From positions 60,991,245 through 61,055,244 of the forward strand of contig CM037861.1 in NCBI GenBank assembly GCA_021292105.1: 64,000 bases of DNA. Reading direction: 5' to 3'. The notes under the pieces were generated by a model. It ran no database searches. It had not been told where the DNA came from and worked only from the letters and a program-made list of their open reading frames with translations. This DNA comes from Anadara kagoshimensis. Lineage: Eukaryota > Mollusca > Bivalvia > Arcoida > Arcidae. The position numbers and the translations under genes are program-made. Below, piece after piece: positions 1 through 64,000 of this stretch (its first letter is position 1; every line of letters begins with the position of its first letter).

Positions 1-335
1 GCTGTTATTTCAAGTCTCAGACTGTGGGACTGGCTGTTATGTCAAGTCTCAGACTGTGGGACTTGCTGTTATTTCAAGTCTCAGACTGTGGGACTGGCTG
101 TTATGTCAAGTCTCAGACTGTGGGACTGGCTGTTATGTCAAGTCTCAGACTGTGGGACTGGCTGTTATTTCAAGTCTCAGACTGTGGGACTGGCTGTTAT
201 GTCAAGTCTCAGACTGTGGGACTGGCTGTTATTTCAAGTCTCATAATGTGGGACTGGCTGTTATTTCAAGTCTCAGACTGTGGGACTGGCTGTTACTTCG
301 AGTCTTGGACTGTGGGATTGGCTGTTGTTTTGTGA
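1..335. repeat. 32-bp minisatellite, about 10 copies, cut by the window edge
   Basis: The unit is close to gactgtgggactggctgtta plus tttcaagtctca. Units differ mainly at one base (tatttc or tatgtc). Two overlapping open frames (24-335, 56-388) follow from the period and are not genes. Confidence 0.95.
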
Positions 336-984
336 TGCCATTTTACAAATTTTTAACCACAATGATTTTTCACATCTTCAGAAAATGAAATTTCAATAGG
401 GTTTGCCAGCATTGTAACCATGTGATATACCATGGTGTTTGTGTGGAACGATTATTTAAATTGGATATGTAACCATATCAATTTGCACACTAGAGCTCTA
501 GATTTTGGACATAGGGCAAGGGGTTAAATTTTTTTGACAGTGTAAAAAGCTTTTAGATCTCATCACTTTATAAATGTAGCCAAATTGCAACAGGTTTCAT
601 CTAAGTACTGAAAACATGTTAGACAAGTCTGTCACATTTTAAAAAACACAAACAAGAAACAATAAATATATATAAACAGCTTTGTAACAGCCTTCGTACA
701 CAGCCCTCAATGTAGTGCAACAGGCTTTATCTAAGCTGTGTGGTTGTCGTCATAAAACACTGACAATTAAAACAGGTAGATTATCACAAAGTGATACACT
801 TCTGAATGGGTTTTTATGATACGACATCATTATTGATAAAATGTTATATGTTCAATATATATGTATGTATATATATATATGTATGTATCATACCTGAGAA
901 AAACAATTTATTTTGTAACAGTGTCATGTAGATATAGATACACATGCTATATATGTGTTTAACAGATATATATACATTTGTATA
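336..984. other. AT-rich sequence, no gene seen
   Basis: No exon-like or conserved reading frame. It contains a TA/TATG microsatellite near 857-890. Confidence 0.6.
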
Positions 985-1206
985 TGGTAAAGACCTGTTG
1001 AAAGTTTAACACTGATCTAGTGAAAAAGGGGTCGATGTTTGGTTACAGAGTGGCGGAGATATGGATAGCTAGTGGCTGAAAGTGCAGAGAGATATACATG
1101 TATACATCAGCTATAAAAAACTATTGAGATACTACTGTATAGCTAGGGAGGGTATAGGTTGAACTGTCGTCGTTAGCTTAGTGTTAAACTTTCGACAGGA
1201 CTGAAC
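985..1206. mobile_element. MITE family B, copy 1
   Basis: The left end has acctgttgaaagtttaacac and the right end the inverted gtgttaaactttcgacagg, about 220 bp apart. Related copies are at 12893-13757 and 48600-48797. The interior has no coding capacity. Confidence 0.75.
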
Positions 1207-1279
1207 TATATATATATAGGTGTAATACTATTATGTGTGTCTTCTTATTGATTTTTTAGTGAGATACGATATTTACTGA

Positions 1280-1585
1280 AAATTCATACGATTTCATTAC
1301 TTCTAGTTTGGTATGAGGAAATTAATGGCTTTTAAATTTCACATGTGTGCTTTTTAATGCACATGCATTTACACACATTTATACGCATATTCTAATTGTT
1401 CTTGCCAAAATGGAATTTAAACATCTAGTTTTAAATTCATACGATTTCATTACTTCTAGTTTGGTATGAGGAAATTAATGGCTTTTAAATTTCACATGTG
1501 TGCTTTTTAATGCACATGCATTTACACACATTTATACGCATATTCTAATTGTTCTTGCCAAAATGGAATTTAAACATCTAGTTTT
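1280..1585. repeat. perfect 153-bp tandem duplication
   Basis: 1280-1432 and 1433-1585 appear identical base for base. The 60-codon open frame at 1500 lies partly in the second copy and runs into the CA repeat; it is not a gene. Confidence 0.93.
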
Positions 1586-1591
1586 GAACAG

Positions 1592-1599
1592 GGAACACA

Positions 1600-1644
<45 letters not shown>

Positions 1645-1657
1645 AGAGAGAGAGAGA
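1592..1657. repeat. (CA)n(GA)n microsatellite
   Basis: About 24 CA units followed by atacac and then six GA units. Confidence 0.95.
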
Positions 1658-1830
1658 AAATGAGAAAGTGATGAAGTTTTAACATGAACGTAATAAAACA
1701 TACAAACAAGAGAAATATTCATTACATTGTAAATAGACGGTAATGGGTTTCATCTAAGACCGATATTGTCCATCAGCGATATTGTGGCAGAGAGTTTATA
1801 AACATGGAAGATTCTACTGTAAACATTTTT

Positions 1831-3563
1831 AGCTCACCTGACCGAAGGTCATGTGAGCTTATGGCATAGCGCAGCGTGTGTATGTGCGTGTGTGCGTGTG
1901 TGCGTGTGTGCGTCGTTAACACCTATTTTCGTCTTCTCCTCTGAAACTACTGGACAGTTATTAATGAAACTTTGTCAGAAGTATATATGGGCCGGTGCAA
2001 TTCAGATTTGTTCGTGGCGTTGCCATGGCTACCATAACTAGGTCAAGGTGACCTAGGGGTGCAAAAATCTTAAAAAATCTTCTTCTCCGAAAGTACTAAT
2101 TGGAGAAAAAATCTGATGTGATATTTGGCTTCTCTAGGGTCTTAAGCCTATACTTTGTTCATTTTGTAAAAATCGGATAAAAAATAGGTTACGCGTTTTT
2201 GCGTTTAATTTTGAAAAAATCGTAAAATAGCTTCAAATTGTTATAACGACTATTTGACCAGATAATGACATGGGGTTTTCAGTTTTGACATCTTCTTGTT
2301 AGTATCTTCAAAATGAGGTCAAGGTCATATGTGAAGGTCGTGACCTAATTTTTTTACCTCTGATTATAATTATTATCTCGAAAACTATAAACTTTTTGTA
2401 TAGGCATGTATATTAGAATGTTGTAGGTATTGATACAACGATCATTTTGATGTAAAGAAAAGGTCATGGGTTCAAAGGTCAAGGTCACAGATGCGAAACA
2501 ATACCGAAATTGTTAATTATCTCGAAAACTATAAACTTTTTGTATAGGCATGTATATTAGAATGTTGTAGGTATCAATACAACGATCATTTTGATGTATA
2601 GAAAAAGGTCATGGGTTCAAAGGTCAAGGTCACAGATGTGAAACAATACTGAAATGGTTAATTATCTCGAAAACTATAAACGTTTTGTATAGGCATGTAT
2701 ATTAGAATGTTGTAGGTATTGATACAACGATCATTTTGATGTATAGAAAAAGGTCATGGGTTCAAAGGTCAAGGTCACAGATGTGAAACAATACTGAAAT
2801 GGTTAATTATCTCAAAATCTATAAACTTTTTGTATAGGCATGTATATTAGAATGTTGTAAGTATTGATACAACGATCATTTTGATGTATAGAAAAAGGTC
2901 ATGGGTTCAAAGGTCAAGGTCACAGATGCGAAACAATACTGAAATGGTTAATTATCTCGAAAACTATAAACTTTTTGTATAGGCATGTATATTAGAATGT
3001 TGTAGGTATTGATATAATGATCATTTTGATGTATAGAAAAAGGTCATGGGTTCAAAGGTCAAGGTCACAGATGTGAAACAATATCGAAATGGTTAATTAT
3101 CTCAAAATCTATAAACTTTTTGTATAGGCTTGTATATTAGAATGTTGTAGGTATTGATACAATGATCATTCTGATGTATAGAAAAAGGTCATGGGTTCAA
3201 AGGTCAAGGTCACATATGCGAAACAATACCGAAATGTTTAATTATCTCGAAAACTATAAACATTTTGTATAGGCATGTATATTAGAATGTTGTAGGTATC
3301 GATACAACGATCATTTTGATGTATAGAAAAAGGTCATGGGTTCAAAGGTCAAGGTCACAGATGTGAAACAATACTGAAATTGTTAATTATCTTGAAAACT
3401 ATTAACTTTTTGTGTAGGCATGTATACTAGAATGTTGTAGGTATTAATACAACGGTTATCATGATGTAAAAAAAGAAGTCATTGGGGTTTAGTATTTATC
3501 TTTAAATCTGTCAGCTAGCCATTAGTTATCAGGTGAGCGTATCAGGCCCATGGGCCTCTTGTT
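1831..3563. mobile_element. dispersed element with 145-bp core repeats, copy 1 (8 units)
   Basis: It starts agctcacctgacc gaa ggtcatgtgagct, an imperfect hairpin, and ends caggtgagcg then the perfect palindrome aggcccatgggcct and cttgtt. The outer 10 bp of the two ends are inverted (gctcacctga and tcaggtgagc). After a GTGC-rich microsatellite and about 450 bp of unique sequence come eight 145-bp units (unit starts at 2377, 2521, 2666, 2811, 2956, 3101, 3246, 3391). Layout and terminal hairpins resemble the bivalve pearl-type/Helentron-like non-autonomous elements; that class is inference. No protein is encoded. Confidence 0.85.
2040..2054. promoter_or_regulatory. perfect palindromic AGGTCA-agg-TGACCT site
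   Basis: AGGTCAAGGTGACCT matches the oestrogen-response-element consensus (inverted AGGTCA spaced by 3) exactly. The same 15 bases occur at 5585-5599 and 24051-24065 in other copies of the element. Binding is inference. Confidence 0.5.
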
Positions 3564-3780
3564 ATAATTGTATTAAATTGTATTATGCTTATTATGTTAT
3601 AGTGCATTTTATCAAAAACTATGCAGACATGTCTAAATTCCCTATATCGCAAAAATAAATACACGCGAAATTAAATACATTTACAGTATATAATGTAGAC
3701 AGCCTAAGATAGGGATATGTAAAGGTGGAGTTTACAATTGAACCCATGAAGGCCTGAATATCAGTTACAATAACATGGTA

Positions 3781-3959
3781 CAGTCCAACCTGCCTTAAAG
3801 ACCACCTCTATATAAGGGTCACCTGCTTATAACAGCCAGTGAAATTGTATCCCAATTGTTCTTTATTCATATTATTTGAACCTGTATATAAAGGCCACCT
3901 GTCTATAAAAGTCACTTTTACTGATTCCCTTGGGTGCCCTTTACAGACAGGTTTGACTG
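3781..3959. mobile_element. Tc1/mariner-type MITE (family D), copy 1
   Basis: Ends cagtccaacctg and caggtttgactg are inverted and flanked by TA on both sides. The interior repeats ggccacct-type words. Two more copies with TA flanks are at 17144-17322 and 32137-32299. Confidence 0.85.
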
Positions 3960-4234
3960 TATTAATAGCTATTGGTGTATAATAAACTACAACTGTGCCA
4001 CAATATCACTGACCAACTATTTTGGAGTAGAATTTACTCATGGGGTATGTACCTACATAAAAATAGAGTATAAAGTAAAATGATGATAATTGCATAGGTG
4101 GCACGAAATACCAGGAGCTAGACCAGTTTCTTTCTAATTTGATCTCACCAATAGTCAGTGCTTACCTGATATTTTGATGAATGTTTTGTGAAACTTTGTG
4201 AGCTTATTGAATAATAGTCTGAGAGAGTTGATTG

Positions 4235-4440
4235 GATTATAGTTTTTATGCCCCAGTCAAGATTCTTTCACTCATATCAAGGCGGTCAGATTTTGAACTG
4301 TGGAAGAAACTGAGATCTAGAGTGCATGGAGAAAATCACTTTGTGAACTGACAAACTTTCTGACACTAGGATCTATCTGAGTGCAGATCAGTCACCTAAG
4401 TGATGAGAGGTGTTATGTTCTGTGAGCAAAACTGCTTCAG
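4235..4440 (-). mobile_element. SINE family C, degenerate copy
   Basis: Reverse-strand SINE body: tatgccccagtcaagattctt, ggtcag, ggaagaaactg, ctgacaaactttctgacact. The same words recur in the other family C copies. Confidence 0.65.
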
Positions 4441-4739
4441 ACCACTCAGACCCCCAAAGCCCCACAGATAAAAAGGCAGAGAGAGAGAGAGAGATTATAC
4501 CGGTAATCATAAAAATATATTGTGTAGAATACAACAAATTCAGTCAGACTTTTAACCTTAAATGCACTGAATTGATAACCATTAAGTCACAATGATATAA
4601 TTGTGACAATATTTGACCTAATTATTTTGTTGTCATAGTTTGTTTGTTGTTTTATTTGTTTAGATATTAATTTATAAGATAAAAGATTATTTATTTGATA
4701 GTGGTAGTAATATAGTACACACAATAGTGTGGATAAATG

Positions 4740-5075
4740 CTATGCCAGGACTTCTCTCAATAGTCAACAGTATGTGGGAGGTCTTGGGTTCGAACCCCAG
4801 CAATAGTCTGACATAGACTTGAAAATAAGTAGTGACTGTTCTTTTGCCAAGCACTCAGCATTTAGACGAAACTTTTAAAATTGATGCTCTGTGTCACAGC
4901 AGTAATTAATATGGCATGTTAGAGAATCCTCTACATATTGCCCTGAGCACATTGCAAAGGTAAAAATTTCTGCCACTTCACCTACAGCAGGTGTTTTCTT
5001 GATATAAGTGAGATATTATTGATTTGGATGTAAAAACCCCATTAAATCAATCAATCAATCAATCAATCAATCAGA
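4740..5075 (+). mobile_element. SINE family A with (AATC)n tail
   Basis: The tRNA-like head has the B box ggttcgaacccc near 4787. The body carries the family words agtgactgttcttttgccaa and caagcactcagcattt, then ttgatataagtgagatatt, and ends in seven AATC units. The A-box half is degenerate. Confidence 0.8.
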
Positions 5076-5134
5076 TGGTTACCATCTTATAAGCTTTCCA
5101 GACTGAGGTTTAATTGCTTATTTATTTATTCTCT

Positions 5135-5350
5135 TCATCTCTGCTTGCACCAACAAGAATCTTCCATTTGTCTCTGTCTTTTGCCAAGTGTTGTGCTTGT
5201 ATCCAGCTCCTGCAGCTGTGCTTGGATAGTTCTCCAGGTGGTACAAGATATACCAGGCTTCCTTTTTCCAGGTGCTGTCCAATTCAATCCTGTTTTTGGA
5301 ATTCCTTCCTCACTGGGCATTCTCATCACATGACCTAACCATCTAAAGCA
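5135..5350 (-). pseudogene. LINE reverse-transcriptase C-terminal fragment
   Basis: Read on the minus strand, the sequence gives CFRWLGHVMRMPSEEGIPKT and GKRKPGISCTTWR. These match the RWLGHVLRM...GKRKRGRPKTTWRR pattern found downstream of the reverse transcriptase in many animal LINEs (CR1/RTE/Jockey-like and related). It stops abruptly at about 5350, five bases before the 145-bp-core element begins, and continuing LINE sequence was not found on the far side. This is a 5'-truncated dead copy. Confidence 0.78.
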
Positions 5351-5355
5351 TTTTT

Positions 5356-8131
5356 AGCTCACCTGACCGAAGGTCATGTGAGCTTATGGCATAGAGCAGC
5401 GTGTGTATGTGCGTGCGTGTGTGCATGCGTGTGTGCGTGTGTGCGTGCGTGTGTGCGTCGTTAACACCTATTTTCGACTTCTCCTCTGAAACTACTGGAC
5501 AGTTTTTAATGAAACTTTGTCAGAAGTATATATGGGCCGGTGCAATTCAGATTTGTTCGCGGCGTTGCTATGGCTACCATAACTAGGTCAAGGTGACCTA
5601 GGGGTGCAAAAAACTTAAAAAATCTTCTTCTCCGAAAGTACTGATTGGAGAAAAAATCTGATGTGATATTTGGCTTCTTTAGGGTCTTAAGCCTATAGTT
5701 TGTTCATTTTGTGAAATTCGGATAAAAAATAGGTTACGCGTTTTTGCGTTTAATTTTGAAAAAATCGTAAAATAGCTTCAAATTGTTATAACTTGACTAT
5801 TTGACCAGATAATGACATGGGGTTTTCAGTTTTGACATTTTCTTGTTAGTATCTTCAAAATGAGGTCAAGGTCAATTGTGAAGGTCGTGACCTAATTTTT
5901 TTTACCTCTGATTATAATTATAATCTCGAAAACTATAAACTTTTTGTATAGGCATGTATATCAGAATGTTGTAGGTATCGATACAACGATCATTTTGATG
6001 TATAGAAAAAGGTCATGGGTTCAAAGGTCAAGGTCACAGATGCGAACCAATACTGAAATGGTTAATTATCTCGAAAACTATAAACATTTTGTATAGGCAT
6101 GTATATTAGAATGTTGTAGGTATTGATACAACGATCATTTTGATGTATAGAAAAAGGTCATGGGTTCAAAGGTCAAGGTCACAGATGTGAAACATTACTG
6201 AAATGGTTAATTATCTCGAAAACTATAAACATTTTGTATAGGCATGTATATTAGAATGTTGTAGGTATTGATACAACGATCATTTTGATGTATAGAAAAA
6301 GGTCATGGGTTCAAAGGTCAAGGTCACAGATGTGAAACATTACTGAAATGGTTAATTATCTCGAAAACTATAAACTTTTTGTATAAGCATGTATATTAGA
6401 ATGTTGTAGGTATTGATACAATGATCATTATGATGTATAGAGAAAGGTCATGGGTTCAAAGGTCAAGGTCACAGATGCGAATCAATACCGAAATGGTTAA
6501 TTATCTCGAAAACTATAAACTTTTTGTATAGGCATGTATATAAGAATGTTGTAGGTACCGATACAACGATCATTTTAATGTATAGAAAAAGGTCATGGGT
6601 TCAAAGGTCAAGGTCACAGATTCGAAACAATACTGAAATGGTTAGTTATCTTGAAATCTATAAACTTTTTGTATAGGCATGTATATTAGAATGTTGTAGG
6701 TATTGATACAACGATCATTTTGATGTATAGAAAATGGTCATGGGTTCAAAGGTCAAGGTCACAGATGCGAAACAATACCGAAATGGTTAATTATCTCGAA
6801 AACTATAAATTTTTTGTATAGGCATGTATATTAGAATGTTGTAGGTATTGATACAGCGATCATTTTTATGTATAGAAAAAGGTCTTGGGTTCAAGGGTCA
6901 AGGTCACAGATGTGAAACAATACCAAAATATTTAATTATCTTGAAAACTATAATCTTTTTGTATAGGCATGTATATTAGAATGTTGTAGGTATTGATACA
7001 ACGATTATTTTGATGTATAGAAAAAGGTCATTGGTTGAAAGGTCAAGGTCACAGATTTGAAACAATACTGAAATGGTTAATTATCTCGAAAACTATAAAC
7101 TTTTTGTATAGGCATGTATATTAGAATGTTGTAGGTATTGATACAACGATCATTTTGATGTATAGAAAAAGGACATGGGTTCAAAGGTCAAGGTCACAGA
7201 TGCGAAACAATACTGAGATGGTAAATTATCTCGAAAACTATAAACTTTTTGTATAGACATGTATATTAGAATGTTGTAGGTATTGATACAACGATCATTT
7301 TGATGTATAGAAAAAGGTCATTGGTTGAAAGGTCAAGGTCACAGATTTGAAACAATACTGAAATGGTTAATTATCTCGAAAACTATAAACTTTTTGTATA
7401 GGCATGTATATTAGAATGTTGTAGGTATTGATACAACGATCATTTTGATGAATAGAAAAAGGTCATGGGTTCAAAGGTCATGGCACAGATGTGAAACAAT
7501 ACCGAAATGGTTAATTATCTTGAAAACTATAAACTTTTTGTATAGGCTTGTATATTAGAATGTTGTAGGTATTGATACAATGATCATTTTTATGTATAGA
7601 AATAGGTCATGGGTTCAAAGGTCAAGGTCACAGATGCAAAACAATACCAAAATGGTTAATTATCTCGAAAACTATAAACTTTTTGTATAGGCATGTATAT
7701 TAGAATGTTGTAGGTATCGATACATCGATCATTTTGATGTATAGAAAAAGGTCATGGGTTCAAAGGTCAAGGTCACTTATTTGAAACAATACCGAAATGT
7801 TTTATTGTCTCGAAAACTATAAACTTTTTGTATAGGCATGTATATTAGAATGTTGTAGGTATCGATTCAATGATCATTTTGATGTATAGAAAAAGGTCAT
7901 GGGTTCAAAGGTCAAGGTCACAGATGTGAAACAATACTCAAATGGTTAATTATCTTGAAAACTATTAACTTTTTGTATAGGCATGTATATTAGAATGTTG
8001 TAGGTATTGATACAATTGTTATCATTATGTAAAGAAAAAAGTTATTGGGGTTTAGTATTTATGTTTTCTTTAAATCTATCAGCTAGCCATTAGTTATCAG
8101 GTGAGCGTATCAGGCCCATGGGCCTCTTGTT
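5356..8131. mobile_element. dispersed element with 145-bp core repeats, copy 2 (about 15 units)
   Basis: Same ends and left body as 1831-3563, including the left hairpin, the GTGC microsatellite and the right palindrome aggcccatgggcct. It has about 15 core units at 145-bp steps from 5925 to about 7953 instead of eight. Units differ at scattered bases; one near 7470 lacks a base. Core copy number is the main difference between the two elements. Confidence 0.87.
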
Positions 8132-8605
8132 TAATTAATTGTATGGTGATACTGGTACATTTACTGATCTTGAACAGATTTGCTTTAAATTGAGATTTTG
8201 ATGGGGTATATGATTAAATCCCAATCTTTCACTGTAGATGAAAGCTTTGCTGATTGGATGAATCAAACTTTGGGAGTTTGAGTTGTTTAACTTCTTGGCC
8301 ATAGCCAGTAAAATATAACTCCCACCTTTGGATGGGCACTGGATATAATGGATCAACCAAGTCCAGTGTTGTGGCTCAAATACTTTTTGATGGGCCTCAT
8401 CCATTCCACTTACATGTATTTTACATAATCAATTTTCTGTCTCAATAGATATATATGCTACATGGCTCATGATTTCTGTGTCAGAAATTGATATGTCATT
8501 CACGATCTGATGGCAATGTATACAGCAAGTCCATTTTAACATTAGGTTTGCTATGACAAATAAAGCATAGAATGGTGTGATGATATACAAATGCAACATA
8601 CTGTT
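8132..8605. other. no gene recognised
   Basis: A minus-strand open frame at 8135-8404 (89 codons) and one at 8429-8644 show no family motif, and no splice context supports them. Confidence 0.5.
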
Positions 8606-8828
8606 ATAGGTAAACAACATTGACCTGTCCTTTTGACCCATCATTATAAATATTCATATAGGAGGGTCCATCCAGTAAATGGGTAGTGTTAAGATACACA
8701 GTGCACAGGTTTACTCTATGAGGTGAGTATATCTCATGATGACCTGTGCTCCATATACATGGATATACATTGTTCATGATAAATATTTAAATGAAAAGTC
8801 AAGCGGACAGGTCAAAGTTGTTTGCATA
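8606..8828. mobile_element. MITE family A, copy 1
   Basis: The left end is taggtaaacaacattgacct and the right end the inverted aggtcaaagttgtttgc; about 223 bp. Ends carry TGACCT/AGGTCA words. Other copies: 22151, 28375, 29505, 36256, 50261, and the array at 32950-34110. Confidence 0.85.
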
Positions 8829-9309
8829 TTGTAAATGTTTCTTTTAGAAGAAAAAAAACAATGCAACCAGAAAATTTTGTAATGTTTAAGATATTTATGG
8901 TTAACAAAACTCTCCTTCTGTGAGATCAAAGATGTATACAAAAACAAATTAACTTTGTGTTAAAAAATGCATATAAAACTTAATGTCAAACTCAACTTCC
9001 TTTGAAAATAATCCACATGAAATGGTGTAAAGTAAAATGTGCAATTATAATTCAATTATTTCATGTTTGACTGCCACTCAAAGATGTTACTACTTAAACA
9101 ATAGGCCGTAAATCATGTGGCAGTAACGTAAATGCTATAACTTGTAAAGAATGTTTTCTTACACACGCTGTGTGGTTTATGTAAGGGTATGTAACATGTG
9201 GCATAACACAGATTATAAACGATAGGTAGGGGTTCTTTATTCGTTGATTTTTATAAGTTTTTATCCAGATGAATTCAATGATTTATTATCAGTTTTACGT
9301 CATTTTTAT

Positions 9310-9570
9310 TGTCAATATTTTTGAGATGTCACCAGCTAAACACATGTTTACAAATTTTGATCTTTGCAGTGTACTCAGGGCAATGTGCAGGGTTCTTTAG
9401 CATGCCACACCTCATAAAATACATTTCCTTTTTTGAGATCTCTTCCAAAGGATCCCCTGACTTTTATTTCAAAATGCAGAGTGTTTGGTGAAATAGCAGT
9501 CACTATCTATTTTTATGTCTGAGTCAGACCAAACCTCCCACATATAGAGCGAGACTTCTATCTCCAGATG
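9310..9570 (-). mobile_element. SINE family A, degenerate copy
   Basis: Minus-strand body words gagatgtcaccagct, gggcaatgtgcagggttctt, tagcatgcc and gagtgtttggtgaaa, ending near cctcccacatatagagcgag, the decayed tRNA-like head. Confidence 0.72.
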
Positions 9571-9644
9571 AATTAGAATATAATCGAAAGAAGTACCATA
9601 AAAATTTCTGTTATTACAGCCTTAAATGTTGAGTTGTCTTTAGC

Positions 9645-9800
9645 TTTGACTTTCAGACCACAGTGCCTCCAACTGGCTTAGTTTAAATCACATATTTGAC
9701 AAATTCTAGTATGAGAAAGTTTGTCAAATTGCTTGCAGATGGTAACTGGTTTATCTGGGCACTCCAGTTTTCTCCAGAAAATAATTTTGACATAAAACAA
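9645..9800 (+). mobile_element. SINE family C, degenerate copy
   Basis: Contains tatgagaaagtttgtcaaat, tgcagatggtaactggttt and gggcactccagttttctcc, the family C body. Confidence 0.6.
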
Positions 9801-10550
9801 CATTCCAAACGACTGACCAATAAATTAATAATGTATAATGTAATGAAAATCCAAAATGGCCTGCTTTGCTACTTTGAGATTTTTAGTTCTGTTTGCCACC
9901 TACTTTGCTTTTATTGTTCAAAATAAAGGCTTAATTTATATAACACATTATCTTTTAATTATGTCCCCAAACAAAGTGCATTTTGCATTATAAAAATCAG
10001 AAGACGCTACTTTCAAAATCTTTAATGATGTCATGTATTCATGAGAAATATGTCGGATTTACGATATGGGAAGTTTTGACTGGTTAGTATATAGGCAGCC
10101 AAGTCAGTCCAAGTGTAAATATTGAGTTTATTTAAGTGCATTAGTAGGCTAAAGTAAACAAAAATTTTAATTTTTTAATAAACTATTTGATTGATGATTT
10201 ACTAAACTAATTTTTTTAGTAACTTATTGATTTTTAATAGTTTTAAAGTGTTTTTTATATTTGTTCTTGGATGTTTTAAGACATGTGTGCTTAAACACAT
10301 TGTAAAATACCCCATAGAATTTTTAGTGATAGCGATGTCTAAGCTAACATTGACTCACCTTATCAAAGTGGCCTTTTTAGGATTAACTTTGACTAGACAT
10401 GCACTCAAGAAACGCAACCATCTTTGAAAAACTGTCTTATTTTACTCTTAAATTGCAACATCATTCTTTTCAGCTTTGTTTATTCTCAAAAGAACTAATT
10501 TTGCAATTTATAATTCCCATTTACATGTAATGGGGGTCTACTTGACTGAG
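9801..10550. other. AT-rich sequence, no gene seen
   Basis: Only short open frames without motifs, for example 66 codons at 10227. Confidence 0.5.
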
Positions 10551-10559
10551 TTAGGCTTC

Positions 10560-10975
10560 TGGGACTAAGTGATCTCAAAATCAGCTTTTAAATCACCCCT
10601 AACCCCCCCAAGGTTTGAATCCAACTAGGGGTAGATCCTAGTTTTAGAAAGTTTTCTGCTTCCTTTCCAAAAGTTAGTTGTTTTCTCTGGACACTCCAAT
10701 TTCTTTTACCATTCCTTAACTAACCACCTCAGTATAAGTAAAAGAATTCTGACATGAGACATACTACTCCATCACTCCGTTAAACTGAATGCTCCTGAGC
10801 ACCTACTTGCAGATCACAGCACATTTCAACAACAAAGATTGTGTTCCTTTCTGGCAGATCCTGATGTAGAGAAGGTCTGTCAAGTTGCTTAATGACAATG
10901 GTCTGCAATTTTCACTGGGTTTACCTAAGTTTCCTTCATCATACCCAGAATGAAAGAATGACATCTAATTTATGA
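10560..10975 (+). mobile_element. SINE family C, two degenerate copies in tandem
   Basis: ggtttgaatcc (B-box-like), then tagatcctagttttagaaag, ttttctctggacactccaat and cctcagtataagtaaaagaa; a second fragment begins near 10800 with gatcacagc and ends at cagaatgaaagaatg. Confidence 0.6.
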
Positions 10976-11029
10976 GGTAGCAGTCTAATGCACAGATATA
11001 CAGCATTTCTCACCAACTTGAGGTCTGAT

Positions 11030-11402
11030 GTCGCAGTGATCTAATGGATAAGACGTCAGTGTACAAATCCAGGGTCTCTCAACACTGTGAGTTCGAGTCC
11101 CACTTAGACCACTTGTGGGAAAGTTAATTTTCCTTGCTGTTGGTCTTTAATGGTTCACCCGGTGTCAGTATAATGTGACTGGGGGAGTGGTACGCTTGTG
11201 TGCAGTGTACTGACTTGGTGAGCTAGCACCTTAAAGTCGCCCTAAATTTGCACTGGTACAAGGCAGACCATAAAACACATGTGCCCTTCACATGCATACT
11301 CAGACTTGTTCATAGATTAATCCATAGAGATAAATAAAGTAGTTCTCGTCGTGAATAGCTGAAAAATTGCTGATGCGATGTTAAGCAACATTCAACAACA
11401 TC
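11030..11402 (+). mobile_element. SINE family B, full-length tRNA-derived copy
   Basis: The head reads gcagtgatctaatggataag and gttcgagtcccac, matching the A and B boxes of tRNA-Arg-like genes. The body has cacccggtgtcagtataatg and aaggcagaccataaaacaca, and the tail gctgatgcgatgttaagcaa followed by AAC repeats. Other copies: 31735, 43010 and 46530 (minus). Confidence 0.85.
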
Positions 11403-11404
11403 AA

Positions 11405-11510
11405 CAACCACCTAGGTTCTAATTTTACTCTGGACAGAACCTATTATGAGAAAGTTTGTCAGTTGACTTGCTGCCGAAGGTCAGTGGTTTTTGGATTTTG
11501 ATAAATTGAA
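11405..11510 (+). mobile_element. SINE family C fragment
   Basis: tatgagaaagtttgtcagtt followed by gccgaaggtcagtggttttt. Confidence 0.6.
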
Positions 11511-11881
11511 CATCCTGATACCTCAGTAATCAATATCAGAGTCTGTGCACTTTGTTTACTTTAAAGTTGTCAAAGTTTTCACTGAAGAATATTATATCGT
11601 ATAAACCCTTTCTCAAATCTGATATGAAAATAGGTTTGATGCTTGATTGATGATGAAACATACAGAGAGTCAAGTCTAGAAATAAGATGTGAAATTTTGA
11701 AAAATCAACAAAATCAATTTGTTTTTAATACAATGATGATCTGTGTTATGACAATGATTTATAACAAGTTCGCGATATTATGTAGTTAATATGTGTATTT
11801 TTGTATCTCAAATTTTCTGCTGAACTTGCAAGGCTGTTGGATTATCTAGTTATTTGCATGAAATGGGCGTGCACATTATAT

Positions 11882-12100
11882 CTAGGGCCACAAATTTAAG
11901 TGGTTTAAAGTGTGGGTTTATGGGTCACCATGCTCCTTACAGCCTAGGTTTAAATCCCATTTGTCAGTTCGCTTGCTTCAGGTCGCTGGGTTGTGTTGGG
12001 CACTCTATTTTCCTCCGCCTCTACAAAACTGACTGTCTATATATTTAAATGAAAGAATTTTGACTAAGGCTTTAAACACTGTTACTCTACTCTATTCTAA
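11882..12100 (+). mobile_element. SINE family C copy
   Basis: tRNA-like head with aagtggtttaaagtgtggg and gtttaaatcccat, then the family C body and tail (aaatgaaagaattttgacta). The 64-codon frame at 11854 lies in it and is not a gene. Confidence 0.65.
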
Positions 12101-12890
12101 CCTTTGACTTCTAAAAATTCAGAAATTATTTTTAAAACTGTACATGTATATATAACTTTTAACACCTATATATAAATCAATATGCTTATATCACAGAAAA
12201 TACTTTCAATCTCAAATCAAAGTTTAAAGTTATTTCAAAAAATTATAGTTTGGTGTTTTTTGGGGTTGGCATTTAGGATTTAATTAACAAATAAAGTTTT
12301 TTGGTTATAATATTACATGTGTTAGACTTAAATTTGTTATTGATCCAAAATCTGAAGAAAAAGTTTTTATCTTATCACAAAGTCAACAAAATGAAGAGAT
12401 TTTGTCTTAAACATGTACTTGACTTCTACTGGACATAGATCAAGTCTTATGTACCAGTCTAAGGCAGTAACCTTCCACATGTTTGACCCCAAAAGTTTGA
12501 CCTCTGGTTTTTTTAATAACTAATTAGATTTATATAAGTTAATTTTGAAATTTCATAAAGATGAAACAATTAAAATAACAATTTTATAATTTTTTCTATT
12601 GAAAATTTTTCAGTTTTAAAATTTTATGGTTTAAGTGATATGATTTTTTAAATTCAATTTATGAGGTCATATTACCAGGTCAAACTAGTCAAACTATACT
12701 GCCATCCAGTCAACTCATGAATCATGGCTGTAACATACAAAGATACCTGTGTTTGACACTTTCTGTTAAATCAAGACTTTTACCACCTTTATCTCAAAGT
12801 AGCTTACCTGACATTTGTCAAATAAATACTATAATGTTTATAACAACAGTAACCTAGATGACTTTTATAAGAAATATTGTTATGATGTAC
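12101..12890. other. AT-rich sequence, no gene seen
   Basis: No exon-like frame or recognised repeat. Confidence 0.5.
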
Positions 12891-12897
12891 CTACAGT

Positions 12898-13003
12898 AAA
12901 GACCTGTCCAAAGTTTAACAGACCTATCCAAAGCTTAACAGACCTGTCCAAAGCTTAACAGACCTGTCCAAAGCTTAACAGACCTGTCCAAAGTTTAACA
13001 CTA
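12898..13003. repeat. 21-bp array made from the MITE B end, 5 copies
   Basis: Units read gacctgtccaaagcttaaca with small changes. The sequence is the terminal inverted repeat of MITE B, present once in the copy at 985. Confidence 0.85.
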
Positions 13004-13009
13004 GGCTTA

Positions 13010-13355
13010 CGAGTTGAGTTGAGTTGAGTAATGGTTTTTTACGTCCCAGTCAAGAATATTTTACTTATATCAAGATGTCGCCAGCTATAGGCAAATTTTG
13101 CCTGTGCGTTGCGCTGATGGCATTATACAGCAGGGTTCTTTAGCATGCCAAGCCCACTATGAAACAGGACCTCGTTTGTATTTAAATCCCCATCTGAAAG
13201 AACTGTGACTTTCATTTCTTAATGCAGAGTGCTTGGTGAAAGAACGGGCACTACCCACTTTCAATTCTTTTGTCAAACCCGGCCGGGGATAGAACCCACG
13301 ACCTCCCACTTACGGAGCAAGCACTCTACCAACTGAGGTACCGCAGTGGTTACTA
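13010..13355 (-). mobile_element. SINE family A, near full length
   Basis: On the minus strand it begins gcggtacctcagttggtaga (A box), with tgggttctatcccc as the B box, then ccaagcactctgcattaag, the cgcacaggcaaaatttgcct region and a tail of gacgtaaaaaaccattactc with TCAAC repeats. Confidence 0.87.
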
Positions 13356-13759
13356 GGCTAATGAATTGGTGCCAATCTGCGGCTAATCTCTGCCCCTAGT
13401 CAGTAAGATATACTTTGGCAGCTTTTCAGTAGTTGCTATACTTAAACCAAGATTATTTTCACGGGGCGAAAAATTTAATGATTTCTGAAATCTGGCATTT
13501 CCCATAGATGTAATGTTCTCTTAACCAATATAAGATATGTATTATGATACATTAATTTGTACCTAGACATTTCCGGAAGGGTAAAATTTTTGCAGTAATT
13601 TCTTAAGCACAAAATAAGCAAAAATTTTACCCACACAAAATTGCCCCCTTTACAGTTTACGTCTTGTTAGCTAGCTATTTATATCTCGACCACTCTGGGT
13701 CCGAGCTTCAACTTCTCTCCATTAGCATAGTGTTAAGTTTTCGACAGGTCTGTACTGTA

Positions 13760-14720
13760 CTATCATAAGTATATAGGGACAGTAACCAAGACACTATGTT
13801 GTCATTATAGTTACTTCTTTGTTTGATTGGGTTATCTAAATTTGAAACTAAGGGATACCCGAAAGTGATTTAACTATTAAGTGAGCTTGTATTAAACTTA
13901 GGGCTTAATCTAGATTGTAAAAATTACAGATAGCTTTTAATTTTGATATCTAAAGCTTATATGTAGTGTCTATTAGCAACTAAGTTCAAATCTCACTGAT
14001 GTGAGAATGTTTGTTTGTAAACTTCCCCATGGTTGGTGCTTTGTATTTGGATGCTTGTGATCTTGGGATAAAGAACTGGTTGACAGGGAAATAAAATACT
14101 TACTGTTAAATTTCATTTTAGTTGACATCCTTGTCCTTTATGGTCAATGTAAAAAACATTAAAAACAAAATTTGCCTATACCTACCATCTCTAATTATTT
14201 TTCTAAGACCAATAGCAGAAACACATTTTTGTTTTCTTTGGCCTTACACAGGATTTAGTTACAGCACAAGGTAACAGAAATGGTATAGCAATAAGGCCCA
14301 TTGCCCCTTGTTAAATGTTCTTATGGAGCATAAGATACACAAAGATGTCCCGCGGGTGAGCAATAAGACCCATGAACCTCTCATCAAATGTTCTTTGTTA
14401 TCAATTTCTTTTGTGTATCATTCCTTGATACATTTACATAATATGTAATTGTCTGAGTCAGCTGTTTAATATGATAAATGTATTGTCCAGCTTGATGCAC
14501 ATGGATAAGTAATTATACTTTAATATTAATCTAAAATACCCTAACTTTGTACTTGCTGGTACTTTGATGTTGCAATACCAAAGACTTTAATGTATAAGTA
14601 TGTATGAATAAATATAAGTATAAATGAGTTAATTTCTTTTATTTTTCTGTATATTTTTGCAAATCAAAAAAAAAAAACATAAGATATTTTCCAGTCTTTA
14701 AGTAATTTTAATTGTTACAC
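13760..14720. other. no gene recognised
   Basis: AT-rich. No motif or exon structure seen. Confidence 0.5.
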
Positions 14721-14724
14721 AAGA

Positions 14725-14950
14725 TGCATGGGGTCTTAGATGACAGTGTCTCTCATGGCCTAACGTCAAATCTAACTTTGGACAGATCATAGTGTGAGTT
14801 AGTGTTGCTGAAGGACTGAGTTCTATCCTCTGGGCACTACATTTCCTCTGGGCACTACATTTCCTCCACCATACCATTACTGATCACCTCAATATAAGTT
14901 AAAGCACCTCCAATATGATATAAAACATTAATACTCTACTCCAATCCACT
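14725..14950 (+). mobile_element. SINE family C copy
   Basis: ggacagatcatagtgtgagt, a short duplicated ctctgggcactacatttcct, and the tail aatataagttaaagcacctc. Confidence 0.6.
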
Positions 14951-15149
14951 CCACAAGACATTCAAATAGTATAGTCATGTATTTTGTCTTCACAGAAGGT
15001 AATTTTAGCATATAGAGACAAATGAGCTACTACCTGACAAGAGGATTCCAGATTATCAATCTTGTAGAAAATTGGTCTCAGAGGAATAAGAAGCATTTAA
15101 AAATGAAAAAATAAATTAAAAATATTTTATAGTGGCTGTTATTTCAGAT

Positions 15150-15335
15150 TAATTGAAAAGGGGAGACAATTTTCTTTATATTTCTGATCAATAGAAAAGG
15201 GAGATAATTTACTTTGTATTGCGGATGAAAAGAAGGGGGGGCAATTTTCTTTGAATTTTTAATGAAAAGAAAGGGGGGGGACAATTTTCTTTGTATTGTC
15301 GATGTATAGAAAGGGGGCAGGGATGAGTAATTTTT
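15150..15335. repeat. degenerate G-rich minisatellite, 3-4 units of about 57 bp
   Basis: Units carry gaaaagaagggggg and acaattttctttgtattg. The minus-strand frame of 90 codons across it follows from the repeat. Confidence 0.75.
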
Positions 15336-15629
15336 TTCTTTGTCATTACTGGTTGACTTTGCACCAGTATATTGGACTTCTTCAGTCTTGTATATAATGT
15401 TTGTCTGCAATTTCACAGGCTAGTATGTGTACTGTCACACTAAAGACATTCGTAAGTTCACATTAGTACACAGCAGATTAGAAATACTGGCATAAAAATT
15501 ATCACATGTCAATTCTTTAGATTACCGTAATAAAAAAATTATAATTGTCATGAATAGCTATAAATAAATGCAGATGCGAAGTGCAACAAAATACAATCAA
15601 CCAAACCAACCAATCCCCAATGTAAATTT

Positions 15630-16109
15630 GAGGCCTTGGTGGCCAAGTGGTCTACAGCATATGCTTACAGATCACAGCCCAAGCTCCAGTTTCACAATCA
15701 TTCTTTAGCTAAGATTTTCCTTAACTTAAATCTAGCAAAATTTCAAATCTTTATTTTGTTGATTTTTAAGATATTCAGGAATTTAAGATGCCATTTTTAA
15801 GATCACTTCTAGATTTAAACATATGCATTTAGTTTTGACAAATATTTTCATCAGTATTTCCAAAAAAAAAATTAAAATTGCTAAATTTAAGTTAAGGAAA
15901 ATCTTAGCTAAGGAGTGATTGTAAAACTAGGGCCTGGTTCATATCCTACATGGGACAGATCCTAGACAACAAAGTTTGTCAGTTCACTTGCTGAAGATCA
16001 GTGGTTTTCTCTGGGTATTCCAGATTCCTCAACCATCCAAGAACTGACTGCCTCAATAAAAATGAAAGAATCTTGACTGTGACATAAAATGCCATTACTC
16101 CACCATTCC

Positions 16110-16111
<2 letters not shown>
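15630..16111 (+). mobile_element. SINE family C with a nested MITE C
   Basis: The tRNA-like head ccttggtggccaagtggtct is separated from the body (catgggacagatcctagaca, then gtttgtcagttcacttgctg) by an inverted-repeat MITE at 15681-15934. The SINE tail leads into a T40 run. Confidence 0.8.
15681..15934. mobile_element. MITE family C copy inside a SINE
   Basis: Left arm ccagtttcacaatcattctt with agattttccttaacttaaat; right arm the inverse, gttaaggaaaatcttagcta and gattgtaaaactagg. About 250 bp, non-coding. Confidence 0.8.

Positions 16112-16151
<40 letters not shown>
16112..16151. repeat. T40 homopolymer
   Basis: Forty consecutive T. It produces poly-Lys in two minus-strand open frames that are not genes. 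Confidence 0.97.
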
Positions 16152-16153
<2 letters not shown>

Positions 16154-17140
16154 ATCGCATGTTTTTCTGTCAACTCTTGTGTTTAAATAAATTTTAGATA
16201 AGTTAGTTGAGGGACAGCCTGGCAGTATTGAAATATATCTTGTAATTACCATATTTGGCATGATGCATCAGTGTACATGTACTACTATTCTGATGCCCAA
16301 GGTCAAGGTGAAATCAACAGATTACAATACTAATGCATGCATACTTTCTCCCACACAAATGTTTAATCCATAGAGTTAGTTCTTAGACATTCATAAGAAA
16401 TATTTGCCTTGTAAATGACAGGGGCATTTCTAATACAGCTGTCAGAAGCAATCAATACAAGGTCTGAATCCAGGAAACTTAATTTTTACAACTCTGAACA
16501 ATGCTTGATAGTTAATTTCATATAGCATCCTAGGAGCATAACTGAATCGGATACAAAATTACTATACAATGTAACAAGAAATTTTTGCATTAGATTGGGG
16601 CATTAAGAAGATGTGAAAATCAAATTTTATCTGGATATGATTCCTGTGTAATGGGGTTCACCAATGTACCATGTGATACCTCATAACATTTCTGCAGAAC
16701 AATTATTTCCATTGAAGATAGAATGGCTTCATTTCACATTTTCCTGTTAAAATGAAAATTTAGACGTAAATATTTTTCCAAAACATTCAGCACAAAGGTT
16801 AAGGAATATTGCTCACATGGTATGCTAGCAAACTCCATTATACAAAACATCACCCGATTTTCCAAAAATAAATGTGTGTATAACTTGAAAAACCGATTCT
16901 CACAAGAGTTAAGTGACACAAAAATTTCTTGATTTACAGTAGTAACTTTTACCCAATTTTATTGAGTTTTACCTTATTGTAAGTTCAGTCATATGAAATT
17001 ATCTTGTTATCAATAGAATTTAACAACCATCGATGACCACCATCTGTAGCTATGAGATTTTAAATTCTTTGCTTAAATTGTCAAAAATTGTAGCTTTATA
17101 TAGCACCGTATAATCTTCTAATTCAAAAGTAAGGCTATAT
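16152..17140. other. AT-rich sequence, no gene seen
   Basis: No supported gene or repeat. Confidence 0.5.
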
Positions 17141-17143
17141 ATA

Positions 17144-17322
17144 CAGTCAAACCTGCCTATAAAGGCCACCCAAGGGAACCAGTAAAAGTGGCCTTTATGG
17201 GCAGGTGGCCTTTATATGCAGGTTCAAATAATATGAATAAAGAACAATTGGACTACAATTCTACTGACCTTTATAAGCAGGTGGCCCTTATACAGAGGTG
17301 TCCTTTAAGGCAGGTTGGACTG
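17144..17322. mobile_element. Tc1/mariner-type MITE (family D), copy 2
   Basis: Ends cagtcaaacctgcctataaa and ggcaggttggactg, TA on both flanks. It is the reverse orientation of the copy at 3781. Confidence 0.87.
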
Positions 17323-17339
17323 TAGTACATTAGCTATCA

Positions 17340-18860
17340 CTTAGCTCAGGGTTCAAAATTGGAAGGTCCTGGACCTTTTGTTTTTAAAGCATCAGCCATG
17401 CTGAATGCTTTATAGCGATCGTTGGATTTTTTCGTATTTAGCGCCGCTCTCATTTCACCTTGACAGCCAATCAAATCCTTCGTTTCGACTGAAATTACGG
17501 GAATTTCCATATACGGTATCCCAGGTATGTATAAACTCTAATCTGGGTGATTGGGTCTCCCGGAAAGTTACGAAAGCAATGTTTTCATCATGTACACATG
17601 TGCCGATCTGAAATGTATTCATACGCGTATTAGTCCGTAATTGTTTTTGCTGTATATATATTTTAATTCTTCACTTTTGTATGATAATTTTAAGATAAAA
17701 ACCATAAAAATCCATTAAGTATACACCCCTCGGAAAACCCAACAAAAATGACGATCTTGTCAGTTCTTCTTTTTGACCTACAGTGCTGTACATGTGGTTG
17801 TTTTACAGTCGCCGCCATATTGGATTTTTTTAATTTACGCAAAGTGACATCGATAAATAAACACAAAGTATGCTCATTAAACAGTTTTTAAGTTAAATAA
17901 CTTTAAACATGGATCACATTTGATGATAAATTATATATATTTTTTAAAAATTGATTGTCAATAATATTTCGTGTTTGGGATATCCCGACCTGGTTCATTA
18001 ATATTCATCATAACGTCACGAGGATTTTCCCGCTTTCAATTCATTCCTGTCAGTTTGCCGGTAGCGAAATTATGCATAACAAAAAAGTAGAAATCAAAGA
18101 TTATTCCCAAAAATGTGATACGAAACTGAAAGAAGAAGTTTATTTACAAGTTATTGGCTATGTTGATAAATCGTTTGCGACTCGTGAAGTTGTGTAGGCT
18201 AGCTATATCGATACCGTAGTTCGTATGCAAATTAGCCATGTGTTTGGGGATGCCTGCATTTGACACCCGATGCCCCTGCTCAAATGTATTCACATAGCGT
18301 AGTGATTGACCTTTTTAGTCCAGTACACCCTTGCCCCTTTTAATATGATCATGACACCCTGTCCTTATTAGTTATCAGTTTAATATAAAAACGACATGCT
18401 TTAATTCGAATCTCTGAGCTACATACTTCCGATCTTCCGCACACACTCCACTTCTAACCATATGTCTCCGAAGACAAACAATTTCATCATCAATGTTCAT
18501 TTAAATACCTTTTCCAGTTGTTTATTTTGAATCAACAAAATAAATCGACAAGAAAGAACAACTTGAAATCAAAATGTAAACAAAACTGAAAAAAACGATG
18601 TTTTAAAATTTTCAGATAAAATTTATTTACCTTGTTACAAGTCCTTATTAGATCGTTTTTACAGTGGATATCCGATTAAAGTTGTTGTCAGTAGTTTAAT
18701 CCATGGTTTTTTACAACCTTTAATTTCTTTTCATGAAGCCATATTACTTTATTTCACATAATATGCAGGAAAACAAACAAAACCGTTATTGTGCTTTTTT
18801 AAGTTCTTCCGATTTCTAGAGCACCGTTGGTGAAGTAGAACAGAAACTAAGGGCGGGAAA
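17340..18860. other. mostly single-copy-looking sequence with two small open frames
   Basis: Frames of 68 codons (17405-17611) and 80 codons (17955-18197) occur in locally less AT-rich DNA. Neither shows a domain, signal peptide or splice context that I can recognise. Confidence 0.35.
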
Positions 18861-18869
18861 AATATGGTA

Positions 18870-19262
18870 CCAATCTTGTGAACTCAACTCCTCTTACAGT
18901 TTTCAACCAAAAACCTTGAAACTTCACAGAATTTTCTATATATATTGAGGATGTGCACCTGCCTTTATGGAAATATTTCAAGAATTTTTCCCCATTTTTC
19001 AAGACTTTGAAACTTAGTCACTTTTTAGCAAGTATTTGAATGGGGGTACCTACTTTGTGAACTCAACTCCTCCTACAGTTTTCAACCAAAAGCCTTGAAA
19101 CTTCACAGAATGTTTATATATATATGAAGATGTGCACCTGACTTTATGGAAATATTTCAAGATTTTTTCTCCATTTTTCCATACTTTGAAACTTAGTCAC
19201 TTTTAGCAAGTATTTGAATGGGGGTACCTACTTTGTGAACTCAACTCCTCTTACAGTTTCTC
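18870..19262. repeat. 178-bp tandem repeat, 2.2 copies
   Basis: gtgaactcaactcctcttac recurs at 18879, 19057 and 19235. The unit includes acttagtcactttttagcaa and tatttgaatgggggtacct. Confidence 0.88.
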
Positions 19263-19639
19263 TTAAATTCAAAGTAATTTTATTGTAACATTTTAGTTGT
19301 CTAAATAATAATCATTTAATTTTCAATTAATCGTATTCAGAAATATTTCCCCCTTTTGTACACAATTCTTGTCAACAAACTTTTTTGAAAGAGACAGTTG
19401 CCTGGACAACTTCTGTAATTGGGAGGTACAGATTATTAGCTTATTGTGTCAGTATGGTTTATGCCAATTCAGGCTTTTAAAGCTCACTTGGACAATTTAT
19501 ATATATTCATCAATAATTTAAAATACATTTAAATTATTTCTAAAACAAAGGTTTTATTTTTATTTTTTTTTCAAATTAATTGTGAATTCAATGAATAAAA
19601 TTAATGACTTCAACAATGGTTAATCTGTCAATTGCAAGT

Positions 19640-20488
19640 CAAGGGAAATAGCTGGTCATGGTGAAAGTTTTTTGTGATGATGACACTATATGTCGATGAT
19701 GATGTGGCATGATGATCTGATGAAGATGATGACAATAATAATGATGATGACGACATTCAGTTCTGCTGCTGCCGATGATGATGATGATGTCACCATGATG
19801 ATGATGATATGACATGAGGAGATATAATGATGATGATGATGATGTGACATGAGAGAGATATGATGATGATGTCACCATGATGATGATGTGACATAAGGAG
19901 ATATGATAATGATGTTGATGATGGTGATGACATGAGTTCTGTTGATGCCGATGATGATAATGATTATCGTGATGAAGAAGATGATAGTGATGGTGGTGAT
20001 GAAAATAAGCTCTGTTGCTATGAATGATGATGGTGATGATGACGATGTGTCTTGATGAACTATGATGATGATTATGATGGTGACATGAGTTCTGTTGCTA
20101 CCGATGATGATGATGGTGGCAATGATGACATTCAGTACTGCTGAGCACTGCCGACAGTATGATGATGATGATGATGATGGTGGTGATGACATTCAGTTCT
20201 GCTGCTGTCGATGATGATAATAATTCACGATGATGATGATGATGATGACAAAGCCAATGTCTTCATGCTGATGATGTGACATGATGATGATGATGATGAT
20301 GATGACATTCAGTACTGCTGCTGCTGATAATGATGATGATGTTACCATGATGATTATGTGACACGAAGAGCTATGATGATGATGTGACCACATTAATGAT
20401 GTAACATGGGGATTTCTAAAAATGATTAATATAATGGTGGTGGTGATTGTCATGGCATGGGTTCTACTGCTGCTGCTAATGACGACGG

Positions 20489-20519
<31 letters not shown>

Positions 20520-20580
20520 ATCTTCATGTTGATGATCAAAATGTGATATGAGGAGTGATAATGATGATGATGGTGGTGAT
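19640..20580. repeat. 0.9-kb ATG/GAT triplet array
   Basis: Long runs of GATGAT broken by recurring words such as gacattcagttctgctgctg and gtcaccatgatgatg. A higher-order repeat is visible. Minus-strand frames here are only poly-Ile/His/Ser translations. Confidence 0.93.
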
Positions 20581-21530
20581 TACAGATCCAGTTTGGGTTT
20601 TCTTCCAGTCAACTGCGTTTTAGTGGAGTTATGCCCCTTTCACTTTGTGAATTTTATCAAAATGATGGTTTCTCTGGACTTTTTTTCCGTTACACTTGAG
20701 ATATTTCACTCAGATTTGGGGTCGGGTCTTTAGTATCCTCTCTTGGTTTTTGAAAAATTTGAAAATTTATATTTATGCAAATTACTTAGTTTACTCAATT
20801 GATAAACATTGCGTGGCATGTCCATTTTGACCATTGTAACATATTTATATGTTAAAACCTAACAACTTGCATAAAAAGCAGACTTGTTGTTAGAAGCTTA
20901 CCGATCACAGTATCTATTATTTGCATGATTTCCATTTGTTACTGATTCATTAGACAAATCTCAGTTTCAAGTGCACATTTTTTTTATCAAATTGCTCAGT
21001 TTAGCTGATGCTTCAGTACCTTCAGTACTTTGATTATTTGTGGCAGGTCTCGCATACTGTTTTATTTATAAGTCCAGTATCAACATTGAAAGATGTTTGA
21101 GCAATCATGTACATTTTGTATATAGAAAAAGTAGATTGTCCTGGATATGACGGATCCATTGGACTCTTACAGTTTAATTATCAAGGGTCCCAATGTAAAA
21201 TCAGTAGGTCCAGAATTTATAACCCTGATGCTCTATTGACTGAGTTACTCTGTAACCTATGGAATCATATATAAATGTTATTTTTGTAATTTTACAGATC
21301 CCAGTTATACTCTAGCATAGTTAATTTTAGTAGATACTAGAATGACTTGCTAATAAATATTTATTGAAATTTTAGAAGTAAATACCAAATACTGAATGAG
21401 GGATCAATGGAAATGAATTCATCAGTGCCATGTAAACCGGAGATGTGTAAAACCGGATCTCGGTGACCTACTTTTATGAGGGTTCAGAGTTGTATATTGT
21501 TATTTCCATACATAGCATAATTACTGACTC
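20581..21530. other. no gene recognised
   Basis: 20610-20720 resembles dispersed molluscan repeat text (tggagttatgcccctttcac). The remainder is AT-rich without features. Confidence 0.45.
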
Positions 21531-21535
21531 TGGTT

Positions 21536-21776
21536 TGCAGATCATTCCTGAATCAAGATTTTCCTCAACTTAAATCTTGCTTTAAATCTTTATAATTTTG
21601 TTAATTTCCAAGATATTCAGAAATTTAAGGTGCCATGTGGAAGATCACTTCTAGCTTAAAACATTTTGTATTTAATTTTTTCTCTGAAACATTTAACTTA
21701 TTTTAGTATTTCCAAAAATAAGATTTTCAAAATTTGTTAAATTTAAGTTAAGGAAATTCATAGCTAAACTATGACC
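21536..21776. mobile_element. MITE family C, degenerate copy
   Basis: Left arm cagatcattcctgaatcaag with attttcctcaacttaaatc; right arm ttaagttaaggaaattcata. A further half copy follows at 21782-21850. Confidence 0.65.
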
Positions 21777-22150
21777 AGGCTGTAGTTTCACAATCAATCC
21801 CTAGCTAGAATTTTCCTTAACTTAAATCTGGCAACTTTTGGAAATTTTTAATGTTGCCACTACAGAAGATGCTTACAACTAGAAGCGAATTAAACAGACT
21901 GAGCAATATAAGATATATTGAGTTTAAAGCCATTGGTTTGTAGTTTACACATCTGGTTACCTAGTAGTACATTGAGTTTGAAAGTCATCACTTTGTGGTT
22001 TATAGAGATTTAACCATAAATTGAATTGGAAGCTCGGTGATAGCTTAGTCCTATGGGAATGTCATTATGCTGATAATACTTATAATATAATATATCATAT
22101 CAAAGCTTTTAGATGTATTTGTGTAAAATAAACATTCCAGAACAAACTGT

Positions 22151-22373
22151 TATAGGCAGACAACATTGACCTGTCTGGGTGACCTTTCATTAGGAATATT
22201 CATATATGATGGTCCATCTAATACGTTATGATTAGCAGTTAATACATAAATATTCTATATTCCTTATGGTGTAGAGGAAATAAACACTTAATGAATTCTA
22301 TATACATTAATTTACTGGTCTATTTTGAATATTTAAATTAAAGGTCAAGTGGACAGGTCAATGTTGTTGGCTT
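22151..22373. mobile_element. MITE family A, copy 2
   Basis: Ends tataggcagacaacattgac and ggacaggtcaatgttgttgg, 223 bp. The interior has taggaatattcatatatgat next to the left end. Confidence 0.85.
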
Positions 22374-23780
22374 TGTAGTTAGAGATCAGAAGAATTAGTG
22401 TGATGATGCAATTTTAATCAGCTGAGGAACACCTGGATTTTACCTGGCCTGATTGATTTTATTATAGTATTGTATCTAATCAGTTTCGCTATATTTTTTT
22501 ACCTGTCTGTTTCTAGGTGTGTTTATTACACCTGTTCAATAACGAGCATAGTTTAATTACTGCCTTTTTGATATTACCTTGATTCTCAATACACATTACT
22601 ACCACAGGTGTAATCCCTATAATGATCATGTTTCTGTTAATACCCCAGTTAAATTTACTCAGTTTAGCTCATCTGGTCAAAAGGTCATATCAATATGCCA
22701 CTGTGTATTATGGCATCAATAATTAACTGGCAATGGTATCAGGGTGGCTACAGATTTACACATCAGCTTGCCACCAAGTGAGTTTGTTCTTCCAAGAAAA
22801 ATGTTCAGCCAGTGATTTGTTTAAAAAAATGGATTCCATCCAAAGTCTTTTACTTAACCACTAGTCTCAGCTGAGCTGTCTGCACTATTTCATGCTTGAA
22901 CAAAATTATCTTGTTCTCTACTCAGCATCAAGACTTCATTATCCTCTGTCAAAATATATTTTCATAGTAACCTTTTACAAAGTTAGGAGGTGAAGTAATG
23001 GTGTATTATGCCTCAGTCTAGATTCTTTCACTTAATTATATTGAGGTGGTCAGCCCTGTTATTAAACTGTAATTACCAGAATTACCTCCCTTTTTGATCT
23101 TTGTTGATGTTTGATCAAGTAATTAATTGGTAATTTTTCACAAGAATTTTAGAATGTAGGCGTTTAATGCATTCAATAATTATAAATAGATTTAACAGGT
23201 TTCATTGCACAGCTTAAGTACAAGTTAATCACACTTCCTTTTAAAAATCTCTATTCATTAACTGTTTCTGTGTCTAATTTTAACAGGTTTTATTGTAAAG
23301 CTGATCATGTTCCTTTTTAAAATTCTCTTTCATTAACTGTCTCTGTAGTTTAATAAATCATTTCAAAAAAGTTTCAATCTCAACTTCACTGCATGGACTC
23401 TTAGCTATCTTCACAACAGTGCTATAACTTAAATTTTTATTTATATTTTGTACATATTTTCATTTATTTTTTAACTTTCCAGTACATGATCAAATCTCAA
23501 GTTCACATTGATTCCATAACTAATCTTTTCATTATATTAAATCTAGCAAATTTAAAATCTTCATGAGTTCTTTAGTTTTATTTATATATTATATATATTT
23601 TGGTTATTTATGAAACTTCCCTGTGTGATTAAATCCCAGGTTCACTGATTCCTTCACGGAGATTTTCCTTATATTAAATCTGGAAAATTAAAAATTTTCA
23701 TGAGTTCCTTAGTTTTGAAGATATGATTTCACAATCATCAATTAAGTAAAATGTTGGAGGAACAGTCTACAATGGAATAT
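22374..23780. other. AT-rich sequence, no gene seen
   Basis: Degenerate MITE C words occur from 23480 to 23760 (taaatctagcaaatttaaa, tgagttccttagttttga). No coding evidence. Confidence 0.45.
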
Positions 23781-23785
23781 TTCCT

Positions 23786-24356
23786 GGCCCAAATTTCACA
23801 ATAATTCCTTAAATCTGGAAAATTAAAAATATTTGTATGTTCCTTAGTTTTTAGCTCACCTGACCAAATATCACATGAGCTTACCGGTATGGCTTAGCAC
23901 AGCATGTGTTTGTTTGTGTTTGTGTGTCGTTGACACATATTTTTAACTTCTCTGAAACTACCAGACAGATTTCAATGAAACTTGGTCAGAAGTATATATG
24001 GGTTGGTGCAATTTAGATTTGTTTGTGGCATTGCCATGGGTACCATAACTAGGTCAAGGTGACCTAGGGGTGCAAATATCTTAAAAAATCTTCTTATCCA
24101 GACCTAGAAAAAATCTGATGTGATATTTGGCTTCTCTAGGGTGTTAAGCCTATACTTTGTTCATTTCTTTAAATTAGGACAAAAAATGAGTTACGCTTTT
24201 TTGCTTTTTATTTTGAAAACATCATAAAATAACTTCAAACTGTTATTACCGTTACTTGACTACCGGTATTGCATCAGGTAATGATACTGGGTTTTCAGTT
24301 TTGACATATTCTTGTAACTACAGAATTAGTTAAGGAATGATTGTGAAACTTGGGCC
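23786..24356. mobile_element. MITE family C interrupted by a 145-bp-core-type element
   Basis: Outer ends ggcccaaatttcacaataat and gattgtgaaacttgggcc are inverted. About 470 bp of the agctcacctg family is inserted at 23851. Confidence 0.78.
23851..24318. mobile_element. truncated copy 3 of the agctcacctg element
   Basis: It begins tagctcacctgacc and follows the left body of the 1831 and 5356 copies, including the AGGTCAAGGTGACCT palindrome at 24051-24065. It ends near ttttgacatattcttgtaac with no core units and no right palindrome. Confidence 0.82.
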
Positions 24357-24589
24357 AGTCTGCTTTAAGAATCTTACAATCTGTTTTATAAATGCTGCAG
24401 AGAAATACGAATTGGATATTAGGAGATTCTGTACTGGTGCCGGTATTCCATTAGCCAAAGTAGAAAACATTGATTTTGTTTTATACACTAAATGAGCCAG
24501 CAGATTGCAGTATTTCAATTGAAAACACTCTTATCCATATCATTATTTCTTCATGTTTATCATTACTTAGGCTTTATGTTTTGTGATAG

Positions 24590-24727
24590 AGTTATTCTTG
24601 ATGATGTATGAGACCTCTTTCATACCTGTTGTGATCGGGTTTTACTGATGAAGTATTTTACCTCTTTATAAAGTCTGTTGTGATTAGGTTTTTCTTGATG
24701 ATGTATTTGGCTTCTTTATAAAGTCTG
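24590..24727. repeat. left part of a 48-51-bp array split by an insertion
   Basis: Two to three units of gttgtgatcgggttttactg with gatgatgtatttggcttctt. The array resumes at 26740. Confidence 0.88.
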
Positions 24728-25397
24728 GCTCCGGTTTCACAATCATTCCTTAACTTAAGAATTTCCTTATCCTAATTTCTATATTTTCGTCCTTAGCTAA
24801 GAATTTCCTTAAATCGCGTTTCACAATGTTTCCTTAAATTTTCCTTAAATATTTAAGGAAAATCTTAACTAAGGAATTTTTTTTTCAAGCATACGAGCTT
24901 GGAAATCTTTTGCGTTTAACACATATAAAGTATTATAAAAACCTCTTCTTCATCTTGGATTCGGATTTTCCACGATTATTTTTAGCACCACTGTTAAGTG
25001 TTAGGAGGTTTACGAGGTATACAATCTTGAATAATAAAAGTCTACAATTATGTCTACACAAACAGTCCTAAATGTAATAAAATAAAGGTTCAGTGGAGAA
25101 TGATTATAAATAATATTATTTATATAAAAAAATATATTATATAAATAAATAAAATATTTTTTAAAGAAAGGCTAACTGGGCGAAATCCCTTGTAGAATAA
25201 AATACAGAATGAGGGAGAATTTTTCGGCAATTGTAAAGGTCCGGTAGAAATAAAAGAGGAAGGGCGAAATTACCATGCAATGAACAATCTGTGAATAGTG
25301 TAAGCTGCATACTCAGTATTTTTTATCATTTATTTTTTATGATCTGTTATTGCTTTTTAGATCATACAGACGTATAACAAAATAACTGCGATTGTTT

Positions 25398-26024
25398 TTT
25401 TAGCTCAGGTGAGCTATTGCGGTCACTCCCCGTCCGACATGCGTTGTTTGCCATGTGTCGTGCGTTTTCCGTCGTGTGTAAACTTTACATTTTAATCTTC
25501 TCCAAAACTACTGGACCAATTTGATGATATAAGTCAGCTATCATGCTTTCGAAATTGCACAGATGAAGGGGTATGCCCTCCTGGGGCCCTGCACAAGTCT
25601 CAGCTGTAGGACCCAAAAATGGAAAATGACAAGGCACTTAAGGGGAAAATTGCTGAAATTAGTGATATCAGTCAGTCAATATATCTGAAAAACTTCATGT
25701 TATAACATTTTGTATAGGCAAGTATATTGAGGGTCTTACATGAGTGGTTATGTAATATTAAATACATTAAATGAGTTAAATAATTTTTATGCAACGAGAC
25801 TAATGAATTCTTAATATTACATAAACTCGAGTGTAAGAATCTATTTAAGATATAATCCAGGAAAAACAGGGTTTTTTTCTCGTGAAAATACAATCCGTTT
25901 CCTCTATAAGAAAAGGACCAATTGACCGAAATTCAGAGAAGTCACGTAAACGTGTCACATACGCCCGAAGAGTACAGCTTACATTTTATGGTATGTCAAA
26001 AACATAATGTTGACTTATCCATAA

Positions 26025-26059
<35 letters not shown>

Positions 26060-26368
26060 AAAATCGACGTATTGGAATGTTACCACGGTTGCGTAAACGA
26101 TATCGCACTTTTTTTTAAATTAGATTTATTTATTTATTTATTCATTTATTTTTGCTGTTTATAAATATATATATATATACTGCATGTAGACTTTAGATAT
26201 GTTATATTAAGCATTCTCAAGACATAATTAATTTGCAAATATTCTTATTATTGGTCCCAACTCCTGAAAATTTGGATTTTTTCTGTAATTAATTGGCCGT
26301 TTAATATCTGGATGTGATAAGGGCAATACCTGCTCAGGTGAGCGTTTAAGGCCCATTGACCTCCTTTT
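25398..26368. mobile_element. related agctcaggtgagc element, nested copy
   Basis: Left end tagctcaggtgagctattgc, right end ctgctcaggtgagcgttta and aaggcccattgacctcc. End structure is shared with the 1831/5356 family but the core is different and has no 145-bp units. Contains AAAT and ATTT microsatellites. Confidence 0.75.
26020..26062. repeat. (AAAT)n microsatellite
   Basis: About ten AAAT units; a shorter ATTT run at about 26122-26150 is its inverted partner. Confidence 0.93.
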
Positions 26369-26739
26369 TCACTTAGATATACAGAGATCTACAGGTGAAA
26401 GCCGGTGAAAAAATCACGCTTGTTTAATTCATCTAGTAATGAAAGCCGGCGAAAAACTTTCTCTTTTCTCCTCCTCGGCGTTTAAAGGCAATATGATCAG
26501 TAATAGATAATAAATATTTGTCTCAGGCGTCTGAAAACACACCATTTTGTTTTCCTACGGAGATTTCCTTAAATATTTAAGGAAATGATTTTGCATCCTT
26601 AAATATTTAAGGAAAAATCTTAAGTTAAGGAAACATTTAAGTTAGGAAAATATTGTGAAACGCTTTTTTCCTTAACTTTAGGAAAAATCTTAAATTTAAG
26701 GAAAAAACATAAGTTAAGGAATGATTGTGAAACCGGAGC

Positions 26740-27236
26740 CTGTTGTGATCGGGTTTTACTGATGATGTATTTGACCTCTTTATAAAGTCTGTTGTGATCA
26801 GGTTTTTCTTGATGATGTATTTGGCTTCTTTATAAAGTCTGTTGTGATCGGGTTTTTCTTGATGATGTATTTGACCTCTTTAAAGTCTGTTGTGATCGGG
26901 TTTTTCTTGATGATGTATTTGACCTCTTTAAAGTCTGTTGTGATCAGGTTTTTCTTGGTGATGTATTTGACCTCTTTATAAAGTCTGTTGTGATCGGGTT
27001 TTACTGATGATGTATTTGACCTCTTTATAAAGTCTGTTGTGATCGGGTTTTTCTTGATGATGTATTTGACCTCTTTAAAGTCTGTTGTGATCGGGTTTTT
27101 CTTGATGATGTATTTGACCTCTTTAAAGTCTGTTGTGATCGGGTTTTCTTGATGATGCATTTGGCCTCTTTAAAGTCTGTTGTGATCCAGTTTTTCTTGG
27201 TGATGTATTTGACCTCTTTAAAGTCTGCGGACATGT
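26740..27236. repeat. main part of the 48-51-bp array, about 10 units
   Basis: Units of tgttgtgatcgggtttttct with tgatgatgtatttgacctct and ttaaagtc or ttataaagtc. Minus-strand frames (KEVKYIIKKNPITTDF repeats) follow from the period. Confidence 0.93.
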
Positions 27237-27349
27237 TCTTTAAAATATTTTGCCAGTATTGAATGATTTAAAATACAAATTGTATTGTACAATCATAAAA
27301 GTACCGTATGTATACATGTTCAACAAGATTACTGTATTAAAACATAGAA

Positions 27350-27575
27350 AGAAAATGCTTTGTTTTTATGCTGTACTGGACAGAAAATGCTTTTTTTAAT
27401 GCTCTACTGGACAGAAAATGCTTTGTTTTTATGCCCTACTGGACAGAAAATGCTTTATTTTAATGCTCTACTGGACAGAAAATGCTTTGTTTTTATGCTG
27501 TACTGGACAGAAAATGCTTTATTTTAATGCTCTACTGGACAGAAAATGCTTTGTTTTTATGCCCTACTGGACGGA
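27350..27575. repeat. 32-bp minisatellite, 7 copies
   Basis: Units of acagaaaatgctttgttttt with atgctctactgg; alternating unit types suggest a dimeric higher order. Confidence 0.93.
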
Positions 27576-28374
27576 ATGTGATGGGATGTCAGATTGTTTG
27601 TTATTTTATTTGTTGGTCTGTCCATAATTTTAAACAATTATTTTTATTTGTGCTCTGCCATGACTTCATCTTTCTCATGTATTTATCACATGTATGTCTG
27701 TCCCTATGCCAGTCTCTGTCCATGTAAGTATTTGTCCTGGCTAGAACTCATTGCTGCTTTGGAGAAATTTCATGAAACAAATTATCTCTATGGTCTATAG
27801 ATTTGTTTGGCAGTTTCAAAGTTCAAGGTGATTCATATACATATATGGTCCTAGTGATTTTGTTTTCTAAATTTACTACCAAATAAAGGTAGTTTTCCCT
27901 GGGGAAAATTACTAAAAATTTCCCAAATTGACCACTAAAATTCCCAAATCAACAGTGATATAATACTAGCAGGTTACATTAGTTGACTTTACCCAATAAA
28001 AAAAAATTCATATATTCTCATAGTAAAATGTCTTTGCCTTGAGAAACCTAGCCATTGCAAGCATATTATAATGCAATTTTCCTATATTTAAGAACTTCAA
28101 TTTTCTGAATCTTAAAAGCAGAAAGCATTTTTTGAAAAAGTGTAACAAGATCAATTGGTCCCTATAGAAATCATTCCATCTGTATCTGCACTCACATAAT
28201 GAACTCTATAAAAGTTGATTTTTACACATTTCAGTTTTGTGTGTGATGAATGACTTGCAATTTAGGCTAATGTGATACTAATATATAATACATGTATATA
28301 AAAAATGATAAAAGCCAGGGGGGTAGGTTAATTTTTTATTTTTGTTTATTGCTTGAGGTTACTGTTGGCAATAG

Positions 28375-28609
28375 TATAGGCAAACAATATTGACCTGTCT
28401 GCTTGACCTTTAATTTCAATATTTAATATGGACTAGTGTATTTATTTATTAAGCAACTCGGGTATTTATTTCCTCTGCATCACAGGGGAAACATGCACTG
28501 TGTATGTATTTCTCTGCAAATATTAACACTGACCATGTATGGGGTGGATTTTTCTGTAGGAATATTCCCAATGAAAGGTTGTGTGGACAGTTCAATGTTG
28601 TTTGCCTAC
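28375..28609. mobile_element. MITE family A, copy 3
   Basis: Ends tataggcaaacaatattgac and ttcaatgttgtttgccta. Reverse orientation relative to the copy at 8606. Confidence 0.85.
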
Positions 28610-28739
28610 AACTGAATAATCATGAATAAGTAATAGCAATATATATATCGCTGTGGGTTGTTGTTAATGTTTTTTTCTAAATTTATTTGTCACTTTGACA
28701 TTCTTTAAAAGATAATAATTAAAATATTCTTAGGTTATA

Positions 28740-29015
28740 TTTCTGCCCCACCACCTGCAAACTAGTTTGAAAGAGGTAGTATAGGAACCACCATGTCTGT
28801 CCGTCTATCTCTGTGCAAAATTGTGTTTGGGCTGTATCTCATACATACTTTGGACGAATGTCATTAAATTTCACAAGATTAATCTTCATGGTCCAAAGGT
28901 GTGTCATGACCTTGAATTAAAAAGGTCAAGGTTGCAGGAAAACATTAAACCCTTGTCGATGTTGGGGATTTGGGGGATATTTGGCTCTCAAGAGACAGGT
29001 CTAATTTGAGGTTGC
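28740..29015. repeat. dispersed-repeat-like sequence
   Basis: Phrases such as atgtctgtccgtctatctct and tgaccttgaattaaaaaggt resemble widespread molluscan repeat text. The 62-codon frame at 28821 is not supported. Confidence 0.4.
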
Positions 29016-29065
29016 ATTAAAATTAAGTCTTTCTTTGTTTTATTCATAAAATTCATGTATCTTAA

Positions 29066-29366
29066 TGAACTCATTCATTCATTCATTTATTCATTCACAC
29101 ATTCACATGTTTATATTCATTCATTCTTTCAGTCAGTCATTCGTTCACATGTTTATATTCATTCATTCTTTCAGTCAGTCATTCGTTCACATGTTTATAT
29201 TCATTCATTCTTTCAGTCAGTCATTCGTTCACATGTTTATATTCATTCATTCTTTCAGTCAGTCATTCGTTCACATGTTTATATTCATTCATTCTTTCAG
29301 TCAGTCATTCGTTCACATGTTTATTCATTCTTTCACTCAATAATTCATTCACTCATTCATTCATAA
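29066..29366. repeat. 42-bp minisatellite, 5 copies, with ATTC flanks
   Basis: Units of ttcattctttcagtcagtca with ttcgttcacatgtttata. The 42-bp period is a multiple of three, so two frames stay open across it. Confidence 0.94.
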
Positions 29367-29504
29367 AATTATGCCTTATTTATTACTTTTATTGAGACAT
29401 AACTTACTTTAACTGTAACAATATATAGGCCGAAAAACTAATAACAGCACATAATAAAAGACAAAATAAAAAAACAAAAAACAAAACAAAGAAAAAATGT
29501 TAGT

Positions 29505-29720
29505 GAAGGCAAACAGCATTGACCTGTCCACTTGACCTATAATTTAAATATTTATTACGAACCAGAGCATTTTTCTTTAGGGTACACAGGTGTTTATTTC
29601 ATCTACAGGTGTTACGTATGTATTAACTGTGAATCTTCACACTACCCATGTATTGGGTGGATCATCCTATATGTATATCCCTTATGAAAGGTCAAGCAGA
29701 CAGGTCAGTTTTGTTAACCA
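29505..29720. mobile_element. MITE family A, copy 4
   Basis: Ends aggcaaacagcattgacctg and aggtcaagcagacaggtcag. Confidence 0.85.
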
Positions 29721-30479
29721 ATAATACATGTACCATTCACTATGTTTCAGGTAAATATTATAATGTTATATATATAGATGAGTATTCATTTGTCTCCTTG
29801 TCTATATCAGGGAGAGAGAAAAAAAGACAAATGTCATTGACTTAGCATCATCATCAATCAGACATACCTTTGTTCACCTGTATGTCCTCACCTGTGTGTA
29901 GCCTTGCCTTTTTCTTATATGTTTATAAATATGGAAAAAAAAACAAATTAAGATAGAATTCAGCTTTAGCTGATAGCTTCAGGTAGAAAGATGGTTGTTG
30001 ACCAGGTCAGCTAATTCACAGTTCTGAAGCATTAAATGGTGGTGAGAGAGTATGTTTTATAAGAACCATTTTCTGATATGCAGTAAAACCTTGCCTCATC
30101 GCCACCATTTATTCTGTCAGATTTTGGTGTTATAAAGGCAGGTTAGCAATCAATTGAGAAAGGTTTTTTTTACAAAAAAAAATACATAAATAAAATAGAC
30201 AACATGGATTTTTAGACTTAAAAACAGCCACTTCCCAGGGTCTGTCAAGCCCCCAAATGCAACAGGAAAGAGGCAAATGTGAACCCAACTAGCCAAACAA
30301 TACCAGCTGAGCCACCCTGCAATCTATCAATCCAGATTGGCCACACATACTTCAATGTGACAAAACAATAGGTTCATTTAATGTTTCATTGACTTACATT
30401 CGTCATGTTAATTACAGTAGACATAAAAAATAATTGATGTAATTATTTAAATTGCTTTATAACATCACTGAGGTGATCA

Positions 30480-30965
30480 AGTGTAAGAAGGGATTAACAT
30501 GCTAGTCAAATTTCTTTCACTTATCTCGAGGCTGTCAGAATGATAGAGAAAACTGGAGTACCCAAGTCAAGTTTCTTTCACTCATGCAGGCAGTCAGTTT
30601 TTCAATAGTGGAGGAAACTGGAGTACCCAAAGGCAATTAGTTTCTTTCACTTATATTCAGGCAATCAGTTTGGGATAATGGACGAAATGGGAGTACCCTA
30701 GTCAAGTTTCTTTCACTTTTGTCAAGGCAGTTAGTTCTAGAATGCTGGAGGAAACTGGAGTACCCAAGTCAAGCTTCTTTTATTTATATCCAGGCAGTCA
30801 GTTCTTGGTTTTCTTTTTATCCAAGCCACTGACCATTTTAAGCAAACTGACAAACTTTTTCATATATAAATCTGTTGGAGTGGAATTGAAACCTAAGAGA
30901 TGAGAGGTGCTCTCATCACTAAGCATGTGCATTAGACCACTTAGCCACCAACCACAACTAAAGTC
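30480..30965 (-). mobile_element. SINE family C with internally amplified segment
   Basis: The tRNA-like head, on the minus strand, has gtggctaagtggtctaatgc near 30930-30950. The body segment (tcaagtttctttcact, caggcagtcagtt, ggaggaaactggagtaccc) is repeated about four to five times between 30500 and 30810. Confidence 0.75.
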
Positions 30966-31421
30966 ATAAATACACATTGAAAGGGGCTGTGACCTAACAT
31001 TATCTTTAGTCCATATTCAGCCATGTTCTTTACTTGGACTTCCTTTAAAATTGACAATTACAAGCATTGTATGGCAGTTTTTCCTCCTTAATGACCATGG
31101 AGGTCTAGCAATGATAAATGTTTGTTTTTATAAAACTACATATATTGGTGATCCTCTTGTTTCTAATATACCACTGTTGTAATGAATTAACAACTTATAG
31201 GCTTTAGATGTCCTCTATCAAAAATCTACATATTTGTGTTACCAGTGAGTTTACACTAGCATTATGTTATGTATTGCCACAAATACTGCTTTTGTATTTG
31301 TCACTGTTGGTTTTTATCTGTCTATCTGTCTTTCCACCTGTTACCTATCTTTTTGTCCATCCATCAGTTACTAATCCCTCTGTCCATCCATCAATTACCT
31401 GTCCATCTGTCCATCCATCTT

Positions 31422-31553
31422 ATCTTTGTTTTATGAGCTATTTTAGTTACTATTTTTAATGATGCATCTTTGTTTTATGAGCTATTTTAGTTACTATTTT
31501 TAATGATGCATCTTTGTTTTATGAGCTATTTCAGTTACTATTTTTAATGATGC
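31422..31553. repeat. 44-bp tandem repeat, 3 copies
   Basis: atctttgttttatgagctat recurs at 31422, 31466 and 31510. Confidence 0.93.
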
Positions 31554-31712
31554 TTCAAGTACCTTTATATAGGTATTTCTTATCAAACAGTTTTGTAGTT
31601 CTTATCAGATTGAGCAAAATTTTGACAAATTCCCAATAGCCCCTAGTGTTCTGAAGACTAATACCCCATATGTCAAGGATGATGTCCCATAAATGTCCTG
31701 AAGAGAATGACT

Positions 31713-31727
31713 CCCCCCCCCCCCCCC
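31713..31727. repeat. C15 homopolymer
   Basis: Fifteen consecutive C. Confidence 0.95.
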
Positions 31728-31734
31728 ACCATGC

Positions 31735-32085
31735 AGATTAGAGGAAGAGTGTCTGCATTGAGATTGGGAGGTCAAACCCTGGTCAGGTCATATATGTTAG
31801 ACTTTAAAATTTGAGTTTCTGCTTCTTCACCTGGGACAGAATATCAACTGGCTCTTTCAGAGTCATAATAATTTGACTGGGGAGTGATATTATGCTTGGC
31901 TGTGGTATACTGGTACTGTAGGCTAGAATCTTAAAGTACCATTGAGTGCATGTTAGTACAAGGCAGACCGAAAAAAACACACTCGCACATCTCATGCATA
32001 CATGAACTTGTTCTTAGATTAATAAATTTGCTCTTGTGGCGAAAAATCTGAAAAATTTCTGATGCGATGTTAAGAACATTATAAT
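31735..32085 (+). mobile_element. SINE family B copy, decayed head
   Basis: B-box-like ggtcaaaccctgg, then actggggagtgatattatgc, acaaggcagaccg and the tail tgatgcgatgttaagaacat. Confidence 0.7.
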
Positions 32086-32136
32086 TAACTTTAATCAAAA
32101 GTATAATACATCATGATATGTAAGTTATTGTGAGTA

Positions 32137-32299
32137 CAGTGAAACCTGTGTATAAAGGCCAACCAAAGGAATTAGTAAACATGGTCTTAATTGGCAGGTG
32201 CCCCTTATACAGAGGTTCAAATAATATGAATGAAGAGCTACTGGCCTTTTAAAGCAGATGGCTCCTAAATAGAGGTAACCTTTAAGGCAGGTTCGACTG
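32137..32299. mobile_element. Tc1/mariner-type MITE (family D), copy 3
   Basis: Ends cagtgaaacctgtgtataaa and aaggcaggttcgactg with TA on both sides; same orientation as the copy at 17144. Confidence 0.87.
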
Positions 32300-32302
32300 T
32301 AT

Positions 32303-32562
32303 ATATAATAAAAGATATAAAGGAGAACGAAACCAGGGACCTCCTGCACTAGACGAGTGCTCTGCCAACTGAGCTCCACAGACCGCCCCATTCCTCTCCT
32401 GCTATTTTTTAGTTTCCCAAGTGGGAAATCTAAAACAAATTCCACCCTGGCCACCAAGCTGTAACAGGAAGGAGAAAAATGCAGGGTCTAACTTGGGATC
32501 AAACCCAGGACCTCCTACACTATAGGTAAGTCCTCTACCAACTAACCTGACCATTACAATTT
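32303..32562 (-). mobile_element. SINE with two tRNA-like heads
   Basis: On the minus strand there are two heads in series: aggttagttggtagagg with ggtcctgggtttgatccc, then ggagctcagttggcagagc with ggtccctggtttcg. About 240 bp, so a dimeric tRNA SINE. The 110-codon minus frame over it is spurious. Confidence 0.78.
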
Positions 32563-32949
32563 CATAGATATGGAATGAAAGAAATGGTAAAAATGCATCA
32601 AAACATTCCATAATGAAGAATTTTTACATTTAATTGAATGGGAAACCAAAAAATGCCCTATTGCAAATGAACATAATTGTGTACTCTTACAAGCTAAGAC
32701 ATTTATATGGATTTTAAAAAAAGAAAGTTTGTCTGGAATGCGAGATCAATTATTCTAAATAAATTGTTCTTCTATAGGTTTTACTGATATCATGGCTATC
32801 CAGGGAATCCTGGGTGTGTCTCCGTGATATATTGAAATGTAAACAGCATTGACAAATTACATTATCGATTTTGTTGTCATTACTTAGGTAATTATATATA
32901 TACTTCGGTCACTAAATGAGGAGATACTTTAGATATGATTAGTTGAGAT

Positions 32950-34045
32950 TTAGTATAGGCATACAACATTGACCTGTCTGTCTGCTTGACCTTTCATTGG
33001 GAATATTCATATATAGATGAACAACATTGAGGTATCTGCTTGACCTTTCATTAAGAATATTCATATATAGATGAACAACATTGACCTATCTGCTTGACCT
33101 TTTATTATGAATATTCATATATAGTATATGGATGAACAATATTGAGCTATCTGCTTGACCTTTCATAACGAATATTCATATATAGATGAACAATATTGAG
33201 CTATCTGCTTGACCTTTCATAACGAATATTCATATATAGATGAACAACATTGAGGTATCTGCTTGACCTTTTATTAGGAATATTCATATATAGATGAACA
33301 ACATTGAGCTATCATCTTGACCTTTTATTAGGAATATTCATATATAGATGAACAACATTGAGCTTTCTGCTTGACCTTTCATTAGGAATATTCATATATA
33401 GATGAACAACATTGAGGTATCTGCTTGACCTTTCATTAGGAATATTCATATATAGATGAACAACATTGAGGTATCTGCTTGACCTTTCATTAGGAATATT
33501 CATATATAGATGAACAACATTGAGCTTTCTGCTTGACCTTTTATTAGGAATATTCATATATAGATGAACAACATTGAGGTATCTGCTTGACCTTTCATTA
33601 GGAATATTCATATATAGATGAACAACATTGAGGTATATGCTTGACCTTTCATTAGGAATATTCATATATAGATGAACAACATTGAGCTTTCTGCTTGACC
33701 TTTCATTAGGAATATTCATATATAGATGAACAACATTGAGGTATCTGCTTGACCTTTCATTGGGAATATTCATATATGGATGAACAACATTGAGCTTTCT
33801 GCTTGACCTTTCATTAGGAATATTCATATATAGATGAACAACATTGAGGTATCTGCTTGACCTTTCATTAGGAATATTCATATATAGATGAACAACATTG
33901 ATGTATCTGCTTGACCTTTTATTAGGAATCTTCATACATAGGCAAACAACATTGGCCTGTTTGCTTGAACTTTCATTAGGAATATTCATATATAGGCAAA
34001 CAACATTGACCTGTCCACTTGACCTTTCATTAGGAATATTCATAT
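32950..34045. repeat. 54-bp array made from the MITE A end, about 20 copies
   Basis: The unit joins gatgaacaacattgaggtat, ctgcttgacctttcattagg and aatattcatatata, which is the terminal inverted repeat of MITE A. The rightmost units still carry the MITE form (aggcaaacaacattgacctg). As 54 is a multiple of three, a minus-strand frame of 243 codons with an 18-residue period stays open; it is not considered a gene. Confidence 0.95.
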
Positions 34046-34115
34046 TGGATTAACCACCCAATACATGGGTAGCGTTAGGATTCGTAGTGATACATAACCA
34101 ATGCATATTTGCCAT
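34046..34115. mobile_element. MITE A body flanking the array
   Basis: ccacccaatacatgggtagc and gttaggattc match the interior of the copy at 8606. The opposite end is not found, so this copy is partial. Confidence 0.65.
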
Positions 34116-34732
34116 GATGTAAATGGAATACATAGTTTCAATGCTGCTTAAACTAGTGGTAAACTTGGAATGCTGTATCACACAAAACCCTTTTACTATA
34201 CACAAAAACATGCATGCTTTTTCATGAATACCAGTGTTCATTTAACATCCCTGAATACGCAACTACGATAACATCTTGTACCGGATTTTAACCTCAAAGT
34301 GATCTCATGACTATCACTCCTGGTGCACATATACCATATACATGATCACTCATGTTAACTTTTATAAAAACTGTGTTTATATTTGGATTAGATCCTTGGG
34401 GGATTAAACCTCTTAAAATAATTATTTCCATTAAACTTTTTGATTTGCCATAACAAAAGCGGTTAATAGAGACTTTGTCGTTATTAAACTGACATCATCA
34501 TCATTTAAGTGTTTAATGTTATGGAGAATTACCAGTAGATCCTAAAGGGAATTATACCTAGACAAATTGAAATTAATATTTCCAAATTTAGTCTTTTAAG
34601 GACCAGTAAATCACTAATTAATGTAATTAGTTTCTGTATTAATGAAGAGCTTTTAACAGTGCATTAAGCAACAGCACCTGTCTTAACTGAACACCTTCCT
34701 TTTTATACCCCTACAAATGTAGTTAAGTGAGG

Positions 34733-34930
34733 TACCGGTATATAGGAATCGCCCTGTCAATCTGGCCAACTGCCCTTTTATCATGTCCATTCCATTTTTT
34801 CCATTCCATGTCAATGGATGGATTTTGATCAAACTTGGCACAAATGTATTTCATTATGAGACAATGTGTCACATACCAAATTTAGATGCATAGATCAAGA
34901 GTCATGGTAACAAGTTGAAATCTTAGAAAT
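34733..34930. repeat. dispersed repeat fragment
   Basis: Shares tttgatcaaacttggcacaa and the preceding gaatcgccctgtcaatctgg layout with 49555-49770. Confidence 0.55.
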
Positions 34931-35287
34931 ATGATCCAGCTATTATGTAGTAGATACAGCTATTATGGTGATTAATTCATTCAATATTTTAGCTGAAATG
35001 CCAAATGAATCTGTGTAAGCTACCGGTATTTATTGAATCAAAGAACAATCTAGAAGTAATCTGATTCAAATCTGTAATGTTGGGGACAGGGTATTTTACT
35101 CTCAAGAGACTGTGCAAGTTTGAATTAGACAGGTGTTCAGTTTAGACAAGTAAATTTTGGATTAGTCAGGGGTTTGGTTTTTACAGGTACCCCTGTAAAA
35201 TGTAAGAAGCTAAATCTTGTACATAGCATGGTTACATATTTCAGTCAAGGACAAATGTACTTAATTTCATAATTTTTGTATTTACAG

Positions 35288-35349
35288 GGGAGGCTATTTA
35301 CCAGATAGCTGAGGCACACAGAGAAATACAAGCAAGAATAGAAGAAAAT
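35288..35349 (+). CDS. BAIAP2: BAIAP2-like exon (IMD helix 2)
   Basis: The exon follows tatttacag and ends at aat before gtaagc. It begins with the last two bases of a split codon (probably GGG, Gly) and then reads EAIYQIAEAHREIQARIEEN, which aligns with the IMD segment usually written as VLFQMAEVHRQIQ. It ends in phase 0. A CT-microsatellite starts eight bases into the next intron. The preceding exon, which must end in phase 1, was not found in the 35 kb upstream. Confidence 0.82.
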
Positions 35350-35357
35350 GTAAGCCC

Positions 35358-35394
<37 letters not shown>

Positions 35395-38300
35395 ATGTCT
35401 ATCAGAGGAAGGGGGGGTCAGAAGCCAAATGATCTAAAGTTCTAGTTATTGGATCACATGTTCAAATTTCAACGGGATGCGAGATTGTCTCAGTTCACCT
35501 GTGGAAGGGTTTGTGGTTTTCTTTAGGAACTCTGGTTTCCTCCACCATTCCAAAACTGAATGATTTAATATTGGTGAAATATGATTGTGGCATAATAAGA
35601 AAAGGATTTGATGTATGATACTTTTAAATGCTTGTCTCTTCACAGTACCTCTCATTGCCTATGTTATAGTCCCACTCAGAACTGATGCTAGTCTGACAAA
35701 GTTTGAGTTCACAAGCAGAAGACTGATTGTTTTTTCCAACCACTCTGGCTACCTCCACAATCCATAAACTGACCACCTCAATCTAAGTGAAAGAATCTTT
35801 ACTGCAGCATAAAATACCATTACTCTTTTCAGAGGAAAAATGGTTAATTATCCTGCACATTAAAATAGGTTTTTTAGGCTTAAAAAACTTACATAAAATT
35901 TGGTTGAGAATGTATTTTAGGAAAACATAAAAAAAACAAAAAAAAAAGTATGAATACAAGAAAAAGAAATTAATCACTAAACTGATAAATATTCAATCAT
36001 TGATACATGCAGAATGAATTACTCTTCTGTTATAAAATATCTAAGTTAGTGGAGATTAAACAACAAAATATTTTTATTTTTGGCTTTCAATGTGTACAAA
36101 GATCTGAAAATCTAAAATAAATCTTAGCTGACATGGAGGCGTTAGTGTTTTCTATTTCGTCAATAGTAAATATTCAGTGAAATTAATCATAGATACGTTA
36201 AGCTTGGGACTTAAGTCAAATACATGTATCTTACTTAAATGTTTACGTAACATATTGTACAGACAAACAACATTGACCTGTCTGCTTGACCTTTGATTGG
36301 ACCAGTACATTGATGTATATGGATCACAGGTGATTATTTTGTCTTTATCAGGGGGATCATGCATTGTTTATAAAATAACTAAGAATCCTAACTCTACTTC
36401 TGTATAAAGTGGATTATCCTACATGAAGATTCCTTATGGAAGGTCAAGCAGACAGGTCAATGTTGTTTGCCTATATACAATCATTTGTGATTGAATTTGT
36501 ATGAAAAGGCGTTTATATATCGTTTATATATCAGATGTAAGTAAAATGTCACAGGTGTATACAGACTTCAGAAATATATTTTGTATTAAGTTTTCTTGTC
36601 AATTTCAATGTTATCATGTACTACAATGGGTGTGATAAATTGTTATATGTTGGTTGTTAGTGCCGGGTAACTTTTAAACTTTTTCTTATACCACTCATTT
36701 GTTTGACTATTTTCATAGTCCACAGTGGTCAAAATAACAGCTAGGCCCTCGATCAGTCCCAAAGTAAAACTTTTGAGAGGTGCTGGTCATTTTTTCAATA
36801 GTCTCCTATATACCACAATAGAAAATGTTAAAATTATCAAGACCTAATTAATGTGAACACTGCATACCAACAGTTAAGCTTTTGAAGCTACATGGGTTGA
36901 ACATTTTGTTGACTTTAAAACTGGATTAAGTCTGTTTATATGACATATATAAAGACAAGACAACACCTCTGAAAGATAAATAGATTTTGCTTTTGCTTCG
37001 GTGTCCAAGTGGTCTTGATTGCTTGTTTACGGGTGACATGGCTTTTCACTGCCAAGGTTTGAATCCTGCTCTGGGTCGATTCTAATGTGAAAAAGTTTGT
37101 CAGTTGGATTGTCACAGGTTGGTGTCAGTTGGATTGTCACAGGTTGGTGTCAGTTGGATTGTCACAGGTTAGTGTCAGTTGGATTGTCACAGGTTAGTGT
37201 CAGTTGGATTGTCACAGGTTAGTGTCAGTTGGATTGTCACAGGTTGGTGGTTTTCTTTGAGCACTTTGGTTTCCTCTACTTTCCTAGAATTGTCCACCTT
37301 GATGTAAATGAAAAAATCTTGACTGGGGCATAAAACACAATTGATGTATCGCCGGCCACTCCCACAATGTTCTGACACTGGCAGCCATTATGGTAATAAA
37401 GCAGCTAAAGCAGCGGCAACTAATGACATTCTAGTATCAGTGACGTCATTAAACTGCACAATTCAGGCCGAGTTTTCATTCTTTTTGCGTGTAATTCAAG
37501 CACGACGGGACTTTCTCGGAACATAGTGGGCGTGGTCGGTGATCCGTCAATTACTCCACTACTCCACACTTAACTCTTAATATGAAGATTTAAAAACTTA
37601 TCCATTTCATCAATTTTAAGGACTGAAAGCTTGATATTTCACATTAAAGCACCATAAAAGACCCCTAATTTTTGCCAAATTTCCTTGTTGACATTGGGCA
37701 TTATAAAATACACTTTGGTACAGGATGGGGGTTAGTTGTAGGAGTTTGCTTTTTGTGATATTGGTCACTATTTTGTGACCTTTTAATTGATTGGCATTGA
37801 CCAAAAAGTCTCTTAAAAACTGAAAACTTGAAACCTTGCATATTAAGCATATGTTTCTGAAGCAGAATGATTAGTTGATTGGTTTCAATTTTGACTCAAT
37901 TGTAGCCATGCTGCTTGTATCACTACATGAGCATGGAGTCTGCCATTTGGCATTTTGTTTTGAAAAACAGTAATCTCTGTTGCTCTGTTTATGTCTTAAA
38001 AGTATTCCTATTTATATATCTGCCAAAAGGAAAAAAAACAGAACAAATATTAGAAAACTGGCAATTTCTTTGGACACTAATACTCTAATTTTTTTTTGAA
38101 AAATGGTAATTGGCATTTAGTTTTGAAAAATGGTAATCAGCTGTTGCACAGTGTCTTAAAAATACATGTATGAGCAAATTTGAAAAATGAAAAAAAAATA
38201 AAAATGATAGAAAGCTTGCAATTTCCTTGGGGCCTAAAGCAACAAAGACTCTGTTTTTAAAAAAATGGTAATTGCATTTGGCATTTAGTTTTGAAAACTT

Positions 38301-41300
38301 GAAATCAGCTGTTGCACAATGTCTTAAAAAATCCTATACATGTATGAGCAAATTTAAAAAAAAAAAAAAAAGCAAAAAATGATAGAAAGCGAGCAATTAT
38401 CTAGAGCCTAAAGCTTCTAAGACTCTATATTTTGAAAAAAACTAATCTCTGTTTTTCATTTAGCTATTTATGTGTCTGGGATGCTGTTATATAAGCAAAA
38501 AATATTAGAACAAAATAGAAAGCAAGATATTCCTCGGAGCCATCATCTCGGCTTAATATCTGTAAAAGCTTCATTTAACCATTATTGATTGACAAGAGAA
38601 TGGTAGCTTAACAGACTTCTGTCGTTAAAACTCTCATATTACCATTCAACTCTGATTATTATATCGTTTATTGCCTTAATCATCATCTATGTGCCCACTC
38701 GTAATGTCTTCAGTTTATTTCTACATAGTCTAATGTACATAAGTATACAAATTACAAATATTTACTGCATTTTCTCCAATTTTACAAGTAGATAGAACTA
38801 ATTTGTGTGCGTAATGAGCAAGTTAGTAAGTGATTGAGTGGAATTTTACATACTTTTGAAAATTGAATTTTTTTTACTTATATCCATATGTCACTATTTG
38901 GTATTATCTAGGTTTCCACAATTTTCAAATTGTTAATAGCCAAATTTTAAAAACTTGTGAAAATAATATTTCTTTATAAAGTGGTTTTTTTTTTCTTTTA
39001 CAAATTTTCTAAAATATGCTAAAAAAAATTTAAGAAATTCTCATAAATTAGTAGCCAATAATGATTTTGGCTATCCATGAATGAATACATGGTATTATAA
39101 AAGGGTTTGGCAAAAAAGCTGGGGAGACTTGTAAAGAAAAACATAGAAGAATCAAATTTCCAGACCAGAGGCAATTAGTGGGATGGCAAAGTTGTTGAGG
39201 GGCATTACAATGAGGTTTTACTGCATATACTTTTGTAAATTGCAAATGACAGTCACAGTTCTTTATAGTGCATACATGTGCCCTTCTCCCTCCTCCCCCC
39301 CCCCCCCCTTCTGACCTCAACAAGACTGTAGTTGTTAATCTGTGTATTGCTATGGGCCTCCCGCACCCCCTCTGACCTCAACAAGACTTATAATTTGTAA
39401 ATCTGTATTTGCTATATTGATACTCACTGGGGGATAAAATGTGATTGATTCTGTCAATATTTCATTAATGGTACAACTGGGATATCCTCCCTCTGCTGCT
39501 ACACTTAATAACATTTTGTGTCGTTGATAATGTCATTGCCGCTACATGACAAATTCAAGTCATCTCTAGATGATGATGATAAAGAAAGGAATTATAATTG
39601 ATTTGTCAAGAAGTTTTCACTTATATTGAGCCATTTTGTTTTAAAATGCCTGAAAATATAGAACTGGAATAATGATTTATTTGTCCCAGTCAAGAGGATT
39701 TTAGTTATAAAAGGCAGTCAGTTCATGGATAGTGCAGAAAACTGGAATACAGAGTAAATGACTGATGTGTGGGGCAAGCAAACTGAAACATTTCTTCAAG
39801 CTATAATCTTCCTAATTTGAATTCAAACCTAAGGATAAGAAATTATGTAACCCAAAAGACAATGCTTTTTCTTTTTCTGTATTAAAGATCTGTTTTTGGA
39901 TTTACTCAATTAAAAAACTTTTTTTCTGTATTAAAAATCTCTTTTCTTATTCTGTATTCAAAATTTCTTTTCCTTTTCTAAATTATTTTTTTTCTGTATT
40001 TGCAACCTAGCTGTCATGACAGCATTATAATACAACTTATAATAAACTTCTATTCCGTAACATAGATCTGAATCTACCCTTTCCCCTTTGTAAGCTGCTC
40101 ATGATCAATTCGGAAATGGAAGGAATTTAGTTGACAGAATATTATAGTTGTGCTTTAATTCTTATGAATTGTTGCCTGTCTTAATTTTACAATCTTAAAG
40201 TATAAAGTGATGCCAAAAATTTGATAATACCCATCTCAAAATACAAATGTTTTAATTCCCATGAATTATTGCCTGTCTTAGTTTTCACTTTAGCTCATTG
40301 ATCTGATCGCGATAAAACTGGATTACATCAGAGTATATTTCCTGTATTACATGTGTGGCACGGCACATCACATTCGTTATCCAGTATTTAATATCTGTAG
40401 CTCAACACATCATTCATGTTACAGAATAATCTTATGAATTCTATATAACAAGCATTCCTGTATTGATTCCTCTGTTTACATTGGTAAAACTATCACTTCT
40501 ATTGACTTTGATGCTGTTAGTCATGTAGCAATAGTCTTCTTCCTGATCCACTTGTCCTCGCAGCTCACCTAGTAATGATGCCCTAATATGAACCGTCATA
40601 TAGCAATGGTAAAACTATCACTTCTATTGACTTTGATGCTGTTAGTCATGTAGCAATAGTCTTCTTCCTGATCCACTTGTCCTCGCAGCTCACCTGGTAA
40701 TGATGCCCTAATATGAACCGTCATATAGCAATGGTAAAACTATCACTTCTATTGACTTTGATGCTGTTAGTCATGTAGCAATAGTCTTCTTCCTGATCCA
40801 CTTGTCCTCGCAGCTCACCTGGTAATGATGCCCTAATATGAACCGTCATATAGCAATGGTAAAATTATCACTTCTATTGACTTTGATGTGGCTAGTCATG
40901 TAGCAATAGTCTTCTTCCTGATCCACTTGTCCTTAAAGCTCACCTGGTAATGATGCCCTAATATGAACCGTCATATAGCAATGGTAAAATTATCACTTCT
41001 ATTGACTTTGATGTGGCTAGTCATGTAGCAATAGTCTTCTTCCTGATCCACTTGTCCTCGCAGCTCACCTGGTAATGATGCCCTAATATGAACCGTCATA
41101 TAGCAATGGTAAAATTATCACTTCTATTGACTTTGATGTGGCTAGTCATGTAGCAATAGTCTTCTTCCTGATCCACTTGTCCTTAAAGCTCACCTGGTAA
41201 TGATGCCCTAATATGAACCGTCATATAGCAATGGTAAAATTATCACTTCTATTGACTTTGATGTGGCTAGTCATGTAGCAATTGTCTTCTTCCTGATCCA

Positions 41301-44300
41301 CTTGTCCTTAAAGCTCACCTAGTAATGATGCCCTAATATGAACCGTCATATAGCAATGGTAAAATTATCACTTCTATTGACTTTGATGTGGCTAGTCATG
41401 TAGCAATCGTCTTCTTCCTGATCCACTTGTCCTTAAAGCTCACCTGGTAATGATGCCCTAATATGAACCCTCATATAGCAATGGTAAAATTATCACTTCT
41501 ATTGACTTTGATGTGGCTTGTCATGTAGCAATTGTCTTCTTCCTGATCCACTTGTCCTTAAAGCTCGCCTGGTAATGATGCCCTAATATGAACCGTCATA
41601 TAGCAATGGTAAAATTATCACTTCTATTTACTTTGATGTTGCTTGTCATGAAGTAATTGTCTTCTTTCTAATCCACTTGTCCTTAAAGCTCACCTGTTAA
41701 TGATGCCCTAATTTAAGCCGTCGGGTAGCATTTGTCTTCTTCCTAATCCACTTGTCCTCATAGCTCACTTAGTAAAGATGCCCTAATATGAGCAGTATGT
41801 AATGGTCATATCCAAGATGCATATTGTCACCAATCTAACAATTCTTCCATATGTGAACTATAACACGATCCTCAGTGGTTTAGTGGTAGATCATCTGTCT
41901 AAAGAGTGAAAGGTCATGGGCTCAAAGCTCAACTGGATCATACATAAGATTTTTAAATTTTAGAGCACCAGTAATGGGTTTAAAGCTCAACTGGGTCATA
42001 CATAAGATTTTTAAATTTTAGGGTACCAGTAATGGGTTTAAAGCTCAACTGGGTCATACATAAGATTTTTAAATTTTAGGGTACCAGTAATGGGTTTAAA
42101 GCTCAACTGGGTCATACATAAGATTTTTAAATTTTAGGGTACCAGTAATGGGTTTAAAGCTCAAGTGGGTCATACATAAGATTTTTAAATTTTAGGGTAC
42201 CAGTAATGGGTTTAAAGCTCAACTGGGTCATACATAAGATTTTTAAATTTTAGGGTACCAGTAATGGGTTTAAAGCTCAACTGGGTCATACATAAGATTT
42301 TTAAATTTTAGGGTACCAGTAATGGGTTTAAAGCTCAACTGGGTCATACATAAGATTTTTAAATTTTAGGGTACCGGTAATGGGTTTAAAGCTCAACTGG
42401 GTCATACATAAGATTTTTAAATTTTAGGGTACCAGTAATGGGTTTAAAGCTCAACTGGGTCATACATAAGATTTTTAAATTTTAGGGTACCAGTAATGGG
42501 TTTAAAGCTCAACTAGGTCATACATAAGATTTTTAAATTTTAGGGTACCGGTAATGGGTTTAAAGCTCAACTGGGTCATACATAAGATTTTACATTTTAG
42601 GGTACCAGTAATGGGTTTAAAGCTCAACTGGGTCATACATAAGATTTTAAATTTTAGGGTACCAGTAATGGGTTTAAAGCTCAACTGGGTCATACATAAG
42701 ATTTTTAAATTTTAGGGTACCGGTAATGGGTTTAAAGCTCAACTGGGTCATACATAAGATTTTACATTTTAGGGTACCAGTAATGGGTTTAAAGCTCAAC
42801 TGGGTCATACATAAGATTTTACATTTTAGGGTACCAGTAATGGGTTTAAAGCTCAACTGGGTCATACATAAGATTTTTAAATTTTAGGGTACCAGTAATG
42901 GGTTTACAGCTCAACTCTGTCATACATAAGATTTTAAATTTTAGGGTACCAGTAATGGGTTTAAAGCTGAACTAGGTCATACATAAGATTTTTAAATTTT
43001 AGGGTACTACTTTCTGGCCTGGTGTTCATTAATAAGTGGACAGATTATTGACCAGATCACCCGGTGTCAGTTTAATGTGACTGAGGGAATGGTATGCCTG
43101 TCTGCAGTATACTAGTATTGACTCTGTGAGCTGGCATCTTAAAGTAGACCTGATTGCACCCTAGTAGAAAACACACCATAATACACAAACTTGTTGCTTT
43201 GATTAATCCTTAGATTTTATTTAATCTGCTGTGGTCACAAATAGTTTAAAGATTGCTGATGTGAGATGTTTTGCGAGGCTTTCACAAACCATCTCAGAAC
43301 TAAAACCTGTTCCATATGAGCAAAAACACCAGTCTAATGGCCTTATAATTTGTAGCATCAATAAGTATGAAATGATATCAATTTCATTGTCTGGTTCTAT
43401 GATTCAATAAATCACTGACATCCATTTGAATGGTGACTAATGTTGTACACAAAGTAGGCTTAGAAATATTCAATTTTGATTTTCATATCAAAAAGCAAAT
43501 GTTTTATCATGAAGAATCAGACTGAATTATTATCAGTTTTTATTTTATTTTTGTTATAAAATAACTAAGGAATGCTGAACTGCTAAATTGGAGACTATGT
43601 ACGAAAATGGCTCTGTGTGGTGTCTTGTACAATAGATTTGCTATTTTTTGTTTGACAGTTAAAAAAGGGATCTATTTTTAAATATTAAATACGAAAATGG
43701 TTGTCTTTTACAAAAGATTTCTGGTTGAATGGGTAATAACTAGTACAATCTTTACCATGTATATGCTATGATTTAGATCATATGGTTTAGTTAGAAACAT
43801 CAGAGTTTTAGTTAAAGTTTCCAATTTATCAGAACTTACTAACAAGATGTATATAAAGAAAACAATAATTACAAATAGCTTCTGCCCCCTTTTTCTTCCA
43901 CCACAGAGAAATTTAATAGTGGATGGGACAAGAAGCATGAGTAATGCATTCCATATGTCTGTCTGAGTGTCCATGTGTCACACTTTTTGCCCAGACAAGT
44001 TCTCCATTACCATCTATGAGATATTGATTAAAATTTACAGGAATAACCAGTTGATGTTTGTAGTTTGCATATTGTTTTCCTGTTCTGGTTCAGTGATTTT
44101 GTAGGAGTTATGGCCCTTTGAATATTTTTAATTTTTTTCTGGACTATTTATCATATACCATTGCTTAAATATTAATGAAACTTTACAGTAATGACCAGTA
44201 AAGACATACCAGGTAGTTGTGCATATGTTATTTTGTTGTTCCAGTGATTTTTTTTAAGTGTTTGAATTTGAATTTTTGAATTTTTTAACGATAATTTTTT

Positions 44301-47300
44301 TTCCGCTCCTTTACCATCCATAACATATTAATGAAATGTTACACTAATGACTAGTAAAAGATTGTGCTCAACTTGATCCTGTTCCATTTATGGACCGTTT
44401 AATATTTTATTCCTGGTTACCTGCTACAACCATGGTAGGCATATCGCCTACCATCGAAAGTTGATAGGGCAGATACGTCGCTGGCTCAAGGCCATGCGAT
44501 CAACACAAAGTTATCCAGAATCACCAGTAGGACGTGCCTTTCGGAATGATTGGTTTTGTTCTAATAAATTCATATTACAAAATTAGTAGGGAATTTTGCT
44601 GTTACTGGAAACTCTAAAATGTTTTACAAATGGCATTGCAAACATTTCCTCAAACCAATTTGATATTTTGGTTCTAATTAAGACAGATTTGACTTTTTAT
44701 TGAAATAAAGTAATTTTATTATTTTCCTGTTTCAGACAAAAGCCTTATTTTCTGAGTTAATTCTTCCACTCGAACAGAAGCTTGAAAACGAATTTAGGAG
44801 ATATGCAGTGAGTATTGAATTATTATACAACGGACGCCTTGTTATACTAAGATGAATGTTTCTCTGATAGAAAAGTGATCTTAGATATGTTGGAAACTAC
44901 AAATCAATATCACAAGAATATATTTTTAACTAGATTTGATCTAGTCGTCATATTGTCTTCTTGGTTTTAAATATATAGATATACACAGACTTACCACTGA
45001 AATAACGAATATGTGTACAGTAAGGACCACCACAGAGATTCCCCATATTTGTTGCCTGTATTTAGCGAAATTCTGTCTTCCAAACGGTCCATTTTTTTTA
45101 TTATTATTATGTTTTTTTCATCAATTTTATTTTATCTGCATAGATAATAAATCAAAATTAATCAGTCTGAAAAATACATGTAGTATTATACTTAAGTTTT
45201 TTTTATGGAGTTTTATGTGCCAGTCAAAATTTTGTCATTTATTTTTAAAGTGGGTAGTTTTAAGGAATGGTGGAGGAAACCAGAGTGCTCAGAGAAAACC
45301 ACCAACCCTCAACAAGCAAACTGACAATTAAACTTTCTAATACTAGGATCTGTCCCAAGTGAGATTTAAATCTAGGTTATCACAGGCACTGTGATCTGTA
45401 AATGTACTCGCTTTCCACCACTCAGCCAACTAGACTCCTTTCCTTATAGTAGACCACTGTGGTAGCTCAGTTGGTAGAGTGCTTGCTACATAAGTGGGAG
45501 GTTCGAACCCTGACCAGGTCTGACCCAAGACTTAAAAGTACGTAGTGACTGTTCTTTCCCCAAGCACTCAGCATTATGAAATGAAAGTCATGGTTCTTTT
45601 GGATGGGAACTTAAAATAAACATGGTCCCATGTTACAGTAGGCTTGGCACATTAAAGAACCCTTCTGTATAATGCCATCAGAGCAATGCACAGACAAAAT
45701 TTCTGCACCTTTGCCTATAGCTGGTGACATCTTGATATAAGTGAAATATTCTTGACTGGGACGTTAAACACCATTACGCAACTCAATCCTTAAAATAAAT
45801 TATTCATTTGGACAACATGGGTAGACGACATGTCTAGGAATTGACGTCTGCAACAGTATGACCAATGATCAACAATTATTTATACATTCTATATTGATTT
45901 AAGATTCAATTTTGTGGCCTTGCATCAAGTTATGTCCCCTAAACACGCTAAAAGTTGTAATTTATCCTACTTTGGAACTAAGATCTGTATTAAAATGTTA
46001 TCTAGTTAAGATCCACTCCACAATTGTAATGACTCATGTAACAGTGGTCGGGGGGGGGGGGACAATATATATATTATGGTATGTCATTGTCTGTCCATCC
46101 GTATGTTAACATTTTTCTTGTCCGGTCCATATCTTTTAGCTTAATAAGGTTATCATGTATTATGGGAAGTTGGGTTGCCCCATATAAAATTTAGGTCAGA
46201 GTATTGAAGGTCAACCAAGGACATAATGTAGAAAATGCAAGAACTTCCTTATTTCTCATTTAATTCCTTTCAAATTTGATATGGATTTACAACAAGTAGC
46301 AGTGTTTCTCATCTAGACTGGGTTTTTGCTTTGAGGTCCTACTTTTTGCAGAATTGGAGAATGGTTCTTTGCATCTACGTTCTCATATCTTCTCATATCT
46401 TACTTTAATTGTGTTCAATTTTCTTTTGGGTACAACCTCTAGACATTAATGGGCATATATTGCCCCACTCAGCGGTGCTCTTGTTTTGTCTATGATATTA
46501 TGTAGGCATGTGTCACTGGCTTTAATTGCAGGTTGGTTAGTTGAATGTTGCTTAACGTCAGCATTTTTTCAGCTATTCGCGACAAGAACTATTTTATTAA
46601 TCTCTATGAATTAATCTATGAACAAGTTCATGTATGCATTTGAAGTGTGAGTGTTTTATGGTCTGCCTTGTACTTGTGTGCACTCAGGGCGACTTTAACG
46701 TGCTAGCTCACAAAGTGGGTATGCCGCAGACAGACATACCACTTCCCCAGTCACATTATAATGATACGAGGTGAGCCAGTAAAGGCCAACAGCAAGGAAA
46801 ATTCTTTTTCCTACATGTGGGCTGAGTGGGGCTCAAACTCACAATGGTGAGAGACCCTTGATTTGTAGACTGACATCTTATCCATTAGGCCAACCCAGCC
46901 TCGTGGTAATTGCGGGGTCTTATACTACATTTCAAATATTTTCTGGGGGAGCATGCCTGCATCCTCTGATTTGTTATTCCACATCAATGGAAAAATGTAA
47001 CCCCTTCTTTCAAAAATTCTTGTTTCAAATTTAACTTGTGTTTATTTTATTTATTTTTTAGGGTCAACATAAAAAATATACACATGGTCATAAAGCGTTA
47101 ATTAGTCCTTACATAAAATCCCATGATGCATTGAGAAAGTTCCGAAAGAAAACGAAAAACAAAATGGTGTATGATGAACATAAGGAAGCACAGGTATAAT
47201 TGTTACATCCCTAGTACATAAATTTAGTCTTCCAGAGCACTGGGCCTCACTTTCTTGGTAGAAAATCAGGTGTTTAACTAAATTTGCCAGTTTTCAAAGT

Positions 47301-50300
47301 TTTTACTTTGTATTTTGGATTGTGATTTGAACACGGTCCTGTATGTTTGTGTTTGGTTTGCATTTGTAATGTTTTATTGAATTAAACTCTGTTGAGACAA
47401 TATGTAATCAATATATGCTTATAATTACCATTGCTAAAGTGACATCACTATTAATTTCTTGCTTTTGCCTCTATATGTGACATCTTTGATTCCAGCAATT
47501 GCAAATGAATGTTGAACATGCCAGTGTTTTAGAATAATTTCAGAATTCAATAACTAAAATAAGATTTTCAAAAAATACCAAATATAAATACAACCATTGA
47601 ACTGACGACGAGAAATGGTGTTTATATGGCTATAACTAACTTCCATTGCTTTGCAAAGCAAATTAATAATGTGCAGATATGGACTGTTCAAATATAATAT
47701 ATATGTATATGTATGTATTCTTTAACATTTCAATATTTTCAGTATGTGAAGATATTACACAAATGTCAGGAGAGGTTAGATGACTACAGGTATCAAGGAC
47801 TGAAACTGGTAAGTTATGCCAAATGACTACAGGTATCAAGGACTGAAACTGGTAAGTTAGGCCAAATGACTACAGGTACCAAGGACTGAAACTGGTAAGT
47901 TAGGCCAAATGACTACAGGTATCAAGGACTGAAACTGGTAAGTTAGGCCAAATGACTACAGGTATCAAGGACTGAAACTGGTAAGTTAGGCCAAATGACT
48001 ACAGGTATCAAGGACTGAAACTGGTAAGTTAGGCCAAATGACTACAGGTATCAAGGACTGAAACTGGTAAGTAAGGCCAAATGACTACAGGTATCAAGGA
48101 CTGAAACTGGTAAGTTAGGCCAAATGACTACAGGTATCAAGGACTGAAACTGGTAAGTTAGGCCAAATGACTACAGGTATCAAGGACTGAAACTGGTAAG
48201 TAAGGCCAAATGACTAGAGGTATCAAGGACTGAAACTGGTAAGTTAGGCCAAATGACTACAGGTATCAAGGACTGAAACTGGTAAGTTAGGCCAAATGAC
48301 TACAGGTATCAAGGACTGAAACTGGTAAGTAAGGCCAAATGACTACAGGTATCAAGGACTGAAACTGGTAAGTTAGGCCAAATGACTACAGGTATCAAGG
48401 ACTGAAACTGGTAAGATAGACCAAATGACTACAGGTATCAAGGACTGAAACTGGTAAGTTAGGCCAAATGACTACAGGTATCAAGGACTGAAACTGGTAA
48501 GTTAGGCTAAATGACTACAAGTATCAAGAACAAAAATATGTGGTTCTACTCAGTCTTTGCAGAAGAGATTCTAACTTTATCAGTACAAATTTACGTTACA
48601 GGCATGTCATGAATTTAACACTAAGCTAAAAAATTACAAATGTAGTGCCAAACTGGCAGCTCATCTCCACCAGTTAACTCTTGACTCCAGCAGATGCTAT
48701 CTAACTCTCCACTAACTATCCATATCTTGACCACTTGGCAGCTGAGCTTCTACTTCTTTTTGTTAGCTCAATGTTAAACTTTTGACTGGTCTGTACTGTA
48801 TCTTGACCTCATTAAAAGTTTGATTAGGTAACTAATATTTAGAGTGTGATATGATAACTGGATCCACAGATTATATTTTAAATGCTGAACGGGGGTTAAA
48901 AAAATTTCCCAGTTCGGAGGTCCAGGGCCTATTTAAACAACATTTAACACTTTTAATATTTAACTGTGAAAGTCTGATAGACCTGCACTTTTTTACTAGA
49001 ACAATACTGCTTTTTGTATACAGTAACATAACTGCACATAAATCTTTCAGTGCTAATATTTGACTTTCAAAACATTATGTGGGATCTACCAAAAATAAAG
49101 GCAAAAAGTCTTGGACCTTCCGTCACAAAACACAATATTAACCCCTGTCAGCCTAAGTCTCAATTTTTTACATATAAAGGTAAAACCAGGAAGTTTTGAT
49201 AGATAGTGTTAGATAGTGATATTTAAAAATTGAATTTTAATTACCTTAAAGTTTTCATGTCAATGCATATTTATATTAAACCCTTTGATTTCTAACTTGA
49301 TTTGATTCAAGTTTTAAAAATGTAATTTAGAACTTTTTAGAAATATTTTTTTTTATTTAACTTCAGAGTTATGTAATGAGATTTTATTGTGCTGATTTTT
49401 ACTCATGGAATATTAATTTGCATTTTTTCCTTTAAATATATGTGCCTTTTTGATTTTGAGGATATATAAATTGATATAATTGTTAATTGTTGAACAAGTT
49501 GGAAATTTAAATGGTGACATACACCCTGAAAACTAATTTTTTTTTCGGGGAGGGGGGGGGGGGTTAGGAATCACCCTGTTGGCCCATCCGTCCAGTTTGT
49601 CTACCTTGTATAAAGTTTGCATCATTTCTTCCTTCTTCCTTATCTGCAGATGCATTTTGATCAAACTTGGCACAAATATAAACCAACATGAGATGATATA
49701 TCATATATAAAATATAGTTACAAAGGTTAAGGGTTAAGGTCACAAGGTCAAATTTTTGGGATGGGGGTAGAGTAAATGCCTCCCTAGAGACTGCTCAGTT
49801 TTATGCAGACTTCACAGAAAATCAAATGTCAAAATGAAAGCCAGAATTCACAAGTGATTATTTCTACATTTTATTAACAATAAAGTCTACATAAAAAGAC
49901 TACAATGGGGCACATCTTGTCCCCATTTGACTGTCCAAGTTGTTTAATATTCATAAACATAAAACAAATATATCAATTTGTATAGCCTCAGAATCAAACA
50001 AATCAACAGGTCACAATTACTTTAAGTATACTCAAAAAAAAAGAAATGCAGATTAATAATCCATGAGTAAAATCTTGTCACATTAATTTAAAACCCCATT
50101 ACATTGCAACAATTAGAAAATTTGTTCTGAAGGCAAAAAGTTATTGCATGTAACTTGTTAGTACATGTCCCTTTTTTATTTGTAGACTTTAAAAGTGCAT
50201 ATATGCTCTATATAAATTATAAAATTATAAATATCCATTAATAGCATGAAAAATTCTAGTCTAGGCAGACATTAATGACCTGTCTGCTTGACCTATCATA

Positions 50301-53300
50301 AGGAATATTTATATAGAAGGATCCTCCCAATGCATAGGAAGTGGAATTTGAAGTAAGTGCATTAACAATACATTATTTTCATGATGTAGTAAAATAAGCA
50401 CCTCTATTCCCTATACATAAAGGTACTGGTCCTTAATAAATATTCAAATTAAAGGTCAAGCAGACAGGTCATTGTTGTTAGCCTACCCAGTGTACATGCT
50501 GATTGATCCGGTTACCTTTAATACAACTGCTGACATTTAAAAAGCTGTATACCTTAAATAATGAGTGATGTAAACATGTACACGACTTAATACCATCTGT
50601 GACACAGTACATATACTGTTATGTATTTCAAAGTAAAGCACTTAGTTTGATTGAATGTGGTTTTAGGTTCTATTCAAGAATATTTTGCTTATATTGAGAT
50701 GTCACCAGCTACAGGTGAAGTGGCAGAAGTTTTTACCTTTACAGTACACTTAGGACAATGTGCAGGGCGGGTTGTTTAACATACCACACCTGACATAGCA
50801 CAGGGCATTGGTTTTTAAGGTCGCTTCTGAAGGACCATTTGACTTTCATTTCTAAATGGCAAGTGCTTGACAAAAGAATAGTCACTAACTTTTTCAAGTC
50901 TTAGTCAGACATGGCATGGGTTTGAACCTATGACCTACCACATATGACGTGAACACTACCAATTGAGGTACAACAATCGAAAAATAAGGCACTTACAGGC
51001 CACTCGTAAAATAAGGGATTTGTCCCTCTGTTAATACTACATTGTATAGTCATTTTACTAAACACCATTAAAACATTAAATATAAGGTTCAAAGTAGGGA
51101 GTTCTATAATTATTGGGCCCCATATATATATTTTCTTGCATTCCAAATAAAAACAAAATCCATAAAAAGAGCAGTGAAAGATAATTTCATCTTGCATTCT
51201 CTGTGCAAGATATGACGCCTCAGCATAAGTGAAATATTCTTAGGATGTGAAACCCCATTCAATCAATCAGTCAATTCTATGCACCTACATGTTTTCCTGC
51301 AAAGCTTTATTAATAAAATAAAAGGTGTATTGATAGCTTGATAACATGTTTAAATTAATTTTTAAAGGAATTTATGTATTTTGTGGTGAAATTAATAAAA
51401 TCAATCACATTTTGCAGTGCCTGATAGGGAATTTTTTTACTATTTGGTCCAGAAACTTCATTTTATCAGTTGCTGACTGAAGGCCAGGTATTCTTTAGGT
51501 ACTCCAAATTTCTCCACCATCACAAAATTGACTGCCTCAATATAAGTGAGAAAAAAATCTTGACTGAGATGTAAACTCCGGTATTCCACTCAACTCCAAT
51601 TAATCCAGAGATTGTTAAATCAAGATGACATTTTGAACTTGGTTTGGTAAGAGAATGTCATCTTAATTTAACAATCTTTGGATTAATTGGAGTTGAGTGG
51701 AGTAATTTAGTTTACACCCCAGTCAAGATTTTTTTCACTTATATTTATGTTTCACTTATTTATATTTCCAGAACATAATTCACTCTCTTTTATGCTTTAC
51801 ATATTTCAGGCCTTACTAGAAGAGAGAAAATGTCACTGTTTTGTTCTAGATCGACTGAGTTCCATGGCAAATATGTATGCATTACATCACAAACAGGTAA
51901 TTATCTGCAATCGGGTCCAACACGTTGTACCCATTCACATTTATGTGTAACTATTATTTTATATTAGGTTACTGTAATTATGTTCCCGAAACGAAATGGG
52001 GACATATATTATGTTTACTGCATTTTTTTCGCCAACAATTTGTCTGCCACTTTTTTCGAAAACTGAAAACCTGATCTTTATGAATAGGAAAACTCTTTAA
52101 GTGGAATAGATGTGATGTTGGCTTTTTGTATTTTGATCATTAACATGGCTGGTGATGTCTAAGTTGGAGTTAGTTTCAGTTATAACTTATTATAACTGAT
52201 TATATGATGATAGTCTGGGAATATTCTCAATTTTTGTAATCGAGAAAAGATGAAAGAATTTCTAAACAAATATTATAATCGCAAATCTATTTCCAAGCAA
52301 AAAGAAAAAAAAAACAGGCAGGTGTTTTTGGACAACTTGACTGGTCTTCTATCTGTGATGTCACAATCAACTGTTTGGGAAGTAGCTTAGGTCATTGACT
52401 GCTTATAGAAGATAATTAAATGTCCCAAGTCAACCATCTTTAAAATGGATAAATGGCAAGTCCAGTATTTTTCATCTTTTTATGTTTGATTCATTAAAAC
52501 ACATTTTATTTGGTTTTAGGCTTCAGATATTTTAAATAATAAAATAGGACATTGGAAACAGTTATCATCAAAACCACATATATTGCCTTCATCTGCAGAT
52601 AAACTTATAACACCACAAGCACAAAGGGTAGGTAACCATGCAGTAGTTCCAATATCGCAGGTTTGTGCATAAATTTACACGTTAAACAAATATATGAGTC
52701 TAAAATATCTTACAGGGGTCACCTAATGCAGCAGAATTGTAAACATGGTCATTTTCATGTGGCGAAAATTTTGCTATTTTTCGTGAATTTAAAAAACCAT
52801 AAAAATTACTCTTTCTAAAAATTATGGCAAGTCATTGCTTCATGTGCTTTGTACCTCAAGCATGGACAAAATTGGGGGAAAAAACCCTTGTGTAAAATAT
52901 TAACAATTGGATTTCACAAAAAAAATCTTCAATCCATCCGAAACTCTTGTCCACCCAAAATTCTTTAAAACTATGAAGCATTATTTCACAAAACTTGTTG
53001 CAAAGCATCAACTTTGATAGAAGATGTGCATATCTTTAATCGAGTGAGTTTGCTCAATTTTCTGGGAGTTTTGGCTCTTTGACTGAAAAGAAGACCCTGC
53101 TGGCTGGGGATCCTAATTCACTGAATTTGCTTGTTTATTTTTATAAGTGATATTTAGATGATTTTATAGAATTTTTGAATTTCCTTTTTAGGAAGAAATG
53201 TATGAACATATGAATGGTGTGGGAATGTATAGGGATAATGGATATCTACGTGATGACACCAGGTCATTAGGTAGTCCGTACCGACGTCCCGCTAGTGTAC

Positions 53301-56300
53301 CCGGGGTCTATAGACATCCAGAGGGAGATTTTTATAGTCCAGAAATGTATAGTAAGTTGTATGCCTCATAGTCAAATTATCAGCCTCAAAGTCAAGTAGT
53401 CTTTAATGAATGATTTATACAACTTACATCAGTAATGATAAATCAAATTGTAAAATAACTAAAATAACTAATCATTAATAAGATTGGATGAATTGGATTA
53501 CTGGTGCTTTACATTCCAGTCGAGTTTCTTACGTTAATATTGATGCTGTCAGTTTAATCATGGTGGAGGAAACTGGAGTGCCCTGAGAAAAACCCTCAAC
53601 TTTTGACAAGTGAACTTTTCTTACAGTAGGACCTGCCAAAGTTGGATTTGAACATAGACAGAAAGAGGCACTGTGATTCTAATGTGTATGCTTTGTACCA
53701 CAGAGGTCCTTTCTGTTAATAAGAAGAAACCCAAGTTAAGGCATATAAATAAGTAAATCTGAAAGACATAAAAATGAAATTCTCTACAAATACTGAAAAT
53801 GAGGCTAGTTGCTATATAGAGAGAGTATGTGTATGGAAAGTCCTCCAATTGTACTCTACACTAAATTTGAATTTAGATTGAGAAAGTCTCAAAAATCAAG
53901 CTGTTTAGAAATTTTTTGTGAAAATGAATTTTTCAAAACTTTTACTTGTAAATTAATTAATAGGTGGGTGGGGGGTTACAAAAGGAAGTCGTACCTTCAT
54001 CACTGTTGTGTTACTAATTTTATTCTTATATTTAATTATAGGTAGAACATTACCCTCATCACGTGGTATAAGTGTACCCCCTCCCACACCCCCAGGGGTA
54101 CTACAAGTACGAGGCGTGTATTCTCATGTAGGAGAAGGTGAAAGTAAACTCAGTTTTGCCGAAGGAGATGTTATCAATTTGATTGGTGAGAAGTCAGATG
54201 GATGGCATTACGGTCAAAATACTCGCAGTGGGAAGTAAGTTGTTTAATGAAATTAACACAAATTTCACATGAAATTCATTTGAAGCAAAATTCATGTTAA
54301 ATTAACCTAAAAATTTGTTTCAAATTACATAAAATTCATGTCCAATGTATGTTAGCCCAAGAGCTAGTGGGGTTTGAAATATGTGTCAATGGCCAAAAGC
54401 TTTGAAGGTTGTTTCTGATAGAAAAATGTCTGTAGTTTTCGAATTTGGGCGTCTTGTGAATGAACTCGTTTCCGATTTTTTTTCAGACGCGAGTTTTTAC
54501 ACTAGAATCGCATTTTTCAGCCGGTTTTTCGGTAATTGATAATTCTGCATTATGGACGCGATATGGCCTTAAAATGTCTTATTACTGATGCGGTTATCAA
54601 GAATTATGATCATTGTTGACATTTAAGTTAAAAACTTCTTGATACATTTCAGATTTTTTTTAAAATAACTATTTTAGGAAAAAAATAGACCAAAAATTTT
54701 GCGTTTTTAATATTTTGCCCTCTTTTATGTCTTATAAAAAAATAATAAAAGCATTTAAGTGAAATGTTTTACCATATTGTCACAGCCTAATGTGTTTTGC
54801 ATTCAATAAAAGTAGCTGCATATCATTTGGTAGGAAATTGCGGCACCCACAGTGGAAAAACTTTCCCCTACCCCAAAAATTGCAAATTTCTCAAAAAATC
54901 GATCTTTACTACAAATTTTGCTATTAGTTGCCATACTGATTGTTATACCGTGTAAGCTTTAATACTTGGGTGACAACATTGAAGACCTCTAACTAAAAAC
55001 TTCTTGTTAAGCATTCAATCTCAATTTTGTGGCCAATTTTAAACAACCGAGTTTTGCGTTTTTACTTAATCTTTATTCGTTAAAGTCTTGTAGCGCATTC
55101 AAAAAAAGCCTGATTATCAATATACTATTTTATTTAGAATCCCTGATGTTTGTGCTTTATTGTGCAAGTATAATGTATAACACAATCGTCACACAAACCC
55201 TTTCACCACAATTTATTCTTCCCCCTACCCCATATGCAATAAATAAGCGAGTTCGCGAGATATTGATTTTACACTTGTGCGTTCTCAGGCAGTGAGATTT
55301 TAAACACGGTAGAGTGTTATAACGTAAATTTGTACTTGAAACATATAGTAAATTACGCTGTTAGCTTGTTTATTCAATGCTTTGATTTTTTGTATTATTA
55401 AGCAATGATAGTGCCACGCCCTTTTGTATGACTCGGCAGATGGCGCTGCGCAAAGCGTTTGTGTTACGTTTTCTGTCATTGCAAATCACACGTGGTTGCA
55501 ATTATAGATACTTTCATATGGTTGTTGTTTATGATAAGTAAGAAAAAACTATTCACCCCTTTTTTCTATTGTTTTGTTACCGTTTATATTTCGTGTGAAC
55601 AAGTTGATTTTATTTAATATTTGTTTTTAAAAAGAATCCGTGTTCACAATAGAATCAATGAAGTTTTGACGCAGATAAGTAATCTGTTTGTTAATTCTAT
55701 TTGATTCCGTGACTGAATTAAAATCACTGTAAATAATATTTTGCGATTTGTTTGTGATAACTCATTGTCATTTCAATTAGAAGTGTTGCAAAATGGCCAG
55801 CACACGGCTGGATACATCTAAGGGGAAACAGATATTACAGGGCGATAGCACAGATGAAACAAATCTTGTTTGTTGCCTTCATGTCGATAAACGTTTCCAA
55901 GATATAGAAATTAAACCTTTTGATGAAACAACATGGAGTAAAGTGGCAAAAGTTGCTGAATATCGTCTTTCGAAAACAAAATCCCACAAATATAAACAAA
56001 TTTGTCAAGATCTTCCTCAAAACTTTGATCCTAAAACCAATGGTTATCACAGAATGTGTTACAAGAACTTCACTGCTGTCTCAAAAAAAGAACTAGAGTC
56101 TTTTTCCACTGTAGAAGTAGAAGAAGTTTCTTACACTTTAAGATCCCACACTGAACATTTATCGGACGAAACTTCCTCCTCCGGTATTTTTCTTCCCGTA
56201 TGTTTGTTTTGTGGCCTCCTGACGAAGGGTAAGAAAAGGGAACAGTTAGGCAATTGTGAAAGTTTGGAAGCGGGAGAAAAATAAAAAATGCTGCAATGGT

Positions 56301-59300
56301 TCTGGGTGATACAGATATGATTGCCAGAGTTTGTGATATAGATTTTGTTGCTAAAGAGGTTAAATATCACCATAGCTGCCGAAAACATTACTTAAATCTT
56401 TCTGAGAGGTGTATACCCGGGTCTGCTAAGACAGAATATGGCAACATTAGGCTAGGACACGAAAAAGCATTTAAATGGTTGACCGAATACATAAATAAAA
56501 ACGTTATAGCACAAGGTCAAGCTGTAACAATTGCCTCCTTGTATGAATATTACACTACAATGCTGATGGACATTGGTCTTGATTGCTCCTCATATACCAT
56601 CCAGACTTTAGAAGTAAAACTTCTAAATCACTTCAAAGATGATATTTGCATGAGTAAAATAGGTAAACGACAAGGCAAAATATTATATCCAAGCTTTCTA
56701 GATACAGATCAGATTATAGGTTTCCATAATACGTTTTTATTAAATTCCAAAGTCACTGAAGCTGCATACCAGTTGCGAAATACAATATTAGAAATGTCAA
56801 AGACATGTCCCCAATTACAGAACCCATTGACTGTAAATGAAATACAGAAAGGCCAAGCTAACCCCCCAGACATACTTATGCAGTTTTTTAAAACTCTATA
56901 TACAGGGTCTTCAACAAAAGAACCTTCTGAAAGAATGAATAGATGCATCAGTTCAGCAGCAGATGATGCTTTGTTTGCTGTAACCAATGGCGAAATAAAG
57001 CCATCAAAACATTTATGTCTTGGACTGGGTTTTAAAAGTATGACTGGTAGTAAAAATTATTGAAGTACTAAATCATTTAGGGCACTCAATAAGTTACCAT
57101 GTTGCGGAGACACTTGAAACTGAACTTGCAATGACAATATCAGACAGGAATCAGCTAACTCCTGATGGATTACTGAAAATTCCAAACTTGTCAACCGGAA
57201 CGGCTTGGGATAATTATGATGAAAACACCGAGACTTTGTCTGGAAGCGGAACTTTGCACGACACAGTTGGAATATGTTACCAGAACACTCCCGACGAACA
57301 ACATTCAATGGGGGACTCTCTAGGAATTCCACAAGTATCCACTACACAAACAAAGTCATTGAAACGTAAACGCTCTTTAGATATTGAGGACCCTATTTTA
57401 GAATCTTACAGAAAGCGTCCAAAAATAACAAAATTTCAATATCCCGTAAAAGCAATTTCGGACCCCTCTAATTTAAATGAGACCAGAAAAAGGGATTTAA
57501 CATGGGTGATTTGTCACCATTTATTTTCTAATATACCCATGTGGTCAGGATGGAATTCTCTAATCACAGTAGATCATCTACCAGAGCAAGTGATAGGCTA
57601 TATGGACAATATAAGTTTGCCACCGACCCGATTAGATGTGGTGTCGGAAACATTACGTCGATCGCAGATTGTGGCACGGGAATGTTCTGATAACACAGCA
57701 ATTGTCCACTATGATCTTGCCATAGCTAAACCAGCGATGCAGATACAATCGGAAGAATCACCAAAGTACGACAATATTTTCATATGTTTTGGTCCTTTCC
57801 ATATAATGTTGGCATATTTTGGCGCTCTTGGTCACTTAATTGAGGGCTCTGGCGGACCATATGTGCTAACCGAGACCAAAGTTCTGGCAGAAGGGTCTCT
57901 AAATGGGTTCATAAAAGGGAAGCATTATAACAGATGTCAGAGAATGCATACTATATTATCTCTTTCTTTCCGTATTCTCCATTTTCGGTCTTTTCTGGAA
58001 GAGCATGGTCAGATATCTGAATCTTTATACGAGCAGTTAGAACAATTCATTACAAATACTTCTTCAGAAGAAATGCAAAACGTTCTAGAGCAAGAAAATT
58101 TAAAATCTATTTTTGATATGTATGAAGCCTTTTCCAATGACACAAGAACTGGAAACCATGGATCAACAGCACAGTATTGGTTTATGTATATTGAATTAGT
58201 TGAACTTCTGTTACTTTTCAGTAGATCTTGTCGAACTAACGATCTACCTTTATTTACTTACTGCTTAGGAAAAATGTGTCCAGTATTTTTTGCAGCTAAT
58301 AGACCAAACTATGCAAGATGGATGACACGCTATCACTTAAATTTACTTAACATTGATATAAGTCATCCACAAGCAAGAGCAATGCTTGAGAATGGTGGTT
58401 TGTCTATAAGACGCTCGAATAAATCATTTTCCAGAATTCCAGTGGACATGACACTTGAGCAGACAATCAATGCTGATGCTGCATCTCGTCTAACTGGCAT
58501 TTCTGCATTCAGCCAGTCATATACGGCCAGGCGAAGATGGATGATTACACGAAGTGTCCGCAGTGCTATCGTTGGTGCTCTTCTCTCAAAAACTGGAATC
58601 CGGAAAAAGGGGGATGTGAATCAAGAGCTCAAGCCGTCGCGAATTCAGAGAGATAATAAAGATGTAAGTAGTTTGATCGACTGTATTAAAGCAACTAAGA
58701 ATCCGTTTGATACAGAGATAAGAAATGAGGATCTCCTGTGCATATCAACTGGTAACAGAGTCAAAGATGATGTGAAAAATGAGATACTTAGTTGTGTAAA
58801 ATATGGCGAGCAATCTTTTCACGACTTTAGAAATGGCTGTTTTGCAGATCCCTCTAGATTTGAAAAACCTATTACAAGAAACAAATTGCGCACTTTTGCA
58901 TCTTTGGCACTTAAGGTTCGGGTTGAGGTGAAAGCAAAGAAAATCATACAGCTACAGTGTTCACGTGATCTATTTGGTAGGCTTTTGTTTTTGGCAACGA
59001 CAACAGATATAAACTTGCAGAAAGTTTTTGAATATCCTCTCACTCCCGTGCCGCCAGCTCTTGCACAAATTGACGGGAATATGAATAAAACCGACAAATC
59101 AATACTTATGAAAATGTTAGAGAGCAAGGCTCATTCTGATCCTCCAGCTGCAAATCAAATTGATGCTTATGTCGTTGATGCCATGTTCCTTATACAGTTG
59201 CTGTCAAACCTACCAGATACTTTTGAAGGTGTAGCCAAAACCATTCTCAAGCTATTATGTAAACTGGCAAAAGAAATACACTTTGTTTGTGACACATATG

Positions 59301-62300
59301 TCCATCCATCCATCAAAGATATTGAAAGAGATATGCGAGGAGAGAGCAGTGGACCAGATATTGTAGTAATGGGCCCAAAACAAAAGCGACCTCATGATTT
59401 CCGTTCAGCTTTGAAATCTGCTAATTTCAAGAGGTCATTACTATCGTTTTTGCTACAAGAATGGAAGAATGATAACTATGCTGACATTCTTGCAGGCCAT
59501 ACATTATATTATGCAACAGAGGACCACTGCCATCAATTCTATTGCGAAAATGATGCAACAGTAGTGTGCAGTGAAGTGTCCAATCTTGCCTGTACCCACG
59601 AGGAGGCAGATACCAGGATCACCTTACATGTGCAATACATTGCCTCAAGGTCCGATTCTCCTAACGTAGTGGTTAGAGCAAATGACACGGATGTAATGGT
59701 TATTTTATTGTATCATTGTCACCAAATACATGCAAACATATGGATGGATTCAGGCACTGACGGCACCAATACTAGGCGATTTATTGATCTAACAAAACTG
59801 TCCAATGAAATTGGGATCGAAATGTGCCAAGTTCTTCCAGCTATCCATGCTTTCACTGGATGTGATTATACTGCAGCATTTCTTAGAAAAGGTAAAATTA
59901 GGCCTTATAATATCGTTGAAAAAAGTGCAACTTTCAGAAGCGTTTTCTCAAATATTGGAACAAATCAAAGAGTTAATGAAAGAGATATGAAGGTAATGGA
60001 ATCTTTTGTCTGTGAAATGTATGGCAAAAAAAACATTAAAACAGTAAATGAGGCACGATTTGCCATTTTCAGAGAGAAATACGCTCCAACAAATCAAACT
60101 GACCCATTAGAAAAGCTCAAAGGAGCCGATCCGAGTTCACTACCTCCTTGTAAAAGTGTTCTTGTTCAGAAAATCCTCCGAACAGAATATGTTGCATATT
60201 TTTGGAAACATGCCAATTGCAGTTGTCCTACATTAAATACTCCACAAGAAAATGGATGGAAAAAAGAAAATAACAAGTATGCGATTCACTGGTTTGAAGG
60301 TGAACAGATTCCGAAAGATATAAGACTGAAGATGGACAGTACAACTTTTACAGAGGATGACATGGGAGAAGATGAGGATGTACGTGAATCCGACAGTAGT
60401 GATAGTGAAGACACTGATGATGAATGAAATTATAATTCTGAATGAATACGAGTTATTTTGAACCAGCCTGTCTAAGAGCACTAACACAGTATATCCCGTG
60501 AATTCGCATATCGTTAGCATATTGGGGTAGGGGAAGAATAAATCGTGGGTAATGGGTTAATGTGACGATTTTGTTACACATTATACTTGCACAATAAAGC
60601 ACACACATCAGGGATTCTAAATAAAATAGTATATTGATAATCAGGCTTTTTTTGAATGCGCTACAAGACTTTAACGAATAAAGATTAAGTAAAAACGCAA
60701 AACTCGGTTGTTTAAAATTGGCCACAAAATTGAGATTGAATGCTTAACAAGAAGTTTTTAGTTAGAGGTCTTCAATGTTGTCACCCAAGTATTAAAGCTT
60801 ACACGGTATAACAATCAGTATGGCAACTAATAGCAAAATTTGTAGTAAAGATCGATTTTTTGAGAAATTTGCAATTTTTGGGGTAGGGGAAAGTTTTTCC
60901 ACTGTGGGTGCCGCAATTTCCTACCAAATGATATGCAGCTACTTTTATTGAATGCAAAACACATTAGGCTGTGACAATATGGTAAAACATTTCACTTAAA
61001 TGCTTTTATTATTTTTTTATAAGACATAAAAGAGGGCAAAATATTAAAAACGCAAAATTTTTGGTCTATTTTTTTCCTAAAATAGTTATTTTAAAAAAAA
61101 TCTGAAATGTATCAAGAAGTTTTTAACTTAAATGTCAACAATGATCATAATTCTTGATAACCGCATCAGTAATAAGACATTTTAAGGCCATATCGCGTCC
61201 ATAATGCAGAATTATCAAATTACCGAAAAACCGGCTGAAAAATGCGATTCTAGTGTAAAAACTCGCGTCTGAAAAAAAATCGGAAACGAGTTCATTCACA
61301 AGACGCCCAAATTCGAAAACTACAGACATTTTTCTATCAGAAACAACCTTCAAAGCTTTTGGCCATTGACACATATTTCAAACCCCACTAGCTCTTGGGC
61401 TATGTGAAAATTTCACTACAAGATTCATCTGAAAATCAAAATTTGGCTGTGCAGTAGTTTATCATGATTTTGTCGTTGAAAAGTAATAATTCTTTTAATC
61501 ATTGATTAGCATATTAAATTTAAAAACATGAATATAAATTAACATATACTACAGATAATTAGTCTTAACAAATTTCATTTAGCAAAAATTTTAATGTGTA
61601 TTTTTTGCACAATTGACTAAAGTGCATTTGCAATATGCTTGCACTGGGGAGTGGGTCAGTTAATATTCGGTAAACAGGGTGGGCAAGAAAACATCTGACA
61701 TAAAGATATATGGCAATCTTGTTTCTCTTTATGATTATACACAATACATATGCACTATTAGAAAAAAAGATCACTATTTACTCTGCCATAATACCTCAAA
61801 TAGAGTGTAAGTATTAAAATCAAAACTATGATATGAATGAGGTATATTGGCTTAGTTCAAAGAAGAATAACTCTTATAGTTTCATGCTAATTAGAAATCT
61901 GGAATTGATATAAAATGTTTACGTATATTTTGTTCTTGTTTAGATATGGATGGTTTCCACTTTCTTTTACTGAACCAATATTAATAGGAGGTCCTCCTAG
62001 AGAACCTGCTCCAAGGTAAGTATACATTGCCATGTTGATTACCTGAAAGTAAGTAGTGAAGTGGAATTATGGTGATTAACTCCCAACTCATAAATATTTC
62101 ACTTATATCAAGAAGGTCAGCTCAGGGATGGTTAAGGAAAGCAGAGTGCCTGGTTTAAACAACTTAATATGATAATGGCAAGCGAGTTCATAAACTTGAT
62201 TACACTTACTCTGCTCAAATAAGCTTTAAACCTAGGCAGTTATAATTAGAGGTTCTGTGATCTTTTAAAGACAACTCAGTCCACTCAGTCATGAGAATAC

Positions 62301-63725
62301 AAACAGTAAGGTTTCAATATATATCATATTAATTAAGTTTGTAAATCTGTCTTGGTTAGAGTTTCAGGCTGACCAATTTGACAGATTTATCCGATTTTGA
62401 CAGATTTGTACCATAAAAACAGACAGATAAAATAAAAGGGTCAAATTAGACAGATTTTTCCTATTTTGACTATTTTTTAAATTAAAAGTACTAAAAAAAT
62501 TAGGACTTTTTGTATTGTACCGAAATCAAACACTTAATAATAAAAAAGTACCGAAATGGCAACCTTGTACATTAAAAATGTACTGTTCTGGACAAATAAA
62601 TAAATTTGATTAGTCACCCTAATCAGTTCGTTGCTATTCTAAGACTGATTTTATTATCAGATTTGCAGTTGCAAATGCAAATATTAACAAATATTATTAG
62701 GAGCTGCTTCTCAGGTAAACATAGCAATTTTCCTTATTTTTATATATTAATCCTGTGTCATTTAATTCTTTTTCTTCAGTTTACAGTCAAGGGCAAAGAG
62801 TTTAGGTGAACTAGATAACCAATCTTTGTCTGAAAACAGTGGGTACAATTTTGAACATGACATTCCGGGAAATATACGACGACCAAAATCTATGTATGAC
62901 GGGTCCAATATGAGACTAGTTAACAGCACATCACAGGTAAATATTACCAGTATTATGAAAATCCTGGTGTATTACACATATATACTCCATGTTGAAGGGC
63001 TGATTTCAAGTTTGATCCAAATTTGTTTGGGTTTTTTTTCATCCAAATACCGTTATATTAAATGTATATCCACCATGTTGAAGGGTTAATTCCATTTTTG
63101 ATAAAAATTGTTTGTCTTTTTTCTATACTTAATATGTCAGGCCCCAAGGACAGTTTTACAATTGTTTCTTAACTTCGACTTTCCTTAACTGAAATTTCGC
63201 ACATTTTGGCAATCTCTGTTGGAACTAAGGATATATATTTTTGACAAATGTTGTAAGCTTAAAGTGCTCTTTAAAAGAACACCTTAAATTTCTAAATATC
63301 TGTTAATAAAATTTCCAATTTGCTTGATTTAGGTTAAGGAAAATCTTGGTTAAGGAATGATTGCAAAACTGGATTCTATTTTGCAATCATTCCTTAATTA
63401 ACTAAGATTTCACTTAAACTTATATCTAGCAAATTTGGCAATCTTTCATTGAACTTAAAATTTTAGACAAAACTTGAATACATTGCTAGATCTGAGTTTG
63501 GAAAACTATCAGTTAAGGATGATTGTAAACCCAGGACTGGGACTTATTTCATTGGTATCGTTTTCTTTTTGCTTTGGGAATTGTAGATAAGTTTGTTTTT
63601 CGTATCCATGTATTTGAAATAAAAAAAATTGTATGTTCCTGTTCCTATTATTGATATAGACTACGAGGAGGCATAAATCTATGTATGATGGTCCCACTCT
63701 AAGGCTTGTGAAAAGTACATCTCAG
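35288..63725 (+). CDS. BAIAP2: BAIAP2/IRSp53-like I-BAR and SH3 adaptor gene, partial, 11 exons
   Basis: Eleven plus-strand exons join in frame at AG/GT borders: 35288-35349, 44736-44807, 47062-47193, 47743-47808, 51810-51896, 52520-52627, 53192-53351, 54042-54234, 61944-62015, 62780-62936 and 63660-63725. Exons 1-6 read as helices 2-4 of an IMD (I-BAR) domain, with motifs such as IAEAHREIQARIEEN, the basic FRKKTKN stretch and ALLEERKCHCFVLDRL. Exon 7 is a Tyr/Arg/Pro linker. Exons 8-9 form one SH3 domain (VRGVYSHV, SDGWHYG, YGWFPLSFTEPI), followed by a Ser-rich tail (SRAKSLGELD). In this family the I-BAR domain binds and curves PIP2-rich plasma membrane, the basic patch contacts lipid, and SH3 recruits actin regulators such as WAVE and Ena/VASP; a filopodial role is inferred. 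The N-terminal exons and the C-terminus are not in view. BAIAP2L1 or BAIAP2L2 type is possible, but an invertebrate single-copy orthologue is the simplest reading. Confidence 0.88.
35358..35394. repeat. (CT)n microsatellite next to an exon
   Basis: Begins eight bases after the donor of the exon at 35288. It could act as a polypyrimidine tract, but no AG-exon follows. Confidence 0.93.
35410..35830 (+). mobile_element. SINE family C, two tandem degenerate copies
   Basis: aggaactctggtttcctcca and aaccactctggctacctcca mark two bodies; tails atattggtgaaatatgattg and aatctaagtgaaagaatctt. Confidence 0.65.
36256..36473. mobile_element. MITE family A, copy 5
   Basis: Ends gacaaacaacattgacctgt and acaggtcaatgttgtttgcc. 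Confidence 0.87.
37100..37249. repeat. 25-bp array inside a SINE, 6 copies
   Basis: gtcagttggattgtcacagg plus ttggt or ttagt. Other SINE C copies have the corresponding segment once. Confidence 0.9.
37343..37548. mobile_element. MITE family F, 206 bp, AATT target duplication
   Basis: Ends gatgtatcgccggccactcc and gggcgtggtcggtgatccg are inverted. AATT flanks both sides (37339-37342, 37549-37552) and removal restores the SINE C tail. It is notably GC-richer than its surroundings and holds TGACGTCA at 37441-37448. Confidence 0.82.
37600..39650. other. AT-rich sequence with a degenerate 165-bp repeat
   Basis: Between about 37920 and 38510, phrases ttttgaaaaatggtaat, aatcagctgttgcaca and gatagaaagc recur about three times. 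A C14 run lies near 39297-39308. No gene seen. Confidence 0.5.
39655..39860 (-). mobile_element. SINE family C, degenerate copy
   Basis: gtcccagtcaagaggatttt, ggcagtcagttcatggatag and gcaaactgaaacatttcttc. Confidence 0.6.
39861..40480. other. AT-rich sequence, no gene seen
   Basis: A phrase near 40160 (gaattgttgcctgtctta) recurs near 40265. No coding evidence. Confidence 0.45.
40481..41785. repeat. 125-bp tandem repeat, 10 copies and a decayed edge
   Basis: tatcacttctattgactttg occurs every 125 bases from 40491 to 41616. Two unit types (tcctcgcagctcacct and tccttaaagctcacct) are interleaved. The last unit and remnant to 41785 are diverged. Confidence 0.95.
41865..43300 (+). mobile_element. 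tRNA-derived SINE with an 18-copy internal array
   Basis: Head gtggtttagtggtagatcat (A-box-like) and aaaggtcatgggctcaaagc (B-box-like) at 41875-41930; then the 58-bp array; then a family B tail from 43010 (cacccggtgtcagtttaatg, gtgactgaggg). Confidence 0.75.
41935..43015. repeat. 58-bp array, about 18 copies
   Basis: Units of aatgggtttaaagctcaact, gggtcatacataagattttt and aaattttagggtaccagt. Units lacking one or two bases are interspersed. Minus frames of 63 codons are by-products. Confidence 0.95.
43980..44360. repeat. dispersed-repeat-like sequence, two internal copies
   Basis: gtgattttgtaggagttatg and aatattaatgaaactttaca recur with variation. This resembles repeat text common in mollusc introns. 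Confidence 0.45.
44431..44451. repeat. short perfect hairpin
   Basis: atggtaggc and gcctaccat enclose atatc, in a locally GC-richer stretch (44410-44545). Confidence 0.6.
44736..44807 (+). CDS. BAIAP2: BAIAP2-like exon (IMD helix 2-3)
   Basis: The acceptor is cctgtttcag and the donor gtgagt. Twenty-four whole codons (phase 0 to 0) read TKALFSELILPLEQKL then ENEFRRYA. This matches the family pattern of a short aromatic/Leu segment followed by LEQK. The intron before it is 9.4 kb and filled with SINE, MITE and minisatellite DNA. Confidence 0.87.
45200..45445 (-). mobile_element. SINE family C copy
   Basis: tgtgccagtcaaaattttgt, ggtggaggaaaccagagtgc, gcaaactgacaattaaactt and a tRNA-like head on the minus strand near 45400-45440. 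Confidence 0.72.
45459..45785 (+). mobile_element. SINE family A, full length
   Basis: A box ggtagctcagttggtagagt, B box ggttcgaaccctg, then ccaagcactcagcattatga, taaagaacccttctgtataa, ttgatataagtgaaatattc and a gacgttaaacaccatt tail. The best-preserved copy in the window. Confidence 0.9.
45790..46530. other. intron sequence with dispersed-repeat-like text
   Basis: A G10 run near 46050-46061 and repeat-like wording from 46060 to 46490. No exon seen. Confidence 0.4.
46530..46905 (-). mobile_element. SINE family B, full length
   Basis: On the minus strand the head lies at 46840-46905 (gttggcctaatggataagat; gtttgagccccac) and the tail near 46540 (gctgacgttaagcaacattc). Confidence 0.85.
47062..47193 (+). 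CDS. BAIAP2: BAIAP2-like exon (IMD basic helix)
   Basis: Phase 0 to 0, 44 codons, acceptor tattttttag and donor gtataa. The peptide is strongly basic, including HDALRKFRKKTKN, which corresponds to the Lys/Arg-rich stretch of IMD domains that contacts acidic lipid. Codons are clean with no stop. Confidence 0.88.
47743..47808 (+). CDS. BAIAP2: BAIAP2-like exon (IMD helix 3) whose 3' end seeds a tandem array
   Basis: Twenty-two codons, phase 0 to 0, acceptor tattttcag and donor gtaagt. It reads YVKILHKCQERLDDYRYQGL then KL. The last 27-28 coding bases and the donor are the first unit of the 43-bp array that follows. Reading past the donor at 47809 meets TGA within six codons, so the first donor must normally be used. 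Confidence 0.86.
47780..48528. repeat. 43-bp array built from an exon end and its splice donor, 17 copies
   Basis: ggactgaaactg followed by gtaag recurs every 43 bases from 47799 to 48486. The first copy is the true exon end. Sixteen downstream copies keep the coding bases; 15 keep GTAAGT and one reads GTAAGA. Each unit also carries actacag, an acceptor-like AG. Confidence 0.96.
48600..48797. mobile_element. MITE family B, copy 3
   Basis: Left gaatttaacactaagctaaa, right ttagctcaatgttaaacttt and gactggtctgtactgta. Confidence 0.7.
48870..49160. mobile_element. putative inverted-repeat element
   Basis: ggggttaaaaaaatttccca and ggaggtccagg at the left face tcttggaccttccgtcacaa and attaacccctgtcagcc at the right. 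Only one copy, so tentative. Confidence 0.45.
49555..49770. repeat. dispersed repeat fragment
   Basis: Shares tttgatcaaacttggcacaa with 34733-34930; followed by aaggtcacaaggtcaaattt. A G-rich run lies immediately upstream at about 49546-49563. Confidence 0.55.
50261..50486. mobile_element. MITE family A, copy 6
   Basis: Ends ctaggcagacattaatgacc and aggtcattgttgttagccta. Confidence 0.82.
50650..50985 (-). mobile_element. SINE family A, degenerate copy
   Basis: tattttgcttatattgagat, accagctacaggtgaag, gcaagtgcttgacaaaag and a decayed head with gggtttgaacctatgac; a plus-strand SINE A tail fragment lies at about 51195-51275. Confidence 0.72.
51542..51743. repeat. long hairpin, about 90-bp arms, upstream of an exon
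   Basis: Left arm 51542-51632 and right arm 51654-51743 are inverted copies (ccaattaatccagagattgt against acaatctttggattaattgg) around a 21-base loop. The arms contain the SINE C tail (aaaaaaatcttgactgagat). The hairpin ends 66 bases before the exon at 51810. Confidence 0.88.
51810..51896 (+). CDS. BAIAP2: BAIAP2-like exon (IMD helix 4)
   Basis: Twenty-nine codons, phase 0 to 0, acceptor catatttcag and donor gtaatt. ALLEERKCHCFVLDRLSS is the most family-diagnostic segment; it corresponds to the ALTEERRRFCFLVEK-type helix of IMD proteins. A long SINE-derived hairpin (51542-51743) lies 66 bases upstream of this exon. Confidence 0.9.
52520..52627 (+). CDS. BAIAP2: BAIAP2-like exon (end of IMD domain)
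   Basis: Thirty-six codons, phase 0 to 0, acceptor ggttttag and donor gtaggt. It reads ASDILNNKIGHWKQLSSKP and ends in a Pro/Gln linker. The single Trp matches the LPLWQQ-type end of the IMD domain. Confidence 0.85.
53192..53351 (+). CDS. BAIAP2: BAIAP2-like exon (linker)
   Basis: The acceptor is ccttttta followed by g, the donor gtaagt, and the exon ends in phase 1. The peptide is rich in Tyr, Arg, Pro and Ser (for example SLGSPYRRPASVPGVYRHP). It looks like the disordered linker between IMD and SH3; several Ser/Tyr sites could be phosphorylated, but this is inference. Confidence 0.83.
53490..53712 (-). mobile_element. SINE family C copy
   Basis: ggtgctttacattccagtcg, tggtggaggaaactggagtg, tacagtaggacctgccaaag and a minus-strand head near 53690. 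Confidence 0.7.
54042..54234 (+). CDS. BAIAP2: BAIAP2-like exon (SH3 domain, first part)
   Basis: The exon opens with two bases that complete a Ser codon. It runs through a Pro-rich stretch (VPPPTPPG) into SH3: VRGVYSHVGEGESKLSFAEG, then DVINLIGEKSDGWHYG. It ends in phase 2, splitting a Lys codon that the exon at 61944 completes. SH3 hallmarks are present: the ALYDY-like GVYSH strand, the acidic RT loop and DGW. The intron that follows is 7.7 kb, of which 7.05 kb is one transposon. Confidence 0.9.
54353..55290 (+). repeat. left long terminal inverted repeat of the Academ-like element
   Basis: This region matches the reverse complement of 60465-61402. Similarity is very high from the tip to about 55180 and falls off inward, fading near gagttcgcgagatatt. 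The 88-residue open frame inside it (55029-55295) has a mirror copy in the right repeat, so it is a property of the repeat, not evidence of a gene. Confidence 0.85.
55793..56284 (+). CDS. transposase N-terminal segment with Cys/His motifs
   Basis: 163 codons from the first ATG after the left inverted repeat. Visible motifs are LVCCLH (C27, C28), YHRMCY (H86, C89) and VCLFCG (C137, C140), spaced like a zinc-binding module that could recognise the long inverted repeats. The frame closes at TAA just after GEK, where a one-base shift restores the continuing frame. No signal peptide or membrane segment is seen. Confidence 0.7.
   Translation: MASTRLDTSKGKQILQGDSTDETNLVCCLHVDKRFQDIEIKPFDETTWSKVAKVAEYRLSKTKSHKYKQICQDLPQNFDPKTNGYHRMCYKNFTAVSKKELESFSTVEVEEVSYTLRSHTEHLSDETSSSGIFLPVCLFCGLLTKGKKREQLGNCESLEAGEK
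56296..57063 (+). CDS. transposase middle segment
   Basis: 255 codons in frame 1. It carries the last Cys/His pair (YHHSCRKHY) near its start, then a region predicted helical by its Leu/Lys pattern, and ends at TGA after GSKNY where the protein changes frame. The ATG used here lies inside a domain, so it is unlikely to be a true start. I do not recognise a separate function for this part. Confidence 0.65.
   Translation: MVLGDTDMIARVCDIDFVAKEVKYHHSCRKHYLNLSERCIPGSAKTEYGNIRLGHEKAFKWLTEYINKNVIAQGQAVTIASLYEYYTTMLMDIGLDCSSYTIQTLEVKLLNHFKDDICMSKIGKRQGKILYPSFLDTDQIIGFHNTFLLNSKVTEAAYQLRNTILEMSKTCPQLQNPLTVNEIQKGQANPPDILMQFFKTLYTGSSTKEPSERMNRCISSAADDALFAVTNGEIKPSKHLCLGLGFKSMTGSKNY
57131..60427 (+). 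CDS. transposase main segment with XPG/FEN1-like (PIN) nuclease
   Basis: 1,098 codons without a stop. The acidic residues of a flap-endonuclease fold occur in the right order: D683 in AYVVDAMFLIQLL, D721 in HFVCDTY, E824/E825/D827 in HEEADTRI, D852/D854 in ANDTDVMVILL, and D912 in FTGCDYTAAF. They correspond to the D, FDG, EAEA, DxD and GxDY motifs that bind two metal ions in FEN1/XPG. The C-terminus is a long acidic tail (DEDVRESDSSDSEDTDDE). The first 550 residues are of unknown function. The assignment to a transposase rests on its place between inverted repeats and on the Academ precedent. Confidence 0.8.
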   Translation: MTISDRNQLTPDGLLKIPNLSTGTAWDNYDENTETLSGSGTLHDTVGICYQNTPDEQHSMGDSLGIPQVSTTQTKSLKRKRSLDIEDPILESYRKRPKITKFQYPVKAISDPSNLNETRKRDLTWVICHHLFSNIPMWSGWNSLITVDHLPEQVIGYMDNISLPPTRLDVVSETLRRSQIVARECSDNTAIVHYDLAIAKPAMQIQSEESPKYDNIFICFGPFHIMLAYFGALGHLIEGSGGPYVLTETKVLAEGSLNGFIKGKHYNRCQRMHTILSLSFRILHFRSFLEEHGQISESLYEQLEQFITNTSSEEMQNVLEQENLKSIFDMYEAFSNDTRTGNHGSTAQYWFMYIELVELLLLFSRSCRTNDLPLFTYCLGKMCPVFFAANRPNYARWMTRYHLNLLNIDISHPQARAMLENGGLSIRRSNKSFSRIPVDMTLEQTINADAASRLTGISAFSQSYTARRRWMITRSVRSAIVGALLSKTGIRKKGDVNQELKPSRIQRDNKDVSSLIDCIKATKNPFDTEIRNEDLLCISTGNRVKDDVKNEILSCVKYGEQSFHDFRNGCFADPSRFEKPITRNKLRTFASLALKVRVEVKAKKIIQLQCSRDLFGRLLFLATTTDINLQKVFEYPLTPVPPALAQIDGNMNKTDKSILMKMLESKAHSDPPAANQIDAYVVDAMFLIQLLSNLPDTFEGVAKTILKLLCKLAKEIHFVCDTYVHPSIKDIERDMRGESSGPDIVVMGPKQKRPHDFRSALKSANFKRSLLSFLLQEWKNDNYADILAGHTLYYATEDHCHQFYCENDATVVCSEVSNLACTHEEADTRITLHVQYIASRSDSPNVVVRANDTDVMVILLYHCHQIHANIWMDSGTDGTNTRRFIDLTKLSNEIGIEMCQVLPAIHAFTGCDYTAAFLRKGKIRPYNIVEKSATFRSVFSNIGTNQRVNERDMKVMESFVCEMYGKKNIKTVNEARFAIFREKYAPTNQTDPLEKLKGADPSSLPPCKSVLVQKILRTEYVAYFWKHANCSCPTLNTPQENGWKKENNKYAIHWFEGEQIPKDIRLKMDSTTFTEDDMGEDEDVRESDSSDSEDTDDE
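60465..61402 (-). repeat. right long terminal inverted repeat of the Academ-like element
   Basis: This is the reverse complement of the left repeat, ending ...CTCTTGGGCTA at 61402. It includes the 3' flank of the transposase, which stops at 60427, about 40 bases inside the repeat border. Confidence 0.85.
61944..62015 (+). CDS. BAIAP2: BAIAP2-like exon (SH3 domain, end)
   Basis: Acceptor cttgtttag, donor gtaagt, entering and leaving in phase 2. It completes Lys and then reads YGWFPLSFTEPILIGGPP, the C-terminal SH3 strand, with WFPxS(F/Y)T as in IRSp53 proteins. The join across the transposon is exact in frame. Confidence 0.9.
62040..62300 (-). mobile_element. SINE family C copy
   Basis: taaatatttcacttatatca, gatggttaaggaaagcagag and taaacctaggcag with a decayed head near 62270. 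Confidence 0.6.
62780..62936 (+). CDS. BAIAP2: BAIAP2-like exon (tail, copy 1 of a repeated motif)
   Basis: Acceptor tttcttcag, donor gtaaat, phase 2 in and phase 0 out. It reads SLQSRAKSLGELDNQSLSEN and ends with RRPKSMYDGSNMRLVNSTSQ. The first part resembles the S-x-G-N/E-L tail after SH3 in IRSp53. The last 20 residues recur in the next exon. Confidence 0.85.
63153..63540. mobile_element. MITE family C, two adjacent copies
   Basis: Copy 1 at 63153-63372 (gttttacaattgtttcttaa to taaggaatgattgcaaaact) and copy 2 at 63379-63540 (tgcaatcattccttaattaa to gttaaggatgattgtaaacc). Both lie in the intron between the duplicated tail exons. Confidence 0.72.
63660..63725 (+). CDS. BAIAP2: BAIAP2-like exon (tail, copy 2 of the repeated motif)
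   Basis: Acceptor gatatag, donor gtaaaa, 22 codons in phase 0. It reads TT then RRHKSMYDGPTLRLVKSTSQ, identical at 15 of 20 positions to the end of the previous exon, and both end at the same Gln before GTAAA. This is a tandem duplication of coding sequence 0.7 kb apart. Both could be included in frame. Confidence 0.78.
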
Positions 63726-64000
63726 GTAAAATTAATCACTGCACATCCCTGATGGAATTAGATGGTTTAAAATATCAAGTTAGATCTGGAGATCCCAATG
63801 GGATCTACCTGTGCACCATGTGATAACTCTTAATAGGTGTGTGGATTTGAGTACAATAAAACCTTGTTATAATATCCCTCAATAACTTTGCCACCTCAGT
63901 TATCACCACAGTATTTTGAAGTTGCAAATCTGTTTCTTCTATATTTTTTTCTAAATGTAAGTCTCCTCTGATTCATTGCCAATTCTCACCAAAATTTGAC

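What the first reader, a model, noticed from the sequence alone, without database searches (positions are those of the whole stretch)
47743..48528. Tandem amplification of a coding exon's 3' end together with its splice donor (17 donors in a row)
The last 27-28 coding bases of the exon at 47743 plus its GTAAGT are repeated every 43 bases, giving one genuine and 16 extra donor copies, each with an acceptor-like actacag. Using any later donor brings in a TGA after six codons, and 43 is not a multiple of three, so copy choice would change or end the protein. The array could act as a donor decoy, a U1 sink or a source of 19-base micro-exons. Near identity of the units suggests recent growth and probable length polymorphism.
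Basis: partly seen in the sequence, partly recalled or inferred. Interest (0 to 1): 0.8.

Follow-up and report, generated by a model that had tools for sequence, protein, structure and literature searches.

The report
Minisatellite repeating an exon's splice donor
The end of one protein-coding exon and the splice signal that follows it are repeated seventeen times in a row, a rare but already known kind of DNA repeat that most likely just lengthens the intron while the first copy of the signal does the work.

Summary
The exon at 47743-47808 is real: it encodes part of the I-BAR (IMD) domain of a BAIAP2/IRSp53-like gene. Its last 29 coding bases plus the first 14 intron bases form a 43-bp unit repeated 17.4 times (47780-48528), giving one genuine and 16 extra GTAAG donors. 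Any later donor adds five codons and then TGA.

The closest known case is the human ABCA7 intron-18 VNTR, whose 25-bp units also begin on a true donor. There, retention of one unit is rare, transcripts with early stops rise when translation is blocked, and longer arrays go with more skipping of the next exon. Published minigenes with two identical donors under exon definition used only the upstream one. I therefore read this array as a mostly neutral, donor-spanning minisatellite whose first donor is normally used. The micro-exon idea is weak; decoy and U1-sink ideas have no support here.

The case is not unique in this 1.1-Gb genome. Of 16 donor-bearing arrays fetched (of 19 listed), 5 sit on exons with protein homology (NOA1, SNX7, ARMC7, peptidyl-tRNA hydrolase, an LDLR class B repeat). 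An apparent genome-wide excess of donor arrays vanished with a second control word. No RNA or population data were available.

The parts
44736..44807 (+). Exon B (72 nt), TKALFSELILPLEQKLENEFRRYA, I-BAR domain
   Evidence: AG|..|GTGAGT borders; IMD match of the joined exons
47062..47193 (+). Exon C (132 nt), I-BAR domain
   Evidence: TTTTTTAG|..|GTATAA borders, open frame; IMD match of the joined exons
47743..47808 (+). Exon D (66 nt), YVKILHKCQERLDDYRYQGLKL, I-BAR domain; its last 29 bases are the start of repeat unit 1
   Evidence: IMD E 8.5e-9 over profile 78-191 with D, 2.6e-4 over 78-134 without D
47780..48528 (+). 43-bp tandem array, 17.4 copies, each full unit = 29 exon-derived + 14 intron-derived bases with a GTAAG donor
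47809..47814 (+). Genuine splice donor CTG|GTAAGT (donor 1), inferred from frame and domain continuity, not from transcripts
   Evidence: Phase-0 join to exon E gives a continuous IMD match
47852..48501 (+). Sixteen further donors, 47852 to 48497, every 43 bases; 48411 is GTAAGA; 48067, 48196 and 48325 are GTAAGTA and pair better with U1 than donor 1 in a model
48511..48540 (+). Degenerate last half-unit without donor
   Evidence: Read directly
51810..51896 (+). Exon E (87 nt, in frame), ALLEERKCHCFVLDRLSSMANMYALHHKQ; the exon that would be skipped by analogy with ABCA7
   Evidence: ATTTCAG|..|GTAATT borders; IMD match
54044..54229 (+). SH3-encoding stretch of the same gene (limits of the protein match, not exon borders)
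   Evidence: tblastn limits; Pfam SH3_9 6.4e-8; PDB BAIAP2 SH3 8.7e-8

Best explanation
A tandem duplication that spanned the 3' border of exon D (29 exon + 14 intron bases) grew into a 17-unit minisatellite inside the intron of a BAIAP2/IRSp53-like gene. Each new unit carries another donor, but the exon is recognised across itself (exon definition; introns of 549 and 4001 nt), so the donor nearest the exon's own acceptor, the first, is normally used and the rest is spliced out. Occasional use of donor 2 would add 43 nt with an early TGA, to be removed by nonsense-mediated decay. The array is mostly neutral; its plausible side effect, by analogy with ABCA7, is some mis-splicing of exon D or length-dependent skipping of exon E. 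Shown: the array, the exon, the frame, the stop, the recurrence at other exons of this genome. Inferred: donor choice, decay, length effects.
For: Array and donors. Exon D is coding: IMD 8.5e-9 with it, 2.6e-4 without; exons D+E align to IRSp53 structures (E 0.004). Fourteen of 17 donors, donor 1 among them, are identical from -29 to +6, so hardly anything local marks donor 1. Five of 16 other donor arrays fetched from this genome start at or across the donor of an exon with protein homology: NOA1, SNX7, ARMC7, peptidyl-tRNA hydrolase (E 0.0016, under Pfam's cut-off) and an LDLR class B repeat. In these five and the focal one, read-on meets a stop within 1-21 codons. Literature: five minigenes with two identical CAG/guaagu donors under exon definition used the upstream one exclusively (PMC9225289, section 4 part 1); in ABCA7, retention of one VNTR unit was 2 +/- 1% and transcripts with early stops rose with cycloheximide (PMC5954066, section 21); the upstream donor stays paired with polymerase-tethered U1 (PMC8316553, abstract).
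Against: Donors 7, 10 and 13 pair better with U1 in a model (-10.7 against -9.1 kcal/mol), and in human data the stronger donor is dominant in 86% of pairs, while without matching for strength about 60% of events prefer the downstream donor; the difference here lies at +7, outside the usual scoring window (recalled). Variable positions are fewer in the exon-derived part (2 of 29) than in the intron-derived part (5 of 14, p 0.028; 4 of 14, p 0.077, if the one private to unit 1 is dropped), a weak hint of constraint or conversion. In ABCA7 exon 19 skipping reached 45 +/- 10% in one brain region and rose with array length, so 'neutral' may be too strong. No RNA data.
Confidence: 0.7

Rival explanations
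1. Length-dependent splicing dial: array length sets the share of transcripts that are mis-spliced (donor 2, or skipping of the 87-nt in-frame exon E), and so sets the dose of the I-BAR protein.
For: ABCA7: exon 19 skipping rises and expression falls with VNTR length (PMC5954066). Exon E is 87 nt, phase 0 on both sides, so skipping keeps the frame. Units 7, 10 and 13 indicate block growth.
Against: No transcript or population data. ABCA7 alleles run from 0.3 to about 10 kb, the array here is 0.75 kb; the ABCA7 unit is C-rich with other motifs. In ABCA7 single-unit retention did not change with length.
Confidence: 0.17
2. Source of 19-base micro-exons: spliceosomes use the in-array ACTACAG|GT acceptors with the next donor.
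For: 16 of 17 donor-bearing units carry ACTACAG 19 bases before the donor. An acceptor two units on would leave an intron of 67 bases.
Against: Poor pyrimidine tracts at all 17 sites (0.31-0.50) against 0.63-0.81 at four acceptors of the gene. The nearest acceptor would leave an intron of 24 bases, too short (recalled limit). 19 bases shift the frame.
Confidence: 0.04
3. Donor decoy or U1 sink: extra donors titrate U1 or suppress premature polyadenylation in the 4-kb intron.
For: Sixteen further U1 sites downstream of the exon; U1 is known to suppress intronic polyadenylation (seen only in abstracts of a search listing). In 5 of 9 arrays the donor word is kept better than the median word, and never worse.
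Against: The donor word was the best-kept in none of nine arrays (ranks 4 to 24), and arrays picked by that word favour it; one gene's transcripts could hardly titrate an abundant snRNA (inference).
Confidence: 0.04
4. Assembly artefact: the repeat number is wrong or the array is spurious.
For: Raw reads were not available; array lengths are often misassembled (recalled).
Against: Units carry private variants and one variant is spaced every three units; the assembly is in 36 contigs; similar arrays sit on five other exons with homology.
Confidence: 0.05

Closest known systems
ABCA7 intron-18 VNTR of humans (PMC5954066; passages and sections 21-22 read)
   Same: A minisatellite that starts on a true exon's donor and repeats it; unit length not a multiple of three; use of the second donor gives a frameshift and early stop.
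   Different: 25-bp C-rich unit whose first two bases are the donor's GT, so no exon bases; measured length polymorphism, splicing change and disease association; here 29 exon bases are repeated and nothing is measured.
TERT intron-6 VNTR6-1 (PMC11830802; passages read)
   Same: Intronic minisatellite of similar unit size (38 bp) that alters splicing of exons further on.
   Different: Lies about 3.5 kb upstream of exon 7 and is explained by G-quadruplexes; the passages that I saw do not describe it as repeating an exon's donor.
Two-donor exon-definition minigenes (PMC9225289; section 4 part 1 read)
   Same: Identical donors compete behind one exon.
   Different: Artificial, two donors in cultured cells; here 17 in nature.
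Intron gain by tandem duplication (ATP2A1, fission yeast, potato RdRp; PMC4974935, abstract and introduction read)
   Same: Tandem duplication across or near a splice border; the unit contains AG|GT.
   Different: Those create a new intron; here the array is part of a 4.0-kb intron whose two exons join one conserved domain, so an intron seems to have been lengthened.

Membership tests
Donor-spanning intronic VNTR (ABCA7 type) | The array starts at or across a true exon's splice donor | tested here: met
   Array from 47780 overlaps the end of exon D at 47808; exon supported by IMD match
Donor-spanning intronic VNTR (ABCA7 type) | Every unit repeats a donor sequence | tested here: met
   17 of 17 full units have GTAAG, 16 of 17 GTAAGT
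Donor-spanning intronic VNTR (ABCA7 type) | Later donors give a frameshift or early stop | tested here: met
   TGA as the sixth codon after donor 1
Donor-spanning intronic VNTR (ABCA7 type) | Copy number varies between individuals | not testable with these tools
   One assembly only
Donor-spanning intronic VNTR (ABCA7 type) | First donor dominant among donors, rare single-unit retention, length-dependent skipping of the next exon | not testable with these tools
   No transcript data
BAIAP2/IRSp53-like gene | I-BAR (IMD) domain | tested here: met
   PF08397 8.5e-9, 35.6 bits, over the curated cut-off of 26.2
BAIAP2/IRSp53-like gene | SH3 domain downstream, closest to BAIAP2 | tested here: met
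   SH3_9 6.4e-8; best PDB match BAIAP2 SH3 8.7e-8
Intron gain by tandem duplication | The intron itself arose from the duplicated exonic segment | tested here: inconclusive
   The array is 0.75 kb of a 4.0-kb intron between two exons of one domain, which speaks against it; whether relatives lack the intron was not testable
Regulatory donor array under selection | Donor better conserved than the rest of the unit | tested here: inconclusive
   Donor 7-mer ranks 14 of 43 here and 4 to 24 in eight other arrays; at the median in 4 of 9, above in 5, below in 0; picking arrays by this word favours it

The most novel reading that the evidence does not exclude
This genome carries a standing class of genes, likely dozens or more (inference from five found in a partial list), in which the true donor has been amplified into a long row of identical or near-identical donors (17 here; 69 at NOA1), and row length tunes splicing of the host exon or the next one, here in-frame skipping of the 87-nt I-BAR exon E. 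If so, it is a natural, length-variable test of how a spliceosome picks one of many identical donors.
Probability: 0.17. Interest if true: 0.75.

Novelty: new member of a known kind. Interest (0 to 1): 0.45.

Why it matters
The experiment on identical competing donors that I read used two-site constructs. Here are natural rows of 17 (and 69) donors on conserved genes, with almost nothing but position to tell them apart, so junction reads would directly test whether the donor nearest the upstream acceptor always wins. The ABCA7 precedent shows that such arrays can go with altered splicing and gene dose, and that they are poorly handled by short reads.

Tried and rejected
Donor hotspot: rows of donor words exceeded their reversed-word controls (GGTAAGT x3: 8969 against 3208 places; CAGGTAAGT x3: 843 against 199; CTGGTAAGT x3: 459 against 109; places overlap, so large arrays count many times), more than single words did (CAGGTAAGT 13923 against 10032; CTGGTAAGT 8974 against 8091). 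By locus, in the same 17% of the genome, 12 donor loci (9 unit families) stood against 3 reversed-control loci. I rejected the hotspot because an acceptor word showed the same ratio (227 against 55; singles 27300 against 21864) and a shuffled word of the same letters and its reverse gave 553 and 707 places, and 8 loci for the shuffled word in that span. Word-to-word scatter is as large as the supposed effect.

True donors over-represented among CTGGTAAGT arrays: 4 of 9 fetched have homology support, against 0.10-0.14 expected (p 0.008 and 0.025). The expectation rests and on a recalled human-like donor profile and intron number, so this is left open.

RNA structure: z 0.89 for one unit, -1.26 for exon plus one unit, -2.10 for three units; too weak to use. 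Open frames upstream of first donors are longer than at isolated GTRAG sites (15 arrays plus the focal one, median 46.5 against 29 codons, 123 null sites, p 0.0007; L076 left out because its array runs on upstream). I counted only exons with homology, so L063, L064, L065, L066, L068, L069, L070, L071, L072, L075 and L076 are not counted (L069 fn3 E 0.13, L066 no Pfam family; L070, L071 and L075 no Pfam family; L070 and L075 no PDB match; L064, L068, L072 and L076 were not searched as proteins). Exon D alone matched nothing. A whole-locus read of L067 gave no family. A kinase-family search meant to supply a random exon sample gave places but no letters, so I have no rate of donor arrays per exon. 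Literature: of ten searches, one search found ABCA7 and TERT; no bivalve or mollusc paper on donor arrays appeared in the listings.

Full report
What is there. The array runs from 47780 to 48528, period 43, 17.4 copies, 97% matches and no indels. Seventeen GTAAG donors stand at 47809 and then every 43 bases to 48497; one is GTAAGA (48411), and the unit at 48213 has ACTAGAG instead of ACTACAG. A last half-unit (from about 48511) is degenerate and has no donor. The unit is 29 bases of exon end plus 14 bases of intron start. The search of the whole assembly (1.115 Gb, 36 contigs, window on contig C5) with the array reported one place. No tool names the organism; the gene suggests an animal, and the repeat content reminds me of bivalve genomes (recalled, a guess).

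The gene. Exon B (44736-44807), exon C (47062-47193), exon D (47743-47808) and exon E (51810-51896) have AG..GT borders and open frames of whole codons. Joined, they match Pfam IMD over profile 78-191 at 8.5e-9; without D the match falls to 2.6e-4 over 78-134. With a further upstream piece (near 35287) the match is 9.7e-14 over 57-191. D and E together align to IRSp53/BAIAP2 structures (E 0.004), and an SH3 stretch follows whose best PDB match is BAIAP2. So exon D is a conserved coding exon, the array copies come from it, and the genuine donor is 47809. The introns before and after D are 549 and 4001 nt long by these borders.

Consequences of the extra donors. From the exon's frame, read-on gives VSYAK and then TGA, so every later donor ends the protein at the same place. 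Donors 1, 2, 4-10, 12-14, 16 and 17 (14 of 17) are identical from -29 to +6; modelled pairing with U1 is -9.1 kcal/mol for 13 donors including donor 1, -10.7 for donors 7, 10 and 13, and -8.0 for donor 15. Nothing local therefore favours donor 1; position must. All 17 in-array acceptor-like sites have poor pyrimidine tracts (0.31-0.50) against 0.63-0.81 for four acceptors of the gene, which speaks against micro-exons.

Growth. The variant GTAAGTA occurs in units 7, 10 and 13 only, three units apart, so a three-unit block has probably been copied. Over the 17 units 2 of 29 exon-derived and 5 of 14 intron-derived positions vary (p 0.028); one of the five is private to unit 1, and without it p is 0.077. 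In nine arrays the donor word ranks 14th of 43 here and 4th to 24th elsewhere among the words of the unit; it is at the median in four, above it in five and below it in none. As the arrays were picked by this word, that is no clear sign of selection.

Is it alone? Three searches for rows of donors list, in their first 100 places each, 4, 3 and 12 array loci; the rest of the genome was not listed. I fetched 16 of these 19; the three left out repeat units of fetched ones. Five of 16 begin at or across the donor of an exon with protein homology: NOA1 (E 5.8e-15), SNX7 (1.3e-10; PX domain 1.3e-6), ARMC7 (4.8e-4; 13 identical residues in a row), peptidyl-tRNA hydrolase (E 0.0016, 18.7 bits against a cut-off of 27) and an LDLR class B repeat (2.7e-4, 21.8 bits against 21). 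The commonest donor spacings are 44, 25, 47, 25 and about 29, not multiples of three, though NOA1 also has some of 42 and the LDLR case one of 30. In all five and the focal case read-on meets a stop 1 to 21 codons past the exon. Of the other 11, nine have at best candidate exons, L064 has none, and L076 was not tested. So donor rows on true exons recur in this genome. About 15% of the window is tandem array (18 arrays of period 20 or more and three or more copies; only the focal one has a row of GTAAGT), so arrays must often hit exon borders by chance (inference).

Is there more of it than chance? I first thought so, because donor rows exceeded reversed-word controls 2.8- to 4.2-fold, and by locus 12 against 3 in the same 17% of the genome. 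But an acceptor word did the same, and a shuffled word and its reverse gave 553 and 707 places against the donor's 459, with 8 loci for the shuffled word in that span. I withdraw the excess. Neutral seeding of arrays, tolerated at donors because the first donor still works, is enough.

How it most likely works. Five minigenes with two identical CAG/guaagu donors behind one exon, built for exon definition with 365-nt introns, used the upstream donor exclusively; among human events with near-equal donors and long introns the upstream one is also favoured, although over all events about 60% prefer the downstream donor and the stronger one is dominant in 86% (PMC9225289, section 4 part 1). The upstream donor stays paired with polymerase-tethered U1 while the intron is made (PMC8316553, abstract). 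ABCA7 is the natural precedent: a 25-bp VNTR beginning on the exon 18 donor, with retention of one unit at 2 +/- 1%, and with skipping of exon 19 rising with VNTR length and reaching 45 +/- 10% in one brain region (PMC5954066). I expect something like it here: first donor dominant, a little donor 2 removed by decay, and possibly some skipping of exon E, which is 87 nt and in frame. For this gene all of this is inference; no RNA data were available.

Verdict. A real, striking, well-read observation; in kind it is a new member of the ABCA7 type of donor-spanning minisatellite, with exon bases included in the unit, and one of several in this genome.

Noticed in passing
window 55781-60427 (+): Three overlapping long frames (167, 267 and 1127 aa) lie between the SH3 stretch and a likely next SH3 exon near 61943 (weak tblastn match; frame read), so probably inside an intron; the 1127-aa frame has a sub-threshold DUF6589 match. 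Looks like an intronless, frame-broken mobile element; described only.
   Followed up: partly
window 2372-3482 and 5923-8015; L063 2387-4251: The same 145-bp tandem unit occurs in two arrays of the window and in a distant locus: a dispersed satellite family.
   Followed up: no
G000 C2:37368777-37476882: A cluster of many protein kinase matches of equal score, several about 1.85 kb apart, some with stops inside.
   Followed up: no
L066 (C1:14503500-14513400) 3437-9513: A 43-bp array with 142 GGTAAGT copies over 6.1 kb, starting at the end of a long open frame (222 aa) without a Pfam or NCBIfam match.
   Followed up: partly
L067 (C1:15780000-15789900): NOA1 exon end and donor repeated with a 44-bp period, 69 donor copies; the longest donor row found on an exon with homology.
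   Followed up: partly
G000 C2:25713785 / 25989839, C3:53970027 / 54073283 and C4:434871 / 611951: Pairs of arrays with the same unit about 0.1-0.3 Mb apart, the C3 pair on opposite strands: local duplication, once with inversion.
   Followed up: no
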